NCBI GenBank assembly: GCA_903845115.1
Contig: CAIMWE010000022.1
Location: forward strand, 62,001-126,000
DNA length: 64,000 nt
DNA from: an uncultured Acidobacteriota bacterium
GTDB lineage: Bacteria; Acidobacteriota; Thermoanaerobaculia; UBA5066
Direction: 5' to 3'
A program made the position numbers and the translations under genes. Position 1 is the stretch's first letter, and the number at the start of each line of letters is the position of its first letter. Of the stretch, positions 1 to 64,000 are shown piece by piece. The notes below the pieces were generated by a model that was not told the origin of the DNA, ran no database searches, and saw nothing but the letters and a program-made list of their open reading frames with translations.

Positions 1-1024
1 CCGTCTCGCGCCGGGCGGCCTCGAAGACGCGGTCCGGCGAGAGGTGCCGGTCCGATTCCAGGAGGTGGCCGATCAGCCCGGAGTCCTCCAGCTTGGCGCC
101 GTAGTCGGCGGCGTACGGGCAGTGGTCCTCGTGGCAGAGGACGACGTCGTTCGCGCACATCCGCTCCTTCGCCCGGAGGCGGATCGAGCGAAAGGAGTCC
201 CCCTCGATCGCCTCCAGGGTTCGGCTGAAGATCTCCTGCTGGGTCGTCTTCGCGGTCAGGAGGAAGAGGCGCTTGCCGTGCGCGAGGGAGGCCCGGAGCA
301 GCGGATAGAGCGCCGCGGCCGTCTTCCCGATCCCGGTGGGGGCCTCCACGAGAAGGTGCTCGCCGCGAACGGCCGCGCGCTCGACGGCGTCGGCCATCGC
401 GTGCTGTCCGGGCCGCCACGTGCTGAAGGGGAACCGGAGGTGCTTCGCCTCCGCGGCCTTGGCCCCGGCGAGGGCGTGGGCCTGCGTCGCCTCGTCGATC
501 AAGGCCCGGACCCGCTGCGACAGGTCCTCCAGCACCTTCTCCCGGTCGAACCCGACGTCGTGCAGGCGGGTGTCGCCGCTCTCGATGTCGGCCAGGACGA
601 GCCGTCCCCGGACCGGCCGGCTCTCCGTCTCCGAGACCGCGAAGAGGTACCAGCGGAGCTGCAGCTGGAAGCGGGCCATCCGCGGCGACCCGGCGAGTCG
701 AGGGAGCTCCTGGGCGAAATGGAGGGACTTCACCTCGTCGATCACGACCGCGCCGTCCTCGTGCGTGAACCGGCCGTCGATCCGCCCTTCGAGCGTCACG
801 GAGAACCCGTCGACCGGGAAGGTCACCTTGACTCCGCGCTCCACCTCGTAGCCGGGGGTGGTCGCGAGGGCGTCGGAGAGAACGCGCCGGTGGACGGCCT
901 GTCCGATCCACTGGCGCTCGCGCGCCTCTCCTCGGTCGAACCCGATCCTCCGGGCGCCGCTCTCGAGGAGGGCGCCCGGCGAGACCGTCACCGTCCGCTT
1001 CTCCAGATCGATCCGCGCCCCCAC
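1..1024 (-). CDS. PD-(D/E)xK nuclease / XPD-type (DEAD_2) DNA helicase fusion, C-terminal part off the left edge
   Basis: About 341 N-terminal residues are visible and the gene runs off the window. The first ~110 residues look like a PD-(D/E)xK nuclease: GRID with Asp83, then VIDEVKS with Glu97 and Lys99, the D...ExK arrangement of RecB/Dna2/Cas4-like nucleases. A superfamily 2 helicase follows: APTGIGKTAA (Walker A, Lys234), then LLTAKTTQQE, and three cysteines (290, 297, 302) in the place where XPD/DinG helicases bind an Fe-S cluster. The likely role is DNA repair or processing of branched or flapped DNA. The GTG start is chosen because the coding frame opens there and TACAAT lies 6 nt upstream; no Shine-Dalgarno is present. 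The gene diverges from dacB. The helicase motifs past II, and the fourth expected cysteine, cannot be seen. Confidence 0.85.
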   Translation of the reverse strand, partial: MGARIDLEKRTVTVSPGALLESGARRIGFDRGEARERQWIGQAVHRRVLSDALATTPGYEVERGVKVTFPVDGFSVTLEGRIDGRFTHEDGAVVIDEVKSLHFAQELPRLAGSPRMARFQLQLRWYLFAVSETESRPVRGRLVLADIESGDTRLHDVGFDREKVLEDLSQRVRALIDEATQAHALAGAKAAEAKHLRFPFSTWRPGQHAMADAVERAAVRGEHLLVEAPTGIGKTAAALYPLLRASLAHGKRLFLLTAKTTQQEIFSRTLEAIEGDSFRSIRLRAKERMCANDVVLCHEDHCPYAADYGAKLEDSGLIGHLLESDRHLSPDRVFEAARRET

Positions 1025-1030
1025 GGCGGG

Positions 1031-1036
1031 ATTGTA
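1031..1036 (-). promoter_or_regulatory. -10-like box of the nuclease-helicase gene
   Basis: TACAAT on the minus strand, then CCCGCC, then the GTG start. The 6-nt gap would put the transcript start at or next to the start codon (leaderless). No clear -35 is seen. Confidence 0.5.
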
Positions 1037-1145
1037 GGCGCCGGCCGTTGCCGGGAAGGCGGGAAGGGGCTCGAGCGCGAAGGCCGACCCGGAGGGATTC
1101 GAGGACCCAAGGTCAGGGGCGCGTGGACGCGGAGCACTCTCCGGT

Positions 1146-1151
1146 TACAAT
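1146..1151 (+). promoter_or_regulatory. -10-like box of dacB
   Basis: TACAAT followed by CCCGCAAC and a TTG start 8 nt downstream; no Shine-Dalgarno. This is the same arrangement as at the divergent helicase gene. Confidence 0.45.
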
Positions 1152-1159
1152 CCCGCAAC

Positions 1160-2647
1160 TTGAAGCCGACCCGAATTCTTCAAACCGTCGTCACCGCCCT
1201 CTCCATCGCCTGGAGTGTGACGGCCGTCACCGCGGCTGCCTCCCCATCGAGGGCCGCCGCCCAGCCGACGCTGCGCGACCGGCTGGTGGCCGCCTCGCGG
1301 CGCGGCGCGGTTCGCTCGGGCGAGTGGGCAGTGGCGGTCCAGCGCATCGGCGACGCGCAGCCGTTGATGTCGGTCCGCCCCGACGCGCCGCTGATCCTCG
1401 CCTCCACGACCAAGGTCTTCACGACGGCGGCGGCCATCGACCGCCTCGGGGCCGACTACAGGTTCCGCACCTCGCTCTACGTGGACGACGACGTCACCCC
1501 CGAGGGGAGGCTCGCCGGCCCGCTCATCGTCCGTGGCGGCGGGGATCCGGCGATCTCCGGGCGCCTCTACGACGACGACCCGCTCGCCGTCTTCCGCCCC
1601 TGGGCCAGCGCGCTGACGCGCCGCGGGATCCGGCGAATCCAGGGTGGGCTGCTGCTCGACGTCTCCTTCTTCGACGACCAGAAGATCCACCGCGATTGGC
1701 CGGCCGAGCAGGAGCAGCGCTGGTACCAGGCCCCCACCGCCGCCCTCTCCTACAACGACAACGTCGTCCTCGTCCGCGCCACGGGCGGCCTGCGCCCGGG
1801 GGCTCCCGCCATCCTCGGCTTCTACCCGGCGGGGCCCCACCTCCTCTCCCTGATCTCGCAGGTCCGGACGATCAGCGGGGGAGGGGCCATGGTCGGGGTC
1901 CGGCGGGCGGCGGGGAGCCGCACCGTGGTGGCGAGCGGGCTCGTGGGCAACCGGAGGACCTGGACCGGAGACGTCACGGTGCCCGACCCTCCGCTCTACT
2001 TCGCCTCCGCGCTGACGCAGGTGCTCAAGGAGAGCGGGATCGTCGTGGAGACGACGCCGACGGTCCGCCTCGAGCCCCTGCCCGCGAACCCGAAGCGCCT
2101 GCTCCTCCACACGCACGAGACGCCGATCGTCCCGGTCCTGTCGGTCTGCAACAAGAGGTCCCAGTCGTTCTACGCCGAGCAGATCCTCAAGACGCTCGGC
2201 GCCGAGAAGCGGGGAAAGGGGAGCTGGGAGAACGGGGAGCTCGAGGTGTCGGAGTTCCTGAAGTCGCTCGGGCTCGACCCGGCCCGCTACCAGCTCGCGG
2301 ACGGCTCCGGGCGTTCCCGGAACAACCGCGCGAGCGCCGGGGCCTACCTCGACTTTCTCGTGGCCCTCGCGACCCGGTGGAACCGCTTCCCGGCGTTCGA
2401 GCCGACGCTGGCCGTGTCGGGCGACCAGGACGGGTCGTTGCGGCACCGGCTGCTCGGGGCGGACACGCGCGGGAAGGTTCACGCCAAGACGGGGAACATC
2501 TCCGGCGTGGTGACGCTGTGCGGATACGTCACCGCGAGGAGCGGAAAGAAGTACGCCTTCTCGATCCTGATCAACGGGGGGTGCCCCGAGGGACGGGGCC
2601 ACTCGTGGCAGGACCGGTTCGTGACCGAGCTCGCCCGCTGGGGTTGA
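1160..2647 (+). CDS. dacB: D-alanyl-D-alanine carboxypeptidase/endopeptidase, PBP4 (DacB) type
   Basis: A 495-residue periplasmic peptidoglycan hydrolase of peptidase family S13, which trims or cuts D-Ala cross-links of the cell wall. The start is a TTG followed by a basic-hydrophobic signal peptide ending near AAAQP. The three penicillin-binding motifs are in order: SxxK as ASTTK (Ser82, Lys85), SxN in GSGRSRNN (Ser386-Asn388), and KTG in HAKTGN (443-445). The large insert between motifs 1 and 2 is typical of PBP4 and absent from PBP5. The open frame extends more than 1 kb upstream, but that part is antisense to the helicase and is not protein-like. The TTG is chosen because the signal peptide begins there and TACAAT lies 8 nt before it. 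Monocistronic; hairpins follow the stop. Confidence 0.9.
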   Translation: MKPTRILQTVVTALSIAWSVTAVTAAASPSRAAAQPTLRDRLVAASRRGAVRSGEWAVAVQRIGDAQPLMSVRPDAPLILASTTKVFTTAAAIDRLGADYRFRTSLYVDDDVTPEGRLAGPLIVRGGGDPAISGRLYDDDPLAVFRPWASALTRRGIRRIQGGLLLDVSFFDDQKIHRDWPAEQEQRWYQAPTAALSYNDNVVLVRATGGLRPGAPAILGFYPAGPHLLSLISQVRTISGGGAMVGVRRAAGSRTVVASGLVGNRRTWTGDVTVPDPPLYFASALTQVLKESGIVVETTPTVRLEPLPANPKRLLLHTHETPIVPVLSVCNKRSQSFYAEQILKTLGAEKRGKGSWENGELEVSEFLKSLGLDPARYQLADGSGRSRNNRASAGAYLDFLVALATRWNRFPAFEPTLAVSGDQDGSLRHRLLGADTRGKVHAKTGNISGVVTLCGYVTARSGKKYAFSILINGGCPEGRGHSWQDRFVTELARWG

Positions 2648-2650
2648 GTC

Positions 2651-2715
2651 CGGCGCTTCGCGCCTCGCCGGAGCGGCTGTCGTTCGAGAGGGGAACCCCT
2701 GTCGCGGTTCCCCTC
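2651..2715. terminator. Two intergenic hairpins after dacB
   Basis: In the 216-nt gap between dacB and the convergent epimerase gene, CCGGCG (2651) pairs with CGCCGG (to 2672), and GAGGGGAACC (2688-2697) pairs with GGTTCCCCTC (2706-2715) around an 8-nt loop. There is no U-tract. They probably act as a transcript end or belong to a dispersed palindrome family, since similar GGGGAACC hairpins occur near 41.3 and 44.0 kb. Confidence 0.55.
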
Positions 2716-2831
2716 GCCGCTTCGCGGCCCACCCTTCCAGGACCGGATGGAGATCCAGGCTCGACCTTTCTCCCTGGCCTTCAGGCGTTTGTCGACCGCG
2801 ATGGCGGCTTCCGACCTGAACGTTTCCGTGA

Positions 2832-2846
2832 GCCCCGTTGCGGGGC
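2832..2846 (-). terminator. Short GC hairpin after the epimerase gene
   Basis: GCCCCG-ttg-CGGGGC, a perfect 6-bp stem with a 3-nt loop, 18 nt past the stop of the minus-strand epimerase gene. No U-tract. Confidence 0.4.
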
Positions 2847-2863
2847 ATTCGGCTCCAGCGGTA

Positions 2864-3835
2864 CTACGAAGAGCCGGCCGTCGGCTGCAGGCGGAACCAC
2901 TCCGCCGTCGAGCGGAGGCCCTGGTCCAGCGCCACCCAGGTCGTGAGGCCGAGCGCGGCGCCGGCCCGCGTGGGGTCGAGGACGCTCCGCCGCTGCTCTC
3001 CGGGCTTGGCCGCGGCGTGGATCGCGGGGCGCCCCGAGTCGCAGGCCACGGCCGTCTTCCGGTAGAGGTCGACGAGGTCGGTCTCGACGCCGGTCCCGAC
3101 GTTGATCGTCCCGGCGACGCGGCCCGCGTGGGCCGCGAGGTTCGCCGCCACGACGTCGGCGACATAGACGAAGTCACGCGTCTGGAGGCCGTCGCCGTAG
3201 ATGACGGCCTCGTCGCCGTCGAGGAGCCTCCTCATCCAGATGCCGACCACCCCGGCCTCGCCGCGGCCGTCCTGCCGTGGGCCGTAGACGTTGGCGAACC
3301 GGAGAAGGGTCACGGCGAACCCGCCGTCGATCGAGAGCGCCTGGAGGTACTTCTCTCCGGCCAGCTTCGCGGCCCCGTAGGGCGAACAGGGGCAGAGGGG
3401 GTGGCTCTCGTCCGCGCGGTCCCCCTGCGGGTCGCCGTAGATCGCCCCTCCGCTCGAGGCGAAGATGATCTGCGCGACGCCGGCCCGGGCCGCGGCGTGC
3501 GCGACGTTCACCGTCCCGAGGACGTTCACCGATGCGTCACCGACCGGGTCGGAGACGGACTTCCTGACGTCGACCTGGGCGGCCAGGTGGAAGATCGTCC
3601 CGACCCGCTCGGTCTTCAGGAGTTCCGGTAGGGCCGCATCGCGGATGTCCCCCTGGACGAAACGGACGGCCGGTGAGAGGCGGGCCCGGTCGCCGGTCGA
3701 GAGATCGTCCAGGACCACGACCTGTTCGCCCCGGAAGACCAGGGCGTCGGCGAGGTGGGAGCCGATGAAGCCCGCCCCTCCCGTGACGAGGACAGCGCGG
3801 CGAGACGAGGAGAGGGACGAGTCGGTCGAGCTCAT
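2864..3835 (-). CDS. NAD-dependent epimerase/dehydratase (UDP-glucose 4-epimerase-like)
   Basis: A 323-residue extended short-chain dehydrogenase of the GalE/RmlB family. TGGAGFIG at residues 18-25 is the Rossmann NAD-binding GxxGxxG. Next come DDLSTGD (ribose-binding acidic residue after beta-2), DIRD, FHLAAQ, and the catalytic SPYGAAK (YxxxK), with ASSGGAIYG providing the catalytic Ser region. It interconverts or dehydrates a nucleotide sugar, probably for LPS or capsule; which sugar cannot be told. The ATG start is chosen because the protein begins just before the Rossmann strand. A longer in-frame extension exists but runs antisense through the glycosylase gene. The start lies only 27 bp from that of the divergent mpg. 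Confidence 0.87.
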   Translation of the reverse strand: MSSTDSSLSSSRRAVLVTGGAGFIGSHLADALVFRGEQVVVLDDLSTGDRARLSPAVRFVQGDIRDAALPELLKTERVGTIFHLAAQVDVRKSVSDPVGDASVNVLGTVNVAHAAARAGVAQIIFASSGGAIYGDPQGDRADESHPLCPCSPYGAAKLAGEKYLQALSIDGGFAVTLLRFANVYGPRQDGRGEAGVVGIWMRRLLDGDEAVIYGDGLQTRDFVYVADVVAANLAAHAGRVAGTINVGTGVETDLVDLYRKTAVACDSGRPAIHAAAKPGEQRRSVLDPTRAGAALGLTTWVALDQGLRSTAEWFRLQPTAGSS

Positions 3836-3845
3836 GGGTGGCGGG

Positions 3846-3851
3846 AGAATA
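3846..3851 (-). promoter_or_regulatory. -10-like box of the epimerase gene
   Basis: TATTCT on the minus strand, then CCCGCCACCC and the ATG. It sits inside the 27-bp gap between two divergent start codons, so the promoters of both genes must overlap or lie inside the neighbouring gene. Confidence 0.5.
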
Positions 3852-3862
3852 GCGGCTGCACG

Positions 3863-4528
3863 ATGACGAGACAACCGACCAGCGAACCACCGGATGGGAT
3901 GGCTCTCCCCCGAACGTTCTACCTCCGCGATACCGAACAGGTGGCCAGGGCGCTCCTCGGCTGCCTCCTCGTCCGCCGGACCGGCGGCGAGGAACGGCGC
4001 CTCGTGGTCGTCGAGACCGAGGCCTATCTCGGTGTGGGCGACCGCGCCGCCCACACCTGGAACGGCCGTCGGACCCGCCGGGTCCTGCCGATGTGGGGAG
4101 ACGGCGGGCACGCCTACGTCTATCGGGTCTATGGTCTCCATAACTGCCTGAACGCCGTGACGGGGGAGGAAGGGGTCCCCGAGGCGGTCCTGATCAGGGC
4201 CGCAGTCCCGGAGCGGTGGTGGAGAGGGGAGCCCGCGACGCCGCCAGAGCTCCTCGAGGCCTCGGGCCCCGGCCGGCTCTGCCGCGCCCTGGAAATCGAC
4301 GTCTCGCTGTCAGGGGCCTCGCTCGGGGGACCCGAACTCGAAGTCCGGCGGGGGCCCCGGCGAGCCTTCGGGGTGTTGCGGGGACCCCGCGTGGGCGTCG
4401 GCTACGCGGGGTCCGCGGCGGACTGGCCGCTCCGGTTCGCGGTGGCGGAGTGCTCGGGCGTCACCGCCAGGAGATCACTCCGCCGTCTTCCAGCTTCTGG
4501 AAGACCCGGAGGACTTCCGTCTCGGTGA
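3863..4528 (+). CDS. mpg: 3-methyladenine DNA glycosylase, AAG/MPG family
   Basis: A 221-residue monofunctional glycosylase that removes alkylated purines at the start of base-excision repair. Family signatures: FYLRDTEQVARALLG near the N terminus, VVVETEAYLG with the catalytic Glu, HTWNGRRTRR, and YRVYGLHNCLNAV in the nucleotide-flipping pocket. Length matches the bacterial family. The ATG is chosen because upstream sequence is occupied by the divergent epimerase gene; no Shine-Dalgarno is evident. The last ~23 codons overlap tail to tail with the DUF4388 gene on the other strand, so the poorly conserved C terminus (RRLPASGRPG) may be an extension by stop loss. Confidence 0.9.
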   Translation: MTRQPTSEPPDGMALPRTFYLRDTEQVARALLGCLLVRRTGGEERRLVVVETEAYLGVGDRAAHTWNGRRTRRVLPMWGDGGHAYVYRVYGLHNCLNAVTGEEGVPEAVLIRAAVPERWWRGEPATPPELLEASGPGRLCRALEIDVSLSGASLGGPELEVRRGPRRAFGVLRGPRVGVGYAGSAADWPLRFAVAECSGVTARRSLRRLPASGRPGGLPSR

Positions 4529-5771
4529 ACGGGCTGATCTTCGTGATCGACCTGACGTCCCACAGCCCGTTGATCCGGGAGAGGATGAAGGCCTCGTTCG
4601 GCGTGAACGAACACCCCATGAGGTCCTCCATCGGTCGGTTCAGGACCGGGACCGCGGCCTGACGGATCCGCGGAGCCTGGACCGCCGGGGTCCCCGCGGC
4701 AGGAGGCGGACCGCCAGCGCCGGGGCGGAGGGTCGACGAGGGGTCGTTCAGGCCCCGGAACGAGGCGCTCTCGCCCGTCTCGCGCCGCTGGCGGTCGGTG
4801 GTGGAGGTGGAATCGGGCCGCCTGAGGAACCGGGCAAAGTCCCCCCGGCGGGCCTTCGAGGCGGTGGATTCCGCCGCGGACTCCGCGATCGGCGGCGGGG
4901 TCGGGGCGGCGGGAGCCGGCTTCGGCACTTGGGGAGTCGGCGGGAGCCGGAGGCTGAACTCCGAATCGTGCGTCGTCTCGGCGTCGTACGGCGCCTCCTG
5001 CGCTTCCTCGAAGACGGTCGGGTCCTCCTCCGCCTCTTCGGCCGGCATCTCCACGGTGTCCGGCCTGGGAGAGCGGGCTCCGACGATCTCGGCCTGGCCC
5101 GCGTCCATGAGGTGGAAGAGGAACGACGAGACGAAGAACTCGGAGTTGTGGGTGCACGTCCCGATCTCGCTGATCGACCGGGACCCGTCGATGGCGCGCA
5201 GGACGATCCGGTCCCGCTCGGAGAGCGGCCCGACCTCGATCGGGGCGACGATCGCCGGGATCTCCCGGTGCGAGCCGATCCGCGTCCGGATCCGGCTCCA
5301 CTCGTCGAACCGCCGGAGTCCCTCCATGACCAGGCCGGTGACGTCGACGGAGATCGGCACCATCGGGAGGTTGGGGAGGTTGCCGTCGGCGAACTCGAAG
5401 GCGCCCTCGTTCCAGAGGAAGATGTCGTAGATCGTCTCGGCCGCCTTCAGCCTCAGGATGGCGGCGAGGTCCTCCTCGGAGATCGCCCCGATCATCACCA
5501 GGATCTTCCCGAGGAGGATCTTGGACTCCTCCTGGACCTCCATGGCGCGGGTCAGCTCCTCCTCGGTGATGAAGCCGTGCGCGACCAGGAAATGGCCGAG
5601 ATACTCCCGCTCCACCGTGGAGGAGGAGGAGATGATGCGTCCCTGGTCGAAGTAGATTCGCTTCTCCCCGGATTTTCCGCGGACGAGCAGAGTCCCTGTC
5701 TTCTGCCCCATCGAAAGCCACTGGAGCAGCTCCGACAACTGCATCGTCCGGAGGTTTCCGGTGATCGCCAT
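4461..5771 (-). CDS. DUF4388 (PATAN-type) domain protein
   Basis: 436 residues. The N-terminal ~110 residues begin ITGNLRTMQLSELLQWLSMG and continue GTLLVRG and IYFDQGRI, the signature of DUF4388/PATAN modules found in response-regulator and gliding/pilus-related proteins of Acidobacteriota and Myxococcota. A second related helical region (EEELTRAM, EEDLAAILRLKAAETIYDI) follows, then a Pro/Ala/Glu-rich linker (about 240-375) and a compact C-terminal domain with a winged-helix look (RINGLWDVRSI, LRVFQKLEDGGVI). Cytosolic, no signal peptide. Probably a scaffold or regulatory protein; the partner is unknown. The ATG is preceded by TAGAAT 9 nt upstream. The 3' end overlaps the end of mpg. Confidence 0.75.
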   Translation of the reverse strand: MAITGNLRTMQLSELLQWLSMGQKTGTLLVRGKSGEKRIYFDQGRIISSSSTVEREYLGHFLVAHGFITEEELTRAMEVQEESKILLGKILVMIGAISEEDLAAILRLKAAETIYDIFLWNEGAFEFADGNLPNLPMVPISVDVTGLVMEGLRRFDEWSRIRTRIGSHREIPAIVAPIEVGPLSERDRIVLRAIDGSRSISEIGTCTHNSEFFVSSFLFHLMDAGQAEIVGARSPRPDTVEMPAEEAEEDPTVFEEAQEAPYDAETTHDSEFSLRLPPTPQVPKPAPAAPTPPPIAESAAESTASKARRGDFARFLRRPDSTSTTDRQRRETGESASFRGLNDPSSTLRPGAGGPPPAAGTPAVQAPRIRQAAVPVLNRPMEDLMGCSFTPNEAFILSRINGLWDVRSITKISPFTETEVLRVFQKLEDGGVISWR

Positions 5772-5780
5772 CTGGGGGTC

Positions 5781-5786
5781 ATTCTA
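5781..5786 (-). promoter_or_regulatory. -10-like box of the DUF4388 gene
   Basis: TAGAAT on the minus strand, then GACCCCCAG and the ATG; gap 9 nt, no Shine-Dalgarno. Confidence 0.4.
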
Positions 5787-5811
5787 GCGGTCTCCGGAGG
5801 ATGCCGGGACG

Positions 5812-6999
5812 TCAAGGTGCCGGCGGGTTGTAGGAGGGGATCCCGGTCACCGCCTGACCGAGGACGAGCGTGTGGATGTCGTGGGTCCCCTCGTACGTGA
5901 AGACCGACTCGATGTTGGCCAGGTGGCGGAAGACCGGGTACTCGCCGGCGATGCCGTTCGCCCCGAGGATCTCCCGGGCCAGGCGGGCGCATTCCCTCGC
6001 CACCCAGACGTTGTTCCGCTTTCCCAGCGAAACGTGCTCGGGCTTCAGCGTGCCAGCGTCCTTCATCCGTCCGAGCCGGAGGGCCAGGAGCTGCCCCTTC
6101 GTGATCTCCGAGATCATGAAGGCGAGCTTCTCCTGGACCATCTGGTGGGAGGCGATCGGCCGGTCTCCGAACTGCTTCCGGCTCCTGGCGTAGTCGAGGG
6201 CGGCGGTGTAGGTCGCCATCGCCGAGCCGATTCCGCCCCAGGCGATCCCGTAGCGGGCCTGGTTGAGGCAGGAGAGGGGGCCCTTGAGCCCCTCGACGCC
6301 GGGGAGGAGGGCGTCGGCGCCGACGCGGCAGTCCTGGAAGGCCAGCTGGGAGGTGACCGACGCGCGGAGGGACATCTTCATCCGGTGCTCGGAGGTCGTG
6401 AAGCCCGAGGTCCCCTTCTCGACGAGGAATCCCCGGACCTTCCCGTCGGGCCCACCCACCTTGGCCCAGACCACGGCGACGTCGGCGATGGAGCCGTTCG
6501 TGATCCAGGCCTTGGAGCCGTTCAGGACCCAGGAGTCCCCGTCCTTCCGGGCCGCCGTCCGCATCCCGCCCGGATTCGACCCGAAGTCCGGCTCGGTCAG
6601 GCCGAAGCACCCGATCGCCTCCCCCTTTCCCAGGGCCGGGATCCAGCGGTCCTTCTGGGCCTTCGAGCCGTAGCTGTAGATCGGGTACATCACGAGCGCC
6701 GACTGGACCGACGCGAACGAGCGGATGCCCGAGTCCCCGCGCTCGAGCTCCTGCATGATCAGCCCGTACGCCACGTTTCCGAGGCCGGGCAGCCCGTACT
6801 CGGAGATGGTCGCCCCGAACAGGTTCAGCGCGGCCATCCTCGGGACGAGCTCCCGCGGGAAGCGTCCCTCCCAGGCGCACTCCTCGATGATCGGGAGGAT
6901 GTCGGACTCCACGAAGTCCCGGACCAGCTCGCGGACGGCGAGCTCGTCCGGGGAGAGCATGTCGTCGATCCCCAGGAAATCGACTCCGCCAAAAGCCAC
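5812..6999 (-). CDS. gcdH: Glutaryl-CoA dehydrogenase-type acyl-CoA dehydrogenase
   Basis: A 395-residue FAD flavoenzyme oxidising (and in the GCDH subfamily also decarboxylating) acyl-CoA in lysine/tryptophan or aromatic breakdown. The match to GCDH rather than generic acyl-CoA dehydrogenases rests on RSFASVQSALVMYPIY, GCFGLTEPDFGSNP and YEGTHDIHTLVLG, whose Glu is the catalytic base in this subfamily; length also fits. The GTG at 6999 is chosen over upstream starts because GGAGGTGA lies directly before it, one of the strongest ribosome binding sites in the window, and because the protein aligns from FGGVDFLGIDD. It stands alone, with no electron-transfer flavoprotein genes nearby. Confidence 0.88.
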   Translation of the reverse strand: MAFGGVDFLGIDDMLSPDELAVRELVRDFVESDILPIIEECAWEGRFPRELVPRMAALNLFGATISEYGLPGLGNVAYGLIMQELERGDSGIRSFASVQSALVMYPIYSYGSKAQKDRWIPALGKGEAIGCFGLTEPDFGSNPGGMRTAARKDGDSWVLNGSKAWITNGSIADVAVVWAKVGGPDGKVRGFLVEKGTSGFTTSEHRMKMSLRASVTSQLAFQDCRVGADALLPGVEGLKGPLSCLNQARYGIAWGGIGSAMATYTAALDYARSRKQFGDRPIASHQMVQEKLAFMISEITKGQLLALRLGRMKDAGTLKPEHVSLGKRNNVWVARECARLAREILGANGIAGEYPVFRHLANIESVFTYEGTHDIHTLVLGQAVTGIPSYNPPAP

Positions 7000-7118
7000 G
7001 GTCACCTCCAACGGCAAGGGAAACGGGCGCTCCGCCCTCCGCCCTGATTCTGGCACAGAGAACAAATCTCAATGGTTCGGCGATTGACGCGGACCCGGCG
7101 CCGGTCCAATCTCGCTTC

Positions 7119-7376
7119 GTGGCAGCCCCCGCCTGGAAGTCGGCGAGCGAGATCGCGGACGGGTACCTGGTCTTGAACCAGGTGACCCTGAAGAGGCTCC
7201 TCCCGGCCGAGCTGACCTCCCTGCAGCAGGAGCTGGAGAAGGCGACGAGGGAGACCCGGACCCTCGTCGTCGCTGCCGACGACGTGGAGGGGGCCCAGAA
7301 GAGGAGCCGCCGGCTCCTCCGGATCTCGCAGGCCGTCGTCGTCCTGCAGTCGTACCGGAGCAGGATGGGAAAGTAG
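7119..7376 (+). CDS. Small helical protein of unknown function upstream of asnS
   Basis: 85 residues, GTG start, ending 15 nt before the asnS ATG. The sequence is largely predicted helix (ELTSLQQELEKATRET, RRLLRISQAVVVLQSYR) with coiled-coil character and no membrane segment. I do not recognise the family. TCCAAT lies 8 nt before the GTG and a TTGACG 15 nt before that, so it may also be leaderless. Coding potential is supported by high third-position GC and by tight packing between gcdH and asnS, but a false call is possible. Confidence 0.5.
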   Translation: MAAPAWKSASEIADGYLVLNQVTLKRLLPAELTSLQQELEKATRETRTLVVAADDVEGAQKRSRRLLRISQAVVVLQSYRSRMGK

Positions 7377-7382
7377 TAGATT
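7377..7382 (+). promoter_or_regulatory. -10-like box of asnS
   Basis: TAGATT directly after the stop of the small upstream gene (its TAG is at 7374-7376), then CCCGCCCTC and ATG. Gap 9 nt; no Shine-Dalgarno. Confidence 0.5.
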
Positions 7383-7391
7383 CCCGCCCTC

Positions 7392-8711
7392 ATGACCGAC
7401 GCGACCGAGACCCAGGTGTCCCCGTCCATCGCCGATCTGCCGAACCACGTGGGCGAGACCGTCACGCTCAAGGGGTGGCTCTACAACAAGCGGGCCGGCG
7501 GCAAGATCCGATTCCTCGTCCTCCGGGACGGGTCCGGCTACGTCCAGGCGATCGTCTACCGGCCCGACGTGTCCGATTCCGTCTGGGAGGCCGCCGACCT
7601 CGCCACCCAGGAGTCGACGCTCGAGGTGACCGGGGTCGTCCGCGAGCACCCGAAGGAGAAAGGGAAAGTCGAGCTCGCCGCCTCCGGCGTGACGATCCTG
7701 GACCTGTGCCACGACTGGCCGATCACGCCCAAGGAGCACGGGGTCGACTTCCTGATGTCGCAGCGCCACCTCTGGCTCCGCTCGGCGAAGCAGGTGGCGA
7801 CGCTGAAGGTCCGGAGCGAGGTCGAGAGCGCGATCCACGACTTCTTCTACACGCGCGGCTACACCCGGACCGACTCGCCGATCCTGACCCCCGCCGCCTG
7901 CGAGGGGACGTCGAACCTCTTCGAGACGCAGTACACGGAGGAGGAGAAGGCGTACCTGTCGCAGTCGGGGCAGCTCTACCTGGAGCCGGTCTGCGCCGCG
8001 CTCGGGAAGGTCTACTGCTTCGGGCCGACGTTCCGGGCCGAGAAGTCGAAGACCCGCCGCCACCTCCGGGAATTCTGGATGGTGGAGCCGGAGGTCGCCT
8101 TCCTGGAGATCGACGGCCTGATGGACCTGGCCGAGGAGTTCGTCAAGGAGCTGACGGGCCGGGTCCTCGACCGCCGCGGCGAGGACCTGAAGCGCCTGGA
8201 GCGCGACACGTCCAAGCTGGAGCCGGTCCTCTCGAAGAGGTTCCCGCGGATCAGCTACCGGGAGGCGGTGGAGATCCTGAAGGGGAAGGGCTTCCCCGTC
8301 ACCTTCGGCGACGACCTGGGCGGCGACGAGGAGACGGCGCTGACCGAGGGGTTCGACACCCCCGTCATGGTCACGCGGTACCCGGTGTCGATCAAGGCGT
8401 TCTACATGCAGCCGGACCCGCAGGACCCGGACGTGGTCCTCGGCCTCGACATGCTGGCCCCGGAGGGGTACGGCGAGATCATCGGAGGCTCGCAGCGGAT
8501 TCACGACCACGACCTCCTCCTTTCGCGCATCACCCAGCACGCCCTGCCGCTGGAGGCCTTCCAGTGGTACCTCGACGTGAGGAAATACGGGACGTTCCCG
8601 CACTCCGGCTTCGGCATGGGGCTCGAGCGCTTCGTCGCCTGGATGTGCGGCGTCCCCCACCTCCGCGAGTGCATCCCGTACCCCCGGATGCTCTACAGGA
8701 TCTACCCTTGA
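7392..8711 (+). CDS. asnS: Asparaginyl-tRNA synthetase
   Basis: A 439-residue class IIb aminoacyl-tRNA synthetase charging tRNA-Asn. The N-terminal OB-fold anticodon-binding domain spans about 1-105 ([24 protein letters not shown]). The catalytic domain has motif 2 ([20 protein letters not shown]) and motif 3 ([15 protein letters not shown]). AsnRS rather than AspRS is supported by the short length without the bacterial AspRS insertion domain and by the Asn-type [12 protein letters not shown]. Its presence suggests direct Asn-tRNA formation. The stop codon lies inside the first copy of a 46-bp repeat. Confidence 0.95.
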
Positions 8712-8798
8712 TCGGGGGAGTCGCTGGCGCGACGTCCCCCGAGCCCCCTCAGCTTGATCGGGGGAGCCGCTGGCGCGAAGCTCCCCGTGCCCCCTCGG
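8707..8798 (+). repeat. 46-bp tandem repeat, two copies, each a hairpin
   Basis: Copy A 8707-8752 and copy B 8753-8798 fill the gap between asnS and rimO. Each folds: in A, GGGGGA pairs with TCCCCC and TCGC with GCGA; in B, GGGGAG pairs with CTCCCC. The copies differ at several bases yet the outer stem keeps pairing. Probable transcript end or dispersed palindrome; no U-tract. Confidence 0.75.
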
Positions 8799-8823
8799 CC
8801 TTGACGTACCGAATGACACGGTC

Positions 8824-10194
8824 GTGTTCACGCCTTTGAAGAAGCTGCCCACCGTCGGGATCGTCTCCCTCGGCTGCCCGAAGAACCTCGTCGACACCGA
8901 GGTAATGCTGGGCTACCTGAAGAAGGAGGGGATGACCCTCGCGGGACCGGACGAGTCGAGGGTCGTCATCGTCAACACGTGCGGCTTCATCGACCAGGCC
9001 AAGGAGGAATCGGTGGAGGCGATCCTGGAGCAGGTGCGGCGCAAGGTGGCCGGCGAGATCGACCGCGTGATCGTGGCGGGGTGCATGGTCCAGAAGTACG
9101 GGGCGGAGCTGGCGGCGGAGATCCCCGAGGTGGACCACTTTCTCGGCCTGGACGAGCTGGAGAGGGCGCCGTCCGCCGCGCTCGGCCTCCCGTCCCTCCC
9201 GCGCTTCACCTCCAAGCCGATGGCGACGCGCCTCTACGACGACCTCGCCCCCCGGGTGCTCACCCACCGGAAGGGCTACGCCTACCTGAAGGTCGCCGAG
9301 GGGTGCAACAACCCGTGCACGTTCTGCACGATCCCGCAGATGAGGGGGCTGCAGCGCTCCCGGACCGTCGAATCGCTCGTCCACGAGGCGCAGGGCCTGG
9401 AGGCGCAGGGGGTGAAGGAGCTGGTCCTGATCTCGCAGGACACGACCCGCTACGGCGAGGACCTCGGTCTCGGGCGGACGGGTCTGGCCCGGCTGGTTCG
9501 GGCCCTTCTCGACGGCACCACCTTCCCCTGGCTCCGCTTCCTCTACGCCTACCCGAAGACGCTCGACGACTCGGTCCTAGAGCTCATGGGCTCGGAGAAG
9601 CGCTTCCTCTCCTACGTCGACATCCCCTTCCAGCACGTCTCGCGCAACGTCCTCGGGGCGATGCGCCGGGGCGGCGACCCGGCTTCCTCCCGGTCGTTGA
9701 TCGCGAGGATCCGGGAGAAGGTGCCGGGAGTGACCCTCCGGACGACGATGATCGTGGGGTTCCCGGGCGAGACGGAGGCGGACTTCGAGGAGTTGCTCTC
9801 CTTCCAGCGGGACGTCGCCTTCGACCACCTGGGCGTCTTTCCCTACTCGCCGGAGCCCGGGTCCGGCGCGGAGCCGCTCGGGGATCCCGTACCGGCCGAC
9901 GTCAAGGAGCGGCGGCGGGACGCCGTCATGGCGGCCCAGCAGGGGATCTCGCTGGCGAGGAACCGCGCGATGCGGCGGCGCCGCTTCGACGCCCTGCTCG
10001 AGGGGCCCTGCTCCGAGTCGGACCTCCTCCTGGAAGGCCGTCTCGCGTCGCAGGCCCCCGAGATCGACGGACGCCTCCTGATCAACGACGTCCTCGAGGG
10101 GATCGCGGTGGGCGCCGGGCAGATCGTGCGCGTCGAGGTGACCGGGGCGCAGGCGTACGACCTCGTCGGCCGGGTCGTCCGGGTCCTCGGATGA
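8824..10194 (+). CDS. rimO: Ribosomal protein S12 methylthiotransferase RimO
   Basis: A 456-residue radical-SAM enzyme with two Fe-S clusters that methylthiolates an Asp of ribosomal protein S12. The N-terminal MTTase domain carries its cluster cysteines in SLGCPKN, VNTCGF and VAGCMVQKY. The radical-SAM CxxxCxxC is CNNPCTFCTIP. A C-terminal TRAM domain ends at about LVGRVVRVLG. IPQMRG...S and the SLGCPKNLVDTE opening favour RimO over MiaB. The start is GTG at 8824; the only in-frame alternative would lose the first strand. The last codon overlaps ribF (ATGA), so the two are co-transcribed. Confidence 0.95.
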   Translation: MFTPLKKLPTVGIVSLGCPKNLVDTEVMLGYLKKEGMTLAGPDESRVVIVNTCGFIDQAKEESVEAILEQVRRKVAGEIDRVIVAGCMVQKYGAELAAEIPEVDHFLGLDELERAPSAALGLPSLPRFTSKPMATRLYDDLAPRVLTHRKGYAYLKVAEGCNNPCTFCTIPQMRGLQRSRTVESLVHEAQGLEAQGVKELVLISQDTTRYGEDLGLGRTGLARLVRALLDGTTFPWLRFLYAYPKTLDDSVLELMGSEKRFLSYVDIPFQHVSRNVLGAMRRGGDPASSRSLIARIREKVPGVTLRTTMIVGFPGETEADFEELLSFQRDVAFDHLGVFPYSPEPGSGAEPLGDPVPADVKERRRDAVMAAQQGISLARNRAMRRRRFDALLEGPCSESDLLLEGRLASQAPEIDGRLLINDVLEGIAVGAGQIVRVEVTGAQAYDLVGRVVRVLG

Positions 10195-11135
10195 ACGTCG
10201 TCCGGGACCCGTTCCGCGTCGTCGACCTCCCGCGCGGCGGGGTCGTCACGGTGGGGAACTTCGACGGGGTCCACCGCGGTCACCACGAGATGCTCACCGA
10301 GGTGGCCGCCCGGGCGAAGGAGCTCGACGTCCCGTCGGTCGTCGTGACGTTCGACCCCCACCCCCTCAGCATCCTCCACCCCGACGGCGCGCCCCCGATG
10401 ATCCAGACCCTGCGCCAGCGCGAGGAGTCGATCGAGGCGTGCGGGATCGAGGGGCTCGTCGTGATTCCCTTCACGCGGGACTTCTCGCTGATCCCGGCGG
10501 AGGAGTTCGCCCGCGAGCTCCTCGTCCGCAAGCTGGCGGCCCGCGAGGTGAGGGTGGGTGAGCGGTTCGTCTTCGGGAGGGAGAAGGGCGGCAACGTGGC
10601 CCTGCTCCGGAAGGTCGGCGAGGCTGCCGGGTTCGACGTCCACGGCATCGCCGACGTGACGGACGAGCAGGGGATCATCTCCTCCACCCGGATCAGGGCG
10701 GCCCTCGCGGAAGGGGACACCGGCCGGGCGGAGAAGCTCCTCGGCCGGCCGTACGCCATGGACGGGCTGATCGCCAAGGGGGACCGGATGGGCCGGAAGA
10801 TCGGCTTTCCGACGATCAACCTCCGCTCGGAGAACGAGCTCTGCCCGCGGGACGGCGTCTACGCGACCAGGGTCCTGATCCGCTCCTTCGAGAGGACCTT
10901 CGTCTGCGTGACGAACATCGGGCGGCGGCCGACGGTCTACGAGGACTACGCCACCACGATCGAGTCGTACATCCTCGACTTCACCTCCGACGTCTACGGG
11001 GAGCCGGTCCGGCTCTGGTTCTACGAGAGGCTCCGGAACGAGCAGGTCTTTCCCTCGATGCTGGAGCTGACGGCCCAGATCCGGAAGGACGTCGAGCGGA
11101 CCCGGGCCTATTTCGCGTCGAAGGGGGAGTGGTGA
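10191..11135 (+). CDS. ribF: Bifunctional riboflavin kinase / FAD synthetase
   Basis: A 314-residue enzyme converting riboflavin to FMN and then FAD. The N-terminal nucleotidyltransferase has GNFDGVHRGHHEM (the HxGH-type motif) and VTFDPHPLSILHP; ISSTRIRAAL precedes the linker. The C-terminal riboflavin-kinase domain begins LGRPYAMDG and has GRKIGFPTINL and GVYATRV. Length is standard. The ATG overlaps the rimO stop (ATGA), and its own stop overlaps the next gene, giving a rimO-ribF-membrane protein operon. Confidence 0.95.
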   Translation: MNVVRDPFRVVDLPRGGVVTVGNFDGVHRGHHEMLTEVAARAKELDVPSVVVTFDPHPLSILHPDGAPPMIQTLRQREESIEACGIEGLVVIPFTRDFSLIPAEEFARELLVRKLAAREVRVGERFVFGREKGGNVALLRKVGEAAGFDVHGIADVTDEQGIISSTRIRAALAEGDTGRAEKLLGRPYAMDGLIAKGDRMGRKIGFPTINLRSENELCPRDGVYATRVLIRSFERTFVCVTNIGRRPTVYEDYATTIESYILDFTSDVYGEPVRLWFYERLRNEQVFPSMLELTAQIRKDVERTRAYFASKGEW

Positions 11136-11893
11136 TCGGACTCGGGGGGACGCCCGCCGTCTCCGGTCTCGTCGCCCTCGTCCTCCTCGCCGGCCTGGCC
11201 GCGGTGTCGTGGCGGATCTGGCCTCCGATCGCGTCGGAGGCCGCGCGGCGGACCGCCTTGCTGGCGCTTCCCCTCGCCACCGGCGTCCTCGCCCTCTTCC
11301 GGAACGACCCGCTGCCGGGCAGGCTCGCCATCCTGGCGGCCTGGCTCGCCGGCCTGTCTCTCTTCGGGGCCGAGGCGAGCCGGGCCAACGCCGAGGCGGG
11401 GTGGCGGAGGGCGACGACCTGGGCCGGGGCGATCCTCGTCCCGCCGCTACTCGTCTTCGTCCTTCTCCGCTGGCTGGAAGCCGCCTCGCCGCGGGTCGGA
11501 CGATCGGGCGGGGCCCTCGCCGCGGTCGCCGCGGTCGCGGCGGTCCTGGCGTGGGTTCCGGTCGTGGTCGCGGAGGCGCTGCGGGTCCGGCAGGGGCTCG
11601 AGGAGGAGGTCCGGCTCGGGCTGATGCCGTCGGACGACGCCCGGGTCCTGACCTTCCCCTGGAAGCGTCTCCGGGAACCGAGGTTCGGGCGGAAGGACGA
11701 GCGCCGGGAATACGTGCGGAGCGCGCTGCTGCTGGCGGTCGCGCACAGGCAACAGACCCGGCGCGCGGGGCAGGCCGCGCGTCTCCGACAGCTGGAGATC
11801 CTCACCTTTCGCACCAGGTTGAGGCGGACGCTGGAGGCCCGGGAGGGCCGTCTCTCCCTGGGGACGGCCGACTTTCCCGACGACCCGGGTTAG
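11129..11893 (+). CDS. Membrane protein of unknown function
   Basis: 254 residues. Four to five hydrophobic segments occupy the first ~150 residues (for example VSGLVALVLLAGLAAVSW, TTWAGAILVPPLLVFVLL, GALAAVAAVAAVLAWVPVVV), followed by a charged cytosolic tail rich in Arg (RRAGQAARLRQLEILTFRT). I do not recognise a family. The GTG start overlaps the ribF stop and has AGGGGGAG just upstream, so it is translationally coupled to ribF. Two adjacent GTG codons (11129, 11132) are possible starts. A strong hairpin follows the stop. Confidence 0.65.
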   Translation: MVIGLGGTPAVSGLVALVLLAGLAAVSWRIWPPIASEAARRTALLALPLATGVLALFRNDPLPGRLAILAAWLAGLSLFGAEASRANAEAGWRRATTWAGAILVPPLLVFVLLRWLEAASPRVGRSGGALAAVAAVAAVLAWVPVVVAEALRVRQGLEEEVRLGLMPSDDARVLTFPWKRLREPRFGRKDERREYVRSALLLAVAHRQQTRRAGQAARLRQLEILTFRTRLRRTLEAREGRLSLGTADFPDDPG

Positions 11894-11908
11894 GCGGAAC
11901 GCGGATCG

Positions 11909-11932
11909 CCCGGAGCCGTTTTCGGCTCCGGG
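11909..11932. terminator. Bidirectional hairpin between convergent genes
   Basis: CCCGGAGCC (11909-11917), loop GTTTTC, GGCTCCGGG (11924-11932): a perfect 9-bp stem. An outer GCGGAAC/GTTCCGC pair can extend it. No U-tract on either strand, but the position between two converging stops makes a shared terminator likely. Confidence 0.65.
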
Positions 11933-11950
11933 CTCGAGTTCCGCGGCGGG

Positions 11951-14900
11951 TCAGGGAACGATCATCGGGACGAAGCTGCCGTCGTCGTTGGCCTGGTCGT
12001 TCAGGACGCCGTAGGCGAGGAACTGGTCGGTGCCGGCGACCCGCCGGATCCGCGCGTAGCCCGACGAGACTCCGGCGTACCGCGCGAGCGGCGTCCCGAT
12101 CTGGGTCCACTGCCCCGGGACGAGGGTCACCTGGTCCCGGCCCAGCTCCCTGGCCGAGGAGTCGAAGTAGGTGACCTCGAGGACGAGGTTCTCCTCCTGG
12201 CCTCCGACGGCGTGGACGAGGCCGAGGTTGGAGCGCGTCCCCCCCGCCTGCCCTCGCGTGCCGGACTGCTGGAGCCCGAAGACCCAGGCCTCGGTGTCGG
12301 CCGAGGCGCCGACGGCGGTCGCAGGGTAGGCGAGGCCGAAGGTGCCGCCCCCCTTCGACGCGTAGGTGCGGACGCTGACGTTCACGTCGCTCACCGAGAC
12401 GTCCTCCGGGTTGACCTCGGGGCCCGGGCCGCCGGTTCGGGACGCTCCGGTCACGAAGGAGAAGAGCATGCTGGCCACGGTCCCGGCGGGGGCGTCGAAG
12501 CCCTCGGACCGGAGCTCGGCCATCAGGTCGGGGATCGTCACCTCGCTGAGGGGGTCGAGCTCGAAGTCCCCGTACTGTGGGTCGTTCGACCCCGACGGGA
12601 TGAGGGCGAACTCGCCGGAGACCTTCCCGAAGCTCCGGTTGGAGATCGTCATCTCGGACCTGTAGCCGCCCGTGTCGAGGACGACGGGCATCATCGCCTC
12701 GTTCGCCGGCGACCGGGCGTCCGTGACGGCCATCGGGACGAAGGCGCCGTCGCCGGTGACGTTGTCGATCACGGTGGCGTAGCAGACGAACTGGTCGTCG
12801 CCGCCGACCCGGCGGACCTGCGCGAAGCCCCGGGCGATGCCGCGGCTCGCGAGAGGCGTCCCGACCTGGGCGAACTGGAACGCCTCGAGGGTGAGGAAGT
12901 CCTTGCCCGGGTCGGCGAGACCGGTGGAGGCGTCGCGGTACGTGACCTCGAGCGTGATCGCCCCGTTCGAGCCGGAGCCGGCGTTCACGCACGCGACGTT
13001 GGAGCGCGCTCCGGGCTGCCCCGCGGCCGACGTCTGCTGGAGTCCGTACAGATAGGCCTCGCTCGTCGCTCCCTGCAGGAGGGGCGTGGCCGGGAAGGCG
13101 AGGCCGAACCGGCCCCCGATCCCTTGCGCCCGGAGGGCGTCGTTCGGCGGCGTGGTGACGCGCACCTGAGCCCCGAAGAGGCCCGTGCCCGCGGCGCCGC
13201 GTACCTCGACGCGCAGCGGCGTGACGACGGGGCCCGGCGGGACGGCCAGGCCGTGGGCCGAGAGGAAGTCGAAGACGTCCGCGTGGACCTCCTGGCCCGG
13301 CCGGAGCGTGGAGGAGGCCGAGCCGTGGATCGTCGACGCCCGGAAGACGAGGGAGAGGTCGCTTCCCGAACGGTTCGTCAGGGTCAGCTCCGTGCCGAAC
13401 TGCGTCCCGCCCTGGCCGTCCGACCTGACGATGGCCGGGAGGAGGTAGGTGAGGAGGTCCCCCGTGCCGGTCCCTCCGAGGGCCACGGTGACGCTCTTCC
13501 GCTTGGTGCTGGTCTGGCTGCCGTCGCTCACCGTCAGCGCCACGGTGTAGATGCCCGGCTGCACGAAAACGTGGGAAGGATTGACCTGGGTCGACGTGCC
13601 GGCGCCGTCGCCGAAGTCCCAGCTCCAGCTCGTCATGAAGGTCGAGGCGTCGGCGAACCTCACGGCCTGCCCCGGGCGCGGGGCGGCCGGGGCGAACGTG
13701 AAGTCGGCGGCCGGGGCGGTGCCTGCCGAGGGAGCGGGCGGTGCCGCGACGACAGAGGCCGCGCTGGACGCCTGCCAGACGCCGCGGCCGGACGTTCCGA
13801 CGAGGACGTTCGCCCCGCCGCCGGAGAACCGGATGCTCGAGACCGGGACGTTGGGGAGGCCGGTCCCGTGCCGCTGCCAGGTCCGGCCGCCGTTGTCCGA
13901 CCGGTAGAGGCCGGAGAAGGCCCCCGCCCAGAGGACGCTCGGGTTCCTAGGATCCTGCTCGAACGAGAAGACGGGGAGGTCGGGGAGGCCGGTGGCCTGG
14001 TTCGTCCTGGAGAGGGGCGTCCAGTTCGAGCCCCCGTCCGTCGATTCCCAGACGCGCTCCTTCTGGGCGTCGAGGATCTCGCTGGTGACGAAGATCCGCC
14101 GGGAATTCGTCGGGTCCGGCCGGACGGCGGAAACGCTGCCGACCGGCGTCTCTCCCTTGCGGGTCCAGGTCCCCCCGAAGTCGGTCGATTCGTAGACCGT
14201 CTTGCCGTCGGCGAAGAGCATCCGGCTTCCGTCCGGGGTGATCGCCAGGTCGACGATCTCCTCGGTGAGGGGCATCTTCGAGGCCGCCTTGCTCCAGTTC
14301 GCCCCGCCGTCCGTGGAGACCCAGACCATCTTCTTGGAGTAGGTGAAGACCCTCGAGCTGTTCGTGGGGTCCTGCAGGAGGAACGTCCTCCAGGCCGCGT
14401 TCTTCGTCCCCGCGTCGGAGAGCCCGCTAGCATCCGAGAAGCTCTTCCCTCCGTCCTTCGACACCTCGATTCCCTGCTGGACGGTCGAGATGACGAGGTT
14501 CCGCTTGTCGGTCGGGTGGACGAGACAGCCGGAGCCGTCGCCGCCGCCGATCTGCAGCCAGTCCGTCCCGGAGACCCGGATGCTCGTGCCGTTGTCCTGA
14601 GCGCCGTTCATGATGACCGAGGCGTCGGGGGAGACGCAGAGCTCGTCGACGATCCAGGAGACGATCCCCTTGTTGAGGGAGGCCCAGCTCCCGTCGTCCG
14701 CCCGGCGGTAGATCCCGCCGTCGTTCCCGGCGTAGAGCGCGCCGTCGGTCCCCCAGACGAGGGCGTGCTGGTCGGCGTGCGTGTACGGGATCTTCGAGTC
14801 CTTGCTCGGCGGGCTCCAGTCGCTCGCCTGGGCGAACGTGGCGCCGGCGTCGGTGGACCTCCAGAGGTTGAGGCCGCCAGCCCAGACGGTGTCGGCGCTC

Positions 14901-16096
14901 TTCGGGTCCACGGCGACGACGTTCGCGAAGTTCCCCTGCTCGGAGAGGATGTCCACGACCGGGGTCCTGGAGCCGAGGCCGAGGGCGGTCCAGCGGTCCC
15001 CACCGTCCCGGGAGACCGCCATGTCGACCTGTTTGTTGTTGAGGTCGGCGATCAGGACGTAGACGCGGTCGGGGTCCGTCGGCGCCGCCGCGACCTGGGC
15101 GCGGCCGCGCTGGTCGAGCGCTCCGGGCCACCCCTCCGACTTCGAGGCCCACGTCTCGCCGCCGTCGGTGGACTTGTAGACCGAGCCCGGGACCCTGCCG
15201 GTGCGCTCGACGGACTCGCCCGGGAAGTAGACGCCCGCGTAGACGGTTCGAGGGGCCGATGTGCAGCGCGACAGCGCGGTCGCGTAGAGCCTGGCGCCGC
15301 TCTGCTGGACGAGGACGCCCTTCCAGGTCGCTCCTCCGTCGGTCGACCGGTGGATCCCCCGGTCTCCGCCGGCCAGCAGCGTGTTGGCGTTCGCGGGGTC
15401 GACGCTGATCGCCCAGAAGAAATCGGCCGGGACGGCCGGGATCCGGCTCCAGGTATCGCCGCCGTCGCGAGAAACGAGGAATCCCAGCCCCGTCTTCACG
15501 AGCGCGTCGGCCGGCCGGCCGATCCTGGTCGTCGAGGAATCGCCGCACGCGCTCCCCGCGTAGACGCGCGTCGGGTCGGAGGGGGCGTAGGCGACCGCCC
15601 CGATGTTGAGGCCGCCCGCCGGGAGGTTGTCCGCGACGGCCTTCCAGATGCCTCCGCCGTCCTTCGTCCTCCAGAGGCCTCCCCCTGCCGTCCCGACGAT
15701 GATCGTCTTCGGGTCGGTCGGGTGGGGGGCGATGGCCGTGATCATCCCCGTGTCGTCCTGCCCCGTCTTGGCGGAGCCGATGGGAGAGGCGAAACTCGGG
15801 TTGAATGCGGGGCCGAGGGCCGTCCACTCCGGGGGAGCGGCCGCCGTCCCGAGCGACCGTTCCCGCTGTCCCGCGGCCCGCCGCTCGGCGTCCAGCTCGC
15901 GCTCGCCCGTCTCGGCGGCGCGCCGATGGACGTCGCGCAGGTCGCGGGTGCCGTGGGCGGCCTCGAAGCGATCTGCCTGCTCCAGCGCCCGGCGCTGCCG
16001 TACCTCGCCCTCGGTCTCCTCCTGGCCGTTCGACCGTCCGCAGGGGAGGAGGACGAGAGCGAGAGCGATCCAGAGGACCCTCGGGAATGGCCGCAT
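11951..16096 (-). CDS. Giant secreted BNR/sortilin-like beta-propeller protein with PKD domain
   Basis: 1381 residues from an ATG with AGGAGGTT upstream and a signal peptide (LWIALALVLLPCGRS). Residues ~80-830 contain many Asp-box/BNR repeats of the S-T-D-G-G-x-T-W type (HRSTDGGATW, YKSTDGGETW, YESTDFGGTW), as in sortilin/VPS10-like 10-bladed propellers. A PKD domain follows (SWSWDFGDG, GIYTVALTVSDG). The C-terminal ~450 residues hold two related modules, each ending VGTPLA...G.A..RRV.G.DQF..Y...D...DDG.FVPM. An open frame continues 88 codons upstream but lacks protein character. Probably cell-surface or secreted and glycan or protein binding; the catalytic Asp/Glu of sialidases was not identified. 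No outer-membrane sorting tail was recognised. Confidence 0.85.
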   Translation of the reverse strand: MRPFPRVLWIALALVLLPCGRSNGQEETEGEVRQRRALEQADRFEAAHGTRDLRDVHRRAAETGERELDAERRAAGQRERSLGTAAAPPEWTALGPAFNPSFASPIGSAKTGQDDTGMITAIAPHPTDPKTIIVGTAGGGLWRTKDGGGIWKAVADNLPAGGLNIGAVAYAPSDPTRVYAGSACGDSSTTRIGRPADALVKTGLGFLVSRDGGDTWSRIPAVPADFFWAISVDPANANTLLAGGDRGIHRSTDGGATWKGVLVQQSGARLYATALSRCTSAPRTVYAGVYFPGESVERTGRVPGSVYKSTDGGETWASKSEGWPGALDQRGRAQVAAAPTDPDRVYVLIADLNNKQVDMAVSRDGGDRWTALGLGSRTPVVDILSEQGNFANVVAVDPKSADTVWAGGLNLWRSTDAGATFAQASDWSPPSKDSKIPYTHADQHALVWGTDGALYAGNDGGIYRRADDGSWASLNKGIVSWIVDELCVSPDASVIMNGAQDNGTSIRVSGTDWLQIGGGDGSGCLVHPTDKRNLVISTVQQGIEVSKDGGKSFSDASGLSDAGTKNAAWRTFLLQDPTNSSRVFTYSKKMVWVSTDGGANWSKAASKMPLTEEIVDLAITPDGSRMLFADGKTVYESTDFGGTWTRKGETPVGSVSAVRPDPTNSRRIFVTSEILDAQKERVWESTDGGSNWTPLSRTNQATGLPDLPVFSFEQDPRNPSVLWAGAFSGLYRSDNGGRTWQRHGTGLPNVPVSSIRFSGGGANVLVGTSGRGVWQASSAASVVAAPPAPSAGTAPAADFTFAPAAPRPGQAVRFADASTFMTSWSWDFGDGAGTSTQVNPSHVFVQPGIYTVALTVSDGSQTSTKRKSVTVALGGTGTGDLLTYLLPAIVRSDGQGGTQFGTELTLTNRSGSDLSLVFRASTIHGSASSTLRPGQEVHADVFDFLSAHGLAVPPGPVVTPLRVEVRGAAGTGLFGAQVRVTTPPNDALRAQGIGGRFGLAFPATPLLQGATSEAYLYGLQQTSAAGQPGARSNVACVNAGSGSNGAITLEVTYRDASTGLADPGKDFLTLEAFQFAQVGTPLASRGIARGFAQVRRVGGDDQFVCYATVIDNVTGDGAFVPMAVTDARSPANEAMMPVVLDTGGYRSEMTISNRSFGKVSGEFALIPSGSNDPQYGDFELDPLSEVTIPDLMAELRSEGFDAPAGTVASMLFSFVTGASRTGGPGPEVNPEDVSVSDVNVSVRTYASKGGGTFGLAYPATAVGASADTEAWVFGLQQSGTRGQAGGTRSNLGLVHAVGGQEENLVLEVTYFDSSARELGRDQVTLVPGQWTQIGTPLARYAGVSSGYARIRRVAGTDQFLAYGVLNDQANDDGSFVPMIVP

Positions 16097-16550
16097 GAAG
16101 AACCTCCTACCGGTTCGAGGACCCGATGGACGACCCGTCGTTCGTCCGGCCGGCCGACGTTCTTGTTCTTTCTGACCCGTCTTGCTCGAAACCACCATCT
16201 GGAGATCAGAACCCCCGGCGCCGGTTCGCAAATACCGTGCCTGTCTGCCGTTCGCCTGGAGGAGCAGTACGGCCAGCGTTCCTCCCGGCCTGAGGACTTC
16301 GCCTCCCGTGAGCGCGGGGCGATCGGTCCCGATTTGATCATCCGAATCCCGAATTGACACACCCGACCGGGCCTCCCGGGACGGATCCAGCGGGTCTCGT
16401 ACCGCCCGGCCTCAGATCGAGAAAAGGTAAGACGCTGGCCCTTCGATTGCTTCCATGTTTTGTGAGGGACCGATTCAATTGGGGGGGGAAGGCTCGCGAA
16501 GTCGCCTGATCCGACCCCCGTGGATCAGGAAAGAGATTGAGGAGCGTCCG
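16097..16550. other. 454-nt intergenic region between divergent secreted-protein genes
   Basis: Separates the BNR protein (minus) from the first S12 hydrolase (plus). Locally less GC-rich than its flanks, with AT-rich patches at about 16330-16360 and 16440-16485. It must hold both promoters, but no -35/-10 pair could be assigned with confidence. The only clear structure is the hairpin at 16505-16529. Confidence 0.5.
16505..16529 (+). promoter_or_regulatory. Inverted repeat in the leader of the first S12 hydrolase
   Basis: CCTGATCC (16505-16512) pairs with GGATCAGG (16522-16529) around a 9-nt loop, about 20 nt before the start and just before the GAGGAG ribosome binding site. It could be an RNA hairpin affecting translation or a dimeric operator; no regulator gene is nearby. 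Confidence 0.35.
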
Positions 16551-18221
16551 ATGACACACCTGACACCCGTGGCTCGCCAGACCCGCCGTCCGGCCATTCC
16601 CTTCGTCGTCGCCTCGGCCGTGATCGCTCTCCTCGGGGCCGCCCCACCGGCGGCCGCTCAGACGGCCGCCTCCCGTCTTCCCGTCGCCGGCGGCCAGACG
16701 GGCGAACCGGTGCTGCCGGCTCCGTGGAAGGGGCCCGCGCCGGCGGCGCAGGCCTCGATGGCCGCGATCATCGCGGACCTCGAGGCGTTCGCGCAGTCGG
16801 AGATGGCGAAGCAGAAGGTCCCCGGCCTCGCCTTCGCGATCGTCCAGAACGACCAGCTCGTCCACGCGAAGGGATACGGCGTCAAGAAACTGGGGGGGAC
16901 GGCCGCCGTCGGCGCCCACACCGTCTTCGAGGTCGGCTCGACGACGAAGGCCTTCACGTCGGCCCTCGTCGGGATGCTCGTCGACCAGGGGACCCTGAAC
17001 TGGAACGACAGCGTTGTCGACCGGCTCCCGAAGTTCGCCATGTACGACCCCTGGGTGACGAGGGAGTTCCGGATCGACGACCTGATGGCCCAGCGGAGCG
17101 GGATGCCCGGCTATTCGCTCGACCCGATGTCGACCCTCGGCTGGCCGCGGCAGGCGATCGCGGATGCCGTCGCCTTCGTGGAGCCCGTTTACAGCGCCCG
17201 GTCGGAGTACTCCTACGTCAACTCGCTGTGGCTGCACGCCAGCTTCCTCGTGGAGAAGTACGGCGGCCTCTCGTGGGAGAACGCGATGGCCCGCCGGATT
17301 CTCGGGCCGCTCGGGATGACCGAGAGCACCGTCGACCCCGAGGTCGTTCCCATGCTCGACGACATCGCCACCGGGCACATCACCCTCTCGAGCGGGACGC
17401 CCTGGGTCATCCCGGCCGACTGGCCCTACCGCGGGTGGCTGGACACCTACGGCCCCGCGGGAAGCCTCCGCTCCAACGTCGTCGACATGTCGAAGTGGGC
17501 CCGGCTCCACCTCGGGAACGGGACCTTCGAGGGGAAGCAGCTCCTGGCGTCCGAGACGGTCTCGCGCCTCCACGCCGCCCGGACGACGGCGGGCGTCCTC
17601 GGCCCGAGGACGATGAGCTACGCCCAGGGCTGGCTGTACGACTCCCGCCTGTCCGGCCCGGTCGTCTGGCACAACGGCGGGACCTCGGGGATGCACTCCA
17701 TCGTCTGTCTCTACCCCTCCCTGAACGTCGCCCTCGTCGTCCTGACGAACACGAACGGCAACACGATTCCCGAGGCGATGGACGCCAGGCTCTACGGGCT
17801 CCTCTTCCCGGGGACGCCGGCCCCGACGGCAGCCGAGACGGCTGCGGCCGCCGCCTTCGCCCGGCCCGCGGGACCGGCGCGGATCGACAGGCCCTCCCTC
17901 GTCAAGGCAAATGTCGGCCCCGAAGGCGTCGTGCCGCCCCTTCCCCTTTCGCGCTACGCGGGGAGCTTCTCCAACCCGGCCTATGGAACGGTGACGGTGA
18001 GGGAGAAGAGCGGATCCCTGGCCCTGGCGATCGGCCCGAGGCCGGTCGAGATGCCGGCGGTCCACTTCTCCGGCAACATTTTCATGATCTCGCTTCCCGG
18101 AATGCCCGAGTCGGACAGCCCGGCGACCTTCGTCGTGCCGTCCGGCGGTTCCGCCACCCGGCTCCAGCTCGAGTGGCTTTCGGAAGTCAAGGGGGGCTGG
18201 TTCGAGAGGACCGGCCCGTGA
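16551..18221 (+). CDS. Exported serine hydrolase, S12 / class C beta-lactamase fold
   Basis: 556 residues. Signal peptide (AIPFVVASAVIALLGAAPPAAAQ) after an ATG with GAGGAG upstream. The S12 catalytic domain has SxxK as GSTTKAF (Ser130, Lys133), YxN as YVN (Tyr222, Asn224), and HNGGTSG in place of the KTG/HxG triad. A C-terminal ~110-residue beta-rich domain of DUF3471 type starts at LPLSRYAGSFSNPAYG. It may be an esterase, D-aminopeptidase or peptidoglycan/peptide amidase; true beta-lactamase activity is not implied. First of three paralogs in a row with only 50-75 nt between them. Confidence 0.85.
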   Translation: MTHLTPVARQTRRPAIPFVVASAVIALLGAAPPAAAQTAASRLPVAGGQTGEPVLPAPWKGPAPAAQASMAAIIADLEAFAQSEMAKQKVPGLAFAIVQNDQLVHAKGYGVKKLGGTAAVGAHTVFEVGSTTKAFTSALVGMLVDQGTLNWNDSVVDRLPKFAMYDPWVTREFRIDDLMAQRSGMPGYSLDPMSTLGWPRQAIADAVAFVEPVYSARSEYSYVNSLWLHASFLVEKYGGLSWENAMARRILGPLGMTESTVDPEVVPMLDDIATGHITLSSGTPWVIPADWPYRGWLDTYGPAGSLRSNVVDMSKWARLHLGNGTFEGKQLLASETVSRLHAARTTAGVLGPRTMSYAQGWLYDSRLSGPVVWHNGGTSGMHSIVCLYPSLNVALVVLTNTNGNTIPEAMDARLYGLLFPGTPAPTAAETAAAAAFARPAGPARIDRPSLVKANVGPEGVVPPLPLSRYAGSFSNPAYGTVTVREKSGSLALAIGPRPVEMPAVHFSGNIFMISLPGMPESDSPATFVVPSGGSATRLQLEWLSEVKGGWFERTGP

Positions 18222-18273
18222 AGAGCCTCCCTCCGCTTTCGTCCCCGCATCGCATCGCCGCGAGGAGTCTTCC

Positions 18274-21200
18274 GTGAAGCACGCCAGGTCCCGGATCTCC
18301 GCCGTCGGCCTTCTCCTTTTCTCGCTCCTGTCGGCCGCCCCGGCCGTGTCCGCCGGGCCGGCCGGGCCGGGCCCGGACGCCGCGCCTTCCTGGCCCTCGA
18401 TCGTCGCCGACCTCGAGGCGCTCGCCAGGACCGAGATGGCGGTGCAGAAGGTCCCGGGCCTGGCTTTCGCGATCGTCCAGGGAGATGCCCTCGTCCACGC
18501 GAAGGGGTACGGCATGAAGAAGGTGGGGGGGGCCGACCCGGTCGGCGCCCACACCGTCTTCGAGGTCGGCTCGACGACGAAGGCCTTCACCTCGGCCCTC
18601 GTCGGGATGGCCGTCGACGAGGGGAAGGTGACGTGGAGCGACCCGGTCGTCGACCACCTGCCGGCCTTCCGGATGTACGACCCGTGGGTGACGCAGCAGT
18701 TCCGGGTCGACGACCTGATGTCGGCCCGGAGCGGGATGCCCGGCTACTCGCTCGACCAGATGCTCTCCTTCGGCTTTTCGCGCCGCGAGTACGCCGACGC
18801 CGTCGCCTTCGTCGCCCCCACCTTCTCCTTCCGCGCCGGCTTTGGCTACGTCAATTCCCTCTGGCAGTGGGCTTCCTTCCTCGTCGAGAAGCAGATGGGG
18901 CTGCGCTGGGAGGACGCGATGGCGCGCCGGATCCTCGGCCCCCTCGGGATGACCGAGTCGACCGTCGACCCCGAGGTCGTCCCCCTCCTCGACGACGTGG
19001 CGACGGGACACCTGCGGCTCGCCGACGGCTCCCCCTGGCCCATCCCTTCCGGCTGGCCCTACACCGGGTGGATCGACACCGCCGGCCCCGCGGGGAGCCT
19101 CCGCTCGAACGTCGTCGACATGTCGAAATGGATCCGGATGCACCTGGCGGAAGGGAAGTTCGAGGGGAAGACGATCCTCTCGCCCGGGACGGTCTCGTAC
19201 CTGCACGCCGGCCGGACGGCGATGAGCAGCAGCGGGGCCGCCTCGACGAGCTACGCCCTGGGCTGGGCCTCCTCCTCGCGCGAGCAGGGCCCCGTCGTCT
19301 GGCACGACGGCGACACGATCCGGATGGTGACGGTGGTCGCCCTCTACCCGTCGGCAAACGTCGGCCTCGTCGTCCTGACGAACGCGGGGGGGAACACGGT
19401 CGGCTACGCCCTGGAGCGGCGCCTCTACGACCTCCTCTTCCCGCCCGCGGCCGGTCCGACCAGCTCCGCGACCGGCGGCGCCGGGACGCTGGAGCCCTTC
19501 GATCTTCCCCCCGCCGGGCCGCCTCGGGCCGGAAGCCTCCCCGGGGCGGCGACGCCCCCCTCCCCCGACGGCGTCGTCCCGCCGCTTCCCCTCTCGCGCT
19601 ACGCGGGGAGCTACTCGAACCCGGCCTACGGCGCCGTGGTCGTCCGGGAGGAGAAGGGGGCCCTCGTTCTCGCTTTCGGCCCGAAGGGGATCCCGCTCGC
19701 CGCGACGCACTTCTCGGGGAACGTCTTCCGGCTCACCCGCCCGGAGGACCCCGTCTGGGAGACGGCCGTCACTTTCGTCCTCCCCTCCGGCGCCCCCGCG
19801 TCCCGCCTGCAGATCGAGGGGCTCGAGGACGTCAACGGGGGGTGGTTCGAGCGGAAGGCGACTTACGCCGCCGCCCTCGAGGAGGCGCGGCAAGCCGCGA
19901 AGGAGACCCTCGCCGGGGGCGACGTGACCGGGATCGCCGTCGTCCTCGTCGACGCCGACGGCCTCCTCTTCGCCGAGGGGTACGGCGTGGCCGATGCGGC
20001 GAAGAGCCGCCCGCCGACCGCCACGACGATGTTCGGCCTCGGCTCGGTGACGAAGATGTTCGCCGCCACGGCCGTGATGCAGCTCGTCGACCGGGGGCTC
20101 GTCGACCTCGACGCCCCGCTCGTCCGGTACGTCCCCTCCTTCCGGATGCTGGACCCGGGGTACAGGGGCATCACCGTCCGGATGCTCATGGACCACTCGT
20201 CGGGGCTCCCGGGGACCGACTACCGGAACGCCTTCACGCAGTCCCCCTACCCGGGCTACCTCGACCAGGTCCTGGCGGCCGCCTCGACCTCTCGCCTCAA
20301 GGCCCCCCCCGGGTACATGAGCGTCTACTGCAACGACGGATTCACGCTCCTCGAGAGCCTCGTGGAGGGGATGACCGGGAGGCCCTTCACCCGGTACGTC
20401 GAGGAGGAGGTCCTCGCCCCGCTCGGGATGGAGAGCAGCCGCTTCCCCCACGGGCCCTTCCCGGAAGGGAGCTTCGCCCACGCCTTCCGGGGGGGCGTCG
20501 TCCAGCCGCAGGAGTTCGTCAGCCCCCTTGCCTCCGGCGGGCTCTACTCGAGCGCGGCCGACATGGCGAAGTTCCTCCGGGTCTTCCTGAACAAGGGGGC
20601 CGCTCCCGTCCGCATCCTCTCGCCCGCCTCCGTCGCGGCGATGGCGGTCGACCAGACCCAGGGCACCTTCAACCCGGTGAAGTCCCTCTCGTGGTCGTTC
20701 GGCCTCGGCTGGGACACGGTGGCGCAGCCGGGCCTGGCGGCCGTCGGCGTCAAGGGGTGGTCGAAGGGGGGGGACTCGGGCGTCTACCACGCATGGATGA
20801 TCGTCGCCCCGGGCGAGAAGCTCGCCGTCGTCGTCCTCTTCGCTTCTGGTGGGAGCCCGCTCGCCTTCGCCGAGAGGGTCCTCCTCCGGGCGCTCGCCGA
20901 GAACGGGCGGATCGCCGCCTTCCCGGACCCGATCCAGCCGAAGGTCCTTCCCGTCGCGAAGGTCCCGGACGGCCTCCTCGCGGCGATCGCGGGGGTCTAC
21001 GCGAGGTCCGAGGCCCTCTTCCGGGTCCGGCCGAACGCGGACGACTCGCTCGAGATCGCCCTCTTCCAGGACGGCTGGCAGGTCGTTCCCAACCCCCTCC
21101 GCTACCGGACCGACGGCTGGTTCTGCTCCGACGCAAGTCCCCTCTCGGCGTACCGGTTCGTGGAAGCGGGGGGGACGCAGTACCTCGTCCAGCGTTCCGC

Positions 21201-21846
21201 CCCGGGATACGGCCACTACTTCGACCCGGCGCTCTTCTGCCAGCGCGTGAGCGCGAAGCCCCCGTCGAGACCCGCCTGGAGCCGGCGGGTCGGCTCGCTC
21301 TGGCTCGCGGTCAACGAGCGGTCCGACTCGGCGGCCTGGGACACGCAGCCGAGCCCCGCGTTCGGTCTCGCAGAGGTCCCGGAGCTCCCGGGCCACGTCC
21401 TCGCGGAGCAGCCGAGCGGAGAGAAGCAGATCCTCGACGCGTCGCGAGAGGATGCGCGGGCCGGGATGACCCTCGTCATCCCGCAGATGCCGGGCCGCGA
21501 CCTCGAAGACCTGGAGGTCCTCACCGTCGAAGGCGAGGAGTGGCTCCGCTGGGGGAGCCGCCTCTACCGGCCGCTCGGCTCCGTGAAGGAGGTCCCCCGC
21601 GGGACGACGGCGGCCGTCGTCGTCGGCCCAGAAGGGTACGGCGAGTGGCGCTCCGTGGCGGAGTCGACCTCTCCCGTCACCGTCCGCCTTCGCGGGGCGC
21701 AGGCGTGGCGGCTCTACGACCCGGCCCTCCACCCCGTCGCGGCCCGCGCCGGCGACGGCTCGGCGACCCTTCCTCCGGGGAAGGGCCCGGGCTTCCTGAT
21801 CGTCCAGGCGGGACCGGGGACCTCCGTCGCGGTCGCCGTCGAGTAG
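18274..21846 (+). CDS. Exported double-domain S12 serine hydrolase
   Basis: 1190 residues, GTG start with CGAGGAG upstream, signal peptide ending near AVSAGPA. It contains two complete S12 domains. Domain A has GSTTKAF (Ser100, Lys103), YVN (Tyr192) and the DUF3471-like tail LPLSRYAGSYSNPAYG. Domain B, from about residue 535, has GSVTKMF (Ser591, Lys594), YCN (Tyr685, Asn687) and KGGDSGVYH. A unique ~190-residue C-terminal region follows. Domain A is close to the two neighbouring genes; domain B is much more divergent, so the gene is a fusion rather than a fresh internal duplication. Both active sites look intact. The GTG lies 52 nt after the previous stop; probable operon. Confidence 0.85.
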   Translation: MKHARSRISAVGLLLFSLLSAAPAVSAGPAGPGPDAAPSWPSIVADLEALARTEMAVQKVPGLAFAIVQGDALVHAKGYGMKKVGGADPVGAHTVFEVGSTTKAFTSALVGMAVDEGKVTWSDPVVDHLPAFRMYDPWVTQQFRVDDLMSARSGMPGYSLDQMLSFGFSRREYADAVAFVAPTFSFRAGFGYVNSLWQWASFLVEKQMGLRWEDAMARRILGPLGMTESTVDPEVVPLLDDVATGHLRLADGSPWPIPSGWPYTGWIDTAGPAGSLRSNVVDMSKWIRMHLAEGKFEGKTILSPGTVSYLHAGRTAMSSSGAASTSYALGWASSSREQGPVVWHDGDTIRMVTVVALYPSANVGLVVLTNAGGNTVGYALERRLYDLLFPPAAGPTSSATGGAGTLEPFDLPPAGPPRAGSLPGAATPPSPDGVVPPLPLSRYAGSYSNPAYGAVVVREEKGALVLAFGPKGIPLAATHFSGNVFRLTRPEDPVWETAVTFVLPSGAPASRLQIEGLEDVNGGWFERKATYAAALEEARQAAKETLAGGDVTGIAVVLVDADGLLFAEGYGVADAAKSRPPTATTMFGLGSVTKMFAATAVMQLVDRGLVDLDAPLVRYVPSFRMLDPGYRGITVRMLMDHSSGLPGTDYRNAFTQSPYPGYLDQVLAAASTSRLKAPPGYMSVYCNDGFTLLESLVEGMTGRPFTRYVEEEVLAPLGMESSRFPHGPFPEGSFAHAFRGGVVQPQEFVSPLASGGLYSSAADMAKFLRVFLNKGAAPVRILSPASVAAMAVDQTQGTFNPVKSLSWSFGLGWDTVAQPGLAAVGVKGWSKGGDSGVYHAWMIVAPGEKLAVVVLFASGGSPLAFAERVLLRALAENGRIAAFPDPIQPKVLPVAKVPDGLLAAIAGVYARSEALFRVRPNADDSLEIALFQDGWQVVPNPLRYRTDGWFCSDASPLSAYRFVEAGGTQYLVQRSAPGYGHYFDPALFCQRVSAKPPSRPAWSRRVGSLWLAVNERSDSAAWDTQPSPAFGLAEVPELPGHVLAEQPSGEKQILDASREDARAGMTLVIPQMPGRDLEDLEVLTVEGEEWLRWGSRLYRPLGSVKEVPRGTTAAVVVGPEGYGEWRSVAESTSPVTVRLRGAQAWRLYDPALHPVAARAGDGSATLPPGKGPGFLIVQAGPGTSVAVAVE

Positions 21847-21919
21847 CCCCCCGAAGCGGAACCCGCCCTTCGTCGTCGCCCCGAGTCCCGGCCGAACGTC
21901 GAACCGAAAGGAGCATCCC

Positions 21920-23470
21920 ATGAGGCAGCACTCGGTCCCTGCGCGTCTCCCCGGAGCCGTCGTCCTCGCCGCGCTTCTCGCCTCGATCTCGCCCGCCGCC
22001 GCCTCGTCGGGGCCAGCCCTCGAGGCGACGCCCGACTGGCCGGCGATCGTGAAGGACCTCGAGACGCTCGCCACGTCCGAGATGGTGAAGCAGAGCGTCC
22101 CGGGCCTCTCCTTCGCGATCGTGCAGGGAGACACCCTGATCCACGCCAAGGGATACGGCGTCAAGAAGGTCGGGACGGCGGCCGCCGTCACCGAGCACAC
22201 GGTCTTCGAGGCGGCGTCGGTCACCAAGTCCTTCACCTCGGTCCTCGTCGGGATGGCCGTCGACGAGGGGAAGCTGAAGTGGGACGACCGCGTCGTCGAG
22301 ATCCTCCCGCATTTCCGGATGTACGACCCGTGGGTGACGAAGGAGTTCCGGGTCGACGACCTGATGGCCCAGCGGAGCGGGATGCCGACCTACTCCCTCG
22401 ACGAGATGGGTCTCTTCGGCTGGGAGCGGTGGGACCTCGCCCGCGCCGTCGACCTCGTCGAGCCCACCTACAGCTTTCGGGCGCAGTACTCGTACGTCAA
22501 CACGCTCTGGACCTGGGCCGCGGGGCTCGTCGAGAAGCGCTGGGGCCTCTCGTGGGAGAACGCGATGGCGCGCCGGATCCTCGGCCCCCTCGGGATGACC
22601 GAGTCGACCGTCGACCCGGAGGTCCTCCCCTACCTCGACGACGTGGCCACCGGGCACATCGTCGTCGCGCCTGCCCCTCCCTGGCCGGTCCCGGCCGACT
22701 GGCCGTACCGGGACGCCGTCGACGTCGGCGGCCCCTCGGCGTCCCTCCGGACGACCGTCCTCGACCTCGCGAAGTGGGCCCGCTTCCACCTGGCGGGGGG
22801 GACGTTCGAGGGGCAGCGGCTCCTCTCGGCCGAGACGGTGTCGCGCCTCCACGCCGCCCGGTCGTCCGTGATGTCCGTCGGCCCCCGGAACCTCAGCTAC
22901 GCGCAGGGCTGGATCTACGACTCGCGGTCCCAGGGGCCCGTGATCTGGCACAACGGCAGCTCCCTCTCGATGCACTCCATCGTGGCCCTCTACCCGTCGG
23001 CGAACGTCGGCCTCCTCGTCATGACGAACGAGGCGGACAACACGATCCCGGAGGGCCTGGACGCCCGTCTCTACTCCCTCCTCTTCCCCGCCGCGGCCCC
23101 CCCGACGGGGGCCGCACCCACGACGGCGGCCGCTCTCTCCCGGCCCCCGGCTCCGGTCCGGGTCCGTCCGGACGGGGTCGTCCCGCTCCTTCCCCTCGCC
23201 CGCTACGCGGGGAGCTACTCCAACCCGGCCTTCGGCACGATCACCGTCGGCGAGCAGAAGGGGGCCCTCGTCGTGACGATCGGGCCGAGGAAGGTCGGTC
23301 TGCCGGCGACGCACTTCTCGGGCAACGTCTTCACCCTCCTGCTGCCCGACTACCCCGGCTGGGAGACGAAGGCGACCTTCGATGTCCCGGCGGGCGGCGC
23401 CGCCTCGCGGCTCCAGATCGAGAAGCTCACCTACGTCAAGGAGGGCTGGTTCGAGAGGACCGGCCCGTGA
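21920..23470 (+). CDS. Exported serine hydrolase, S12 / class C beta-lactamase fold
   Basis: 516 residues; ATG with AAAGGAG upstream and a signal peptide (AVVLAALLASISPAAASS). Active-site motifs are ASVTKSF (Ser100, Lys103), YVN near residue 192 and HNGSSLS, followed by the same C-terminal beta domain (LPLARYAGSYSNPAFG). Closest to the 556-residue protein and to domain A of its neighbour; long runs such as RRILGPLGMTESTVDPE are identical. Third member of the array, 73 nt after the second. The substrate is unknown. Confidence 0.85.
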   Translation: MRQHSVPARLPGAVVLAALLASISPAAASSGPALEATPDWPAIVKDLETLATSEMVKQSVPGLSFAIVQGDTLIHAKGYGVKKVGTAAAVTEHTVFEAASVTKSFTSVLVGMAVDEGKLKWDDRVVEILPHFRMYDPWVTKEFRVDDLMAQRSGMPTYSLDEMGLFGWERWDLARAVDLVEPTYSFRAQYSYVNTLWTWAAGLVEKRWGLSWENAMARRILGPLGMTESTVDPEVLPYLDDVATGHIVVAPAPPWPVPADWPYRDAVDVGGPSASLRTTVLDLAKWARFHLAGGTFEGQRLLSAETVSRLHAARSSVMSVGPRNLSYAQGWIYDSRSQGPVIWHNGSSLSMHSIVALYPSANVGLLVMTNEADNTIPEGLDARLYSLLFPAAAPPTGAAPTTAAALSRPPAPVRVRPDGVVPLLPLARYAGSYSNPAFGTITVGEQKGALVVTIGPRKVGLPATHFSGNVFTLLLPDYPGWETKATFDVPAGGAASRLQIEKLTYVKEGWFERTGP

Positions 23471-23524
23471 ACAGAAGCCAGCGAGCAGCCAGGAAGATCC
23501 TCCTTGCTCTTCGCCGGATAACTT

Positions 23525-24616
23525 TCACTCCTCGCAGTGCCGCCTGTAGAACCTGCACGTGACGTCTCCCGCGAGGTCCGTTCGCGTCAGGTCGAGCTGG
23601 CCTGCCCTGGCGGCCCGCGAGAAGAAGAGCTTCCTGAGGTCGATCGTGGCGATCGTCGGATTCCTGAGGGTCCGGAAGTGGACCTCGGCGTTGTCGATGT
23701 CCGTCACGATCGTCCAGTGGGTGGATTGCTGGCTGTTCGGGCCTGTCGGGAACGGCGCCATCGACGTGATCTGGATCGTCGCGAAGCCGTAGTCGACGGC
23801 ACGTGCCGAATTCGAAAGGGAGGGGAGCCTCTCGAGGTAGTAGACGCCGCGGACGAACCGCTCCGGCACCATCTGCCCCGTGTCGGGCCTGAAGTCCCAC
23901 CCCCCGGGGATGATCCGGGACCCGCCGTAGCCCTCGTGCTGAGAGAGGAAGTCGAGGGATTCCGCGTAGGTGTGGTTTGCCAGCACGGGATGCGGGATGT
24001 CCTTCTTCCTGGTCACCACGACCTTCTGGGCGAGGAACTCGACGATGGCCGAATCACCGGCGGCGTCGTGGAGGAAAAAGTGCAGCAGGACCTCGGCGTT
24101 CTGCCCTCCCGAGAGAAAGGGCGTCGGTACGACCCGGTAGCGTCCCGCCTCGAGATCGGCCACGGCGTCCCCGACGCTGGCGAACCCGTCCAGCAGGTAC
24201 TGCATCAGCAAGGCGACGTCGACGACGGTCCGGGCCCCGGTCGTAGGGAGCTCGGAAGCGGTCAGGAAATAGGTCCCGATCTTCAGGCCGGCTTCGTTGA
24301 TGCCGTCCACGCCCGCCGAAACGAGGTCGTCCCCGGCGCTCTTCGCGTCCAGCACCTTGTCGAACGTCAGGGACGCATACCGGCTCCTCCAGGAGAGGGG
24401 AGTCGTCCCGGCCGGGGCGTACCCGGCCGATCTCCTCGCGCCCGAGGGGTTGTACCGGACGAAGCCGGTGCCGTCGCCGAAGTCGAAGTTGCGCGCCGAG
24501 ACCTTCACCCGGCCGCCCGACTCCAGGAAGACCTCCGAGCACGAGTAGGCGCTGGAAGCCCCGAGGCCGGCCGCTGCCACGAGAGCGATAGCGAGGACGA
24601 CGTGGAAGCGCTTCAT
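23525..24616 (-). CDS. Exported linear-amide C-N hydrolase (choloylglycine hydrolase / penicillin V acylase family)
   Basis: A 363-residue Ntn hydrolase. Signal peptide MKRFHVVLAIALVAAAGLG... ends SAYS, immediately before Cys26, which starts the CSEVFLES segment; in this family the Cys freed by processing is the nucleophile. FDFGDG, the Asp of ARNFDF, SAGVDGINEAGLKIG and ANHTYAESLDFLS are family signatures (Asp, Asn and Arg-type active-site positions). It cleaves amide bonds such as bile salts, penicillin V, N-acyl homoserine lactones or other N-acyl amides; the true substrate is unknown. The ATG at 24616 is chosen because of AAGGAGGGAGAC before it and because the signal peptide starts there. 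Convergent with the S12 array. Confidence 0.83.
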   Translation of the reverse strand: MKRFHVVLAIALVAAAGLGASSAYSCSEVFLESGGRVKVSARNFDFGDGTGFVRYNPSGARRSAGYAPAGTTPLSWRSRYASLTFDKVLDAKSAGDDLVSAGVDGINEAGLKIGTYFLTASELPTTGARTVVDVALLMQYLLDGFASVGDAVADLEAGRYRVVPTPFLSGGQNAEVLLHFFLHDAAGDSAIVEFLAQKVVVTRKKDIPHPVLANHTYAESLDFLSQHEGYGGSRIIPGGWDFRPDTGQMVPERFVRGVYYLERLPSLSNSARAVDYGFATIQITSMAPFPTGPNSQQSTHWTIVTDIDNAEVHFRTLRNPTIATIDLRKLFFSRAARAGQLDLTRTDLAGDVTCRFYRRHCEE

Positions 24617-24727
24617 GTCTCCCTCCTTCGACGAGCCGTTCCCGCGAGGAAACGCCCTGTTCATCGGTATCTATCCTACCTTCCGCACATCGGGCCGACA
24701 TCTTCCGTCGAGGGGGTCTTCCTTTCG

Positions 24728-24757
24728 CTCCGGACGACCCTCCTCGACCTCGCGAAG
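24728..24757 (+). pseudogene. Possible short relic of an S12 hydrolase gene
   Basis: Thirty nt match 22745-22774 of the third S12 gene with one mismatch, in the region encoding the SLRTTxLDLAK stretch. No further homology is obvious on either side, and the segment lies just upstream of the iminopeptidase ATG. Confidence 0.35.
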
Positions 24758-24774
24758 AGGGGCAAGATAGGGGC

Positions 24775-25848
24775 ATGACGACGAGCGGATTCCCGGTCTC
24801 GGAAGGATTCGTCCCGTTCCGAGGGTTCAGGACCTGGACCAGGGTTGTCGGTGAACGCGAGGAGCCCGGGAAGGCCCCGATCCTGGTCCTCCACGGCGGG
24901 CCGGGCGCGGCTCACCACTACCTGGAGCCCCTGGCCGCCCTCGCGGAATCGGGCCGCCGGGTCGTTTTCTACGACCAGCTCGGCTGCGGCCGGTCCGACC
25001 GCCCGCACGACCCGTCTCTCTGGAGCGTCGCTCTCTTCGTGGAGGAGCTGGCGGCCGTCCGCGCGGCGCTCGGACTCACGCGGGTCCACCTCCTGGGTCA
25101 GTCGTGGGGCGGAATGCTGGCGATGGAAGCGGCGGTCGGGCAAAGCCCTGGCCTCGTCAGCCTCGTCCTCGCCGACGCCCCCGCCAGCATGGACCTCTGG
25201 GTCACGGAGGCGAACCGTCTCCGCGGCGGCCTTCCTCCGGAGGTGCAGGCCACCCTCCGGAAGCACGAGGAGGCGGGGACGACCGACGAGGCGGAATACC
25301 AGGACGCCACGATGGTCTTCACCCGCCGGCACGTCTGCCGCCTCGACCCGTTTCCCGAGTGCCTGGAGCGGTCGTTCGCCCAGCTCGGCGAGGACCCGGA
25401 GGTCTACCACACGATGAACGGGCCGAGCGAGTTCCACGTCGTCGGGAGGCTCCGCGGATGGGACCTCACGGCCCGCCTCCGCGAGATCCGCCTCCCGGCG
25501 CTCGTCCTGGGGGGGAGATACGACGAGGCGACACCCGCGATCACGGAGGCGGTGCACCGGGCGCTTCCGGGCTCCGAATGGGTGATCTTCGAGAACAGCT
25601 CCCACATGCCCCACCTCGAGGAGCCGGAGCGGTTCCGCGAGACGGTCGAGGCCTTCCTCGGCCGCGCGGAGTCCCCCCCGGGCCGGGCAGGCCGCCCCAC
25701 GGAGGAGCCTGCCGCCTCGGGACCGCCGTGGTCGCCGGTCGGCCCGGAGTCTCTCTTCAGTCCCGGGGGCCGTCGGAGTCCCAGACGGTCGTCGGGCCGA
25801 ACGACTCGAGGATCGGGCGGACGACGGAGGCCTGCCCGACCGCGGTGA
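24775..25848 (+). CDS. Proline iminopeptidase-type alpha/beta hydrolase
   Basis: 357 residues, peptidase family S33. Oxyanion motif LVLHGGPGAAHHYLEPL, then YDQLGCGRSDRP, nucleophile elbow GQSWGGM (Ser110), acidic residue in GGRYDEATP, and His in SSHMPHLEEP. These signatures fit prolyl iminopeptidase or tricorn-associated F1-type peptidases, which release N-terminal residues from small peptides. Cytosolic. The catalytic domain ends near residue 300. The remaining ~55 residues are Gly/Pro/Arg-rich and overlap the 3' end of the opposite-strand M16 gene by 92 nt, so the tail is probably non-functional read-on. The ATG has no clear ribosome binding site. Confidence 0.83.
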   Translation: MTTSGFPVSEGFVPFRGFRTWTRVVGEREEPGKAPILVLHGGPGAAHHYLEPLAALAESGRRVVFYDQLGCGRSDRPHDPSLWSVALFVEELAAVRAALGLTRVHLLGQSWGGMLAMEAAVGQSPGLVSLVLADAPASMDLWVTEANRLRGGLPPEVQATLRKHEEAGTTDEAEYQDATMVFTRRHVCRLDPFPECLERSFAQLGEDPEVYHTMNGPSEFHVVGRLRGWDLTARLREIRLPALVLGGRYDEATPAITEAVHRALPGSEWVIFENSSHMPHLEEPERFRETVEAFLGRAESPPGRAGRPTEEPAASGPPWSPVGPESLFSPGGRRSPRRSSGRTTRGSGGRRRPARPR

Positions 25849-27082
25849 CCACCCCGATGTCGGGCGAGAAGAGGCGGGCCGCGACGTCCCGCGCCTCCTC
25901 CCGGGTGGTGCGGTCGACGCGGTCGCGCCAGGTCCGCCACGTGTCCTCCGGGAGGCCGTGCTGGATCCTCGACACCTCGCCCTGGACGACGGCGGCCGGC
26001 GTCTCGTGAGAGATCGCGAATGAGCCCGTCAGGTACCGCCTCGAGCGGGAGTGCTCCTCCTCGGTCGGTCCCTCCGCCGCGAAGGCCTGGATCAGGTCGA
26101 GGAGGCCCGAGAGCGCCTCCCGCGTCGCGTCGGTCCGGCAGTCGATGGAGGCCCCGAAGTGGCCCGCCGTCAGCCGGGGCGAGACCGACGAGTAGGTCCC
26201 GTAGGTCAGGCCGCGCTCCTCGCGGAGGACTTGGAAGAGCCGGGAGGAGGCGCCGCCGCCGAGCGACTGATTCGCGACGACCGCGGCAGCGTAGAGCGGG
26301 TCCGCGAGACGAATGGCCGGGCGGGCGAAGAGGAGGTTCGTCTGGACGGCGTCCTTCCGGTCGATGAGGTGGAACGCGAGCCCCTCCCGGGGGGTCGGCG
26401 GGGAGGGAGGAGTCCAGGTCGCCGAGCCGCTGGGGGGGATCGAGCCGAAGACCCGGACGGCGGCGGAAAGGAGGGTCTCCTCGTCTCCCGGCCCCACGAG
26501 GATGAGGGTGGCGCCGTCCAGCGTGAAGCGGGACGAGTAGAAGCGCTGGACGTCGCCGGCCGAGAGCGAGGTCAGGCCCTTCTCGGTCGGCGCCAGGTGC
26601 GCGTAGGGATGGCCCTGGTAGAGCTCGGCCAGGAGGCGCTCCCGCCCGAGGAATTCGGGCTCGCTCCGCAGCTCCTGCAGGGAGTCGACGTGGCGGCGCC
26701 GGTTCCGGTCGACCTCTTCCTCCCGGAACGCCGGCTCGGTCACGATCTCGGCGAAGAGGGAGAGGCCCTCGGCGAGGTCGCGCTCCAGGATCGACAGGTG
26801 GGCCGTGGCCGAGTCGTAGCCGGCCGAGACGCCGCACGAGAGGGCGAGGTCGTCCATCGCCTCGGCCAGCGCCTGCCCGTTCTTGGAGAGCGTGCCGTCC
26901 AGGAAGGTGTCGGAGGTGACCTCGGCGAGCCCCGCGAGCCCTTCCGGATCGGAGACGCTCCCCGCGCCGGGAAAGAAAAGCGCGGCGGAGACGCTCGGGC
27001 GTTTCCCCCACCGGGCGGCCCGGACCGCGAGGCCCGAGGGAAGGCGCTGCTCGACGAACGGCGGAAGCGGAAAGGGCCTCAT
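25757..27082 (-). CDS. M16 family peptidase-like protein, probably non-catalytic subunit
   Basis: 441 residues with the two-lobed M16 (pitrilysin/MPP) fold: RLPSGLAV at the start, RTDATREAL and RRYLTGSFA in the second lobe, and GGGASSRLFQVLREERGLTYG, a hallmark shared with catalytic homologs. The zinc motif HxxEH is replaced by GLAGLAEVTSDTF, so it should not bind zinc. In such two-gene systems one subunit is catalytic and this one helps bind substrate. The ATG overlaps the stop of the upstream catalytic partner (ATGA), implying coupled translation and 1:1 production. No signal peptide. Confidence 0.85.
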   Translation of the reverse strand: MRPFPLPPFVEQRLPSGLAVRAARWGKRPSVSAALFFPGAGSVSDPEGLAGLAEVTSDTFLDGTLSKNGQALAEAMDDLALSCGVSAGYDSATAHLSILERDLAEGLSLFAEIVTEPAFREEEVDRNRRRHVDSLQELRSEPEFLGRERLLAELYQGHPYAHLAPTEKGLTSLSAGDVQRFYSSRFTLDGATLILVGPGDEETLLSAAVRVFGSIPPSGSATWTPPSPPTPREGLAFHLIDRKDAVQTNLLFARPAIRLADPLYAAAVVANQSLGGGASSRLFQVLREERGLTYGTYSSVSPRLTAGHFGASIDCRTDATREALSGLLDLIQAFAAEGPTEEEHSRSRRYLTGSFAISHETPAAVVQGEVSRIQHGLPEDTWRTWRDRVDRTTREEARDVAARLFSPDIGVVTAVGQASVVRPILESFGPTTVWDSDGPRD

Positions 27083-28428
27083 CCTTCGCTCTCTTCTGGG
27101 ACGACGGTCACGACGGTGGTCCGGAGCGGCAGGAACGTCCGGGCGGCGGCGTCGCGCACCTCGGCGGCGGTGACGTCGAGGAGGGCGGCGAAGTCCTCCT
27201 GCCAGAGGTCGGCGTCGCGGTCGTAGAGGCCGTACTCGGAGAGGAGGAAGGCGACCGCCTGCGTCGTCTGGGTCGCCCGGACGGCGCTGGAGAGGATCAT
27301 CCGCTTGGCCCTGGCCATCTCCACGGCGGTCGGCCCCTCGGCGGCGAACGCCTCCAGCCCTCGCCGGATGTCCCCCTCCAGCTCGGCGAGGCCGATGCCC
27401 GGGCGCAGGACGGAGAAGACCCGGAAGAGCGACGGCCCCCGCCGCTCGTCGAGCGAGAGCGAGAGCGAGAGCGCCTTTTCCTCGTCCTTCACGAGGCGCC
27501 GCCAGAGGCGGCTGCTCTCTCCGCCGCCGAGGATCTTCTCGGCGTACGACAGGCCGAGGAGGTCCGGGTGGCGCCGGGGAGGTGCCTTGAAGACGACGTG
27601 AAGGGCCGGAAGGGCGGCGAGGGGATCGGTCCGCTCGGCGCGGCGCTCGCCCTCCTGAACGGGCTCGGAGATCTCGAAGTGCGGGGCGACCTCCCGGGCC
27701 GGGACCGCCCCGAAGGTCCGCCGGGCGCTCTCGAAGGCCTCCTTCGGGTCGAGGTCGCCGGCGAGGCAGAGGAGGGCGTTCCCCGGCGCGTAGTACCTCC
27801 GGTAGAACTCCGCGGCGTCCTCGAGCGACGCGGCGTCCAGGTCCTCCATCGAGCCGATGACCGGGTGGCGGTAGGCGAAGCAGTCGAACGCGAGGGCGTC
27901 GACGGCCTCGAAGGACGAAGCGTATGGCTCGTTGTCGATCCGGAGCCGCTTCTCCTCCTTGACGGCGAGGCGCTGGTTGTCGAGCTTCTCCTGAGTCAGG
28001 ACCAGGGCCCGCATCCGGTCGGCCTCCAGGAAGAGGCCGAGGTCGAGGTTCTCGGAGGGGAGCGTCTCGAAGTAGTTCGTCCGGTCCTCGGAGGTGGTGC
28101 CGTTCATCACCCCGCCCGCCTCCGCGACTCTCCGGAAGTGCTCTCCCTTCCCGACGTTCTCGGACCCCTCGAACATCAGGTGCTCGAAGAGGTGGGCGAA
28201 GCCGGTCTTCCCCGGCGGCTCCACCCGGCTCCCGACGTCGTAGGTGACGTCGACGGTGACGACCGGGACCCCGGGCTGGGGAGCGACGACGACGGTGAGA
28301 CCGTTGCCGAGACGCTCCGTGACGGTCGGGATGTCGAACAAGAAATCGCGGATGGCAGCCTCCAGGAGCCGACCATCATACGGGCGCCTCGGCGCCGCCT
28401 CCTCCCGGAAGCGGGAAACTGAATCCAT
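27079..28428 (-). CDS. M16 family zinc metallopeptidase, catalytic subunit
   Basis: 449 residues. The inverted zinc motif is HLFEHLMF (His79, Glu82, His83), with the third ligand in the downstream VKEEKR segment; ENLDLGLFLEADRM and GGGESSRLWRRLVKDE are family marks. It degrades peptides with its inactive partner encoded immediately downstream. The ATG at 28428 is chosen because the family N terminus (TERLGNGLTVVV) follows shortly; the open frame continues upstream but overlaps the divergent membrane-fusion-protein gene. No signal peptide, so a cytosolic role is likely, in contrast to periplasmic PqqL types. Confidence 0.88.
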   Translation of the reverse strand: MDSVSRFREEAAPRRPYDGRLLEAAIRDFLFDIPTVTERLGNGLTVVVAPQPGVPVVTVDVTYDVGSRVEPPGKTGFAHLFEHLMFEGSENVGKGEHFRRVAEAGGVMNGTTSEDRTNYFETLPSENLDLGLFLEADRMRALVLTQEKLDNQRLAVKEEKRLRIDNEPYASSFEAVDALAFDCFAYRHPVIGSMEDLDAASLEDAAEFYRRYYAPGNALLCLAGDLDPKEAFESARRTFGAVPAREVAPHFEISEPVQEGERRAERTDPLAALPALHVVFKAPPRRHPDLLGLSYAEKILGGGESSRLWRRLVKDEEKALSLSLSLDERRGPSLFRVFSVLRPGIGLAELEGDIRRGLEAFAAEGPTAVEMARAKRMILSSAVRATQTTQAVAFLLSEYGLYDRDADLWQEDFAALLDVTAAEVRDAAARTFLPLRTTVVTVVPEESEG

Positions 28429-28546
28429 CGGTGCGATGGCATATCCTTCGAGCCGGCGGCGAGCCGGGGGCGCGGGTCGCCTGCCGGGCTCCGGGTCTCC
28501 TGGCCTGGCGCTCACACTTCGGCCTCCTGAAGGGACGTACCGAGAA

Positions 28547-29860
28547 ATGAAGAAGTCAGCAGTCGTCGTCGCGATCCTCGTGGTGTTCGGAGGCGGCGCC
28601 GCATTCATGCTCAAGGGGCGGGGCGCCGAAGGGCCCAGGTATCGCAAGGAGAAGCTCGACCGGGGGGACGTCGTGGCGACGGTGACGGCCACGGGCTCGC
28701 TCTCGGCCGTCATCACGGTCCAGGTGGGGAGCCAAGTCTCGGGCATCATTTCCCGCCTCTACGTCGACTTCAACTCGAACGTGAAGAAGGGGCAGCTCCT
28801 CGCGGAGCTGGATCCGACGCCGTTCCAGCAGGCGGTCGACCAGCAGAAGGCCAACCTGGAGAAGGCGAAGGTCCAGCTGAGGGACTCCGAGATCTCCTTC
28901 ACCCGCCAGAAACGGCTGTTCGCCGAGCAGCTGGCGGCCCAGTCGGACCTGGACGCGGCCACGACGGCCAGGGACTCGGCGGCGGCCTCCGTGGAGCAGG
29001 CGACCGCCTCCCTGCAGCAGGCGCTGACGAACATGTCCTACGCCCGGATCACCTCTCCGATCGACGGGACGGTCGTGAGCCGCCAGTACGACATCGGGCA
29101 GACCGTCGCCGCCTCGTTCCAGGCGCCGACGCTCTTCACCATCGCCCAGGACCTGACGAAGATGCAGGTCCTCACGAACATCGACGAGGCCGACGTCGGC
29201 CGGGTCAAGCTGGAGCAGGTCGCCTCGTTCTCCGTCGACGCCTTCTCCGACGTCCGGTTCAAGGGGACCGTCGCGCAGATCCGCCTCTCCCCGCAGATCG
29301 TCCAGAACGTCGTGACCTACCCGGTGATGCTCGACGTACCGAATCCCGACCTGAAGCTGAAGCCGGGAATGACGGCCAACGTCCTGGTCCCGGTCGACGA
29401 GCGGAAGGGGACGCTCAAGGTGGCCAACGCGGCGCTCCGGTTCCGTCCGGACCCGGCGGACCTGCTGCCGTCCGCGAAGGACGGCAAGAAGGGGAAGGAC
29501 GAGGCCAAGAACGCCAGGGACGTCCCGGCCGAGAAGCCGAAGGGCGCGGAAGGGAAGGCGGGTGCCGCCGCTTCCGGACAGGGCGGGCGTCCGGGCGGCG
29601 GACGCGGGCCGGGGGCCGGTCCCGGGGCGGGGCGCGGCGTTTCCGGCGAGAGGACCGCTTCGCTGTACGTGGACGCCGGGAACGGCAAGCTCAGGGCCGT
29701 CCCCGTCAAGACGTCGATCACCGACGGGAACTCCACGGCCATCGAGACGACGGAGCTGAAGGAAGGCGACGAGATCGTCGTGGGCCTGGCGACGGCCAAG
29801 GCGAGCATCCCGGGCGGGTCGCCGGCAGGCGGCGGGCCGCCGCGCCGGATGGGGATGTAG
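28547..29860 (+). CDS. MacA/HlyD-type periplasmic adaptor (membrane fusion protein)
   Basis: 437 residues. Single N-terminal membrane anchor (AVVVAILVVFGGGAAFML), lipoyl half-motifs (VTATGSLSAVITVQVGSQVSG and ARITSPIDGTVVSR), a coiled-coil hairpin between them (about 95-165), and a beta-barrel domain. It links an inner-membrane ABC transporter to an outer-membrane channel. An unusual Gly/Pro/Lys-rich insertion (about residues 305-365) interrupts the membrane-proximal domain before NGKLRAVPVKTSI. Followed 3 nt later by the ATPase gene. The ATG at 28547 is chosen because the anchor starts there. Confidence 0.88.
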   Translation: MKKSAVVVAILVVFGGGAAFMLKGRGAEGPRYRKEKLDRGDVVATVTATGSLSAVITVQVGSQVSGIISRLYVDFNSNVKKGQLLAELDPTPFQQAVDQQKANLEKAKVQLRDSEISFTRQKRLFAEQLAAQSDLDAATTARDSAAASVEQATASLQQALTNMSYARITSPIDGTVVSRQYDIGQTVAASFQAPTLFTIAQDLTKMQVLTNIDEADVGRVKLEQVASFSVDAFSDVRFKGTVAQIRLSPQIVQNVVTYPVMLDVPNPDLKLKPGMTANVLVPVDERKGTLKVANAALRFRPDPADLLPSAKDGKKGKDEAKNARDVPAEKPKGAEGKAGAAASGQGGRPGGGRGPGAGPGAGRGVSGERTASLYVDAGNGKLRAVPVKTSITDGNSTAIETTELKEGDEIVVGLATAKASIPGGSPAGGGPPRRMGM

Positions 29861-29863
29861 GCG

Positions 29864-30603
<740 letters not shown>

Positions 30604-30607
<4 letters not shown>

Positions 30608-31830
30608 CCAAGACCGGGAACATCCTCAAGGTCGCGTTCCGGGCGCTGGGGCGGAACAAGCTCCGGTCGCTCCTGACCGCCCTCGGCATCATCATCGGGG
30701 TCGCCTGCGTCGTCGCGACGATCGGCATCGGGGAAGGGGCCAGGACCCAGTCCGAGAACCAGCTGAAGTCGCTCGGGACGAACTTCCTGATGATCTTCCC
30801 CGGCACGACGACGTCGTCCGGAGCGCGGAGCGGGTTCGGCTCGAACTCGAAGCTCTCGGAGTCGGACGTCGACGCCATCCGGGAGGAGGTCTCCGCCGTC
30901 GTCTACGTGTCGGCGACGATCCGGACGGTGGCGCAGGTCATCTACGGGAACCAGAACTGGTCGACCAGCATCCAGGGAGGCGAGGTCGACTGGCCGCTGA
31001 TCCGTTCCTGGAACGTGGCACAGGGCCAGTTCTTCACCGACGCGGACAACCGGGCCGCTTCGAAGGTCTGCGTCCTCGGCCAGACGCTCGTCACCAACCT
31101 CTTCGGCGACGAGGACCCGGTGGGGAAGATGATCCGGATCAAGAACATCCCCTTCCGCGTGGTCGGGGTCCTGGAGGCGAAGGGCGGCTCGATGATGGGC
31201 CAGGACCAGGACGACACGGTGATCGCCCCCTACCAGACGGTGAGGAAGAAGCTGATGGGGACGACCGCCGTCGGCGGGATTCTGGCGTCGGCCGCCTCCA
31301 ACGACATGGTCACCCGGGCGCAGGAGGAGATCTCGGCCCTGCTGCGCCAGCGGCACAAGATCAACAAGGGGGCCGGACAGGACGACGACTTCATGATCCG
31401 GTCGCAGACCGAGATGCTCCAGCAGGCCGAGGAGCAGTCGAAGACGATGAGCATGCTCCTCTGGTCGATCGCCGGGGTCTCGCTCCTCGTCGGCGGGATC
31501 GGGATCATGAACATCATGCTCGTCTCGGTGACGGAACGGACTCGCGAGATCGGCGTACGGATGGCCATCGGCGCCAAGGGCGGCGACATTCGCGCGCAGT
31601 TCCTGGTGGAAGCGGTCGTCCTCTCGATCACGGGAGGCGTCCTCGGCATCGCCCTGGGGGTCGGAATCCAGCGGGCGGTGGCGTTCTACGCTCACTGGCC
31701 GGTCCTCGTCTCGACGAACTCGGTCTCCCTCGCGTTCGTCTTCTCGGCCCTGATCGGGGTGACCTTCGGGTTCTACCCGGCGCTGAAGGCGTCGCGGCTC
31801 GACCCCATCGAGGCCCTGCGGTATGAGTGA
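30604..31830 (+). CDS. MacB-type ABC transporter permease (FtsX/MacB_PCD)
   Basis: 408 residues. TM1 near LLTALGIIIGVACVVATIG, a large periplasmic MacB core domain (about 45-270), then three C-terminal TMs including LLWSIAGVSLLVGGIGIMNIMLVSV and a last helix VSLAFVFSALIGVTFGFYPA. The motif TERTREIGVRMAIGAKGGDI is characteristic of MacB. With the two preceding genes it forms a tripartite mechanotransmission pump for peptides, macrolide-like compounds or siderophores. The stop overlaps the histidine kinase gene by 8 nt. Confidence 0.92.
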
Positions 31831-34342
31831 CGGGCGGCGGCTCGGGTCCCTCCTGGACCCGCGCCAGTCGCTCGGTGCCCGGATCCTGTGGATCCTCCTC
31901 CCGCTCGGCCTCGTCCCCCTCGTCGTCTTCTGGATCTCGACCGACCGTTTAGGCCGCCGGATGGAGACGGAGCTCCGGAACCTCCTCACTCCGACTCTCA
32001 CGCGGCAGGCCGAGCAGAGCCTGTCCCGGGCGGCCGACCTGTACCGGGAGGAGCTGGACGAGCGCGTGCGGGAGCTGGCGGCCGTCCTCGGGGAGGCGTC
32101 GAGGGCCACCGCGGCCGCTCTGGCGGAGGGCCCGGTTCCTGGCGCGGCCGAGGAGACGTTCGTCGTCGAGCCGGGGCTCCCGATCCAGGCGGTCGGCAGT
32201 GCCGGGAGCGCCGTCTTCGTCCGCCGGGGCGCCGGCCTGACCGACGAGGCCCGCCGGGACGTCTCGGCGACGAGCCGCCTCGAAGAGCATTTCGCGGACC
32301 TCGCGGCCGGGCACCGCGGCATCCCGATGATCTTCGTGATGACGAGGGCCGGGGTGCTCCGGGCGGTCCCGCGGGGGGACCTCCCCTCCCTCGTCCGGGC
32401 GGGCCGCCTCCCCGAAGCGTTCGACCTCCCGGTCTCCCTGCGGCCTCCCCTGGGGAGCGTCCCCTCCATCCAGTGGCGGGTGCCCCATCCCAACCAGGGG
32501 CACGCGAGGCCGCTCACCGCGGTCGTGCCGGTCTTCTCGGCGAAGGGGGAGCTCGTGGCGGAGGTGGGAGCGGAGTGGGCCGTCGCCGACGTGCTGACGG
32601 TCCCCTCGCGTCCGCCGGACCGGCTGGCGCGGACGTACCTGTTCGACCGGACCGGCAAGCTGCTCCTGGCGGCGCCAGGGCTGGGCGGGGGAGAAATGGC
32701 GGACGCCGACCTGGTGTACCGGGCGCTGGCGGAGCCGCTCCCGGCGAGCCGGACGACCCTGTCCCTTCCGGCGGGAGAGGTTCTCGCCGCTTCCCGGCGG
32801 ACTTCCCGGGACGGGTGGACCTGCGCCGTCGTCCTCCCTCTCGCGACCGTCGACCGGCAGGTCGACGATCAGGTGCAGCCGATGGTGACGGAGGCCATGG
32901 AAGGCCGCCGGCGAGTGGAGGAGGTCTACGTCGTCAGCCTGGCCGTCGTCGCCCTGGCGCTCGTCTTCCTGATCGGGCGGGCGCTCGCGCCCGTTCGCCG
33001 TCTCGCCGAATTCGCCGACTCGCTCCTGGCGGGCCTCCAGCCGCCTCCGCTCCCGGGCCTCGGCCGGAGGGACGAGGTCGGCCCGCTGGCTCGCGCGATG
33101 AAGGACCTGGAGGAGCGGATCCGGCGGCGAGTCCGTTTTCTCGAGGGGGTTCACGACCTCTCCCGGGCGGCCGCGGCGATGACACGGCCGGAGGAGACCA
33201 TCACGAGGCTCTCGCGGCGGATCGCCGAGCTGATCGGGGCGACGAAGGCCTGGATCTACCTCTTCGACGAGTCCGCCCAGGAGCTCGTGGCGACGCCACC
33301 CGGGTTCGGCGTCCCGGACGAGGGGCTGAAGGACCTCCGGGTGGGCCTCGACTCCCGGAGCCTCTCGGCCCTGGCTTTCCGGACCGGCGAGACCGTGGAC
33401 ACGCGGGAGATCCTCGCCGACCCGCGCGTCGCCCCTCCGCTCGTCGAGAGGCTCGGCGTGAAGAGCAACGCCGTCTTCGTCCCGCTGAAGACCGAGGAGG
33501 GGACGCTCGGGGTGATCTGCGTGGCCGACAAGCGAGGCGGATTCGACGACGAGGACCGCGCCCTGATCGAGAGCTACGCGGGCCAAGCGGCTCTCCTGCT
33601 CCGGAACGCCCGGCTCTACGAGCAGCTTCACGAGAGCTACGACAAGCTCCACGAGACCTACCGGAACCGGGATCACTTCCTCCAGGACGTCAACCACGAG
33701 CTGCGGACCCCGCTCACGGCGATCCTCGGCTGGAGCGAGATCCTCGTGGAGGACCGTCCCGACCCGGAGACGATCGCGTCGGCGATGGAGCAGATCAGGC
33801 GCTCGGCGGAGTTCGTCCTGGCGCTGATCTCCGACCTCCTCGACATGTCCCGCCTCGAGGAGGGGGCAGCCATCGAGCGGAAGCCGGTCGACGTCGGGGG
33901 ACTCGTTCACGAGGCGATCGACCCGATCGCCGTCATCGCCGCGTCCCGGGGGATCGAGCTGACGGTGAAAGCCCCTCCCCGGTGGACCGTGGTCGAGGAG
34001 CTCGACCCCGTCCGGATCCGCCAGCTCCTCTGGAACCTCGTCCACAACGCCGTGAAGTACACCCCTTCGGGCGGACGCATCGACGTCGTGGCGGAGACCG
34101 GCGAGGAGGGGACGACCTTCCGCGTGACCGACACCGGGATCGGAATCCACCCGGACGACCTGCCGCACATCTTCGAGCGGTTCCGGCGGGGCAACCGGCC
34201 CGCGGACGGGGAGGAGCGGGGGACGGGAATCGGGCTCGCGCTCGCGAAGGGCTACGCCGAGAAGCACGGGGGCCGGATCGAGGTGTTCTCCACTCCGGGG
34301 AACGGCGCGTCGTTCAGGGTCACGATCCCGCGCGCGGGGTGA
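31823..34342 (+). CDS. Membrane sensor histidine kinase with HAMP-like linker and GAF domain
   Basis: 839 residues. TM1 at about 22-40 (LWILLPLGLVPLVVFW), an extracytoplasmic sensor of ~330 residues, TM2 near 374-393 (VVSLAVVALALVFLIG), HAMP-like segment (RDEVGPLARAMKDLEERI), GAF domain about 455-590, a short coiled coil (QLHESYDKLHETYRNRD), HisKA with HELRTPLTAILGW (phospho-acceptor His625) and HATPase_c with N-box HNAVKYTP, G1 DTGIGI and G2 GTGIGLALAKG. It overlaps the MacB-type permease gene by 8 nt and should be made with the exporter. No response regulator is encoded beside it, so the partner must lie elsewhere. Confidence 0.88.
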   Translation: MSDGRRLGSLLDPRQSLGARILWILLPLGLVPLVVFWISTDRLGRRMETELRNLLTPTLTRQAEQSLSRAADLYREELDERVRELAAVLGEASRATAAALAEGPVPGAAEETFVVEPGLPIQAVGSAGSAVFVRRGAGLTDEARRDVSATSRLEEHFADLAAGHRGIPMIFVMTRAGVLRAVPRGDLPSLVRAGRLPEAFDLPVSLRPPLGSVPSIQWRVPHPNQGHARPLTAVVPVFSAKGELVAEVGAEWAVADVLTVPSRPPDRLARTYLFDRTGKLLLAAPGLGGGEMADADLVYRALAEPLPASRTTLSLPAGEVLAASRRTSRDGWTCAVVLPLATVDRQVDDQVQPMVTEAMEGRRRVEEVYVVSLAVVALALVFLIGRALAPVRRLAEFADSLLAGLQPPPLPGLGRRDEVGPLARAMKDLEERIRRRVRFLEGVHDLSRAAAAMTRPEETITRLSRRIAELIGATKAWIYLFDESAQELVATPPGFGVPDEGLKDLRVGLDSRSLSALAFRTGETVDTREILADPRVAPPLVERLGVKSNAVFVPLKTEEGTLGVICVADKRGGFDDEDRALIESYAGQAALLLRNARLYEQLHESYDKLHETYRNRDHFLQDVNHELRTPLTAILGWSEILVEDRPDPETIASAMEQIRRSAEFVLALISDLLDMSRLEEGAAIERKPVDVGGLVHEAIDPIAVIAASRGIELTVKAPPRWTVVEELDPVRIRQLLWNLVHNAVKYTPSGGRIDVVAETGEEGTTFRVTDTGIGIHPDDLPHIFERFRRGNRPADGEERGTGIGLALAKGYAEKHGGRIEVFSTPGNGASFRVTIPRAG

Positions 34343-34345
34343 CGG

Positions 34346-35005
34346 TCAGACCAGGCGCGCGCGCGGAGAGCCGACGAACGGGTTGAGCCGGGCCTCCTCG
34401 CCGATCGTCGTTCCGTCGCCGTGCCCAGGGATGACGGCGAGGTCTCCGGGGAGGGGGAGCAGCCGCCGGGTGAGGGAAGAGAGGATCTGGTCGTACGACC
34501 CGCCGAACAGGTCGGTGCGGCCGATTCCGCGGCGGAAGAGGGTGTCGCCGGAAAAGAGGAGCCCCCTCGCCCCGTGGAGGCGGAAGCAGACGCTCCCGGG
34601 AGAGTGGCCGGGGGTGTGCATCACCTCGAGGGAGCCCGCCCCGCAGGCGACGCGGTCGCCGTCCGCGATCAGCCGGTCGACCGTGCCGGGCTCCGGGACC
34701 GGGAGGCCGAACATCCTCCCCTGCTCCCGGAGCGCGGCGTAGAGAGGGACGTCGTCCTGGTGGAGGAGGATCGGGGCGCCGGTCTCCCGGGCGAGGAGCG
34801 CGGAGGCTCCGACGTGGTCGAAGTGGGCGTGGGTGTGGAGGAGGCCGACCGGACGGAGGTGGTTTCGGGAGAGAACCTCCAGGATCCGGTCCGCTTCGTC
34901 GCCCGGGTCGATCACGAGCGCCTCGCCGCTCTCGGTGTCCGCCACGATCGCGCAGTTGCACCCGAGCATGCCGACGGGGAAGGTCTCGACGAGTTCCAGT
35001 GCCAT
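34346..35005 (-). CDS. Metallo-beta-lactamase-fold hydrolase (glyoxalase II-like)
   Basis: 219 residues. Zinc motif HTHAHFDHVG (THxHxDH), HTPGHSPGS (third His), FSGDTLF (bridging Asp) and PGHGDGT (last His), the full binuclear set of the YcbL-like glyoxalase II subfamily. It hydrolyses a thioester such as an S-acyl-glutathione analogue; the exact substrate is uncertain. The ATG at 35005 is chosen because the domain starts LELVETFPVGMLGCNC; the frame extends upstream into the divergent threonine aldolase. Ends 3 nt from the convergent kinase gene. Confidence 0.87.
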   Translation of the reverse strand: MALELVETFPVGMLGCNCAIVADTESGEALVIDPGDEADRILEVLSRNHLRPVGLLHTHAHFDHVGASALLARETGAPILLHQDDVPLYAALREQGRMFGLPVPEPGTVDRLIADGDRVACGAGSLEVMHTPGHSPGSVCFRLHGARGLLFSGDTLFRRGIGRTDLFGGSYDQILSSLTRRLLPLPGDLAVIPGHGDGTTIGEEARLNPFVGSPRARLV

Positions 35006-35012
35006 CGGTTCG

Positions 35013-35018
35013 ATTGTC
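35013..35018 (-). promoter_or_regulatory. Weak -10-like box of the metallo-hydrolase gene
   Basis: GACAAT on the minus strand, gap 7 nt to the ATG. It shares the 37-nt gap between two divergent starts with the box at 35031. Confidence 0.3.
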
Positions 35019-35030
35019 TCACCCGGAAAG

Positions 35031-35036
35031 TAGACT
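35031..35036 (+). promoter_or_regulatory. -10-like box of the threonine aldolase gene
   Basis: TAGACT, then TCCGCC, then ATG. Gap 6 nt and no Shine-Dalgarno: leaderless-type arrangement. Confidence 0.5.
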
Positions 35037-35042
35037 TCCGCC

Positions 35043-36092
35043 ATGCAGAACGTCAGCGGCCTCTCCGACTTCCGATCCGACACGGTCACCCTTCCGACGC
35101 CGGCGATGCGCCGCGCGATGGCGGACGCCGACGTGGGCGACGACGTCTATGGCGAAGACCCCACGGTCCGCCGGCTGGAGGAGCGGACCGCCGAGCTGCT
35201 GGGACTTGCGGCGGCCCTCTTCGTCCCGACCGGATCGATGGGGAACCAGATTGCCCTGCGCGTCCAGGGACGGCCGGGGACCGAGGTCCTGCTCGACCAC
35301 CGGTGCCACGTCTTCCACTTCGAGATGGCGGGGATGGCCACCCTCTCCGGTCTCCTCCCCCGGCCGGTCGCCTCGCCGAAGGGGGTCCCGACCGTGGAGG
35401 CCCTCCGTCCCTGGATCCGGCCCGAGGAGATCTACTACCTTCCGCGCACGTCGATGATCACGCTGGAGAACACGCACAACCTGGCCGGGGGAACGGTCGC
35501 GCGGCGCGCCGACCTCGAGCCGGTGCTGGCGCTCGCGGCGTCGCGGTCGATCCCGGTCCACCTGGACGGCGCGCGCCTCTGGAACGCGAGCGCCGCTCTC
35601 GGAGTCCCGGAGTCGGTCCTGGCGAGCGGCTTCAGCTCCGTGATGGTCTGCTTCTCGAAGGGGCTCCGCGCGCCGGTGGGGAGCGCGGTCGCGGGGTCGG
35701 AGGCGTTCGTGGCGGAGGCGCGGAGGGTCCGGAAGCTCTTCGGGGGCGGGATGCGCCAGGCCGGGGTCCTGGCGGCCGCGGCGCTCGTCGCGCTGGAGCA
35801 CGAGCGCGCGAGGCTGACCGAGGACCACGCCCGGGCCCGGCGGCTCGCCGCCGAGCTGGCGGGGATCGCCGGCCTCTCGGTCGACCCGGCCTCGGTCGAG
35901 ACGAACATGGTGATGGTGACGGTGGACGGACGCCTCGGGGACGCGGGGACCGTCCTCGCTCACCTGAAGGGGAAGGGGGTCCTGGCGGGCTCGATGGGGC
36001 CAGACCTGATCCGGCTCGTCACGCACGCGGACGTGGGCGAGGCGGACGTGGCCCGCTGCGTCGAGGCGTTCCGGGCGGCCTCGGCGTCCTGA
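35043..36092 (+). CDS. ltaE: Low-specificity L-threonine aldolase
   Basis: A 349-residue fold-type I PLP enzyme cleaving L-threonine/L-allo-threonine to glycine and acetaldehyde. Opens with DFRSDTVTLPTPAMRRAM and GDDVYGEDPTVRRLE, both diagnostic. LENTHNLAGGTV, HLDGARLWNAS (PLP ring Asp) and CFSKGLRAPVGSAVAG (Schiff-base Lys) follow. Length is normal. Divergent from the metallo-hydrolase, 37 nt apart. Confidence 0.93.
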   Translation: MQNVSGLSDFRSDTVTLPTPAMRRAMADADVGDDVYGEDPTVRRLEERTAELLGLAAALFVPTGSMGNQIALRVQGRPGTEVLLDHRCHVFHFEMAGMATLSGLLPRPVASPKGVPTVEALRPWIRPEEIYYLPRTSMITLENTHNLAGGTVARRADLEPVLALAASRSIPVHLDGARLWNASAALGVPESVLASGFSSVMVCFSKGLRAPVGSAVAGSEAFVAEARRVRKLFGGGMRQAGVLAAAALVALEHERARLTEDHARARRLAAELAGIAGLSVDPASVETNMVMVTVDGRLGDAGTVLAHLKGKGVLAGSMGPDLIRLVTHADVGEADVARCVEAFRAASAS

Positions 36093-36173
36093 GAAGGGCC
36101 GTGGCCGAGGACTAGAATTGGCGGGCACGAGAGGCGTTGCGCCCGCCCGGGCGCGTCCGTGCGGAGGGATGAA

Positions 36174-37586
36174 ATGGGAGTGAACGAGCCTGCGAGGGGT
36201 CGCAGGGCCGCGAAGTTTGCGGGGGCAGGGGCGCTGTTCCTGGGGCTCCTGGGGGCGGCCAGCCTCCACGGCGCCGAACCGGCCGGCCTCACCTTCCCGG
36301 ATGCGGCGCGGAAGATGCGCACCGCTCACGGCGCCTTGAAGGCCGCCGACGCGGAGATCCGGACCCGCGAGGAGGAGGTCGGCGCCGCGAAGGGGTTCCG
36401 GCTGCCCCGCGTCGACCTTTCGGCCAGCTACCTCGCGCTGGACCGGCCGATCGAGATGGACCTCGGCCCGGTCAACGACGTCCTCCACGTGATCAGTCCC
36501 AAGCTGAACCTGGCGAACCCCGTCCTGGTGAACCAGCAGACCTTCCAGCTGACCGCAGGGGCCAGCTGGACGCTCCTGGCCGGAGGGAAGGTCTCCGCCG
36601 CCAACGCGGCCGCGGCCGCGCGGCTCGAGGACGCCCGGCAGCTCCGCCGGCTGGCGGAGGAGGGGCTCCTGACGGAGCTCGTGAAGAGGTACTTCGGCCT
36701 CCGGCTCGCGCTCGCGGCGCGGGACGTGAGGCTGGACGTTCGCCGCGGCGTCGAGACGCACGCCGGCCACGCCCGGAGGATGGAGGAGGAGGGGGTCCTC
36801 TCGAAGGCGGAGCGGCTCCACTCCGAGGTGGCTCTCGCGGAGGCGGCCCGCCAGCTGAAGGGCGCGGAGCAGGACGTCGCGATCGCGAGGGCGGGCCTGG
36901 CGAACCTCCTGGCCCTCGAAGGGGCGGGCGCGGAGATGGTCCCGGCGACGCCGCTCTTCGTGGTCGGGGAGGTCCCTCCGCTCGAGCAGTTCACCGTGGC
37001 GGCGATGGCGCAGAACCCGAACCTCGGCCGCCTCGCCGCCCAGAAGAGCCTGGCGGCCGCGGGGCTCTCGGCGGCGAAGGGGGCCTGGTTGCCGGGAGTG
37101 ACCGTCTTCGGGATGCGAGAGATGTACACGGCCGACCTGACGTTCATCTTCCCGAGGTGGGTGGTCGGGGCGGCGGCGACCTTCCCCGTGTTCGACGGGA
37201 TGACGCGGGAGCACAGGATCGCGGCGGCGAAGGGGCAGACCGACCAGGTCGCCGAGCTGGACGCGCAGGCGAGGCGCGACGTGGCGATCCTCGTCGAGAA
37301 GAGCTACCGGGAGCTCGCGAAGGCCCGGGAGCAGTACGACGCGCTGGGGCCCGCGCTCGTCCTCGGGAACGAGAGCCTGCGCGTGCGGCGGAGGGCGTTC
37401 GAGGAGGGGCTGGGGACCTCGCTAGAGGTGGTGGACGCCGAGCTCTCCCTCTCCCGGGTGAGGCTGGAGCGGCTCCGGTCCGCCCTGGAGACCGACCTCG
37501 CCCTGGCGAGCCTTCTCGAGGCCTCGGGTCAGGCGGATCGATTCGAAGCGATGCGGGCGTCGGCCCGCGAGGAGATCGAGCGATGA
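36174..37586 (+). CDS. TolC-family outer-membrane efflux protein
   Basis: 470 residues with a signal peptide (FAGAGALFLGLLGAASLHG) and two repeats of the long alpha-helical outer-membrane efflux protein fold (AARKMRTAHGALKAADAEI..., LSLSRVRLERLRSALETDLAL). The channel carries substrate out of the cell for the downstream adaptor and permeases. ATG 36174 is chosen over GTG 36159 because GGAGGGATGAA precedes it. The stop overlaps the adaptor start (ATGA), so the locus is an operon. Confidence 0.88.
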   Translation: MGVNEPARGRRAAKFAGAGALFLGLLGAASLHGAEPAGLTFPDAARKMRTAHGALKAADAEIRTREEEVGAAKGFRLPRVDLSASYLALDRPIEMDLGPVNDVLHVISPKLNLANPVLVNQQTFQLTAGASWTLLAGGKVSAANAAAAARLEDARQLRRLAEEGLLTELVKRYFGLRLALAARDVRLDVRRGVETHAGHARRMEEEGVLSKAERLHSEVALAEAARQLKGAEQDVAIARAGLANLLALEGAGAEMVPATPLFVVGEVPPLEQFTVAAMAQNPNLGRLAAQKSLAAAGLSAAKGAWLPGVTVFGMREMYTADLTFIFPRWVVGAAATFPVFDGMTREHRIAAAKGQTDQVAELDAQARRDVAILVEKSYRELAKAREQYDALGPALVLGNESLRVRRRAFEEGLGTSLEVVDAELSLSRVRLERLRSALETDLALASLLEASGQADRFEAMRASAREEIER

Positions 37587-38569
37587 ACGAGAGGGGAAAC
37601 GCGGTCCTTCCCGTCGTGGTGGGGGCCGTCGTGATCGGCGGGCTGGCTCTCGCGGGCTGGATCTTCACGAGGCCGCAGGCCGAGGTGATGCAGGGCGAGG
37701 TGGTCGCCACCGAGGTCAGCGTCTCGTCGAAGGTCCCGGGGAGGGTGGCCCAGGTGGTGGTGCGGGAGGGGGACTCCGTCAAGGAGGGCGACCCGATCGC
37801 CGTCCTGACCAGCCCGGAGATCGACGCGAAGCTCGAGCAGGCGATGGCGGCGAAGAGCGCGGCCGAGGCCGAGAAGAGCAAGGCCGACACCGGGGCCCGG
37901 AAGGAGCAGATCCGCGAGGCCAGGAACAACTGGGAGCGGGCGCGCACCGGGGCGGAGCTGGCGGCCACGAGCTTCGGCCGGGTCGATCGTCTCCACGCGG
38001 ACGGCGTCGTCCCGGCCCAGCGGAGGGACGAGGCGGAGGCCGCCATGAAGAGCGCCCGGAGCGTCGAGGACGCCGCCAGGGCGGGGTACGAGATGGCCCT
38101 CGCGGGAGCGCGGGTGGAGGACAAGGCGGCGGCGGCGGCGCTCGTGAGGCGGGCGTCGGGCGCGGTGGCCGAGGTCCGAGCGGCCGCCGACGAGACGACG
38201 CTCCGCGCGCCGGCCGGCGGCGAGGTGGCCCGGAAGAACGTCGAGCCGGGCGAGATCGCCCCGGCGGGGTTCCCGGTCGTCACGCTCGTCGACGTGGCCG
38301 ACAGCTGGGTGGTCTTCCAGGTCCGGGAGGACCGGCTGGAGGGTTTCAAGATGGGCGCCCCCCTGCGAGGGAAGGTCCCGGCCCTCGGCGGCCGGGAGAT
38401 CGACCTGAAAGTGACCCTCGTCGCGTCCCAGGGGGAGTTCGCCACGTGGCGGTCGACGAAGGCGCAGGGAGGCTTCGACCTCCGGACCTTCGAGGTGAGG
38501 GCCCGGCCGCCGTCCCCGGTGGAGGGGCTTCGTCCGGGAATGACCGTCATCCTCTCGTCCCGCCGCTGA
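37583..38569 (+). CDS. HlyD-family membrane fusion protein (YhiI/YbhG type)
   Basis: 328 residues. One N-terminal TM (VLPVVVGAVVIGGLALAGWIF), lipoyl halves VSSKVPGRVAQVVVREGDSV and RAPAGGEVARKNVEPGE, a coiled-coil hairpin of ~100 residues rich in Ala/Glu/Lys, and a short barrel (VEGLRPGMTVIL). The pairing with two ABC-2 permeases matches YhiI-RbbA-YhhJ or YbhGFSR-type exporters. Start overlaps the TolC-like stop. Confidence 0.88.
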   Translation: MNERGNAVLPVVVGAVVIGGLALAGWIFTRPQAEVMQGEVVATEVSVSSKVPGRVAQVVVREGDSVKEGDPIAVLTSPEIDAKLEQAMAAKSAAEAEKSKADTGARKEQIREARNNWERARTGAELAATSFGRVDRLHADGVVPAQRRDEAEAAMKSARSVEDAARAGYEMALAGARVEDKAAAAALVRRASGAVAEVRAAADETTLRAPAGGEVARKNVEPGEIAPAGFPVVTLVDVADSWVVFQVREDRLEGFKMGAPLRGKVPALGGREIDLKVTLVASQGEFATWRSTKAQGGFDLRTFEVRARPPSPVEGLRPGMTVILSSRR

Positions 38570-38591
38570 AGGTGCCGAAGAGCGTTCGCCG

Positions 38592-39752
38592 GTGATCGAA
38601 GTCGCCCGGAGGGAGCTGGAACGGATCTCGAGGGATCGTCTCTCCCTCTGGCTGCTCGTCCTCCTGCCGCTCGGTGCCATCGCCCTCCTCTGGGCGACGT
38701 TCTCCAGCGAAGTGGTGCGCGACCTCCCCGTGGCGGTCTTCGACGGCGACCGCAGCGACCTCTCCCGGCGCCTCGTCCGGATGCTCGACGCCACGCCGTC
38801 GATCCGGGTGGCCCGACAGGTCCCCAGTCCCGAAGCGGGGTACGAGGAGATCCTCGCGGGCCGGGCGTGGGCGCTGTTCGTGATTCCTGGAGGCCTGGAG
38901 AGGGACGTGCGGCGGGGGAGTCCCTCGCCCGTCGTCTGCTATCTCAACGCGCAGGCCCTGATCCCGGCGAGCGCCATCCGGAAGGACGCGGTCTCCGCCG
39001 TGGCGACCCTGTCGGCGGGCGTCCAGCTGGTGGCCCGGGAGGCCCGCGGGGCGAGTCCGGGGGCGGCCCTCGCGTCGCTCCGTCCGATCCGGGTCGACGC
39101 GCACACGCTCTTCAACCCGACCCTGAGCTACGTCACCTACATGACGACGGCGCTTCTGCCGACCGTCCTCCAGATCTTCGTTCTCCTCGCCGCCGTTCAG
39201 GCGCTCGGGTCCGAGATCCGGGACGGGACCGGGGAAGAATGGCTCGAGGCGGCCGGGGGAAGCGTCTGGAGGGCCGTCGCCGGGAAGCTGGCGGTCTACA
39301 CCGTCTACTTCTTCGCGCTGACGCTGGCGCTCCTCGGGCTGCTCTGGCGAGCGGGCGGCGTGCCGCTCCAGGAGAGCGCGGCGATGATCACCGCCGCCAC
39401 GCTCCTGTTCGTTCTCGCCTACCAGGCGCTCGGGGTCCTCTTCGTCGCCGTGGCGGGGGACCTCCGGCTCGCGACGAGCGCCGCTTCGTTCTTCTCCGGC
39501 CCGGCGTTCGCCTTCGCGGGGGTCACCTTCCCGGTCGAGGGGATGACGCCGGTGGCCAGGGTCTGGAGCTCGCTCCTGCCGCTGACCCACTACCTCCGGC
39601 TCCTCTCCGACCAGGCGATCCGTGGAGCCACCCCCGGGACGTCGATCGACCGGCTCGGGATCCTCGCGCTGTTCGTCGTCGTGGTCCCTGCGCTCTCCCT
39701 CTGGCGCTACCGGCGCCTCCTGGCGGCCCGGCCGTCGCTGGAGGCCTCGTGA
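38592..39752 (+). CDS. ABC-2 type transporter permease, first of two
   Basis: 386 residues, GTG start. TM1 near LSLWLLVLLPLGAIALLW, a periplasmic ~150-residue loop (VAVFDGDRSDLSRRLVRMLD is typical of the YhhJ/YbhR/YbhS group), then five C-terminal TMs including VYTVYFFALTLALLGLLW and the family helix IDRLGILALFVVVVPAL. Forms a heterodimer with the next gene. The stop overlaps the next start by 4 nt. Confidence 0.87.
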   Translation: MIEVARRELERISRDRLSLWLLVLLPLGAIALLWATFSSEVVRDLPVAVFDGDRSDLSRRLVRMLDATPSIRVARQVPSPEAGYEEILAGRAWALFVIPGGLERDVRRGSPSPVVCYLNAQALIPASAIRKDAVSAVATLSAGVQLVAREARGASPGAALASLRPIRVDAHTLFNPTLSYVTYMTTALLPTVLQIFVLLAAVQALGSEIRDGTGEEWLEAAGGSVWRAVAGKLAVYTVYFFALTLALLGLLWRAGGVPLQESAAMITAATLLFVLAYQALGVLFVAVAGDLRLATSAASFFSGPAFAFAGVTFPVEGMTPVARVWSSLLPLTHYLRLLSDQAIRGATPGTSIDRLGILALFVVVVPALSLWRYRRLLAARPSLEAS

Positions 39753-40903
39753 GCCGGTTCGGCCGCGCCCTGCGGACGGAGGCGCGGGAGGTGCTCGCCG
39801 ACCGCGGGGCCCTCCTGATCCTGGTGGGGGCGGTCGTCGTCTACGCCTTCTTCTATCCGACCCCCTACCTGAACGAGGTGCTCAAGAAGGTCCCCGTCGT
39901 GGTGGCGGACCTCGACCACTCGGCCCTTTCGCGCCAGCTGACCCGGATGGCCGACGCCAGCGAGCGGATCGCGGTCACGGCGGTCGTGGCGGACGTCGTG
40001 GAAGGGGAGAGGCGAGTCAGGGACGGGGGCGCGGGCGGGCTCCTCGTCATTCCCGACGGATTCGAGCGGAAGGTCCGGCGCGGCGAGCCGGTGGCGGTGG
40101 GCGCCTTCGCGGACGCGTCGTACTTCCTCGTCTACTCGCAGGTGCTGACCGGCCTCCTGGAATCGGCCGGAACGCTCTCGGCCGGGATCTCGATCACCAG
40201 GCTCGGGGCCTCCGGCGTCCGCCGGACCCAGGCCCTGGCGCTCGTGGACCCGGTTCCCCTCCTCTTCCGGCCCCTCTTCAACCCCGCCGAGGGGTACGCG
40301 GTCTACATCGTCCCGGCGGTCCTGATCCTGATTCTCCAGCAGACTCTCTTGATCGGGATCGGCATGAGGGGGCCGGCCCCGGCAGCGGACGGGGGCGGGC
40401 CCGCGAGCAAGTTCGGGGAGGCGCTCGCGGTGGTCCTGGGACGCGGGGCGGTGTTCCTCGCCCTGGGCCTCGCGAACCTCTTCTTCTATCTGGCGGTGGT
40501 CGAGGGGGTCTTCGGCTTTCCTCGGCGCGGGTCGCCGGTCGTCCTCACCCTCTTCGCCCTTCCGTTCCTCACGGCGACGGCCGCGCTCGGTCTCGCCTTG
40601 ACGACGTTCTTCACCCGCCGCGAGACGGCGATGCAGGTCCTCCTGGTGACGTCGCTCCCGGCCGTCTTCCTGGCGAGCTTCTCCTGGCCCCCGGAGGCGA
40701 TCCCGGGGTGGGTCCGCGGCCTCTCGGCAGTCCTCCCGACGAGCGCCGCGATTCCTGGGTTCCTGAGGATCAACCAGATGGGGGCGAGCCTCGCCCAGGT
40801 CCGGGGCGAGTGGGCCGCCCTCTGGATCCTGGTCGCGGTCTACGTGCCGCTGGCCGCCTGGCTCCAGCTTCGGCACTGGAGGAAGGCCGCCCCGGCGCCC
40901 TGA
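39749..40903 (+). CDS. ABC-2 type transporter permease, second of two
   Basis: 384 residues, GTG start in a GTGA overlap with the preceding permease gene. Same topology: TM1 GALLILVGAVVVYAFFY, large extracytoplasmic domain starting VVVADLDHSALSRQLTRMAD, then TMs such as YIVPAVLILILQQTLLIGIG and ALPFLTATAALGLALTTF. No ATP-binding subunit gene lies in the operon or next to it, unlike related loci, so an ATPase from elsewhere must power it. Confidence 0.87.
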   Translation: MSRFGRALRTEAREVLADRGALLILVGAVVVYAFFYPTPYLNEVLKKVPVVVADLDHSALSRQLTRMADASERIAVTAVVADVVEGERRVRDGGAGGLLVIPDGFERKVRRGEPVAVGAFADASYFLVYSQVLTGLLESAGTLSAGISITRLGASGVRRTQALALVDPVPLLFRPLFNPAEGYAVYIVPAVLILILQQTLLIGIGMRGPAPAADGGGPASKFGEALAVVLGRGAVFLALGLANLFFYLAVVEGVFGFPRRGSPVVLTLFALPFLTATAALGLALTTFFTRRETAMQVLLVTSLPAVFLASFSWPPEAIPGWVRGLSAVLPTSAAIPGFLRINQMGASLAQVRGEWAALWILVAVYVPLAAWLQLRHWRKAAPAP

Positions 40904-41090
40904 CCGACTGGGCGGACGAGCGAGTAACCCTCACTCCTCGGGCCGAAGCACGCGGCGAAGTCCGTTCTCGGACGAATTGCCACGAAGGAGGAGGACCGCG
41001 TCTCTCTTCGAGGTCCGTGCGGGCGAACCGCCGCGAGGGTGCGCCGCTTCGGCCACTGCGCGCGAGCCACCCGCTAGCGGCCCCGTGCTC

Positions 41091-41154
41091 GACCGAGCGG
41101 GCCGCTCGCGAACTCGCTTCGCTCAGACAACGCGAGTGGCTGATCCGCTCGGTC
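41091..41154. repeat. Nested inverted repeat
   Basis: Outer arms GACCGAGCGG (41091-41100) and CCGCTCGGTC (41145-41154), inner arms ACTCGC (41112-41117) and GCGAGT (41132-41137). The outer arm also overlaps a small palindrome GAGCGGGCCGCTC. Could be a structured RNA, a protein site or a degenerate insertion element end. Confidence 0.5.
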
Positions 41155-41311
41155 TCCGCGCGGTGCCGAGCGGGTACCCGGCACGTGCTCGACGCCTTCG
41201 CGGCGCACCCTCGCGGCTCCCGCCTCGCTATCAACAACTCAAGACGGGGAAGTCGCGGGCCGGACCCGGTCTTTCCCCCGGGAAAGGAGGGGTAGCGCCG
41301 GAGGCGCGCAG

Positions 41312-41337
41312 GGGAACACCGGCTGCGCCGGGTTCCC
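41312..41337. repeat. GGGAAC-type hairpin
   Basis: GGGAAC, one bulged A, CCGGC, loop TGC, GCCGG, GTTCCC: 11 bp with one bulge. It shares its core with the hairpin at 44031-44060. Confidence 0.55.
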
Positions 41338-41360
41338 TGATCAATGATGGCTGCCCACGG

Positions 41361-41404
41361 CGTGGTGAAGCTACCGGGCTGTTCAGCCCGGTAGCTTCAC
41401 CACG
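41361..41404. repeat. 44-nt near-perfect palindrome overlapping the ridA stop
   Basis: Arms 41361-41381 and 41384-41404 are exact reverse complements over 21 bp with only TT between. The right arm encodes the end of ridA (VVKLPG and stop), so the left arm is an inverted copy of the gene end. It may serve as a strong terminator, or it may record a fold-back duplication. Confidence 0.75.
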
Positions 41405-41763
41405 ACCTCGATCTCGACCCGGGCGCCCGCCGGCAGCTTCGCGACCTGGACCGTCGACCGGGCGGGCCGGTGGTCGCCGAATCTCCGCGCGTACACCTCG
41501 TTCATCCCGGCGAACTCGGCCAGGTCGACGAGGAAGACGGTGCTCTTGACGACGTCTGGCAGGCGGCAGCCGGCTCCGGCCAGGACCGCCTCGAGGTTGT
41601 CGATGACGCGGTTCGTGAGGACCCCGATGTCGCCCTCCACGAGCTTCATCGTCGACGGGTCGAGGGGGATCTGCCCCGCGGTGAAGAGAAACCCGCCGGC
41701 CACCGCTCCCTGGGAGTAGGGGCCGATGGCCTTGGGGGCGTTTTCGACTGCGATCATCTTCAT
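41383..41763 (-). CDS. ridA: RidA/YjgF family enamine-imine deaminase
   Basis: 126 residues. Deaminates reactive 2-aminoacrylate and related imines released by PLP enzymes, forming a trimer in the cytosol. Signatures: APKAIGPYSQGAVAGGFLFTAGQIP (catalytic pocket Tyr/Ser region), GAGCRLPDVVKSTVFL and PARSTVQVAKLPAGARVEIE with the carboxylate-binding Arg and Glu. Length is typical. Lies 11 nt downstream of hpt and is probably cotranscribed with it. Its last codons form one arm of a 44-nt palindrome. Confidence 0.93.
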   Translation of the reverse strand: MKMIAVENAPKAIGPYSQGAVAGGFLFTAGQIPLDPSTMKLVEGDIGVLTNRVIDNLEAVLAGAGCRLPDVVKSTVFLVDLAEFAGMNEVYARRFGDHRPARSTVQVAKLPAGARVEIEVVVKLPG

Positions 41764-41774
41764 GCTATTCCCTC

Positions 41775-42293
41775 TCAGCGGCTCGGGTCCCAGATCGCGA
41801 CGTACGGCAGGTTGCGGTACTTCTCGTCCAGGTCGAGGCCGTACCCGATGACGAACTCGGGCCCGATCGTGAAACCGAGGAACTCGACCGGGATGTCCCT
41901 GTTCTCCGGGAGGTCCTTCTTCAGGAGCGCCGCGATCCTCACGGAGCGAGGCTTGCGCGATTCGAAGAGGTCCAGGATCTTCCGGAGGGTCAGCCCCGTA
42001 TCGACCACGTCCTCGAACAGGAGGACGTCCTTCCCCTGGATGTCCATCGACAGGTCTCGGATGAGCTGGATGTTCCCGCTCGAGCTCGTGCCGGAGTAGG
42101 AGCGCACCTGGAGGAAGTCGACGACGACCGTCGACCGGAGACGTTTGAGGACGTCGGTGAGGAAGAACACCGACCCCTTGAGGATGCCGACGGCGTGGAT
42201 CTCGCGTCCCGCGTAGAGGGCGTCGATCTCCCGGGCCACCTCGTCGAGACGCGTCTGGATCCGTTCTTCGGAAAGCAACACTCTATCGATCAC
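41775..42293 (-). CDS. hpt: Hypoxanthine (purine) phosphoribosyltransferase
   Basis: A 172-residue purine-salvage enzyme joining hypoxanthine/guanine to PRPP. Motifs: LKGSVFFLTDVLKR (PPi loop), QVRSYSGTSSSG (flexible catalytic loop), LLFEDVVDTGLTL (PRPP-binding, with the catalytic Asp) and the C-terminal VIGYGLDLDEKYRNLPYVA. GTG start 36 bp from the divergent GTG of the next gene. TATAGT lies 7 nt before the start with TCCCTCC between, so the transcript may be leaderless. Confidence 0.94.
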   Translation of the reverse strand: MIDRVLLSEERIQTRLDEVAREIDALYAGREIHAVGILKGSVFFLTDVLKRLRSTVVVDFLQVRSYSGTSSSGNIQLIRDLSMDIQGKDVLLFEDVVDTGLTLRKILDLFESRKPRSVRIAALLKKDLPENRDIPVEFLGFTIGPEFVIGYGLDLDEKYRNLPYVAIWDPSR

Positions 42294-42300
42294 GGAGGGA

Positions 42301-42308
42301 ACTATAAT
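42301..42308. promoter_or_regulatory. Bidirectional -10-like element ACTATAAT
   Basis: Read forward it gives TATAAT (42303-42308), 20 nt before the GTG at 42329. Read in reverse it gives TATAGT (42306-42301), 7 nt before the hpt GTG. One AT-rich octamer in a GC-rich gap may thus serve both divergent genes. Confidence 0.5.
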
Positions 42309-42328
42309 CCAAGGTTCGGATAAGAGAC

Positions 42329-43912
42329 GTGAGCTCGACGATCCAAGACCTGCAAGGTCCGCACAGCGCCTATACCCACCTCTCGGAGCGTTTCAAGTCG
42401 CTCTGGACGTTCCATCAGTTCCTGCAGGCCGTCCACAAGGGGATCCCGGGAGACCCGTCCTCGTACAAGATCGACTTCCAGGGGATCTACGACCAGGTCC
42501 GGGGCGTGGCGGCCGCCCTGTCCGCGGTCGAGCCCGAGCACTCCCTCGACGCGATCCAGCTCCTCGACGTCCAGCTCGACTCCGTGCAGCAGAAGCTGGC
42601 AGAGGACGACTCTCGGATCTCCCCGCACCACGTCCGCCGGTTTTTCGAGCGGATGCGGACGGAGGACGAGAAGGTCCTCCTGTCCGTCCTGCGGTTCTAT
42701 TTCACTCTCCGGCAGCTGGACGGCAAGGCTTTCGACAAGCTCGACTTCCTGGTCACTCTCGTGGGAGCCCGGACGGCGATCGACGACGGCCGCTCCCTGG
42801 TGCGCTTTCCGCAGGAGCTCCACAAGCTGTTCGGATCGTTCCTGGGGCTCGTGAAGAGGCCGCCCGTTCAGGAAGGAATCGTCCGGGAGAACGTGGGCGC
42901 CCTGACGTCGATCCGGCGCGAGATCGAGGCGTGCGAGAGGTTCGAGGAGCTCGGGTCCCGGCAGCTCATCGAAGGGCTCCGGGAAGCCAAGAGAAGGCTC
43001 GGCCCGGCGGTCTACTCGATCGACGTCCTGTCCGCCGTCCTCGAGACGAACCTGGCGGCCAAGAACAAGTTCCGGGAGCTCTACGAGACCGAGGAGCGGC
43101 GGCTCCAGGAGTCGTCCCAGCAGCTGATCGAGGCGCAGAGCAACCCGCGGTTCTCGTCGACGGAGATGCAGGAGGGGTTCCGGCGGTTCCGGGAGGCTCG
43201 CGAGCAGTTCGACCGGCAGGCGGAGACCGAGGGGGTCCGTCACCGCGGGGTCCAGAGGCTCGCCGAGGCGATCGACCAGCTGAGCGCCCGGCTGGAGCTC
43301 CCGTCGAAGGATGCCCTGGCCCGGTCCCGGGAGACGGGGACGGCGACCGACCCGCTGCCGGAGCCCGACACTCCTTTCGAGCTCCTGGAAGGCGCCGACC
43401 AGAATCCCAGCTCGCCCGGCGTCCTCCGGGATCAGCTGACGGAGGAGCAGTCGTCGAAGATCCTCTTCTCGGTCGAGTCGATCGGGCACGGCACCGGCTC
43501 GGGGACCGCCGCCTTCTCGACGGCGCTCGCGCCGCTGAGGCTCGAGACCTGGGAGGTGCGGGCCGTCCGCCGGATCCTGGATTCCCACGACAGCCTGTCC
43601 GGCGAGGCGCCGCGCGACCGGCTCCTGCTGGACGCGGCGGCCCTCCGTCTCCGGATCGACGAGGAGGCCAGGGTCCTGCGCGACCTGCCGTTCGAACAGG
43701 AGCCGAAGGCCGACATGGAGCGGAAGCTGTCGGAGGTCGGGCGCTGCCTGGTCCGGGCCCAGGAGCTGGACCGGGCCTTCCGCAAGGAGATCGAGGACGC
43801 CTCGGGCATCGAGGAGTCCGAGCAGCTGAATGCGCTGTACCGGTCGCGATTCCGGCTGATCCGGGCCTTCTCCGGCCTCTGGCTGCTGCACAACCATCGC
43901 GTCCAGGGTTGA
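42329..43912 (+). CDS. Helical cytosolic protein of unknown function
   Basis: 527 residues, GTG start. Not recognised. Almost entirely predicted alpha helix with long charged amphipathic stretches (for example RRFFERMRTEDEKVLLSVLR, RFRRFREAREQF-like runs at 270-300), a Gly/Ser/Thr/Pro-rich gap at about 330-400 and a final helical bundle ending WLLHNHRVQG. No signal peptide, TM helix or Cys-based metal site. Divergent from hpt with which it may share a promoter element; the 67-bp repeats follow the stop. Possibly a scaffold or adaptor specific to this lineage. Confidence 0.7.
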   Translation: MSSTIQDLQGPHSAYTHLSERFKSLWTFHQFLQAVHKGIPGDPSSYKIDFQGIYDQVRGVAAALSAVEPEHSLDAIQLLDVQLDSVQQKLAEDDSRISPHHVRRFFERMRTEDEKVLLSVLRFYFTLRQLDGKAFDKLDFLVTLVGARTAIDDGRSLVRFPQELHKLFGSFLGLVKRPPVQEGIVRENVGALTSIRREIEACERFEELGSRQLIEGLREAKRRLGPAVYSIDVLSAVLETNLAAKNKFRELYETEERRLQESSQQLIEAQSNPRFSSTEMQEGFRRFREAREQFDRQAETEGVRHRGVQRLAEAIDQLSARLELPSKDALARSRETGTATDPLPEPDTPFELLEGADQNPSSPGVLRDQLTEEQSSKILFSVESIGHGTGSGTAAFSTALAPLRLETWEVRAVRRILDSHDSLSGEAPRDRLLLDAAALRLRIDEEARVLRDLPFEQEPKADMERKLSEVGRCLVRAQELDRAFRKEIEDASGIEESEQLNALYRSRFRLIRAFSGLWLLHNHRVQG

Positions 43913-43915
43913 TGG

Positions 43916-44049
43916 GGTGCGGCCCTGGCGGGCCGCCCCCCAAGGGGCTTGCAGCCTTTGTTCAGGGGAACCCGGCGCCGCCGGTGCGGCCCTGGCGGGC
44001 CGCCCCCCAAGGGGCTTGCAGCCTTTGTTCAGGGGAACCCGGCGCCGCC
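43916..44049 (+). repeat. 67-bp perfect tandem duplication
   Basis: Copy 1 at 43916-43982 and copy 2 at 43983-44049 are identical at all 67 positions. They occupy half of the 261-nt gap between the unknown helical gene and lysS. Each contains GGCCCTGGCGGGCC, CCCCCCAAGGGG and GGGGAACCCGGC segments able to fold. Identity implies a recent duplication. Confidence 0.9.
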
Positions 44050-44080
44050 GGTTTTCCCCTGCGGCGCGAGCAGAGCTCGC
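44031..44080. terminator. Hairpins upstream of lysS
   Basis: AGGGGAA pairs with TTCCCCT and CCGGC with GCCGG around GCC (44031-44060), completed only after the second 67-bp copy. A second hairpin GCGAGC-aga-GCTCGC is at 44066-44080. They may end transcription from the upstream gene; no U-tract. Confidence 0.45.
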
Positions 44081-44173
44081 ACCTACCCCTTCGAGGAGAG
44101 AGAGAACGGGGAAACCGAGCGAGATTCGGGCGTCGTTTGACCAGCGGGGCGACGGTCCGCAGAATCGCGGCCG

Positions 44174-45720
<1,547 letters not shown>

Positions 45721-45724
<4 letters not shown>

Positions 45725-46866
45725 CGGCCCTGTTCCTCGCCCGCCGGTACCTCCTCGCTTCCCGCCGGGAGGCGCAGGCCGGAGTCGTGGCGCTGGCCGC
45801 GTTCCTCGGCCTCGCCTTGGGCGTCGCGGCCCTCGTCATCTCGCTGGCGCTTCTCTCCGGTTTCCAGAGCCACATCCGCGGTCGACTGCTGGAGGAGACT
45901 CCCCACCTCCAGATTCTCCCGTCGGGGCGAGGGGACTTCATCCTCGCCGAGGGGATCGGCGAGCGCCTCGGGCGGGTGGCCGGAGTGGCGTCGGTCTCTC
46001 CGGTGGTCCGGGGGAGGCTCTGGATCTCGGTCCGCGGGCAGTCCGTCCCGGCCGAGGCGGTCGGGAGGGAGAACGCGGAAGGGCTCCGTCTCGACCCGCA
46101 GCACGCGAGGACCCTGGGGGCCTACACGGGCGACGAGGTCCTCCTCGTGTCGTCCCGCTCCCGCCTCTCGCCGCTCGGTCCCGTCCCGATCGTCGCGTCG
46201 ATGAGGATCGAGGAGGTCCTCTCCTCTCCGGCCGGCCGGAGGATCCCCGAGGTGGTCCTGCCGATCCGGGAGGCCGGCCGCCTCTTCGCGCTGCCGGCCG
46301 GAGGCGCCAGCGGCTACGAGGTGCGGCTCGCCGACCCCTCCGCCTCCTCCAGGACCGCCGACGCGATCCGGGGTCTCCTGGGCGACGGGGTCCGCGTGCG
46401 GACGTGGGAGGAACTGAACGAGGCCCTCGTGCTCGCCCTTCGCCTCGAGAGGATCGTCCTGTTCGCGACGGTTTCCCTGATCGTCATCGTCGCCGGCCTC
46501 AATCTCGCCGCCACCGCGGCCGTCCTCGCGGCCACGCGGACGGGCGATGCCGCCGTCCTCTCGGTTCTCGGCGCCACTCCGGCGCAGGTCTCCTCGGTCT
46601 TCCTCGCGGCCGGCGGCCTGGTCGGGGCGGCCGGGACCGGGGCCGGCCTCTTTCTCGGGGCGTCGATCGCCGCCCTCCTCGACCGGACCGGAGCCATTCC
46701 CCTTCCCGAGCGGCTCTTCGCCCTCAGCCACGTCCCGTTCCGGCTCGACCCGGTCGACCTCGGAGCCGTCGCCCTCCTCTCTCTCGCCTGGTCGGTGGCG
46801 GTCTCGTGGGGTCCGGCGCGGACCGCGGCGAGAGGAAACGTGGCCGAGGTCTTGCGTGGAGCGTGA
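45721..46866 (+). CDS. lolC: Lipoprotein-releasing (LolC/LolE-type) ABC permease, apparent CTG start
   Basis: 381 residues. TALFLARRYLLASRREAQAG at the N terminus is the LolC/E pattern just before TM1 (VVALAAFLGLALGVAALVISLALLSGF). A periplasmic domain follows to about 270, then three TMs (RIVLFATVSLIVIVAGLNLAATA, VFLAAGGLVGAAGTGAGLFLG, LGAVALLSLAWSVAVSWGPA). It extracts outer-membrane lipoproteins from the inner membrane with LolD. No ATG, GTG or TTG lies in frame near the family N terminus. CTG at 45721 overlaps the lysS stop as CTGA, imitating the ATGA/GTGA overlaps seen elsewhere, and GAAGGGG lies upstream. A sequencing error is the alternative. Only one such permease gene is present, so it may act as a homodimer. 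Confidence 0.82.
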
Positions 46867-46867
46867 G

Positions 46868-47626
46868 GTGCCGGCCACTCAGGCGCTCCTCTCGGCCCGC
46901 GGGGTCTCCCGGGGATTCGGGGAAGGAGCGACACGCGTCGAGGTTCTCTGCGGCATTTCCCTCGAGGTCCTCCCCGGAGACCTGCTGTCGATCGTCGGCC
47001 CTTCCGGCTCGGGGAAGTCGACGCTCCTCCACCTCTTCGCCGGCCTCGACGACCCGGACGCCGGCGAGGTCCACGTTCAGGGAGTCTCGTGGAAGTCGCT
47101 CTCCCCGGAAGAGAGGGCGCGGCGCCGGGGGGCCGCGATCGGTTTCGTCTTCCAGTTCCACCACCTCCTCCCCGAGCTGACCGCCGAGGAGAACGTGGCG
47201 CTGCCGCTCCTCCTGGCGGGAACGGGGGAGGCCGAGGCTCGCCGGACCGCCCGGGAATGCCTCGAGAGGGTCGACCTGCTCCAGCGGGCGGCGTCCTTCC
47301 CGCGGACCCTGTCGGGGGGGGAGCGCCAGCGGGTGGCGATCGCCAGGGCCGTCATCCGGCGCCCGAGGATCCTCCTCTGCGACGAGCCGACGGGGAGCCT
47401 GGACCCGGCACATGCGGCGGCGGTCTTCGAGATCCTGACGGGCGTCGCGCGGGAACGCGCGGGCGCAGCCGTGATCGTCACCCACGACCGGGAGTGGGCG
47501 AAGCGCTGTGCTACGATGAAAACACTGACGGCAAGCGGCTTGATCGCCGTCGAAGATTCCCGTCTCCCCGAGTCCGCAGAGGGGGGCGTCGTACCTGGAG
47601 GGGCGGCCGGAATTCCGGAACACTGA
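46868..47626 (+). CDS. lolD: Lipoprotein-releasing ABC ATPase LolD
   Basis: 252 residues. Walker A GPSGSGKST, Q-loop FVFQFHHLLPELTAEENV (the LolD-type Q-loop), signature LSGGERQRVAIARA, Walker B LLCDEPTGSLDPAH, H-loop THD. GTG 46868 is chosen with GGAGCGTGAG before it; GTG 46856 is an in-frame alternative. The protein has ~25 extra C-terminal residues (LTASGLIAVEDSRLPES...) beyond the family end. Its stop overlaps the clpC start by one base. Confidence 0.9.
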   Translation: MPATQALLSARGVSRGFGEGATRVEVLCGISLEVLPGDLLSIVGPSGSGKSTLLHLFAGLDDPDAGEVHVQGVSWKSLSPEERARRRGAAIGFVFQFHHLLPELTAEENVALPLLLAGTGEAEARRTARECLERVDLLQRAASFPRTLSGGERQRVAIARAVIRRPRILLCDEPTGSLDPAHAAAVFEILTGVARERAGAAVIVTHDREWAKRCATMKTLTASGLIAVEDSRLPESAEGGVVPGGAAGIPEH

Positions 47627-50052
47627 TGTTCGAGAAGTACAACGAAAAAGCCCGACGGGCACTTTTTTTTGCCCGCTACGAGGCGTCGAAGCTCGGCTCG
47701 AAGGTCATCGAGTCCGAGCACGTCCTCCTGGGAGTCCTCCGGGAAGGGGAGGAGATCATCAAGGAGATCTTCACCCGCTTCAACGTGAAGGCGGACAACG
47801 TCCGGCGGGAGATCGAGGGGGACCGGATCTTCGTCGAGCGCGTCTCCTCGACCCAGGAGCTCCCGCTGTCCGAGGAGTCGAAGAAGATCCTCGCCTACGC
47901 CTCGCACGAGGCGGAGTCGATGATGCACCCCTACGTCGGGACGGAGCACCTCCTCATCGGCATCCTCCGGGTAGAGGGGTCGGTGGCGGCGCGCATCCTC
48001 ACGGCGAGCGGGTTCAACCTCTACGGGGTCCGCGAGGAGACGATCGGGCTGATCAAGGAGCGCGAGGCGTCGAAGCAGAAGAAGGAGCTCCCTTTCCTCG
48101 CGGAGTACGCGAGGGACCTGACCGCGCTGGCCCAGCAGGGCTCCTTCGACCCCCTGATCGGCCGGGACGAGGAGGTCGAGCGGATCGTCCAGATCCTCTC
48201 CCGCAGGACGAAGAACAACCCCATCCTCCTCGGCGAGCCCGGGGTCGGCAAGACCGCGATCGTCGAGGGGCTGGCCCAGCGGATCGTGGAGGGGGCGGTT
48301 CCTCTCTTCCTCGCCCAGCGGAAGATCCTGGCGCTGGACCTGTCGCTGATCGTGGCCGGCACGAAGTACCGGGGCCAGTTCGAGGAGCGGCTGAAGGGGA
48401 TCCTCAAGGAGCTCAGGGAGAACCAGGACCTCATCGTCTTCATCGACGAGCTGCACTCGCTGATCGGGGCCGGCTCGGCCGAGGGATCCCTCGACGCCGC
48501 CAACATCCTCAAGCCGGCGCTCTCGCGCGGGGAGATCTCGTGCATCGGGGCGACGACCCTGAAGGAGTACCGCAAGTACATCGAGAAGGACCGCTCCCTC
48601 CTGCGGCGGTTCCAGGCGATCACGGTCGCCCCTCCGGACGAGGAGGAGACTCTCCGGATCCTCGAAGGGGTCCAGGAGCGCTACGAGAAGTTCCACCGCG
48701 TCCGCTACACGCGAGAGGCGGTCAAGACGGCGGTCTACCAGGCTAGCCGCTACATCCCCGACCGGTTCTTCCCGGACAAGGCGATCGATCTCCTCGACGA
48801 GGCCGGGGCGAAGGTCAAGCTCCGGATGACCGCCGACACCCAGGCGCTCCGGCGCCTGGAGAACGACGTGAAGCAGGTCGTCAAGGAGATGAAGAAGGCG
48901 ATCTCGGAGAAGGACTTCGAGCGCGCTGTCTTCCTTCGCGAACGGGAGATCGAGATCAAGGACGAGATCGAGAGGACGAAGACCGTGGCGTCGGCGGAGA
49001 CCTCCTTCGTGGAGGTCGAGCGGCGCGACATCGAGGAGATCATCTCCAGCTGGACCGGAATCCCGGTCACGTCCCTCCAGATGGAGGAGGCCGACAAGCT
49101 CCTCCACATGGAGGACACCCTCAAGAAGCGGGTGATCGGGCAGGACCGGGCGATCGAGGCGATCAGCAGGGCCATCCGACGCTCGAGGCTCGGCGTGAAG
49201 AACCCGAACCGTCCGGTGGGGTCGTTCATCTTTCTCGGTCCGTCCGGGGTCGGGAAGACCGAGGTCGCGCGCCGGCTGGCGGAGTTCCTCTTCGACAACC
49301 CGAAGGCGATGGTCCGGTTCGACATGTCGGAGTTCATGGAGAAGCACTCGGTCTCCAAGCTGATCGGGTCCCCCCCGGGGTACGTGGGCCACGACGAGGG
49401 GGGGCAGCTGACGGAGCGGATCCGGCGGAACCCCTACTCGCTGCTCCTGCTGGACGAGATCGAGAAGGCGCACCCGGACATCTCGAACCTCCTCCTCCAG
49501 ATCCTGGAGGACGGCCAGCTCACCGACGCCTACGGGAACGTCGTCGACTTCAAGAACACCCTGATCATCATGACGTCGAACATCGGGACGAAGTTCCTGG
49601 TGAACCAGACCCGGGTCGGCTTCGGCGACGCGAAGAACGCCCCGGCGGCCCGCGAGGTGGAGGAGATGGTCCTCAAGGAGCTCCGGCGGGAGTTCTCGCC
49701 CGAGTTCACGAACCGGATCGACGACGTCATCGTCTTCAACGCCCTCGGCGTCGAGGAGCTGCGCGGAATCTGCCGGCTCCTCCTGGACGACGTCGCTGCG
49801 ACCCTGAAGCACCGGGGACTCCTGCTCGACGCGGACGACAAGGCCATCGACTGGCTGCTCGCGACGGCAGGGAACGACGCCCACTCGGGGGCGCGTCCTC
49901 TCCGGCGAACGATCCAGCGCTGGGTGGAGGATTCCGTCTCCGAGCTGCTCATCACCTCGCGGGAACCCCTCGAGCAGCTGGACGTGACGGTCGTGGACGG
50001 CCAGCTGCGCGTCGTCGCGCGCTCCGCCGAGCCCGTCGGACCGGAGCGGTGA
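47626..50052 (+). CDS. clpC: ATP-dependent Clp protease ATPase subunit ClpC
   Basis: An 808-residue Hsp100 unfoldase feeding substrates to ClpP. The N-terminal double Clp_N repeat starts FEKYNEKARRALFFARYEA and has HVLLGVLREGE and HLLIGILRVEG. D1 has GEPGVGKTAI, FIDELHS and GATTLKEYR. A UVR/middle segment EKDFERAVFLREREIEIKDE marks ClpC rather than ClpA. D2 has GPSGVGKTEVAR, LLLDEIEKAHPD and GARPLRRTIQRWVED. ATG start in TGATG overlap with lolD. No mcsA/mcsB/ctsR genes accompany it. Confidence 0.94.
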   Translation: MFEKYNEKARRALFFARYEASKLGSKVIESEHVLLGVLREGEEIIKEIFTRFNVKADNVRREIEGDRIFVERVSSTQELPLSEESKKILAYASHEAESMMHPYVGTEHLLIGILRVEGSVAARILTASGFNLYGVREETIGLIKEREASKQKKELPFLAEYARDLTALAQQGSFDPLIGRDEEVERIVQILSRRTKNNPILLGEPGVGKTAIVEGLAQRIVEGAVPLFLAQRKILALDLSLIVAGTKYRGQFEERLKGILKELRENQDLIVFIDELHSLIGAGSAEGSLDAANILKPALSRGEISCIGATTLKEYRKYIEKDRSLLRRFQAITVAPPDEEETLRILEGVQERYEKFHRVRYTREAVKTAVYQASRYIPDRFFPDKAIDLLDEAGAKVKLRMTADTQALRRLENDVKQVVKEMKKAISEKDFERAVFLREREIEIKDEIERTKTVASAETSFVEVERRDIEEIISSWTGIPVTSLQMEEADKLLHMEDTLKKRVIGQDRAIEAISRAIRRSRLGVKNPNRPVGSFIFLGPSGVGKTEVARRLAEFLFDNPKAMVRFDMSEFMEKHSVSKLIGSPPGYVGHDEGGQLTERIRRNPYSLLLLDEIEKAHPDISNLLLQILEDGQLTDAYGNVVDFKNTLIIMTSNIGTKFLVNQTRVGFGDAKNAPAAREVEEMVLKELRREFSPEFTNRIDDVIVFNALGVEELRGICRLLLDDVAATLKHRGLLLDADDKAIDWLLATAGNDAHSGARPLRRTIQRWVEDSVSELLITSREPLEQLDVTVVDGQLRVVARSAEPVGPER

Positions 50053-50058
50053 GCTGAC

Positions 50059-52584
50059 GTGACGAGAGGAACCGACGCCGGGTCGCCGGCGCGCGAGGGG
50101 TGGGTGCGGCCTGTGTCGAAGCTCCCGTTGATTCTCCTCCTGGCCGCCGCGCTCTCGGGAGCGAAGCTCCTCGCGCAGGCTCTTCCTTCCACGACGGCCG
50201 AGAAGCCGAAGGAAGGCTCGGCGTTCCAGGGGACCTTCCCGAAACCGGTCCTCGAGGCGGAAAGGGCGCCCGCCGAGAAGATCGTGGAGATCGCCGTGCG
50301 GGGAGGGAAGCTCGTCGGCCCCGACACGATCTCGTTCTACCTCGGCGTGAAGGTAGGCGACGTCTACGACGCGGAGACCCTCCGCAAGGGGTTCACCAAG
50401 CTGTGGGACTCGGGCCTCTTCGAGGACCTCCTGCTGGAGAAGGAAGAGGTCCCGGGCGGCGTCAAGCTGGTCGCGGCCGTCGTCGAGCGGCCGAAGGTCG
50501 GCGACCTCGATTTCCGGGGAAACAAGAAGCTGACGACCTCCCAGCTCAAGGACAAACTCAAGGAAGGGAAGGCCGAGATCAAGGTCGGCGGCCCCCTGTC
50601 GCTCCGGGACGTCTCGAAGGCGAAAGCCGCCCTCCTGGACTCCTACCGCGCCGACGGGTTCCGGTCGGCCGCGGTCGACACCACGGTGGAGACGATCAAC
50701 GACAAGGAGAGTCGCGTCGTCTTCCTCATCGACGAGGGCGACAAGGTCAAGATCGAGGCGATCCGCTTCACCGGGAACAGGGTCGTCGGCGAGACGCGTC
50801 TCCGGTACGCGATGAAGAAGACCCGCCAGACGCACTGGTGGTACTTCTGGGACTCCAAGGACGTCTACAGCCAGGCCTCCTACGAGGAGGACGTCGAGTC
50901 GATCCGGAAGGTGTACCAGGACCTCGGCTACAAGGACGTGGTCGTGAAGGACCCGGCGATCGACACGTTCGTCGTCAACCCCAAGGAGAAGCGGGCGGAC
51001 AAGATCTCGCGCCGCGCCCGCATCACGATCCCGATCGTGGAGGGGGAGCGGTTCTACTTCGGGGAGATGAAGGTCGAGGGCGCGAGCCAGTTCGACGACA
51101 GGCTCCTCTCGAAGATCTTCGCCTTCGTGCCCGGCGCGCCGCTCAAGCGGGCGGTGATCGTGGACGGGATGAAGGCCATCGACTCTCTCTACCGGGAACG
51201 CGGGTACATCTACGTCTACATGAACCCGGAATACACCGAGAAGCCGGGCAAGAGAGTCGACGTGACGGTCAAGCTGACCGAGGGGGACCAGTACCGGCTC
51301 GGACGCATCGAGTTCACGGGCAACAAGTCGACCCGCGACAAGGTCCTCCGCCGCGAGCTGCTGGTGCGCGAGGGGGACATCCTGGACATGGAGTCCTTCA
51401 AGAAGGGCCTCCTGAAGCTCTCGCAGCTCGGGTACTTCAAGGTCGAGGAAGACCCCGAGTTCCGCGTCAACCCGGAGAAGAAGGCCGTGGACGTCACGGT
51501 GAAGGGGACCGAGACCAACCGGAACGAGATCCAGTTCGGCGCCGGGTACTCCCAGCTCGACGGACTCTTCGGCCAGTTCCAGTTCTCGACCCGGAACTTC
51601 CTGGGGCGGGGCGACACCGTCGGGTTCCAGCTCCAGCGCGGCAACCGGACGAACTTCTTCGACATCTCGTTCTCGGAGCCCTGGTTCCTGGACCAGAAGA
51701 TGTCGGTCGGCGCGTCGATCTTCAACCGGTCCCTGACCTACCTCGACGTGGACCAGTCCACGAAGGGCCTCAACGTCTCCTGGGGCGTCGGCCTGGGTCT
51801 CTGGGACACGCTGTCGATCTTCTACGGCTTCACCGACACCCACAGCAAGTACCAGGTCTACCCTCCCCCCGGCCCTCCCGGCTCGGGAATACCGCCCCCT
51901 GCGTACGCCGACTACGTCGGGCAGATCTCGTCCATCACGCCCGGCTACAGGTACGACAGCCGGAACGACCCGTTCGACCCGAGCCGCGGCAAGAAGTTCG
52001 GCTTTGCGGTCACCGTGGCCGGGGGCCTGCTCGGCGGCGATTACGACTACATCAAGACGAACGCCAGCGGGACGCTCTACGTCCCGACCACGAAGTCGAC
52101 GAACTTCGCGTTCAACCTCGAGGGCGGAATGATCCGGCCGTACGGCGGCTCGGGCATCCCGATCTTCGAGCGCTACCGGATCGGCGGCGACCGGTCCGTC
52201 AGGGCCTTCCAGCAGGGGACCATCTTCCCGATCGACGACCAGAACCACGCCTACTTCGACAGCAACGGGGCCCTCCTGGGCGGGGACAAGTTCCTCGTCT
52301 TCAACGCGGAATGGGTCGTCTCCTTCGGCGGGCCGATCAAGATCGCGGCGTTCTTCGACGCCGGGAACGCCTGGATCGAGGGGCAGAGCGTCAACGTCCT
52401 GAAGATGCGGTCCTCGACCGGGCTCGAGCTCCGAATTTTCCTGCCGATCTTCCAGGCTCCCCTCCGCTTCATCTACGGCCTAAACCTCGACCCGAAGATC
52501 ATCCTGGACAAGGACGGTTTCCCGCTCGCGAACGGCCAGGAGAAGCGGACCGATTTCCAGTTCTCCATCGGGACGACGTTCTGA
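50059..52584 (+). CDS. bamA: Outer-membrane protein assembly factor BamA
   Basis: Up to 841 residues. After a signal peptide (LPLILLLAAALSGAKLLAQ) come about five POTRA repeats (for example KIVEIAVRGGKLV, VGDLDFRGNKKLTTSQLK, KIEAIRFTGNRVVGETRLRY, YRLGRIEFTGNKSTRDKVLR), then a C-terminal Omp85 barrel from about 520. The loop-6 motif is VRAF instead of the usual VRGF. The last residue is Phe, the beta-signal. It inserts barrel proteins in the outer membrane. GTG 50059 is used; GTG 50104, preceded by GAGGGG, would give a more normal signal peptide and may be the real start. Heads the skp-lpxD-fabZ-lpxA run. Confidence 0.93.
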   Translation: MTRGTDAGSPAREGWVRPVSKLPLILLLAAALSGAKLLAQALPSTTAEKPKEGSAFQGTFPKPVLEAERAPAEKIVEIAVRGGKLVGPDTISFYLGVKVGDVYDAETLRKGFTKLWDSGLFEDLLLEKEEVPGGVKLVAAVVERPKVGDLDFRGNKKLTTSQLKDKLKEGKAEIKVGGPLSLRDVSKAKAALLDSYRADGFRSAAVDTTVETINDKESRVVFLIDEGDKVKIEAIRFTGNRVVGETRLRYAMKKTRQTHWWYFWDSKDVYSQASYEEDVESIRKVYQDLGYKDVVVKDPAIDTFVVNPKEKRADKISRRARITIPIVEGERFYFGEMKVEGASQFDDRLLSKIFAFVPGAPLKRAVIVDGMKAIDSLYRERGYIYVYMNPEYTEKPGKRVDVTVKLTEGDQYRLGRIEFTGNKSTRDKVLRRELLVREGDILDMESFKKGLLKLSQLGYFKVEEDPEFRVNPEKKAVDVTVKGTETNRNEIQFGAGYSQLDGLFGQFQFSTRNFLGRGDTVGFQLQRGNRTNFFDISFSEPWFLDQKMSVGASIFNRSLTYLDVDQSTKGLNVSWGVGLGLWDTLSIFYGFTDTHSKYQVYPPPGPPGSGIPPPAYADYVGQISSITPGYRYDSRNDPFDPSRGKKFGFAVTVAGGLLGGDYDYIKTNASGTLYVPTTKSTNFAFNLEGGMIRPYGGSGIPIFERYRIGGDRSVRAFQQGTIFPIDDQNHAYFDSNGALLGGDKFLVFNAEWVVSFGGPIKIAAFFDAGNAWIEGQSVNVLKMRSSTGLELRIFLPIFQAPLRFIYGLNLDPKIILDKDGFPLANGQEKRTDFQFSIGTTF

Positions 52585-52592
52585 CGCTGCTG

Positions 52593-52615
52593 CCGGATCT
52601 GGATGGTCGATCCGG
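52593..52615 (+). terminator. Hairpin after bamA
   Basis: CCGGATC (52593-52599) pairs with GATCCGG (52609-52615). A TTAAAC patch and C-rich run follow at about 52624, so part of skp transcription may start anew here. Confidence 0.35.
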
Positions 52616-52700
52616 GCCGATTCGGTTAAACTCCGCCCCCGATTGCAAGCGGTCCCGGCTGGGGCCATTCTCGTGAATTGACCGAAAGGAGATCCAGGTG

Positions 52701-53300
52701 ATGAAGAGAATCTTGTCCGTGGGGGCCTTCGTCGCGACGACCGCCCTTCTGGTGGCCGGCCCGGCCTCCGCCCAGAGCGTCACGACCACCAAGATCGGCG
52801 TGCTCGAGGTCCAGCGCGTCGTGGCCGAGTCGGCCGTGGGGAAGGAAAGCCTCGCGCGGGTCCAGAAGGTCCAGGGCCAGAAGCAGGAAGACCTCGCGAA
52901 ACGCCAGAACGAGCTGCGGGACCTGGAAAAGAAGATCCAGGACCAGAGCAAGTCGTTGTCGGAAGAGGCTCTCGACAAGCTGCAGAAGGACTACCAGGCC
53001 AAGGCGCTGGAATTCAAGCGGTCCCAGGACGACGCCCAGCGGGAGCTCGAGGAGCTGCAGCGCAAGGAGCTCGGCGAGCTCGAGAAGAAGGTCATGCCGG
53101 TCATCGACGCGGTGGCCAGGGAGCACGGCTACCAGCTGGTCTTCAACAAGTTCCAGAGCGGCCTCCTCTTCGCGGACACCACGACCGACCTCACCGACGC
53201 GGTGATCACGAAGTTCAACTCGCAGATCGCGGCGGCTCCGAAGGCGGATGCGAAGCCTCCGGCCAAGCCCGCGCCGGCCGCTCCTCCGAAGAAGAACTAG
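52701..53300 (+). CDS. skp: Periplasmic chaperone Skp/OmpH-like
   Basis: 199 residues. Signal peptide (ILSVGAFVATTALLVAGPASAQ), KIGVLEVQRVVAES at the start of the mature chain, a ~90-residue charged coiled-coil arm (QKQEDLAKRQNELRDLEKKI...), and the returning strand GYQLVFNKFQSGLLFADTTTDLTDAVI. A Pro/Ala/Lys tail ends the protein. It holds unfolded barrel proteins for BamA. ATG 52701 is chosen with AAAGGAGA upstream; an adjacent GTG at 52698 is equally possible. Confidence 0.9.
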   Translation: MKRILSVGAFVATTALLVAGPASAQSVTTTKIGVLEVQRVVAESAVGKESLARVQKVQGQKQEDLAKRQNELRDLEKKIQDQSKSLSEEALDKLQKDYQAKALEFKRSQDDAQRELEELQRKELGELEKKVMPVIDAVAREHGYQLVFNKFQSGLLFADTTTDLTDAVITKFNSQIAAAPKADAKPPAKPAPAAPPKKN

Positions 53301-53319
53301 GCCGAGGGCCGCGACGTTC

Positions 53320-54366
53320 GTGCGGCCGGAGCAGAAGGGGATCCTCACCGCGACCGAGCTGGCCGGGCTCTGCTCAGGCCGGCTCGTCGGGGACGGCTCC
53401 CGGGTGGTCAGCGCGGTCCGGTCGGTCGACCTCGCGGACGACGGGGACCTCGCCTTCGTCTCCGACCGGAAGGCGGAAAGGGGAGCCGTCTCGTCCCGGG
53501 CCGGCGTCCTGCTGGCCCGGTCGGCAGCGCCGTTCCCTGACCGGACCGTCATCGAGGTGCCCGATCCTGCGCTGGCCCTGATCCCCATCCTCGAGGCGCT
53601 CGTCCCGAGGAGGAGAGCCCGCGCGGGAGTCCACCCGACCGCGGTCGTGGAGTCCGGGGCCAGCGTCGATCCGACGGCGGAGGTCGGCCCGTACGCGGTG
53701 CTCGAGGCGGGGAGCCGCGTGGGGGCCGGGGCGATCCTCGGGTCCCACGTGGCCGTCGGCCGCGGCGCAGAAATCGGCGAGGGGGTCTGGCTCCACCCGC
53801 ACGTCGTGGTCTACGACGGCGTGCGGATCGGCCCGCGATCGGAGGTCCACTCCGGCACGGTGCTGGGGGCCGACGGATTCGGGTACGCGCCGTCACCGAC
53901 GGGCATCCGGAAGATCCCCCAGGTCGGCACCGTCGAGATCGGAGCCGACGTGGAGATCGGGGCGAACTCGTGCGTCGACCGGGCCTCCCTGGAGGTGACC
54001 CGGATCGGGGATGGGACGAAGGTCGACGACCTCGTGATGGTGGGCCACAACTGCGTCGTGGGGCGCCACGGCTTCATCTGCGCCCAGGTGGGCCTCGCGG
54101 GCTCCACCGTGGTGGGGGACGGCGTGATCCTCGGGGGCCAGGCCGGCGCGGCCGGCCACCTCAGGATCGGGAACGGCGTCAAGGTCGGGGCGCAGTCGGG
54201 AGTCAACGTCGACGTCCCGGACGGCGAGAACATCAACGGATCGCCTCACCTACCCTATCGGGAGTCGATGAAATGCCTGGTCGAGCTCCGGCGCCTTCCC
54301 GAGACGGCCCGGCTGGTCCGGGAGCTGGCGGGGGCCGCCGGCAGACAGGGGGAGGACAAGGCATGA
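53320..54366 (+). CDS. lpxD: UDP-3-O-acylglucosamine N-acyltransferase
   Basis: 348 residues, third step of lipid A synthesis. N-terminal uridine-binding domain ([27 protein letters not shown]), then left-handed beta-helix hexapeptide repeats ([28 protein letters not shown]...). [13 protein letters not shown] and [29 protein letters not shown] hold the catalytic His. C-terminal helices follow [18 protein letters not shown] start with GAGGG upstream. The stop overlaps fabZ (ATGA). Confidence 0.94.
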
Positions 54367-54860
54367 GCAAAGAGCCGGCAGGCGGACCCGCCACGCGTCG
54401 AGTGAAGCCCGGGCCCCTGGGGATCCGGGAGATCCAGAGGCTCCTCCCCCACCGGTACCCGTTCCTGCTCGTGGACCGGATCATCGAGATGGAGATCGGG
54501 AAGCGGATCGTCGGCATCAAGAACGTGACGGTCAACGAGGAGTTCTTCAACGGCCACTTCCCGGGCCACCCGGTCATGCCCGGGGTCCTGATCATCGAGG
54601 CGATGGCCCAGGTCGGGGGCTGCCTGGTGCTCGCCAGCCTGGAGAACCCGGCGGGAAAGCTCGTCTACATGGCGGGCATCGACCGGGCCCGGTTCCGGAG
54701 GCCGGTCGTCCCCGGGGACCAGCTCGTCATGACCGCCGAGCTGGTGATGGTCCGCTCGAAGCTGGTCAAGGCCCGTTGCGAGGCCCGCGTCGACGGTCAG
54801 CTCGCCGCCGAGGCCGACGTGATGAGCATCTTCGTGGATCGCTCCGAGGAGGAGAAGTGA
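54363..54860 (+). CDS. fabZ: (3R)-hydroxyacyl-ACP dehydratase FabZ
   Basis: 165 residues, hotdog fold. [17 protein letters not shown], then catalytic [21 protein letters not shown] (His and Glu). It dehydrates 3-hydroxyacyl-ACP in fatty acid synthesis and competes with LpxA/LpxD for the same acyl-ACP pool, which explains its place between them. Start overlaps lpxD, stop overlaps lpxA (TGATG). Confidence 0.95.
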
Positions 54861-55639
54861 TGTCCGTCCACCCCACGGCCATCGTCGACCCTACCGCTTC
54901 CCTGGCGGCGTCGGTCGAGGTGGGGCCGTACGCCATCGTCGGCGCGCACGTTTCCATCGGCGCCCGCACCACGGTCGGCGCCAACGCGATCGTCCAGGGA
55001 CCGGCGACGTTCGGAGAGGACAACACGATCCACCCTCACGCGGCGCTGGGCGGGCCTCCCCAGGACCTCAAGTACAAGGGGGAGCCGACGGAGCTGGTCG
55101 TGGGGAACCGGAACGTGTTCCGCGAGTTCATGACCGCCCACCGGGGCACGATGGGCGGGCACAAGAGGACGGTCATCGGGGACGACAACTTCTTCATGGC
55201 CTACTCGCACGTGGCCCACGACTGCGTCGTCGGAAACCGGACGGTCTTCGCGAACGGCGCGTCGCTGGCGGGGCACTGCTCGGTCGAGGACGACGTCATC
55301 CTCGGGGGCTACGTCGTCGTCAGGCAGTTCCTGACCATAGGCCGGCACGCCTACGTCGGCGGCTTCACGCCCGTGAACCGGAACGTGCTTCCCTTCGTCT
55401 GGACGTCCTCCGAGCGTGAGACCAAGGCCTGGAAGGTGAACGCGGTCGGCCTCTCCCGGAAGGGCTTCTCTCCCGAGGCGGTCGCCGCCCTCCAGAAGGC
55501 CTACCGCGCGATGCACAGGTACCGCCACGACAGGGCGGCGATGCTCGCCGCTCTCGACGAGCTGGCGGCGACGTCGCCCGAAGTCCGGTACATGGTCGAC
55601 TTCGTCCGGGCGGCCAAGGAAGGGGTCCACGGGGCCTGA
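54860..55639 (+). CDS. lpxA: UDP-N-acetylglucosamine O-acyltransferase
   Basis: 259 residues, first step of lipid A synthesis. Hexapeptide beta-helix from SVHPTAIVDPTASLAASVEVGPYAIVG, GGPPQDLKYKGEPTEL, FREFMTAHRGT, catalytic SHVAHDCVVG, and a C-terminal helical domain (GFSPEAVAALQKAYRAMH). Ribosome binding GAGGAGAAG lies inside fabZ. Ends the envelope run; a 9-bp hairpin overlaps its stop. Confidence 0.95.
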   Translation: MSVHPTAIVDPTASLAASVEVGPYAIVGAHVSIGARTTVGANAIVQGPATFGEDNTIHPHAALGGPPQDLKYKGEPTELVVGNRNVFREFMTAHRGTMGGHKRTVIGDDNFFMAYSHVAHDCVVGNRTVFANGASLAGHCSVEDDVILGGYVVVRQFLTIGRHAYVGGFTPVNRNVLPFVWTSSERETKAWKVNAVGLSRKGFSPEAVAALQKAYRAMHRYRHDRAAMLAALDELAATSPEVRYMVDFVRAAKEGVHGA

Positions 55640-55667
55640 GAGGCGCGCTGAGACGCTTCGCGCCTCT
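55639..55667 (+). terminator. Hairpin at the end of lpxA
   Basis: AGAGGCGCG (55639-55647) pairs with CGCGCCTCT (55659-55667) around an 11-nt loop, starting on the last base of the lpxA stop. Its right half is the start of the 87-bp repeat unit. Confidence 0.55.
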
Positions 55668-55707
55668 GCCGAGGGCGGCCAACATGGATCGGGAGAACCC
55701 TCGATCG
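55650..55707 (+). repeat. 87-bp repeat copy 1, left part (split by the intron)
   Basis: 58 nt identical to the first 58 nt of the copies at 57828 and 57915. The remaining 29 nt of this copy lie on the other side of the intron at 57799-57827. Confidence 0.92.
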
Positions 55708-55779
55708 GTCGGGTAGCCAGGGGAGGTTTCCCTCCCCCAGCTCCCACGGAACCGGACTTGTGGATCTCACATCCGGCTC
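55708..55779 (-). ncRNA. Group II intron domains V and VI
   Basis: Domain V is 55779-55749: GAGCCGGA pairs with TCCGGTTC (8 bp with the AGC triad and one G.U), a 2-nt AG bulge, and a 4-bp TGTG/CACA distal stem with a short loop. Domain VI follows: AGCTGGGGGAGG, GAAA loop, CCTCCCCTGGCT, with a lower GGG/CCC stem leaving one bulged A at 55714, seven nt from the 3' end, the expected branch point. Confidence 0.85.
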
Positions 55780-55840
55780 TTCGGGGCGTCGGCGTTCGGG
55801 ATCGACCCGTAGTCCGACGCCAGTGTTTTCACACCCGCAG

Positions 55841-57424
55841 CTATCCCAGCTCCAGCTCGAGCTGGATCGGTACTGGGGCGATGACTCGGGTCCGCCGTTC
55901 CATCCACCGCTGCTCCAGCGAGGTCAGCCCCCGTTCGGCGAAGTACGCCGGGGGGAGAGCCCGATCGACAGCAGATCGGTGACTGAGATCCCACGTGCCT
56001 CGGCGGCCGTCATAGGCCGTCTTCCACGCGGTCTTCCGTTGGATCCCGAGTTTGATGAGCTTTCGCACGATCGAGCGCTTGCTCTTCCACTGCCTCAGCA
56101 GCAGTGCTCGGAGTCGGCGCCTGATGTGGGCGTCCAGATTGTGGAGCGTTCGCTTCGCCGTCTCACCGGTCACGACCCCGAAGAACCCGAGCCATCCCGT
56201 CAGGTAGACGTTCAGGTCCCGAAGGATCGTCTTCAGTGACTCCCCTCGGGTCCGTCCCGTCTTCTGCCGGATCACCTCGTTGATGCGCTCCTTCGAGCGC
56301 TCCGATAATTCCACCTCGACGTCTCCCGTCTCCGGCTCCCGCCTGAGCCGGAAGCCCACGAAGTGGCGCTCCTCGGGCCGTGCCACGGCGCTCTTGGCTT
56401 CGTTCACCTTGAGCCGGAGCTTCTTCTCGATGAAGCTCCTCACGCTCGCCATCACTCGCTCGCCCGCACGCTGTCTTCTCACGTAGATGTTGCCGTCGTC
56501 GGCGTAGCGTACGAACCGGTGCCCGCGCCTTTGGAGCTCCCAGTCGAGCTCGTCCAGCACGATGTTCGACAGCAACGGCGATAGTGGACCCCCCTGCGGT
56601 GTCCCCTCTTCCGTCGTCACCACCACACCCTCGGGCATGACCACCTTGGCCTTCAGCATCCGTCGGATCAGCAAGATCAGCCGGCGATCCTTCACCAGCT
56701 TCTCCAGCCTCGCGAGTAAGCGTTCGTGATGGACCCGATCGAAGAACTTCTCCAGATCGATGTCCACCACCCACTCGTACCCTTCTTCCAGATACCTCTT
56801 CGCCTCGGCAATCGCCGTGTGACAGCTCCGTCCCGGCCGGAAGCCATGGCTACTCCCGTGAAACGTCGGCTCGTAGTTCGGGCTGAGCACCTGGTTCACA
56901 CCCTGCCCCACGATCCTGTCGATCACGTTCGGTATTCCAAGGCCCCGCTCCCCACCTCCTCCTGCCTTCGGAATCCAGACCCGCCGGATCTCTCCAGGCT
57001 GGTAGGTCCCTTCCAGCAGGCCATGCGACAGCGCCGGCAGGATCGTCCCCAGATGCTTTCGCACCTCGTCGATCGTTTGCCGGTCCGGTCCCGGTGCTCC
57101 GTCGTTCGACGCCACTTTCTCGAACGCTTCCTTCAGGTTCTCTTCCCGTGCGACTTCCTCGATCGTCATCGCGGGCAGGCCCCTTCTCTTCGTGCTCTCC
57201 GACTTCGGCGCCCCGGATGGTCGAGCCCGGAGTCGGCCCCGGTCCCTCCCCCCGTCGGCCCCTTTCGGGTTGTCGGCTGTCTCGGAGATCAGTTCGAGCT
57301 GCCTGCCTTCTTTGCTGGCCGTGGCCGCCTTCCCTCCCCCAGTGCTTTCACCCTGAGTTACGGCCGCCTTTCCTCGGCCTTCTGGTCGTATGCGGCCATC
57401 CGACTCCTCTCGTCCCTTCGTCAT
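55841..57424 (-). CDS. ltrA: Group II intron reverse transcriptase/maturase
   Basis: 527 residues. The RT domain has the block order of intron-encoded proteins: RVWIPKAGGGGERGLGIPNV, HGFRPGRSCHTAI, WVVDIDLEKFFDRVHHERL, GTPQGGPLSPLLSNIVLDELD, and the catalytic RYADDGNIYV. The maturase (X/GIIM) domain ends with WDLSHRSAVDRAL and YFAERGLTSL. No C-terminal HNH endonuclease is seen, as in class C-like proteins. A basic, low-complexity ~100-residue N-terminal extension precedes the RT fold. It splices the host intron and reverse-transcribes it into new sites. Confidence 0.95.
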   Translation of the reverse strand: MTKGREESDGRIRPEGRGKAAVTQGESTGGGKAATASKEGRQLELISETADNPKGADGGRDRGRLRARPSGAPKSESTKRRGLPAMTIEEVAREENLKEAFEKVASNDGAPGPDRQTIDEVRKHLGTILPALSHGLLEGTYQPGEIRRVWIPKAGGGGERGLGIPNVIDRIVGQGVNQVLSPNYEPTFHGSSHGFRPGRSCHTAIAEAKRYLEEGYEWVVDIDLEKFFDRVHHERLLARLEKLVKDRRLILLIRRMLKAKVVMPEGVVVTTEEGTPQGGPLSPLLSNIVLDELDWELQRRGHRFVRYADDGNIYVRRQRAGERVMASVRSFIEKKLRLKVNEAKSAVARPEERHFVGFRLRREPETGDVEVELSERSKERINEVIRQKTGRTRGESLKTILRDLNVYLTGWLGFFGVVTGETAKRTLHNLDAHIRRRLRALLLRQWKSKRSIVRKLIKLGIQRKTAWKTAYDGRRGTWDLSHRSAVDRALPPAYFAERGLTSLEQRWMERRTRVIAPVPIQLELELG

Positions 57425-57798
57425 CAGTCCTTTCGTCCTTTCTGACTCCCGCTCCTCCCCATCGAGGTCCGCGGAGGCCGAGAGGTCTCCCCGGGTAAAA
57501 ACGTGGAACTTCCCCCTACACCGTCGTCCCTACGCACTCCCTCCAACGGATATCGGGCTTCGCCTGCTGACCGCCAGCTCACCCAAGGGCCGTACGCCTC
57601 ACGACGCTTCACTTCCGTTCGATGCAGGGTTTCACCTCAGACTTCCACCAGACCTCCCCTCGCGGGCTCGCCAGGGTCTCTCCTCTGGCAAGGATCTGGT
57701 CCTCCAGATCGACGCCCTTGTCTCATCGGTGCTGGGTTCCCTCCGTCAGGGCCCCATGAGGACTTCCACCTCCTGTTCCACGCCCATGCCGGGCGCAC

Positions 57799-57827
57799 GG
57801 TTCTCCCGCGCGCCTGCGGCGCTCCCA
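57799..57827 (+). repeat. 87-bp repeat copy 1, right part
   Basis: 29 nt that complete the unit begun at 55650-55707; identical to the end of copy 2. Confidence 0.92.
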
Positions 57828-57914
57828 GAGACGCTTCGCGCCTCTGCCGAGGGCGGCCAACATGGATCGGGAGAACCCTCGATCGGGTTCTCCCGCGCGC
57901 CTGCGGCGCTCCCA
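57828..57914 (+). repeat. 87-bp repeat copy 2
   Basis: Intact unit. Contains GGGAGAACCC (57869-57878), loop TCGATC, GGGTTCTCCC (57885-57894), a perfect 10-bp stem, plus GAG/CTC and GGGCGG segments. Serves as the empty-site reference for the intron. Confidence 0.92.
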
Positions 57915-58000
57915 GAGACGCTTCGCGCCTCTGCCGAGGGCGGCCAACATGGATCGGGAGAACCCTCGATCGGGTTCTCCCGCGCGCCTGCGGCGCTCCC
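57915..58000 (+). repeat. 87-bp repeat copy 3
   Basis: Same unit for 86 nt; the last base differs and the sequence then leaves the repeat. Confidence 0.9.
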
Positions 58001-58009
58001 TCTCCGTAT

Positions 58010-58069
58010 CGGAACGGAGTTCCGGATATTCGGATCAGGGGCAGCCGGCCGGTTCCGGGTGCCCCTGAT
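58010..58069 (-). terminator. Hairpins after the EF-G-like gene
   Basis: CGGAAC-gga-GTTCCG at 58010-58024, and ATCAGGGGCA (58034-58043) pairing with TGCCCCTGAT (58060-58069) around a 16-nt GC-rich loop that can itself pair CCGG/CCGG. The second ends 6 nt before the stop of the minus-strand gene. Confidence 0.6.
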
Positions 58070-58074
58070 TCACT

Positions 58075-60165
58075 TCAGGCTTCCTCGGCCTCGCCCTTCT
58101 TCAGCTTCGCCCGCTCGGCGACCAGCTTCTCCTGCATCGGGCGGGGGAGCTCCTCGTAGTGGCCCATCTCCATGTGGAAGCTGCCGCGCCCCTGCGTGAT
58201 CGACCGCAGGATCGGAGCGTAGGCGATCATCTCGGCCATCGGGACCTCGGCCCTGATGACGGCCTCGTCCCCTTCCGATTCCATGCCGGAGGGACGCCCG
58301 CGGCGGCTGGTCAGGTCGCCCATCAGCTCGCCCATGTAGTCCTGCGGGGCATGGATCTCCACCTTCATGATCGGCTCGAGGATCGTCGGGCGGGCTTTCT
58401 CCATGGCGTCCTTGAAGGCGAGCGACCCGGCGATCTTGAAGGCCATCTCCGACGAGTCGACGTCGTGGTACTGGCCGTCGTACAGCTCGACCCGGAAGTC
58501 GACCATCGGGTAGCCGGCGAGGAAACCGCGCTTGCGGGTCTCCTGGATTCCCTTCTCGACCGCGGGGATGTAGTTCTTCGGGATGGAGCCGCCGAAGATG
58601 TCGTCGACGAACTCGAAGTCGGCGCCGCGCCCGAGCGGCTTCACGCGGATCCGGCAGTCGGCGAACTGGCCGTGGCCGCCGGTCTGCTTCTTGTGGCGGC
58701 CGTGAGCCTCGGCGGGCTTCGTGATCGTCTCGCGGTAAGGGACCTTCGGCGGGTGGAGGATCACGTCCACGTTGGACTTCCGCTTCATCCGGGCGACCGC
58801 GATCTCGACGTGCAGCTGGCCCGCCCCGGAGAGGAGGAACTCGTGCGTGTCGGCGTCCCGGGAGAACTTGAGGGACGGGTCCTCCTCGATCAGCTTCTGG
58901 AGGGCGACGGAGATCTTGTCCTCGTCCCCCTTCGCCTTCGGCTCGATCGCAAAGGAGATCGCGGGCTCCGGCAGCTCGACTGCCGGGAACGTGAGCGGCC
59001 TGTCCTTCGACGTCAGCGAGTCGCCGGTGAGGGTGTCCTTGAGCTTCGCGACCACGCCGATGTCCCCGGCCTGGATCTCGGGGATCGTGTTCATCTGTTT
59101 TCCGAGCGGAGTGAAGACCGGGCCGAACCGCTCGGAGGTCTCCCGGGTGGCGTTCCAGTAGGTTCCGTCGGCCTTGATCGTCCCGGACGAGACCCGGAAG
59201 AGGGTCATCCGCCCGGTGAACGGGTCGGAGATCGTCTTGAAGACGAACGCCCCCACCGGGCCGGCCGGGTTGGACGGGAGGGCCTCGCTCTTCCCGTCCT
59301 TGGTCTTGACCACCGTCTGGAACCCGTCGGCGGTCGGGAGGAGCTCGGTGATCTCGTCGAGGAGCTTCTCGACGCCGGTCTCGTGGTTGCCGCCGGCGGC
59401 GAAGAGGACCGGCACGATCCGACGGTCCTTGATCCCCTTCCGGAGGGCCGGGAGCATCTGCTCCTCGGAAAGGCCCCCCTGCCCGAAGAAGGTCTCCATC
59501 AGGGAGTCGTCCCCTTCGGCCACCATCTCCACCAGGGCCTCGTGCAGGGTCCCGGCGTCCTGGGCGAACTCGTCCGGGATCGGGCCCTCGGCGGTCTTCC
59601 CGGAATCGTCGGTCAGGAATCCCTTCATTCCGATGAGGTCGATGACCCCGCGGAACGACTTCTCCCGGCCGATGGGGGCCTCGATGGCCACGCACGAGCG
59701 GCCGAACTTCTTCTGGATCTGGTCCATGACGCGGCCGCCGTCGGCGTTCTCACGGTCCATCCGGTTGACGATGATCATCCTGGGGAGTCCGAACTCGTCG
59801 GCGATCTTCCAGGCCTTCTCGGTCTGGACCTCGACGCCCGCCACCGCGTCGACGACCACGAGGACGGAGTCGGCGGCCCGGAGGCCGCAGATCACCTCGG
59901 CGACGAAGATGCCGTACCCGGGCGTGTCGATCAGGTTGACCTTCTTCTTCTTCCACTCCAGGGCGGCGACCGCCAGGCCGATCGAGATCTTGCGGTCGTT
60001 CTCCTCGGGGTCGAAATCGGTCGGGGCGCCGCCGTCCTCGACGCGGCCGAACCGGGGGACCGCGCCCGCTTCGTGCAGCAGGGCCGAGACGAGAGTCGTT
60101 TTTCCCACTCCGTTATGGCCGGCCAACGCCACGTTGTGGATGGCCGACGCGGGGTAAACCTTCAT
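58075..60165 (-). CDS. Elongation factor G-like GTPase (EF-G paralog)
   Basis: 696 residues with five EF-G domains. G1 is GHNGVGKTTL rather than the AHIDAGKTT of canonical EF-G; G3 LIDTPGYGIF; G4 VNRMDREN; G5 region CVAIEAPIG. Domain II starts GPVGAFVFKTISDPFTGRM; domain IV has HGRHKKQTGGHGQFADCRI; domain V ends RPMQEKLVAERAKL. The altered G1 and G3 place it in the EF-G-like (FusA2-type) subfamily, not the housekeeping factor next to rpsG/tuf. Its exact role (ribosome recycling, stress) is not established. ATG with GAGGAGG upstream and a TATAAT about 36 nt before the start. Confidence 0.88.
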   Translation of the reverse strand: MKVYPASAIHNVALAGHNGVGKTTLVSALLHEAGAVPRFGRVEDGGAPTDFDPEENDRKISIGLAVAALEWKKKKVNLIDTPGYGIFVAEVICGLRAADSVLVVVDAVAGVEVQTEKAWKIADEFGLPRMIIVNRMDRENADGGRVMDQIQKKFGRSCVAIEAPIGREKSFRGVIDLIGMKGFLTDDSGKTAEGPIPDEFAQDAGTLHEALVEMVAEGDDSLMETFFGQGGLSEEQMLPALRKGIKDRRIVPVLFAAGGNHETGVEKLLDEITELLPTADGFQTVVKTKDGKSEALPSNPAGPVGAFVFKTISDPFTGRMTLFRVSSGTIKADGTYWNATRETSERFGPVFTPLGKQMNTIPEIQAGDIGVVAKLKDTLTGDSLTSKDRPLTFPAVELPEPAISFAIEPKAKGDEDKISVALQKLIEEDPSLKFSRDADTHEFLLSGAGQLHVEIAVARMKRKSNVDVILHPPKVPYRETITKPAEAHGRHKKQTGGHGQFADCRIRVKPLGRGADFEFVDDIFGGSIPKNYIPAVEKGIQETRKRGFLAGYPMVDFRVELYDGQYHDVDSSEMAFKIAGSLAFKDAMEKARPTILEPIMKVEIHAPQDYMGELMGDLTSRRGRPSGMESEGDEAVIRAEVPMAEMIAYAPILRSITQGRGSFHMEMGHYEELPRPMQEKLVAERAKLKKGEAEEA

Positions 60166-60198
60166 CCGGGGGCCTCCTCGCTGTCAGATTGCGCGGGG

Positions 60199-60204
60199 AT
60201 TATA
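60199..60204 (-). promoter_or_regulatory. -10 box of the EF-G-like gene
   Basis: Perfect TATAAT on the minus strand, followed by CCCCGC; a ~28-nt leader with GAGGAGG leads to the ATG. No TTGACA at the proper distance. Confidence 0.55.
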
Positions 60205-60261
60205 GGTGCCGGGAGGCCTCGCCGGGGGCGCCGGCCTCCACAAATAAGACGCGCGGTCTCG

Positions 60262-60291
60262 TTGACACTCCGTTTCGGGCGGCCCTAGAAT
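60262..60291 (+). promoter_or_regulatory. Sigma-70-like promoter of the Ser/Thr kinase
   Basis: TTGACA (60262-60267), 18-nt spacer, TAGAAT (60286-60291). The best complete -35/-10 pair in the window; it implies a leader of about 55 nt. Confidence 0.65.
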
Positions 60292-60351
60292 TTCGTCCAC
60301 GCCAGAGGAGATCCTTGGCGAGGCCCGGATAACGACTCGATCGGAGGCTCT

Positions 60352-62850
60352 CTGTCCAAAGACTTCTCCCAGGCCCATTCAGGAGCACCGAAAAAGCTCG
60401 GCCGCTACGAGGTCGTCCGGGAACTCGGCAAGGGGGCGATGGGAGTCGTCTACCTTGGCCGGGATCCGGTCATCGGCCGCCTGGTCGCCCTGAAGACGAT
60501 TCTCGCGATCGGCGAGGACGAGGCTGAGCAGCGGGAATTCGGAGAGCGGTTCCTTCGCGAGGCACAGGCCGCCGGGATCCTCTCCCACCCCAACATCGTC
60601 ACGATCCACGACGTCGGCGAGGACCCGTCCAGCCGGACGGCCTTCATCGCCATGGAGTACGTCGAGGGACAGAACCTCAAGCAGCTGATCCAGGAGAAGG
60701 CCCTCTTTTCGTGGGAGCGGGTGGCGGAGATCATCGGCCAGGTCGCCGAGGCGCTCGACTACGCCCACCGCCGGGGAATCGTCCACCGTGACGTGAAGCC
60801 GGCGAACATCATCATCACCCCCGAGGGGGGCGTGAAGATCACGGACTTCGGGATCGCGAAGATCGAGCAGTCGAACCTCACGACCGAGGGCCAGTTCCTG
60901 GGGACCCCGAACTACATGTCGCCCGAGCAGGTGACCGGGGACGCCGTAGACGGCCGGTCCGACCTCTTCTCGCTCGGCGTCGTCCTGTACGAGCTGCTCA
61001 CCCGGAAGAAGCCCTTCACCGCGGACAATCTCACCTCGATCTCGTTCAAGATCGTCCACGAGCCGTTCGTCTCGCCGGAGACGTACGCGGCGTCCGTTCC
61101 GCAGGAGTTCAGCCCGGTCCTCCTGAGGGCCCTCGCCAAGGACCCGGCGGAGCGCTACCAGCGGGGGAACGACCTCGCCCTGGCCCTCTACGAGTTCAAG
61201 GCCCGCGAGGAGGAGCGCCAGATGTTGCGGGACCTCGGGAACATGGTGGCGGAGGCGGAGAACCTCGGAGGGATCGAGGCGGTCGACGGCCAGCCGATGC
61301 AGTTTCCTCCGCCCGGGGTCCCGGAGCCGCTGATGACCGTTCCGATCGTGCCTCCTGCTCCCAGGGGGCCGGCGGACCGCGGGCCAGGAGTTGCGCCGCT
61401 CGAAGCGTCCGCACCCGACTGGACCCTCGACGAGCCGGAGCCCGAGGCGAAGGCAGAGCCGGCCCGGCAGACGGCGCCAGACCCAAAGGCGCCGCCTCCC
61501 GGCCCCGCGGTCTCCGCCCCTCCGAAGGCGGCCAGGCCCGAGGACGAGATGCGGCCGACCGTGATCCTCCCGCCGTCGCCGGTGCCCTGGCCGGCGCCCT
61601 CCCAGCCCGACGCGACCGGCGTCTCCTGGACGTCTCCCGGGTCGCCCCCTCCGGCCCAGGCGTTCCTCGAGGGCCGCCCGACCGAGGTGATCCTCGACGC
61701 GGCCAGGCTGGCGAGCCTGGGCGGTCCCCCCGGCCGGTCGGCTCCTCCGGTCCCGGGAGCCCGGACGACCCCGCCTCCTCCGGCCGGGCCTGTTCCGTCC
61801 CCGCCGGCACGGACGGCTCCCGTCCTGCCGGCCCCGATCCTTCCCGTCGAGCTGACGGCGGTCCTGCCCCCGTTGCCGCCCGCCCCGGTTCCGCCGCCCC
61901 CCACCAAGGTCGAGGCCGAGCAGAAGAAGGCCGGCCCGTCCCGGTTCGTCCTGGCCGTCGTCGGAGGAACCCTCGTCATCGCGGCGGCGATCCTCGGGGT
62001 CGTCTGGGCCCGGAAAGCCTCGGAAGAGCGGACCGTGCAGGCCGCGGAGGAGGCGAAGGCGAAGGAGGTGGCCGAGCGGGCCGACCTCATGGCCGAGGGA
62101 AACCGCCTCGTCGGAGCCGGGAGCTTCGCCGAGGCGCTGGCGAAGTACCGGGACGTCGTCCGGCGGGACCCCACGTCCGCCGCCGCGCGCGACGCCGTCG
62201 CGAAGACGGAGCAGCTGCTGGCAGGGAAGGAGCAGGCGAACGCGAGGGCGAAGGAGGCCGAGGGGCACCTGGCGGCCGCCCGGGAGGCCGCGCGGGCTTC
62301 CGACGACCTGAAGGCGGTCGAGGAGGCGGACGCCGCGCTGGCCATCGATCCCGAGAACGCGGAGGCCCGGTCCCTCTGGGAGGCCGGCCGCGCGAGGATC
62401 GCGTCCCGCAGCTCCGCCGAGCAGAAGAAGCTGGCGGAGGCCCAGAAGAGGAATTCGAAGCCGACCCCGGCCCCGGTCCCCTCGGCCGCGGCCCCGGTCG
62501 CGGTCCAGCGGACCGTCCGGGAGACCGCGGCGCCCGTCCCGACGCCGGCCACGGGCAAGATCGTCATCGCGTTCGCGGCGCCCATCCCGGAAGGGCACGT
62601 GATGGTCAGCCTCGACGACAAGTTCATTTTCCGGAAGTCGTTCTCGTTCGGGAAGAAGAGCGGCGGAGGGCAGGTGGAGGGGAGCGCGGAAGTGCCGTCG
62701 GGCCGGGCGAGCTTCAAGGTCTGGGTGATCGCGCCGGACCGGTCGGTCAACCAGTACAAGGAGCTCGCGGCGTCGATCCCGGGAGGAGAGACGAGGACCC
62801 TGCGGCTGGAGCTGGACTCCGCCGGCAACCTCACGGTCGCCCTGAAGTGA
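60352..62850 (+). CDS. Transmembrane Ser/Thr protein kinase (PknB-like), apparent CTG start
   Basis: 832 residues. The kinase domain begins LGRYEVVRELGKGAMGVVYLG (glycine loop), with catalytic Lys48, HRD as HRDVKPANII (Asp147), DFG as DFGIAK (Asp165) and an activation loop ending GTPNYMSPEQ. A ~230-residue Pro/Ala-rich linker follows, then one TM (FVLAVVGGTLVIAAAILGVVW, near 530-551), a TPR-like/charged helical region and a C-terminal beta domain of PEGA-like look (KIVIAFAAPIPEG). The first in-frame ATG (60439) would delete part of the glycine loop and no GTG or TTG lies before it. CTG 60352 has GGAGG four nt upstream and is the best start. The stop overlaps the ggt ATG. Confidence 0.87.
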   Translation: MSKDFSQAHSGAPKKLGRYEVVRELGKGAMGVVYLGRDPVIGRLVALKTILAIGEDEAEQREFGERFLREAQAAGILSHPNIVTIHDVGEDPSSRTAFIAMEYVEGQNLKQLIQEKALFSWERVAEIIGQVAEALDYAHRRGIVHRDVKPANIIITPEGGVKITDFGIAKIEQSNLTTEGQFLGTPNYMSPEQVTGDAVDGRSDLFSLGVVLYELLTRKKPFTADNLTSISFKIVHEPFVSPETYAASVPQEFSPVLLRALAKDPAERYQRGNDLALALYEFKAREEERQMLRDLGNMVAEAENLGGIEAVDGQPMQFPPPGVPEPLMTVPIVPPAPRGPADRGPGVAPLEASAPDWTLDEPEPEAKAEPARQTAPDPKAPPPGPAVSAPPKAARPEDEMRPTVILPPSPVPWPAPSQPDATGVSWTSPGSPPPAQAFLEGRPTEVILDAARLASLGGPPGRSAPPVPGARTTPPPPAGPVPSPPARTAPVLPAPILPVELTAVLPPLPPAPVPPPPTKVEAEQKKAGPSRFVLAVVGGTLVIAAAILGVVWARKASEERTVQAAEEAKAKEVAERADLMAEGNRLVGAGSFAEALAKYRDVVRRDPTSAAARDAVAKTEQLLAGKEQANARAKEAEGHLAAAREAARASDDLKAVEEADAALAIDPENAEARSLWEAGRARIASRSSAEQKKLAEAQKRNSKPTPAPVPSAAAPVAVQRTVRETAAPVPTPATGKIVIAFAAPIPEGHVMVSLDDKFIFRKSFSFGKKSGGGQVEGSAEVPSGRASFKVWVIAPDRSVNQYKELAASIPGGETRTLRLELDSAGNLTVALK

Positions 62851-64000
62851 TGGGCCGGCCCCGGCCTCTCCTCTCGCGGCTCGCGATCGCCGCAGGGCTG
62901 CTGCTTTGCGCCGGAGCCCCGGTCCGGGCTGGTGCGGCGGACGGAGTGGCTCCCTTCGGGCCGGCCCGGACCGCCGGCTCGCCGACGGGGATGGTCGTGG
63001 CGGCGACGTCCCAGGCGGCCGCAGCGGGGGCCGCCGCGCTCTCCGCGGGCGGGAACGCGGTCGATGCCGCCGTCGCCGCGGCATTCGCTCTCGCGGTCAC
63101 CTATCCGGAAGCCGGGAACCTGGCGGGAGGCGGATTTCTCGTCGTCAGGCAGCGCGACGGCGAGGTCCTGGCGCTCGACTTCCGAGAGACCGCGCCCGCC
63201 GCGATCCGGAGCTCCTCGTTCCTGGGCCCGGACGGCAAGGTAGTGGAAGGGGCCTCCACGCGGACGGGACTGGCCGTGGCGACCCCCGGAACCGTCCGCG
63301 GGCTGGAGGCCGTTCACCGGCGCCTCGGGAAGCTGCCGTGGAAATCGCTCGTGGCCGCGTCGGCGAGGCTCGCGAGGGAGGGCTTCCCGGTCACAGCCGG
63401 GCTGGCGAAGCACCTGGTGTCGGAGCGAGCCGTCTTCGCGCCCCACCCGGAGAGCCTGCGCCTCTATTTTCCCGGCGGCAGGCCGCTGGCCGAGGGCGCC
63501 CTCCTCGTCCAGCCCGAGCTCGCCGGAACGCTGGACGCGATCGCCGAACGCGGCTCCGACGCCTTCCACGACGGTCCCGTCGCCCGCAGGATCGCGGAGT
63601 TCGTCCGGTCGGAGGGGGGGGGCCTGACCGCCGAGGACCTCAGGGCCTACCGGCCGGTCTGGCGCAAGGCGTTCTCCTTCGACTTCGGGCGGTGGCGGCT
63701 CCACACCATGCCCCTCCCGTCGTCCGGAGGCTTCCTGCTCGCCTCGATCCTGGGGCAGCTCTCCCGGGTGGGCTGGACCCCGGCGATGCTGGAAACGGCC
63801 GAAGGGGCTCACCTCGTCGTCGAGGCCGAGCGCCGTGCGTACGCGGAACGGAACCGCTGGCTCGGAGACGCCGACGTCGTCGACGTCCCGCTCGGGAAGC
63901 TCCTGGCCCCGGGACACCTGGACGTGCTCGCGAGGTCGATCGACCGGGCGAAGGCGACGCCTTCCGCGGGGATCGACGGCGGACTGGGCGGCCCGGCGGA
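62850..64000 (+). CDS. ggt: Gamma-glutamyltranspeptidase, N-terminal part (cut by the right edge)
   Basis: The first 383 residues are visible. Signal peptide (RLAIAAGLLLCAGAPVRAGA), then MVVAATSQAAAAGAAALSAG, GGNAVDAAVAAAFALAVTYPEAGN and DFRETAP, whose Arg binds the glutamyl carboxylate, followed by TPGTVRGLEAVHRRLGKLPW. The autocatalytic Thr and small subunit lie beyond the window. It hydrolyses or transfers gamma-glutamyl groups of glutathione in the periplasm. ATG in TGATG overlap with the kinase gene. Confidence 0.92.
   Translation, partial: MGRPRPLLSRLAIAAGLLLCAGAPVRAGAADGVAPFGPARTAGSPTGMVVAATSQAAAAGAAALSAGGNAVDAAVAAAFALAVTYPEAGNLAGGGFLVVRQRDGEVLALDFRETAPAAIRSSSFLGPDGKVVEGASTRTGLAVATPGTVRGLEAVHRRLGKLPWKSLVAASARLAREGFPVTAGLAKHLVSERAVFAPHPESLRLYFPGGRPLAEGALLVQPELAGTLDAIAERGSDAFHDGPVARRIAEFVRSEGGGLTAEDLRAYRPVWRKAFSFDFGRWRLHTMPLPSSGGFLLASILGQLSRVGWTPAMLETAEGAHLVVEAERRAYAERNRWLGDADVVDVPLGKLLAPGHLDVLARSIDRAKATPSAGIDGGLGGPA

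Follow-up and report, generated by a model that had tools for sequence, protein, structure and literature searches.

The window, as we call the whole stretch of 64,000 nucleotides analysed here, carries an array of three adjacent genes for S12 serine hydrolases in which, judging from sequence comparison, a lineage-specific tandem duplication meets a gene fusion. One type of catalytic domain, here named A, is present three times (A1 to A3), and the middle copy is joined on one protein to a second S12 domain, B, which is a full-length homologue of the Lip3 DL-peptidase of Paenibacillus. The parts of this A2-B protein are of known kinds, while their combination is new. We lean, with slight preference, towards the view that the locus is a secreted S12 peptidase/amidase set for D-amino-acid-containing peptides. 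What makes the locus informative is its Lip3-type half together with the amplification within one lineage.

Organisation of the array

All three genes are encoded on the forward strand with intergenic gaps of 52 and 73 bp, and each is preceded by a ribosome site of the GAGG/AGGAG type. Gene 1 (A1; 16551..18221, +) encodes a protein of 556 amino acids, exported according to its N-terminus, with the S12 domain at residues 78-414 and a C-terminal DUF3471 barrel at residues 459-541. Gene 2 (18274..21846, +) encodes the fusion protein of 1190 amino acids with two S12 active sites. Its domain A2 (residues 1-527; 18274..19854, +) consists of a signal region, an S12 domain with the motifs STTK, YVN and HDG, and DUF3471. 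It is followed by the Lip3-type catalytic part of domain B (residues 528-885; 19855..20928, +) with SVTK, YCN and KGG, and by the tail of B (residues 886-1190; 20929..21843, +), which has no Pfam family and is recognised by a profile match to the Lip3 tail. Gene 3 (A3; 21920..23470, +) encodes an exported protein of 516 amino acids with an S12 domain (SVTK, YVN, HNG) and DUF3471. The first-pass annotation had described three adjacent exported genes with four S12 domains, and its coordinates and lengths were exact: genes 1 to 3 have one, two and one PF00144 matches, with scores of 176, 397 and 172 bits (Pfam cut-off 27), respectively. The export of the array proteins, as well as that of the neighbouring Ntn hydrolase, was judged by eye from the N-termini. 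Only eight PF00144 matches were found in the genome of 5.85 Mb, and since four of these lie within 7 kb at the array, the clustering of S12 domains is not due to chance. Scans for promoters and terminators gave results no better than chance.

Three further features of the window were recorded. Just upstream of the array lies an open frame of 1469 residues with Sortilin/BNR repeats and a PKD domain (11951-16360, -). The window also contains an S13 D-Ala-D-Ala carboxypeptidase, another enzyme of the penicillin-binding type (44-2647, +), and a group II intron-type reverse transcriptase/maturase with RVT_1 and GIIM matches (55841-57424, -).

Catalytic motifs

The SxxK and YxN motifs, which had been reported as intact in all four domains, were located with the serine at S130 (A1), S100 (A2), S591 (B) and S100 (A3), and the tyrosine at Y222, Y192, Y685 and Y192, respectively. 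Two features can be added to the earlier description. The third S12 motif is intact as well, in the form HxG in A1 to A3 (H374 in HNG, H344 in HDG and H344 in HNG) and KGG in B (K831), and a DUF3471 domain stands behind every A domain and, according to Pfam, not behind B. MAFFT placed the third motif of B one column off; the equivalence of its lysine with the histidine of the A domains was read from a comparison in which B is aligned to Lip3 and to its own relatives. In all 32 aligned A sequences, the histidine and the glycine of this motif are invariant. The loop behind it reads HDGDTIRM in A2, as opposed to HNGGTSGM and HNGSSLSM in its sisters, which is why the specificity may not be the same in all three A domains.

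The A domains

The three A domains are 60-62% identical to each other, whereas B shares 26-29% identity with them, and the run GPLGMTEST occurs in A1, A2 and A3 and is missing from B. The close likeness of the first domain of gene 2 to its neighbours, as first described, is thus borne out. In a maximum likelihood tree that included the closest A genes of other genomes, A1 to A3 form one clade (99/91), within which A2 and A3 are sisters (99/95). Outside this clade are the A genes of the genomes G074 (54% identity to A3), G011 (51% to A2) and G120 (41% to A3), and no second close A copy was found in any relative. As the clade leaves out all relatives found, the sequences place the tandem amplification in the window's own lineage, so the description as lineage-specific and amplified holds. 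The dN/dS ratios among the A copies of 0.54-0.63 are affected by a third-position GC content of about 0.95, which biases dS low, and no relaxed or positive selection is claimed for them. A close A gene is present in one of the 13 other family members, namely G011. At E <1e-60, 16 of the 396 genomes of the phylum carry A genes. A-type genes with 38-40% identity were also found outside the phylum, in Atribacterota, Omnitrophota, Bacillota and Thermodesulfobacteriota.

An AlphaFold2 model of A1, based on 32 aligned sequences and with a pLDDT of 86, shows the S12 domain, a short linker and the C-terminal barrel. With this model, Foldseek returned Pab87 (2qmi) first, with both domains covered together (E 5e-28), followed by the IS11 esterase (7spn) and then SurE (6ksu); ClbP and R61 are also among the matches, ClbP among the best. 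The global TM-scores of the structural matches range from 0.54 to 0.68 with high rmsd, so that the placement of the barrel relative to the catalytic domain may differ. Pab87 of Pyrococcus abyssi combines D-specific exopeptidase activity with a lipocalin domain (PMC2651629). This CubicO protease shares with the A proteins the S12 domain, the lipocalin-like C-terminal barrel and the motifs SxxK, YxN and HxG; it differs from them in that the identity is only about 20% and the A proteins appear to be exported. Moreover, the motifs YAEAF/L, FFYLN and C-terminal ERY of the Pab87 family are absent from the window proteins, and an assignment of A to CubicO was rejected for the lack of these three family-specific motifs. 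By analogy, the A proteins may nevertheless work like Pab87. SurE, an NRPS cyclase, and IS11, a thermophilic esterase, are S12 proteins that align structurally with A1 over both domains, each with about 20% identity. Owing to this kinship with an esterase and a cyclase, a D-peptidase is one option among several for A.

Domain B and its relatives

The structure 9sn1, entitled ‘Lip3 DL-peptidase’, aligns with residues 20-625 of the 663 residues of B (E 3.6e-76, 260 bits), while the next structure reaches 117 bits. The catalytic motifs correspond in this alignment as GSVTK/GSTSK, VYCNDGF/VYSNDGF and SKGG/SKGG. A profile of the B tail, built with free-standing relatives, matched residues 369-640 of 9sn1 (E 3.3e-21) and nothing else notable among the solved structures. 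From these alignments, B is a full-length Lip3 homologue, including the tail of about 300 residues, with the catalytic motifs of Lip3 retained. A commentary published in 2026 reports that the lipopeptide syringafactin induced Lip3 and Lip7 in Paenibacillus, and that both enzymes cleave this compound selectively at its DL-amide bonds (PMC13188892). B has the full length, the long tail, SxxK, YSN/YCN and KGG in common with Lip3, but it is the second half of a protein with two active sites, lacks a signal peptide of its own, and is well diverged in sequence. For B, the predicted model reached a pLDDT of only 59, too poor to be used.

The nearest free-standing relatives of B are two genes of the genome G370 with 50-53% identity over the full length, and more distant ones were found in G438 and G435 (35-38%). 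On account of the closeness to the G370 genes and the full-length Lip3 match, an origin of B as an old paralogue of A was rejected. The second domain of gene 2 had been taken for a different, older subtype with its own C-terminal region; the different subtype and the separate region stand, as a Lip3 homologue and its Lip3-type tail, whereas ‘older’ gives way to an identifiable Lip3 type. The relatives from G438 and G435 (L157 1282-3483, +; L158 1498-3639, -) have the full Lip3-like tail and have lost all three S12 motifs, with SxxK replaced by ExxR/QxxR, YxN by P[CS]G and KxG by I[RG]G. They are, by their sequences, S12 pseudoenzymes. With two free-standing relatives that lack any catalytic residue, the B fold is not always an enzyme, and the S12 fold probably serves a non-catalytic use in some lineages.

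The A2-B fusion

At the joint (19840..19870, +), the last codons of A2 (GWFER) run into ATYAAALEEARQAAKETL. In one of the B genes of G370, the mature part follows a hydrophobic leader of its own that carries a lipobox-like LAC; this mature part begins with PTYPAAQQEAQTAAQEVL, matching ATYAAALEEARQAAKETL at the joint. The joint thus links the end of A2 directly to the point where the mature B part begins; A2 has no stop codon left, and B no signal peptide. On this comparison, gene 2 looks like an A gene that is short of the final three codons and the stop and continues into a B gene without its leader. Because the end of A2 is joined to a leaderless mature B, the signal region of A2 now serves as the export leader for both domains.

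A second fusion was found in Omnitrophota (L048 9698-12688), where the reading frame of an A-type S12 domain with DUF3471 continues into a second S12 domain at the position that also marks the joint in A2-B, and another S12 gene lies upstream (8430-9581). Unlike B, the second domain of this protein lacks the Lip3 tail and shows its greatest similarity to the neighbouring gene upstream (30.5%), for which reason a common ancestor of the two fusions was rejected. It follows that an A domain and a following S12 domain have fused at least twice, independently. Two serine hydrolase sites of the penicillin-recognising superfamily on one protein are also known from LRA-13, a class C-class D fusion (PMC5967600). 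However, LRA-13 unites a genuine class C with a genuine class D beta-lactamase, whereas both halves of A2-B are S12 domains of D-peptidase-like types.

The context of the other A genes varies: in G120, a second S12 gene lies directly behind the A gene (L149 2147-3448), and in G074 a sulfatase and an ECF sigma factor are found nearby. An S12 gene also lies directly behind a B gene in G370 (L147 1957-3270). S12 genes of differing subtypes tend to be adjacent.

Neighbourhood of the array

Downstream of the array, a gene of the proline iminopeptidase family of alpha/beta hydrolases (24775..25848, +) was identified with TIGR01250 (300.9 bits, cut-off 167.65). Its counterpart in G011, 70% identical, follows the single A gene of that genome immediately, in the same orientation and after only a few bases. 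At E 1e-80, the iminopeptidase-family gene occurs in only two of 61 relatives, the window's own genome (G000) and G011, and within the family a close A gene is likewise confined to these two; it is not beside the A gene of G074. The gene is likely a functional partner of A, a pairing seen in one other genome by sequence. The array itself is unique to this genome, while its core of A and iminopeptidase is kept in one family member, G011. The first-pass annotation had counted the proline iminopeptidase among an extracytoplasmic set; the gene is there, but no signal peptide is visible at its N-terminus, so the protein looks cytoplasmic and does not belong to that set. Its open frame runs about 60 residues beyond the end of the family, and the stretch 25680-25848 overlaps the 3' end of an M16 peptidase gene on the other strand.

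Between A3 and the iminopeptidase-family gene, on the opposite strand to both, lies an exported Ntn hydrolase (23525..24616, -) of the choloylglycine/penicillin V acylase family (PF02275, 57 bits, cut-off 20.4), with a cysteine directly after the signal region. With the bile salt hydrolase equivalog NF038245 it scores 23.8 bits, below 350. Its best relatives are 29-40% identical and occur in five of 395 other genomes (E 1e-25); the short stretches around them contained neither an A nor a B gene. The presence of the exported Ntn amide hydrolase beside the array is confirmed, but its linkage to the array is not conserved, and a role as constant partner is not supported by these few and weak relatives. 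No peptide transporters lie next to the array.

Proposed role and alternatives

From the S12 and Lip3 homology, the intact motifs, the fusion point, the tandem duplication and the pairing of A and iminopeptidase in G011, we infer a scheme of secretion, D-specific endo-then-exo cleavage and uptake, and a substrate. All four S12 domains would act outside the cytoplasm, where B, as a Lip3 type by homology, would cut DL-amide bonds inside a peptide, and the A domains, by analogy to Pab87, would trim residues from the peptide ends. With A2 and B covalently joined, a cut by B and the subsequent trimming by A could take place on one and the same exported chain. The products may then be imported and finished by the cytoplasmic iminopeptidase-family hydrolase. 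Counting against this scheme are the kinship of A with esterases and SurE, the missing Pab87 motifs, the loss of catalytic residues in two relatives of B, the lack of peptide transporters beside the array and the absence of the iminopeptidase gene next to the A gene of G074. Judging from the relatives, the natural substrate could be nonribosomal lipopeptides of neighbours or cell wall debris rich in D-residues. The substrate, previously called unknown, is thereby narrowed to D-amino-acid-containing peptides as a candidate class, through homology to Lip3 and Pab87. In a more specific form, A2-B would be a single-chain degrader of lipopeptides or D-peptides, in which a Lip3-type DL-endopeptidase feeds a barrel-bearing D-exopeptidase, accompanied by two further exo copies with diverged active-site loops; this is tentative, and we consider it possible rather than probable.

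A role in peptidoglycan metabolism, in which the proteins are DD-carboxypeptidases or endopeptidases acting on the own wall or on released muropeptides and the array tunes wall recycling, appears unlikely. In its favour, the S12 family includes the R61 DD-peptidase and AmpH. R61 also turned up in the structural search with A1, and of the named NCBIfam models AmpH scores best on gene 2, although its 143.6 bits fall short of the cut-off of 266; the S13 carboxypeptidase mentioned above is encoded elsewhere in the window. However, B is nearer to Lip3 than to any DD-peptidase, the remaining matches reaching at most 117 bits, and an array in one genome with an A family in so few genomes of the phylum does not fit the pattern of a housekeeping enzyme of the wall.

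Promiscuity is common among S12 enzymes, and this, together with IS11 as the second structural match of A1 and as a strong sequence match for both A and B, would fit secreted esterases or amidases of broad specificity for small molecules instead of peptides. We regard this as quite unlikely, since the Lip3-type tail of B, about 45% conserved with its free-standing relatives, points to a specific substrate and the linked iminopeptidase-family hydrolase suits peptides better.

The presence of ClbP and SurE among the best structural matches of A1 raises the question of maturation or self-protection enzymes for an own nonribosomal peptide, like the prodrug peptidase ClbP or the cyclase SurE. The genome does contain a condensation domain in an open frame of 6705 residues, which represents a large nonribosomal peptide synthetase (contig C119, 38806-40128), and three further matches. 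An endogenous peptide is a possible substrate, given these genes, but every condensation domain is on other contigs and none in the window, no biosynthetic gene was found among the scanned window genes, and the C-termini lack, by reading, membrane helices of the ClbP type, making such a function highly improbable. An array for beta-lactam resistance built like the LRA-13 fusion is scarcely conceivable and was rejected, since despite the shared superfamily and the precedent of LRA-13 as a two-domain serine beta-lactamase (PMC5967600), the array proteins score 57-120 bits with the NCBIfam class C model NF033085 (cut-off 415) and the A motif is HxG and not KTG.

The preferred reading as a secreted set for D-amino-acid-containing peptides concerns a type of enzyme that was only recently identified (Lip3 and Lip7, 2026). 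Should the single-chain degrader be real, the A-type S12 domain would be a recurrent fusion platform, independently joined to different S12 partners across phyla. Enzymes that cut D-amino-acid-containing lipopeptides can determine what becomes of antimicrobial lipopeptides in soil communities, and here a Lip3 homologue is found in a genome far from Paenibacillus, fused to a second S12 domain and beside amplified copies of its partner, which makes the locus a concrete, testable set for D-peptide degradation.
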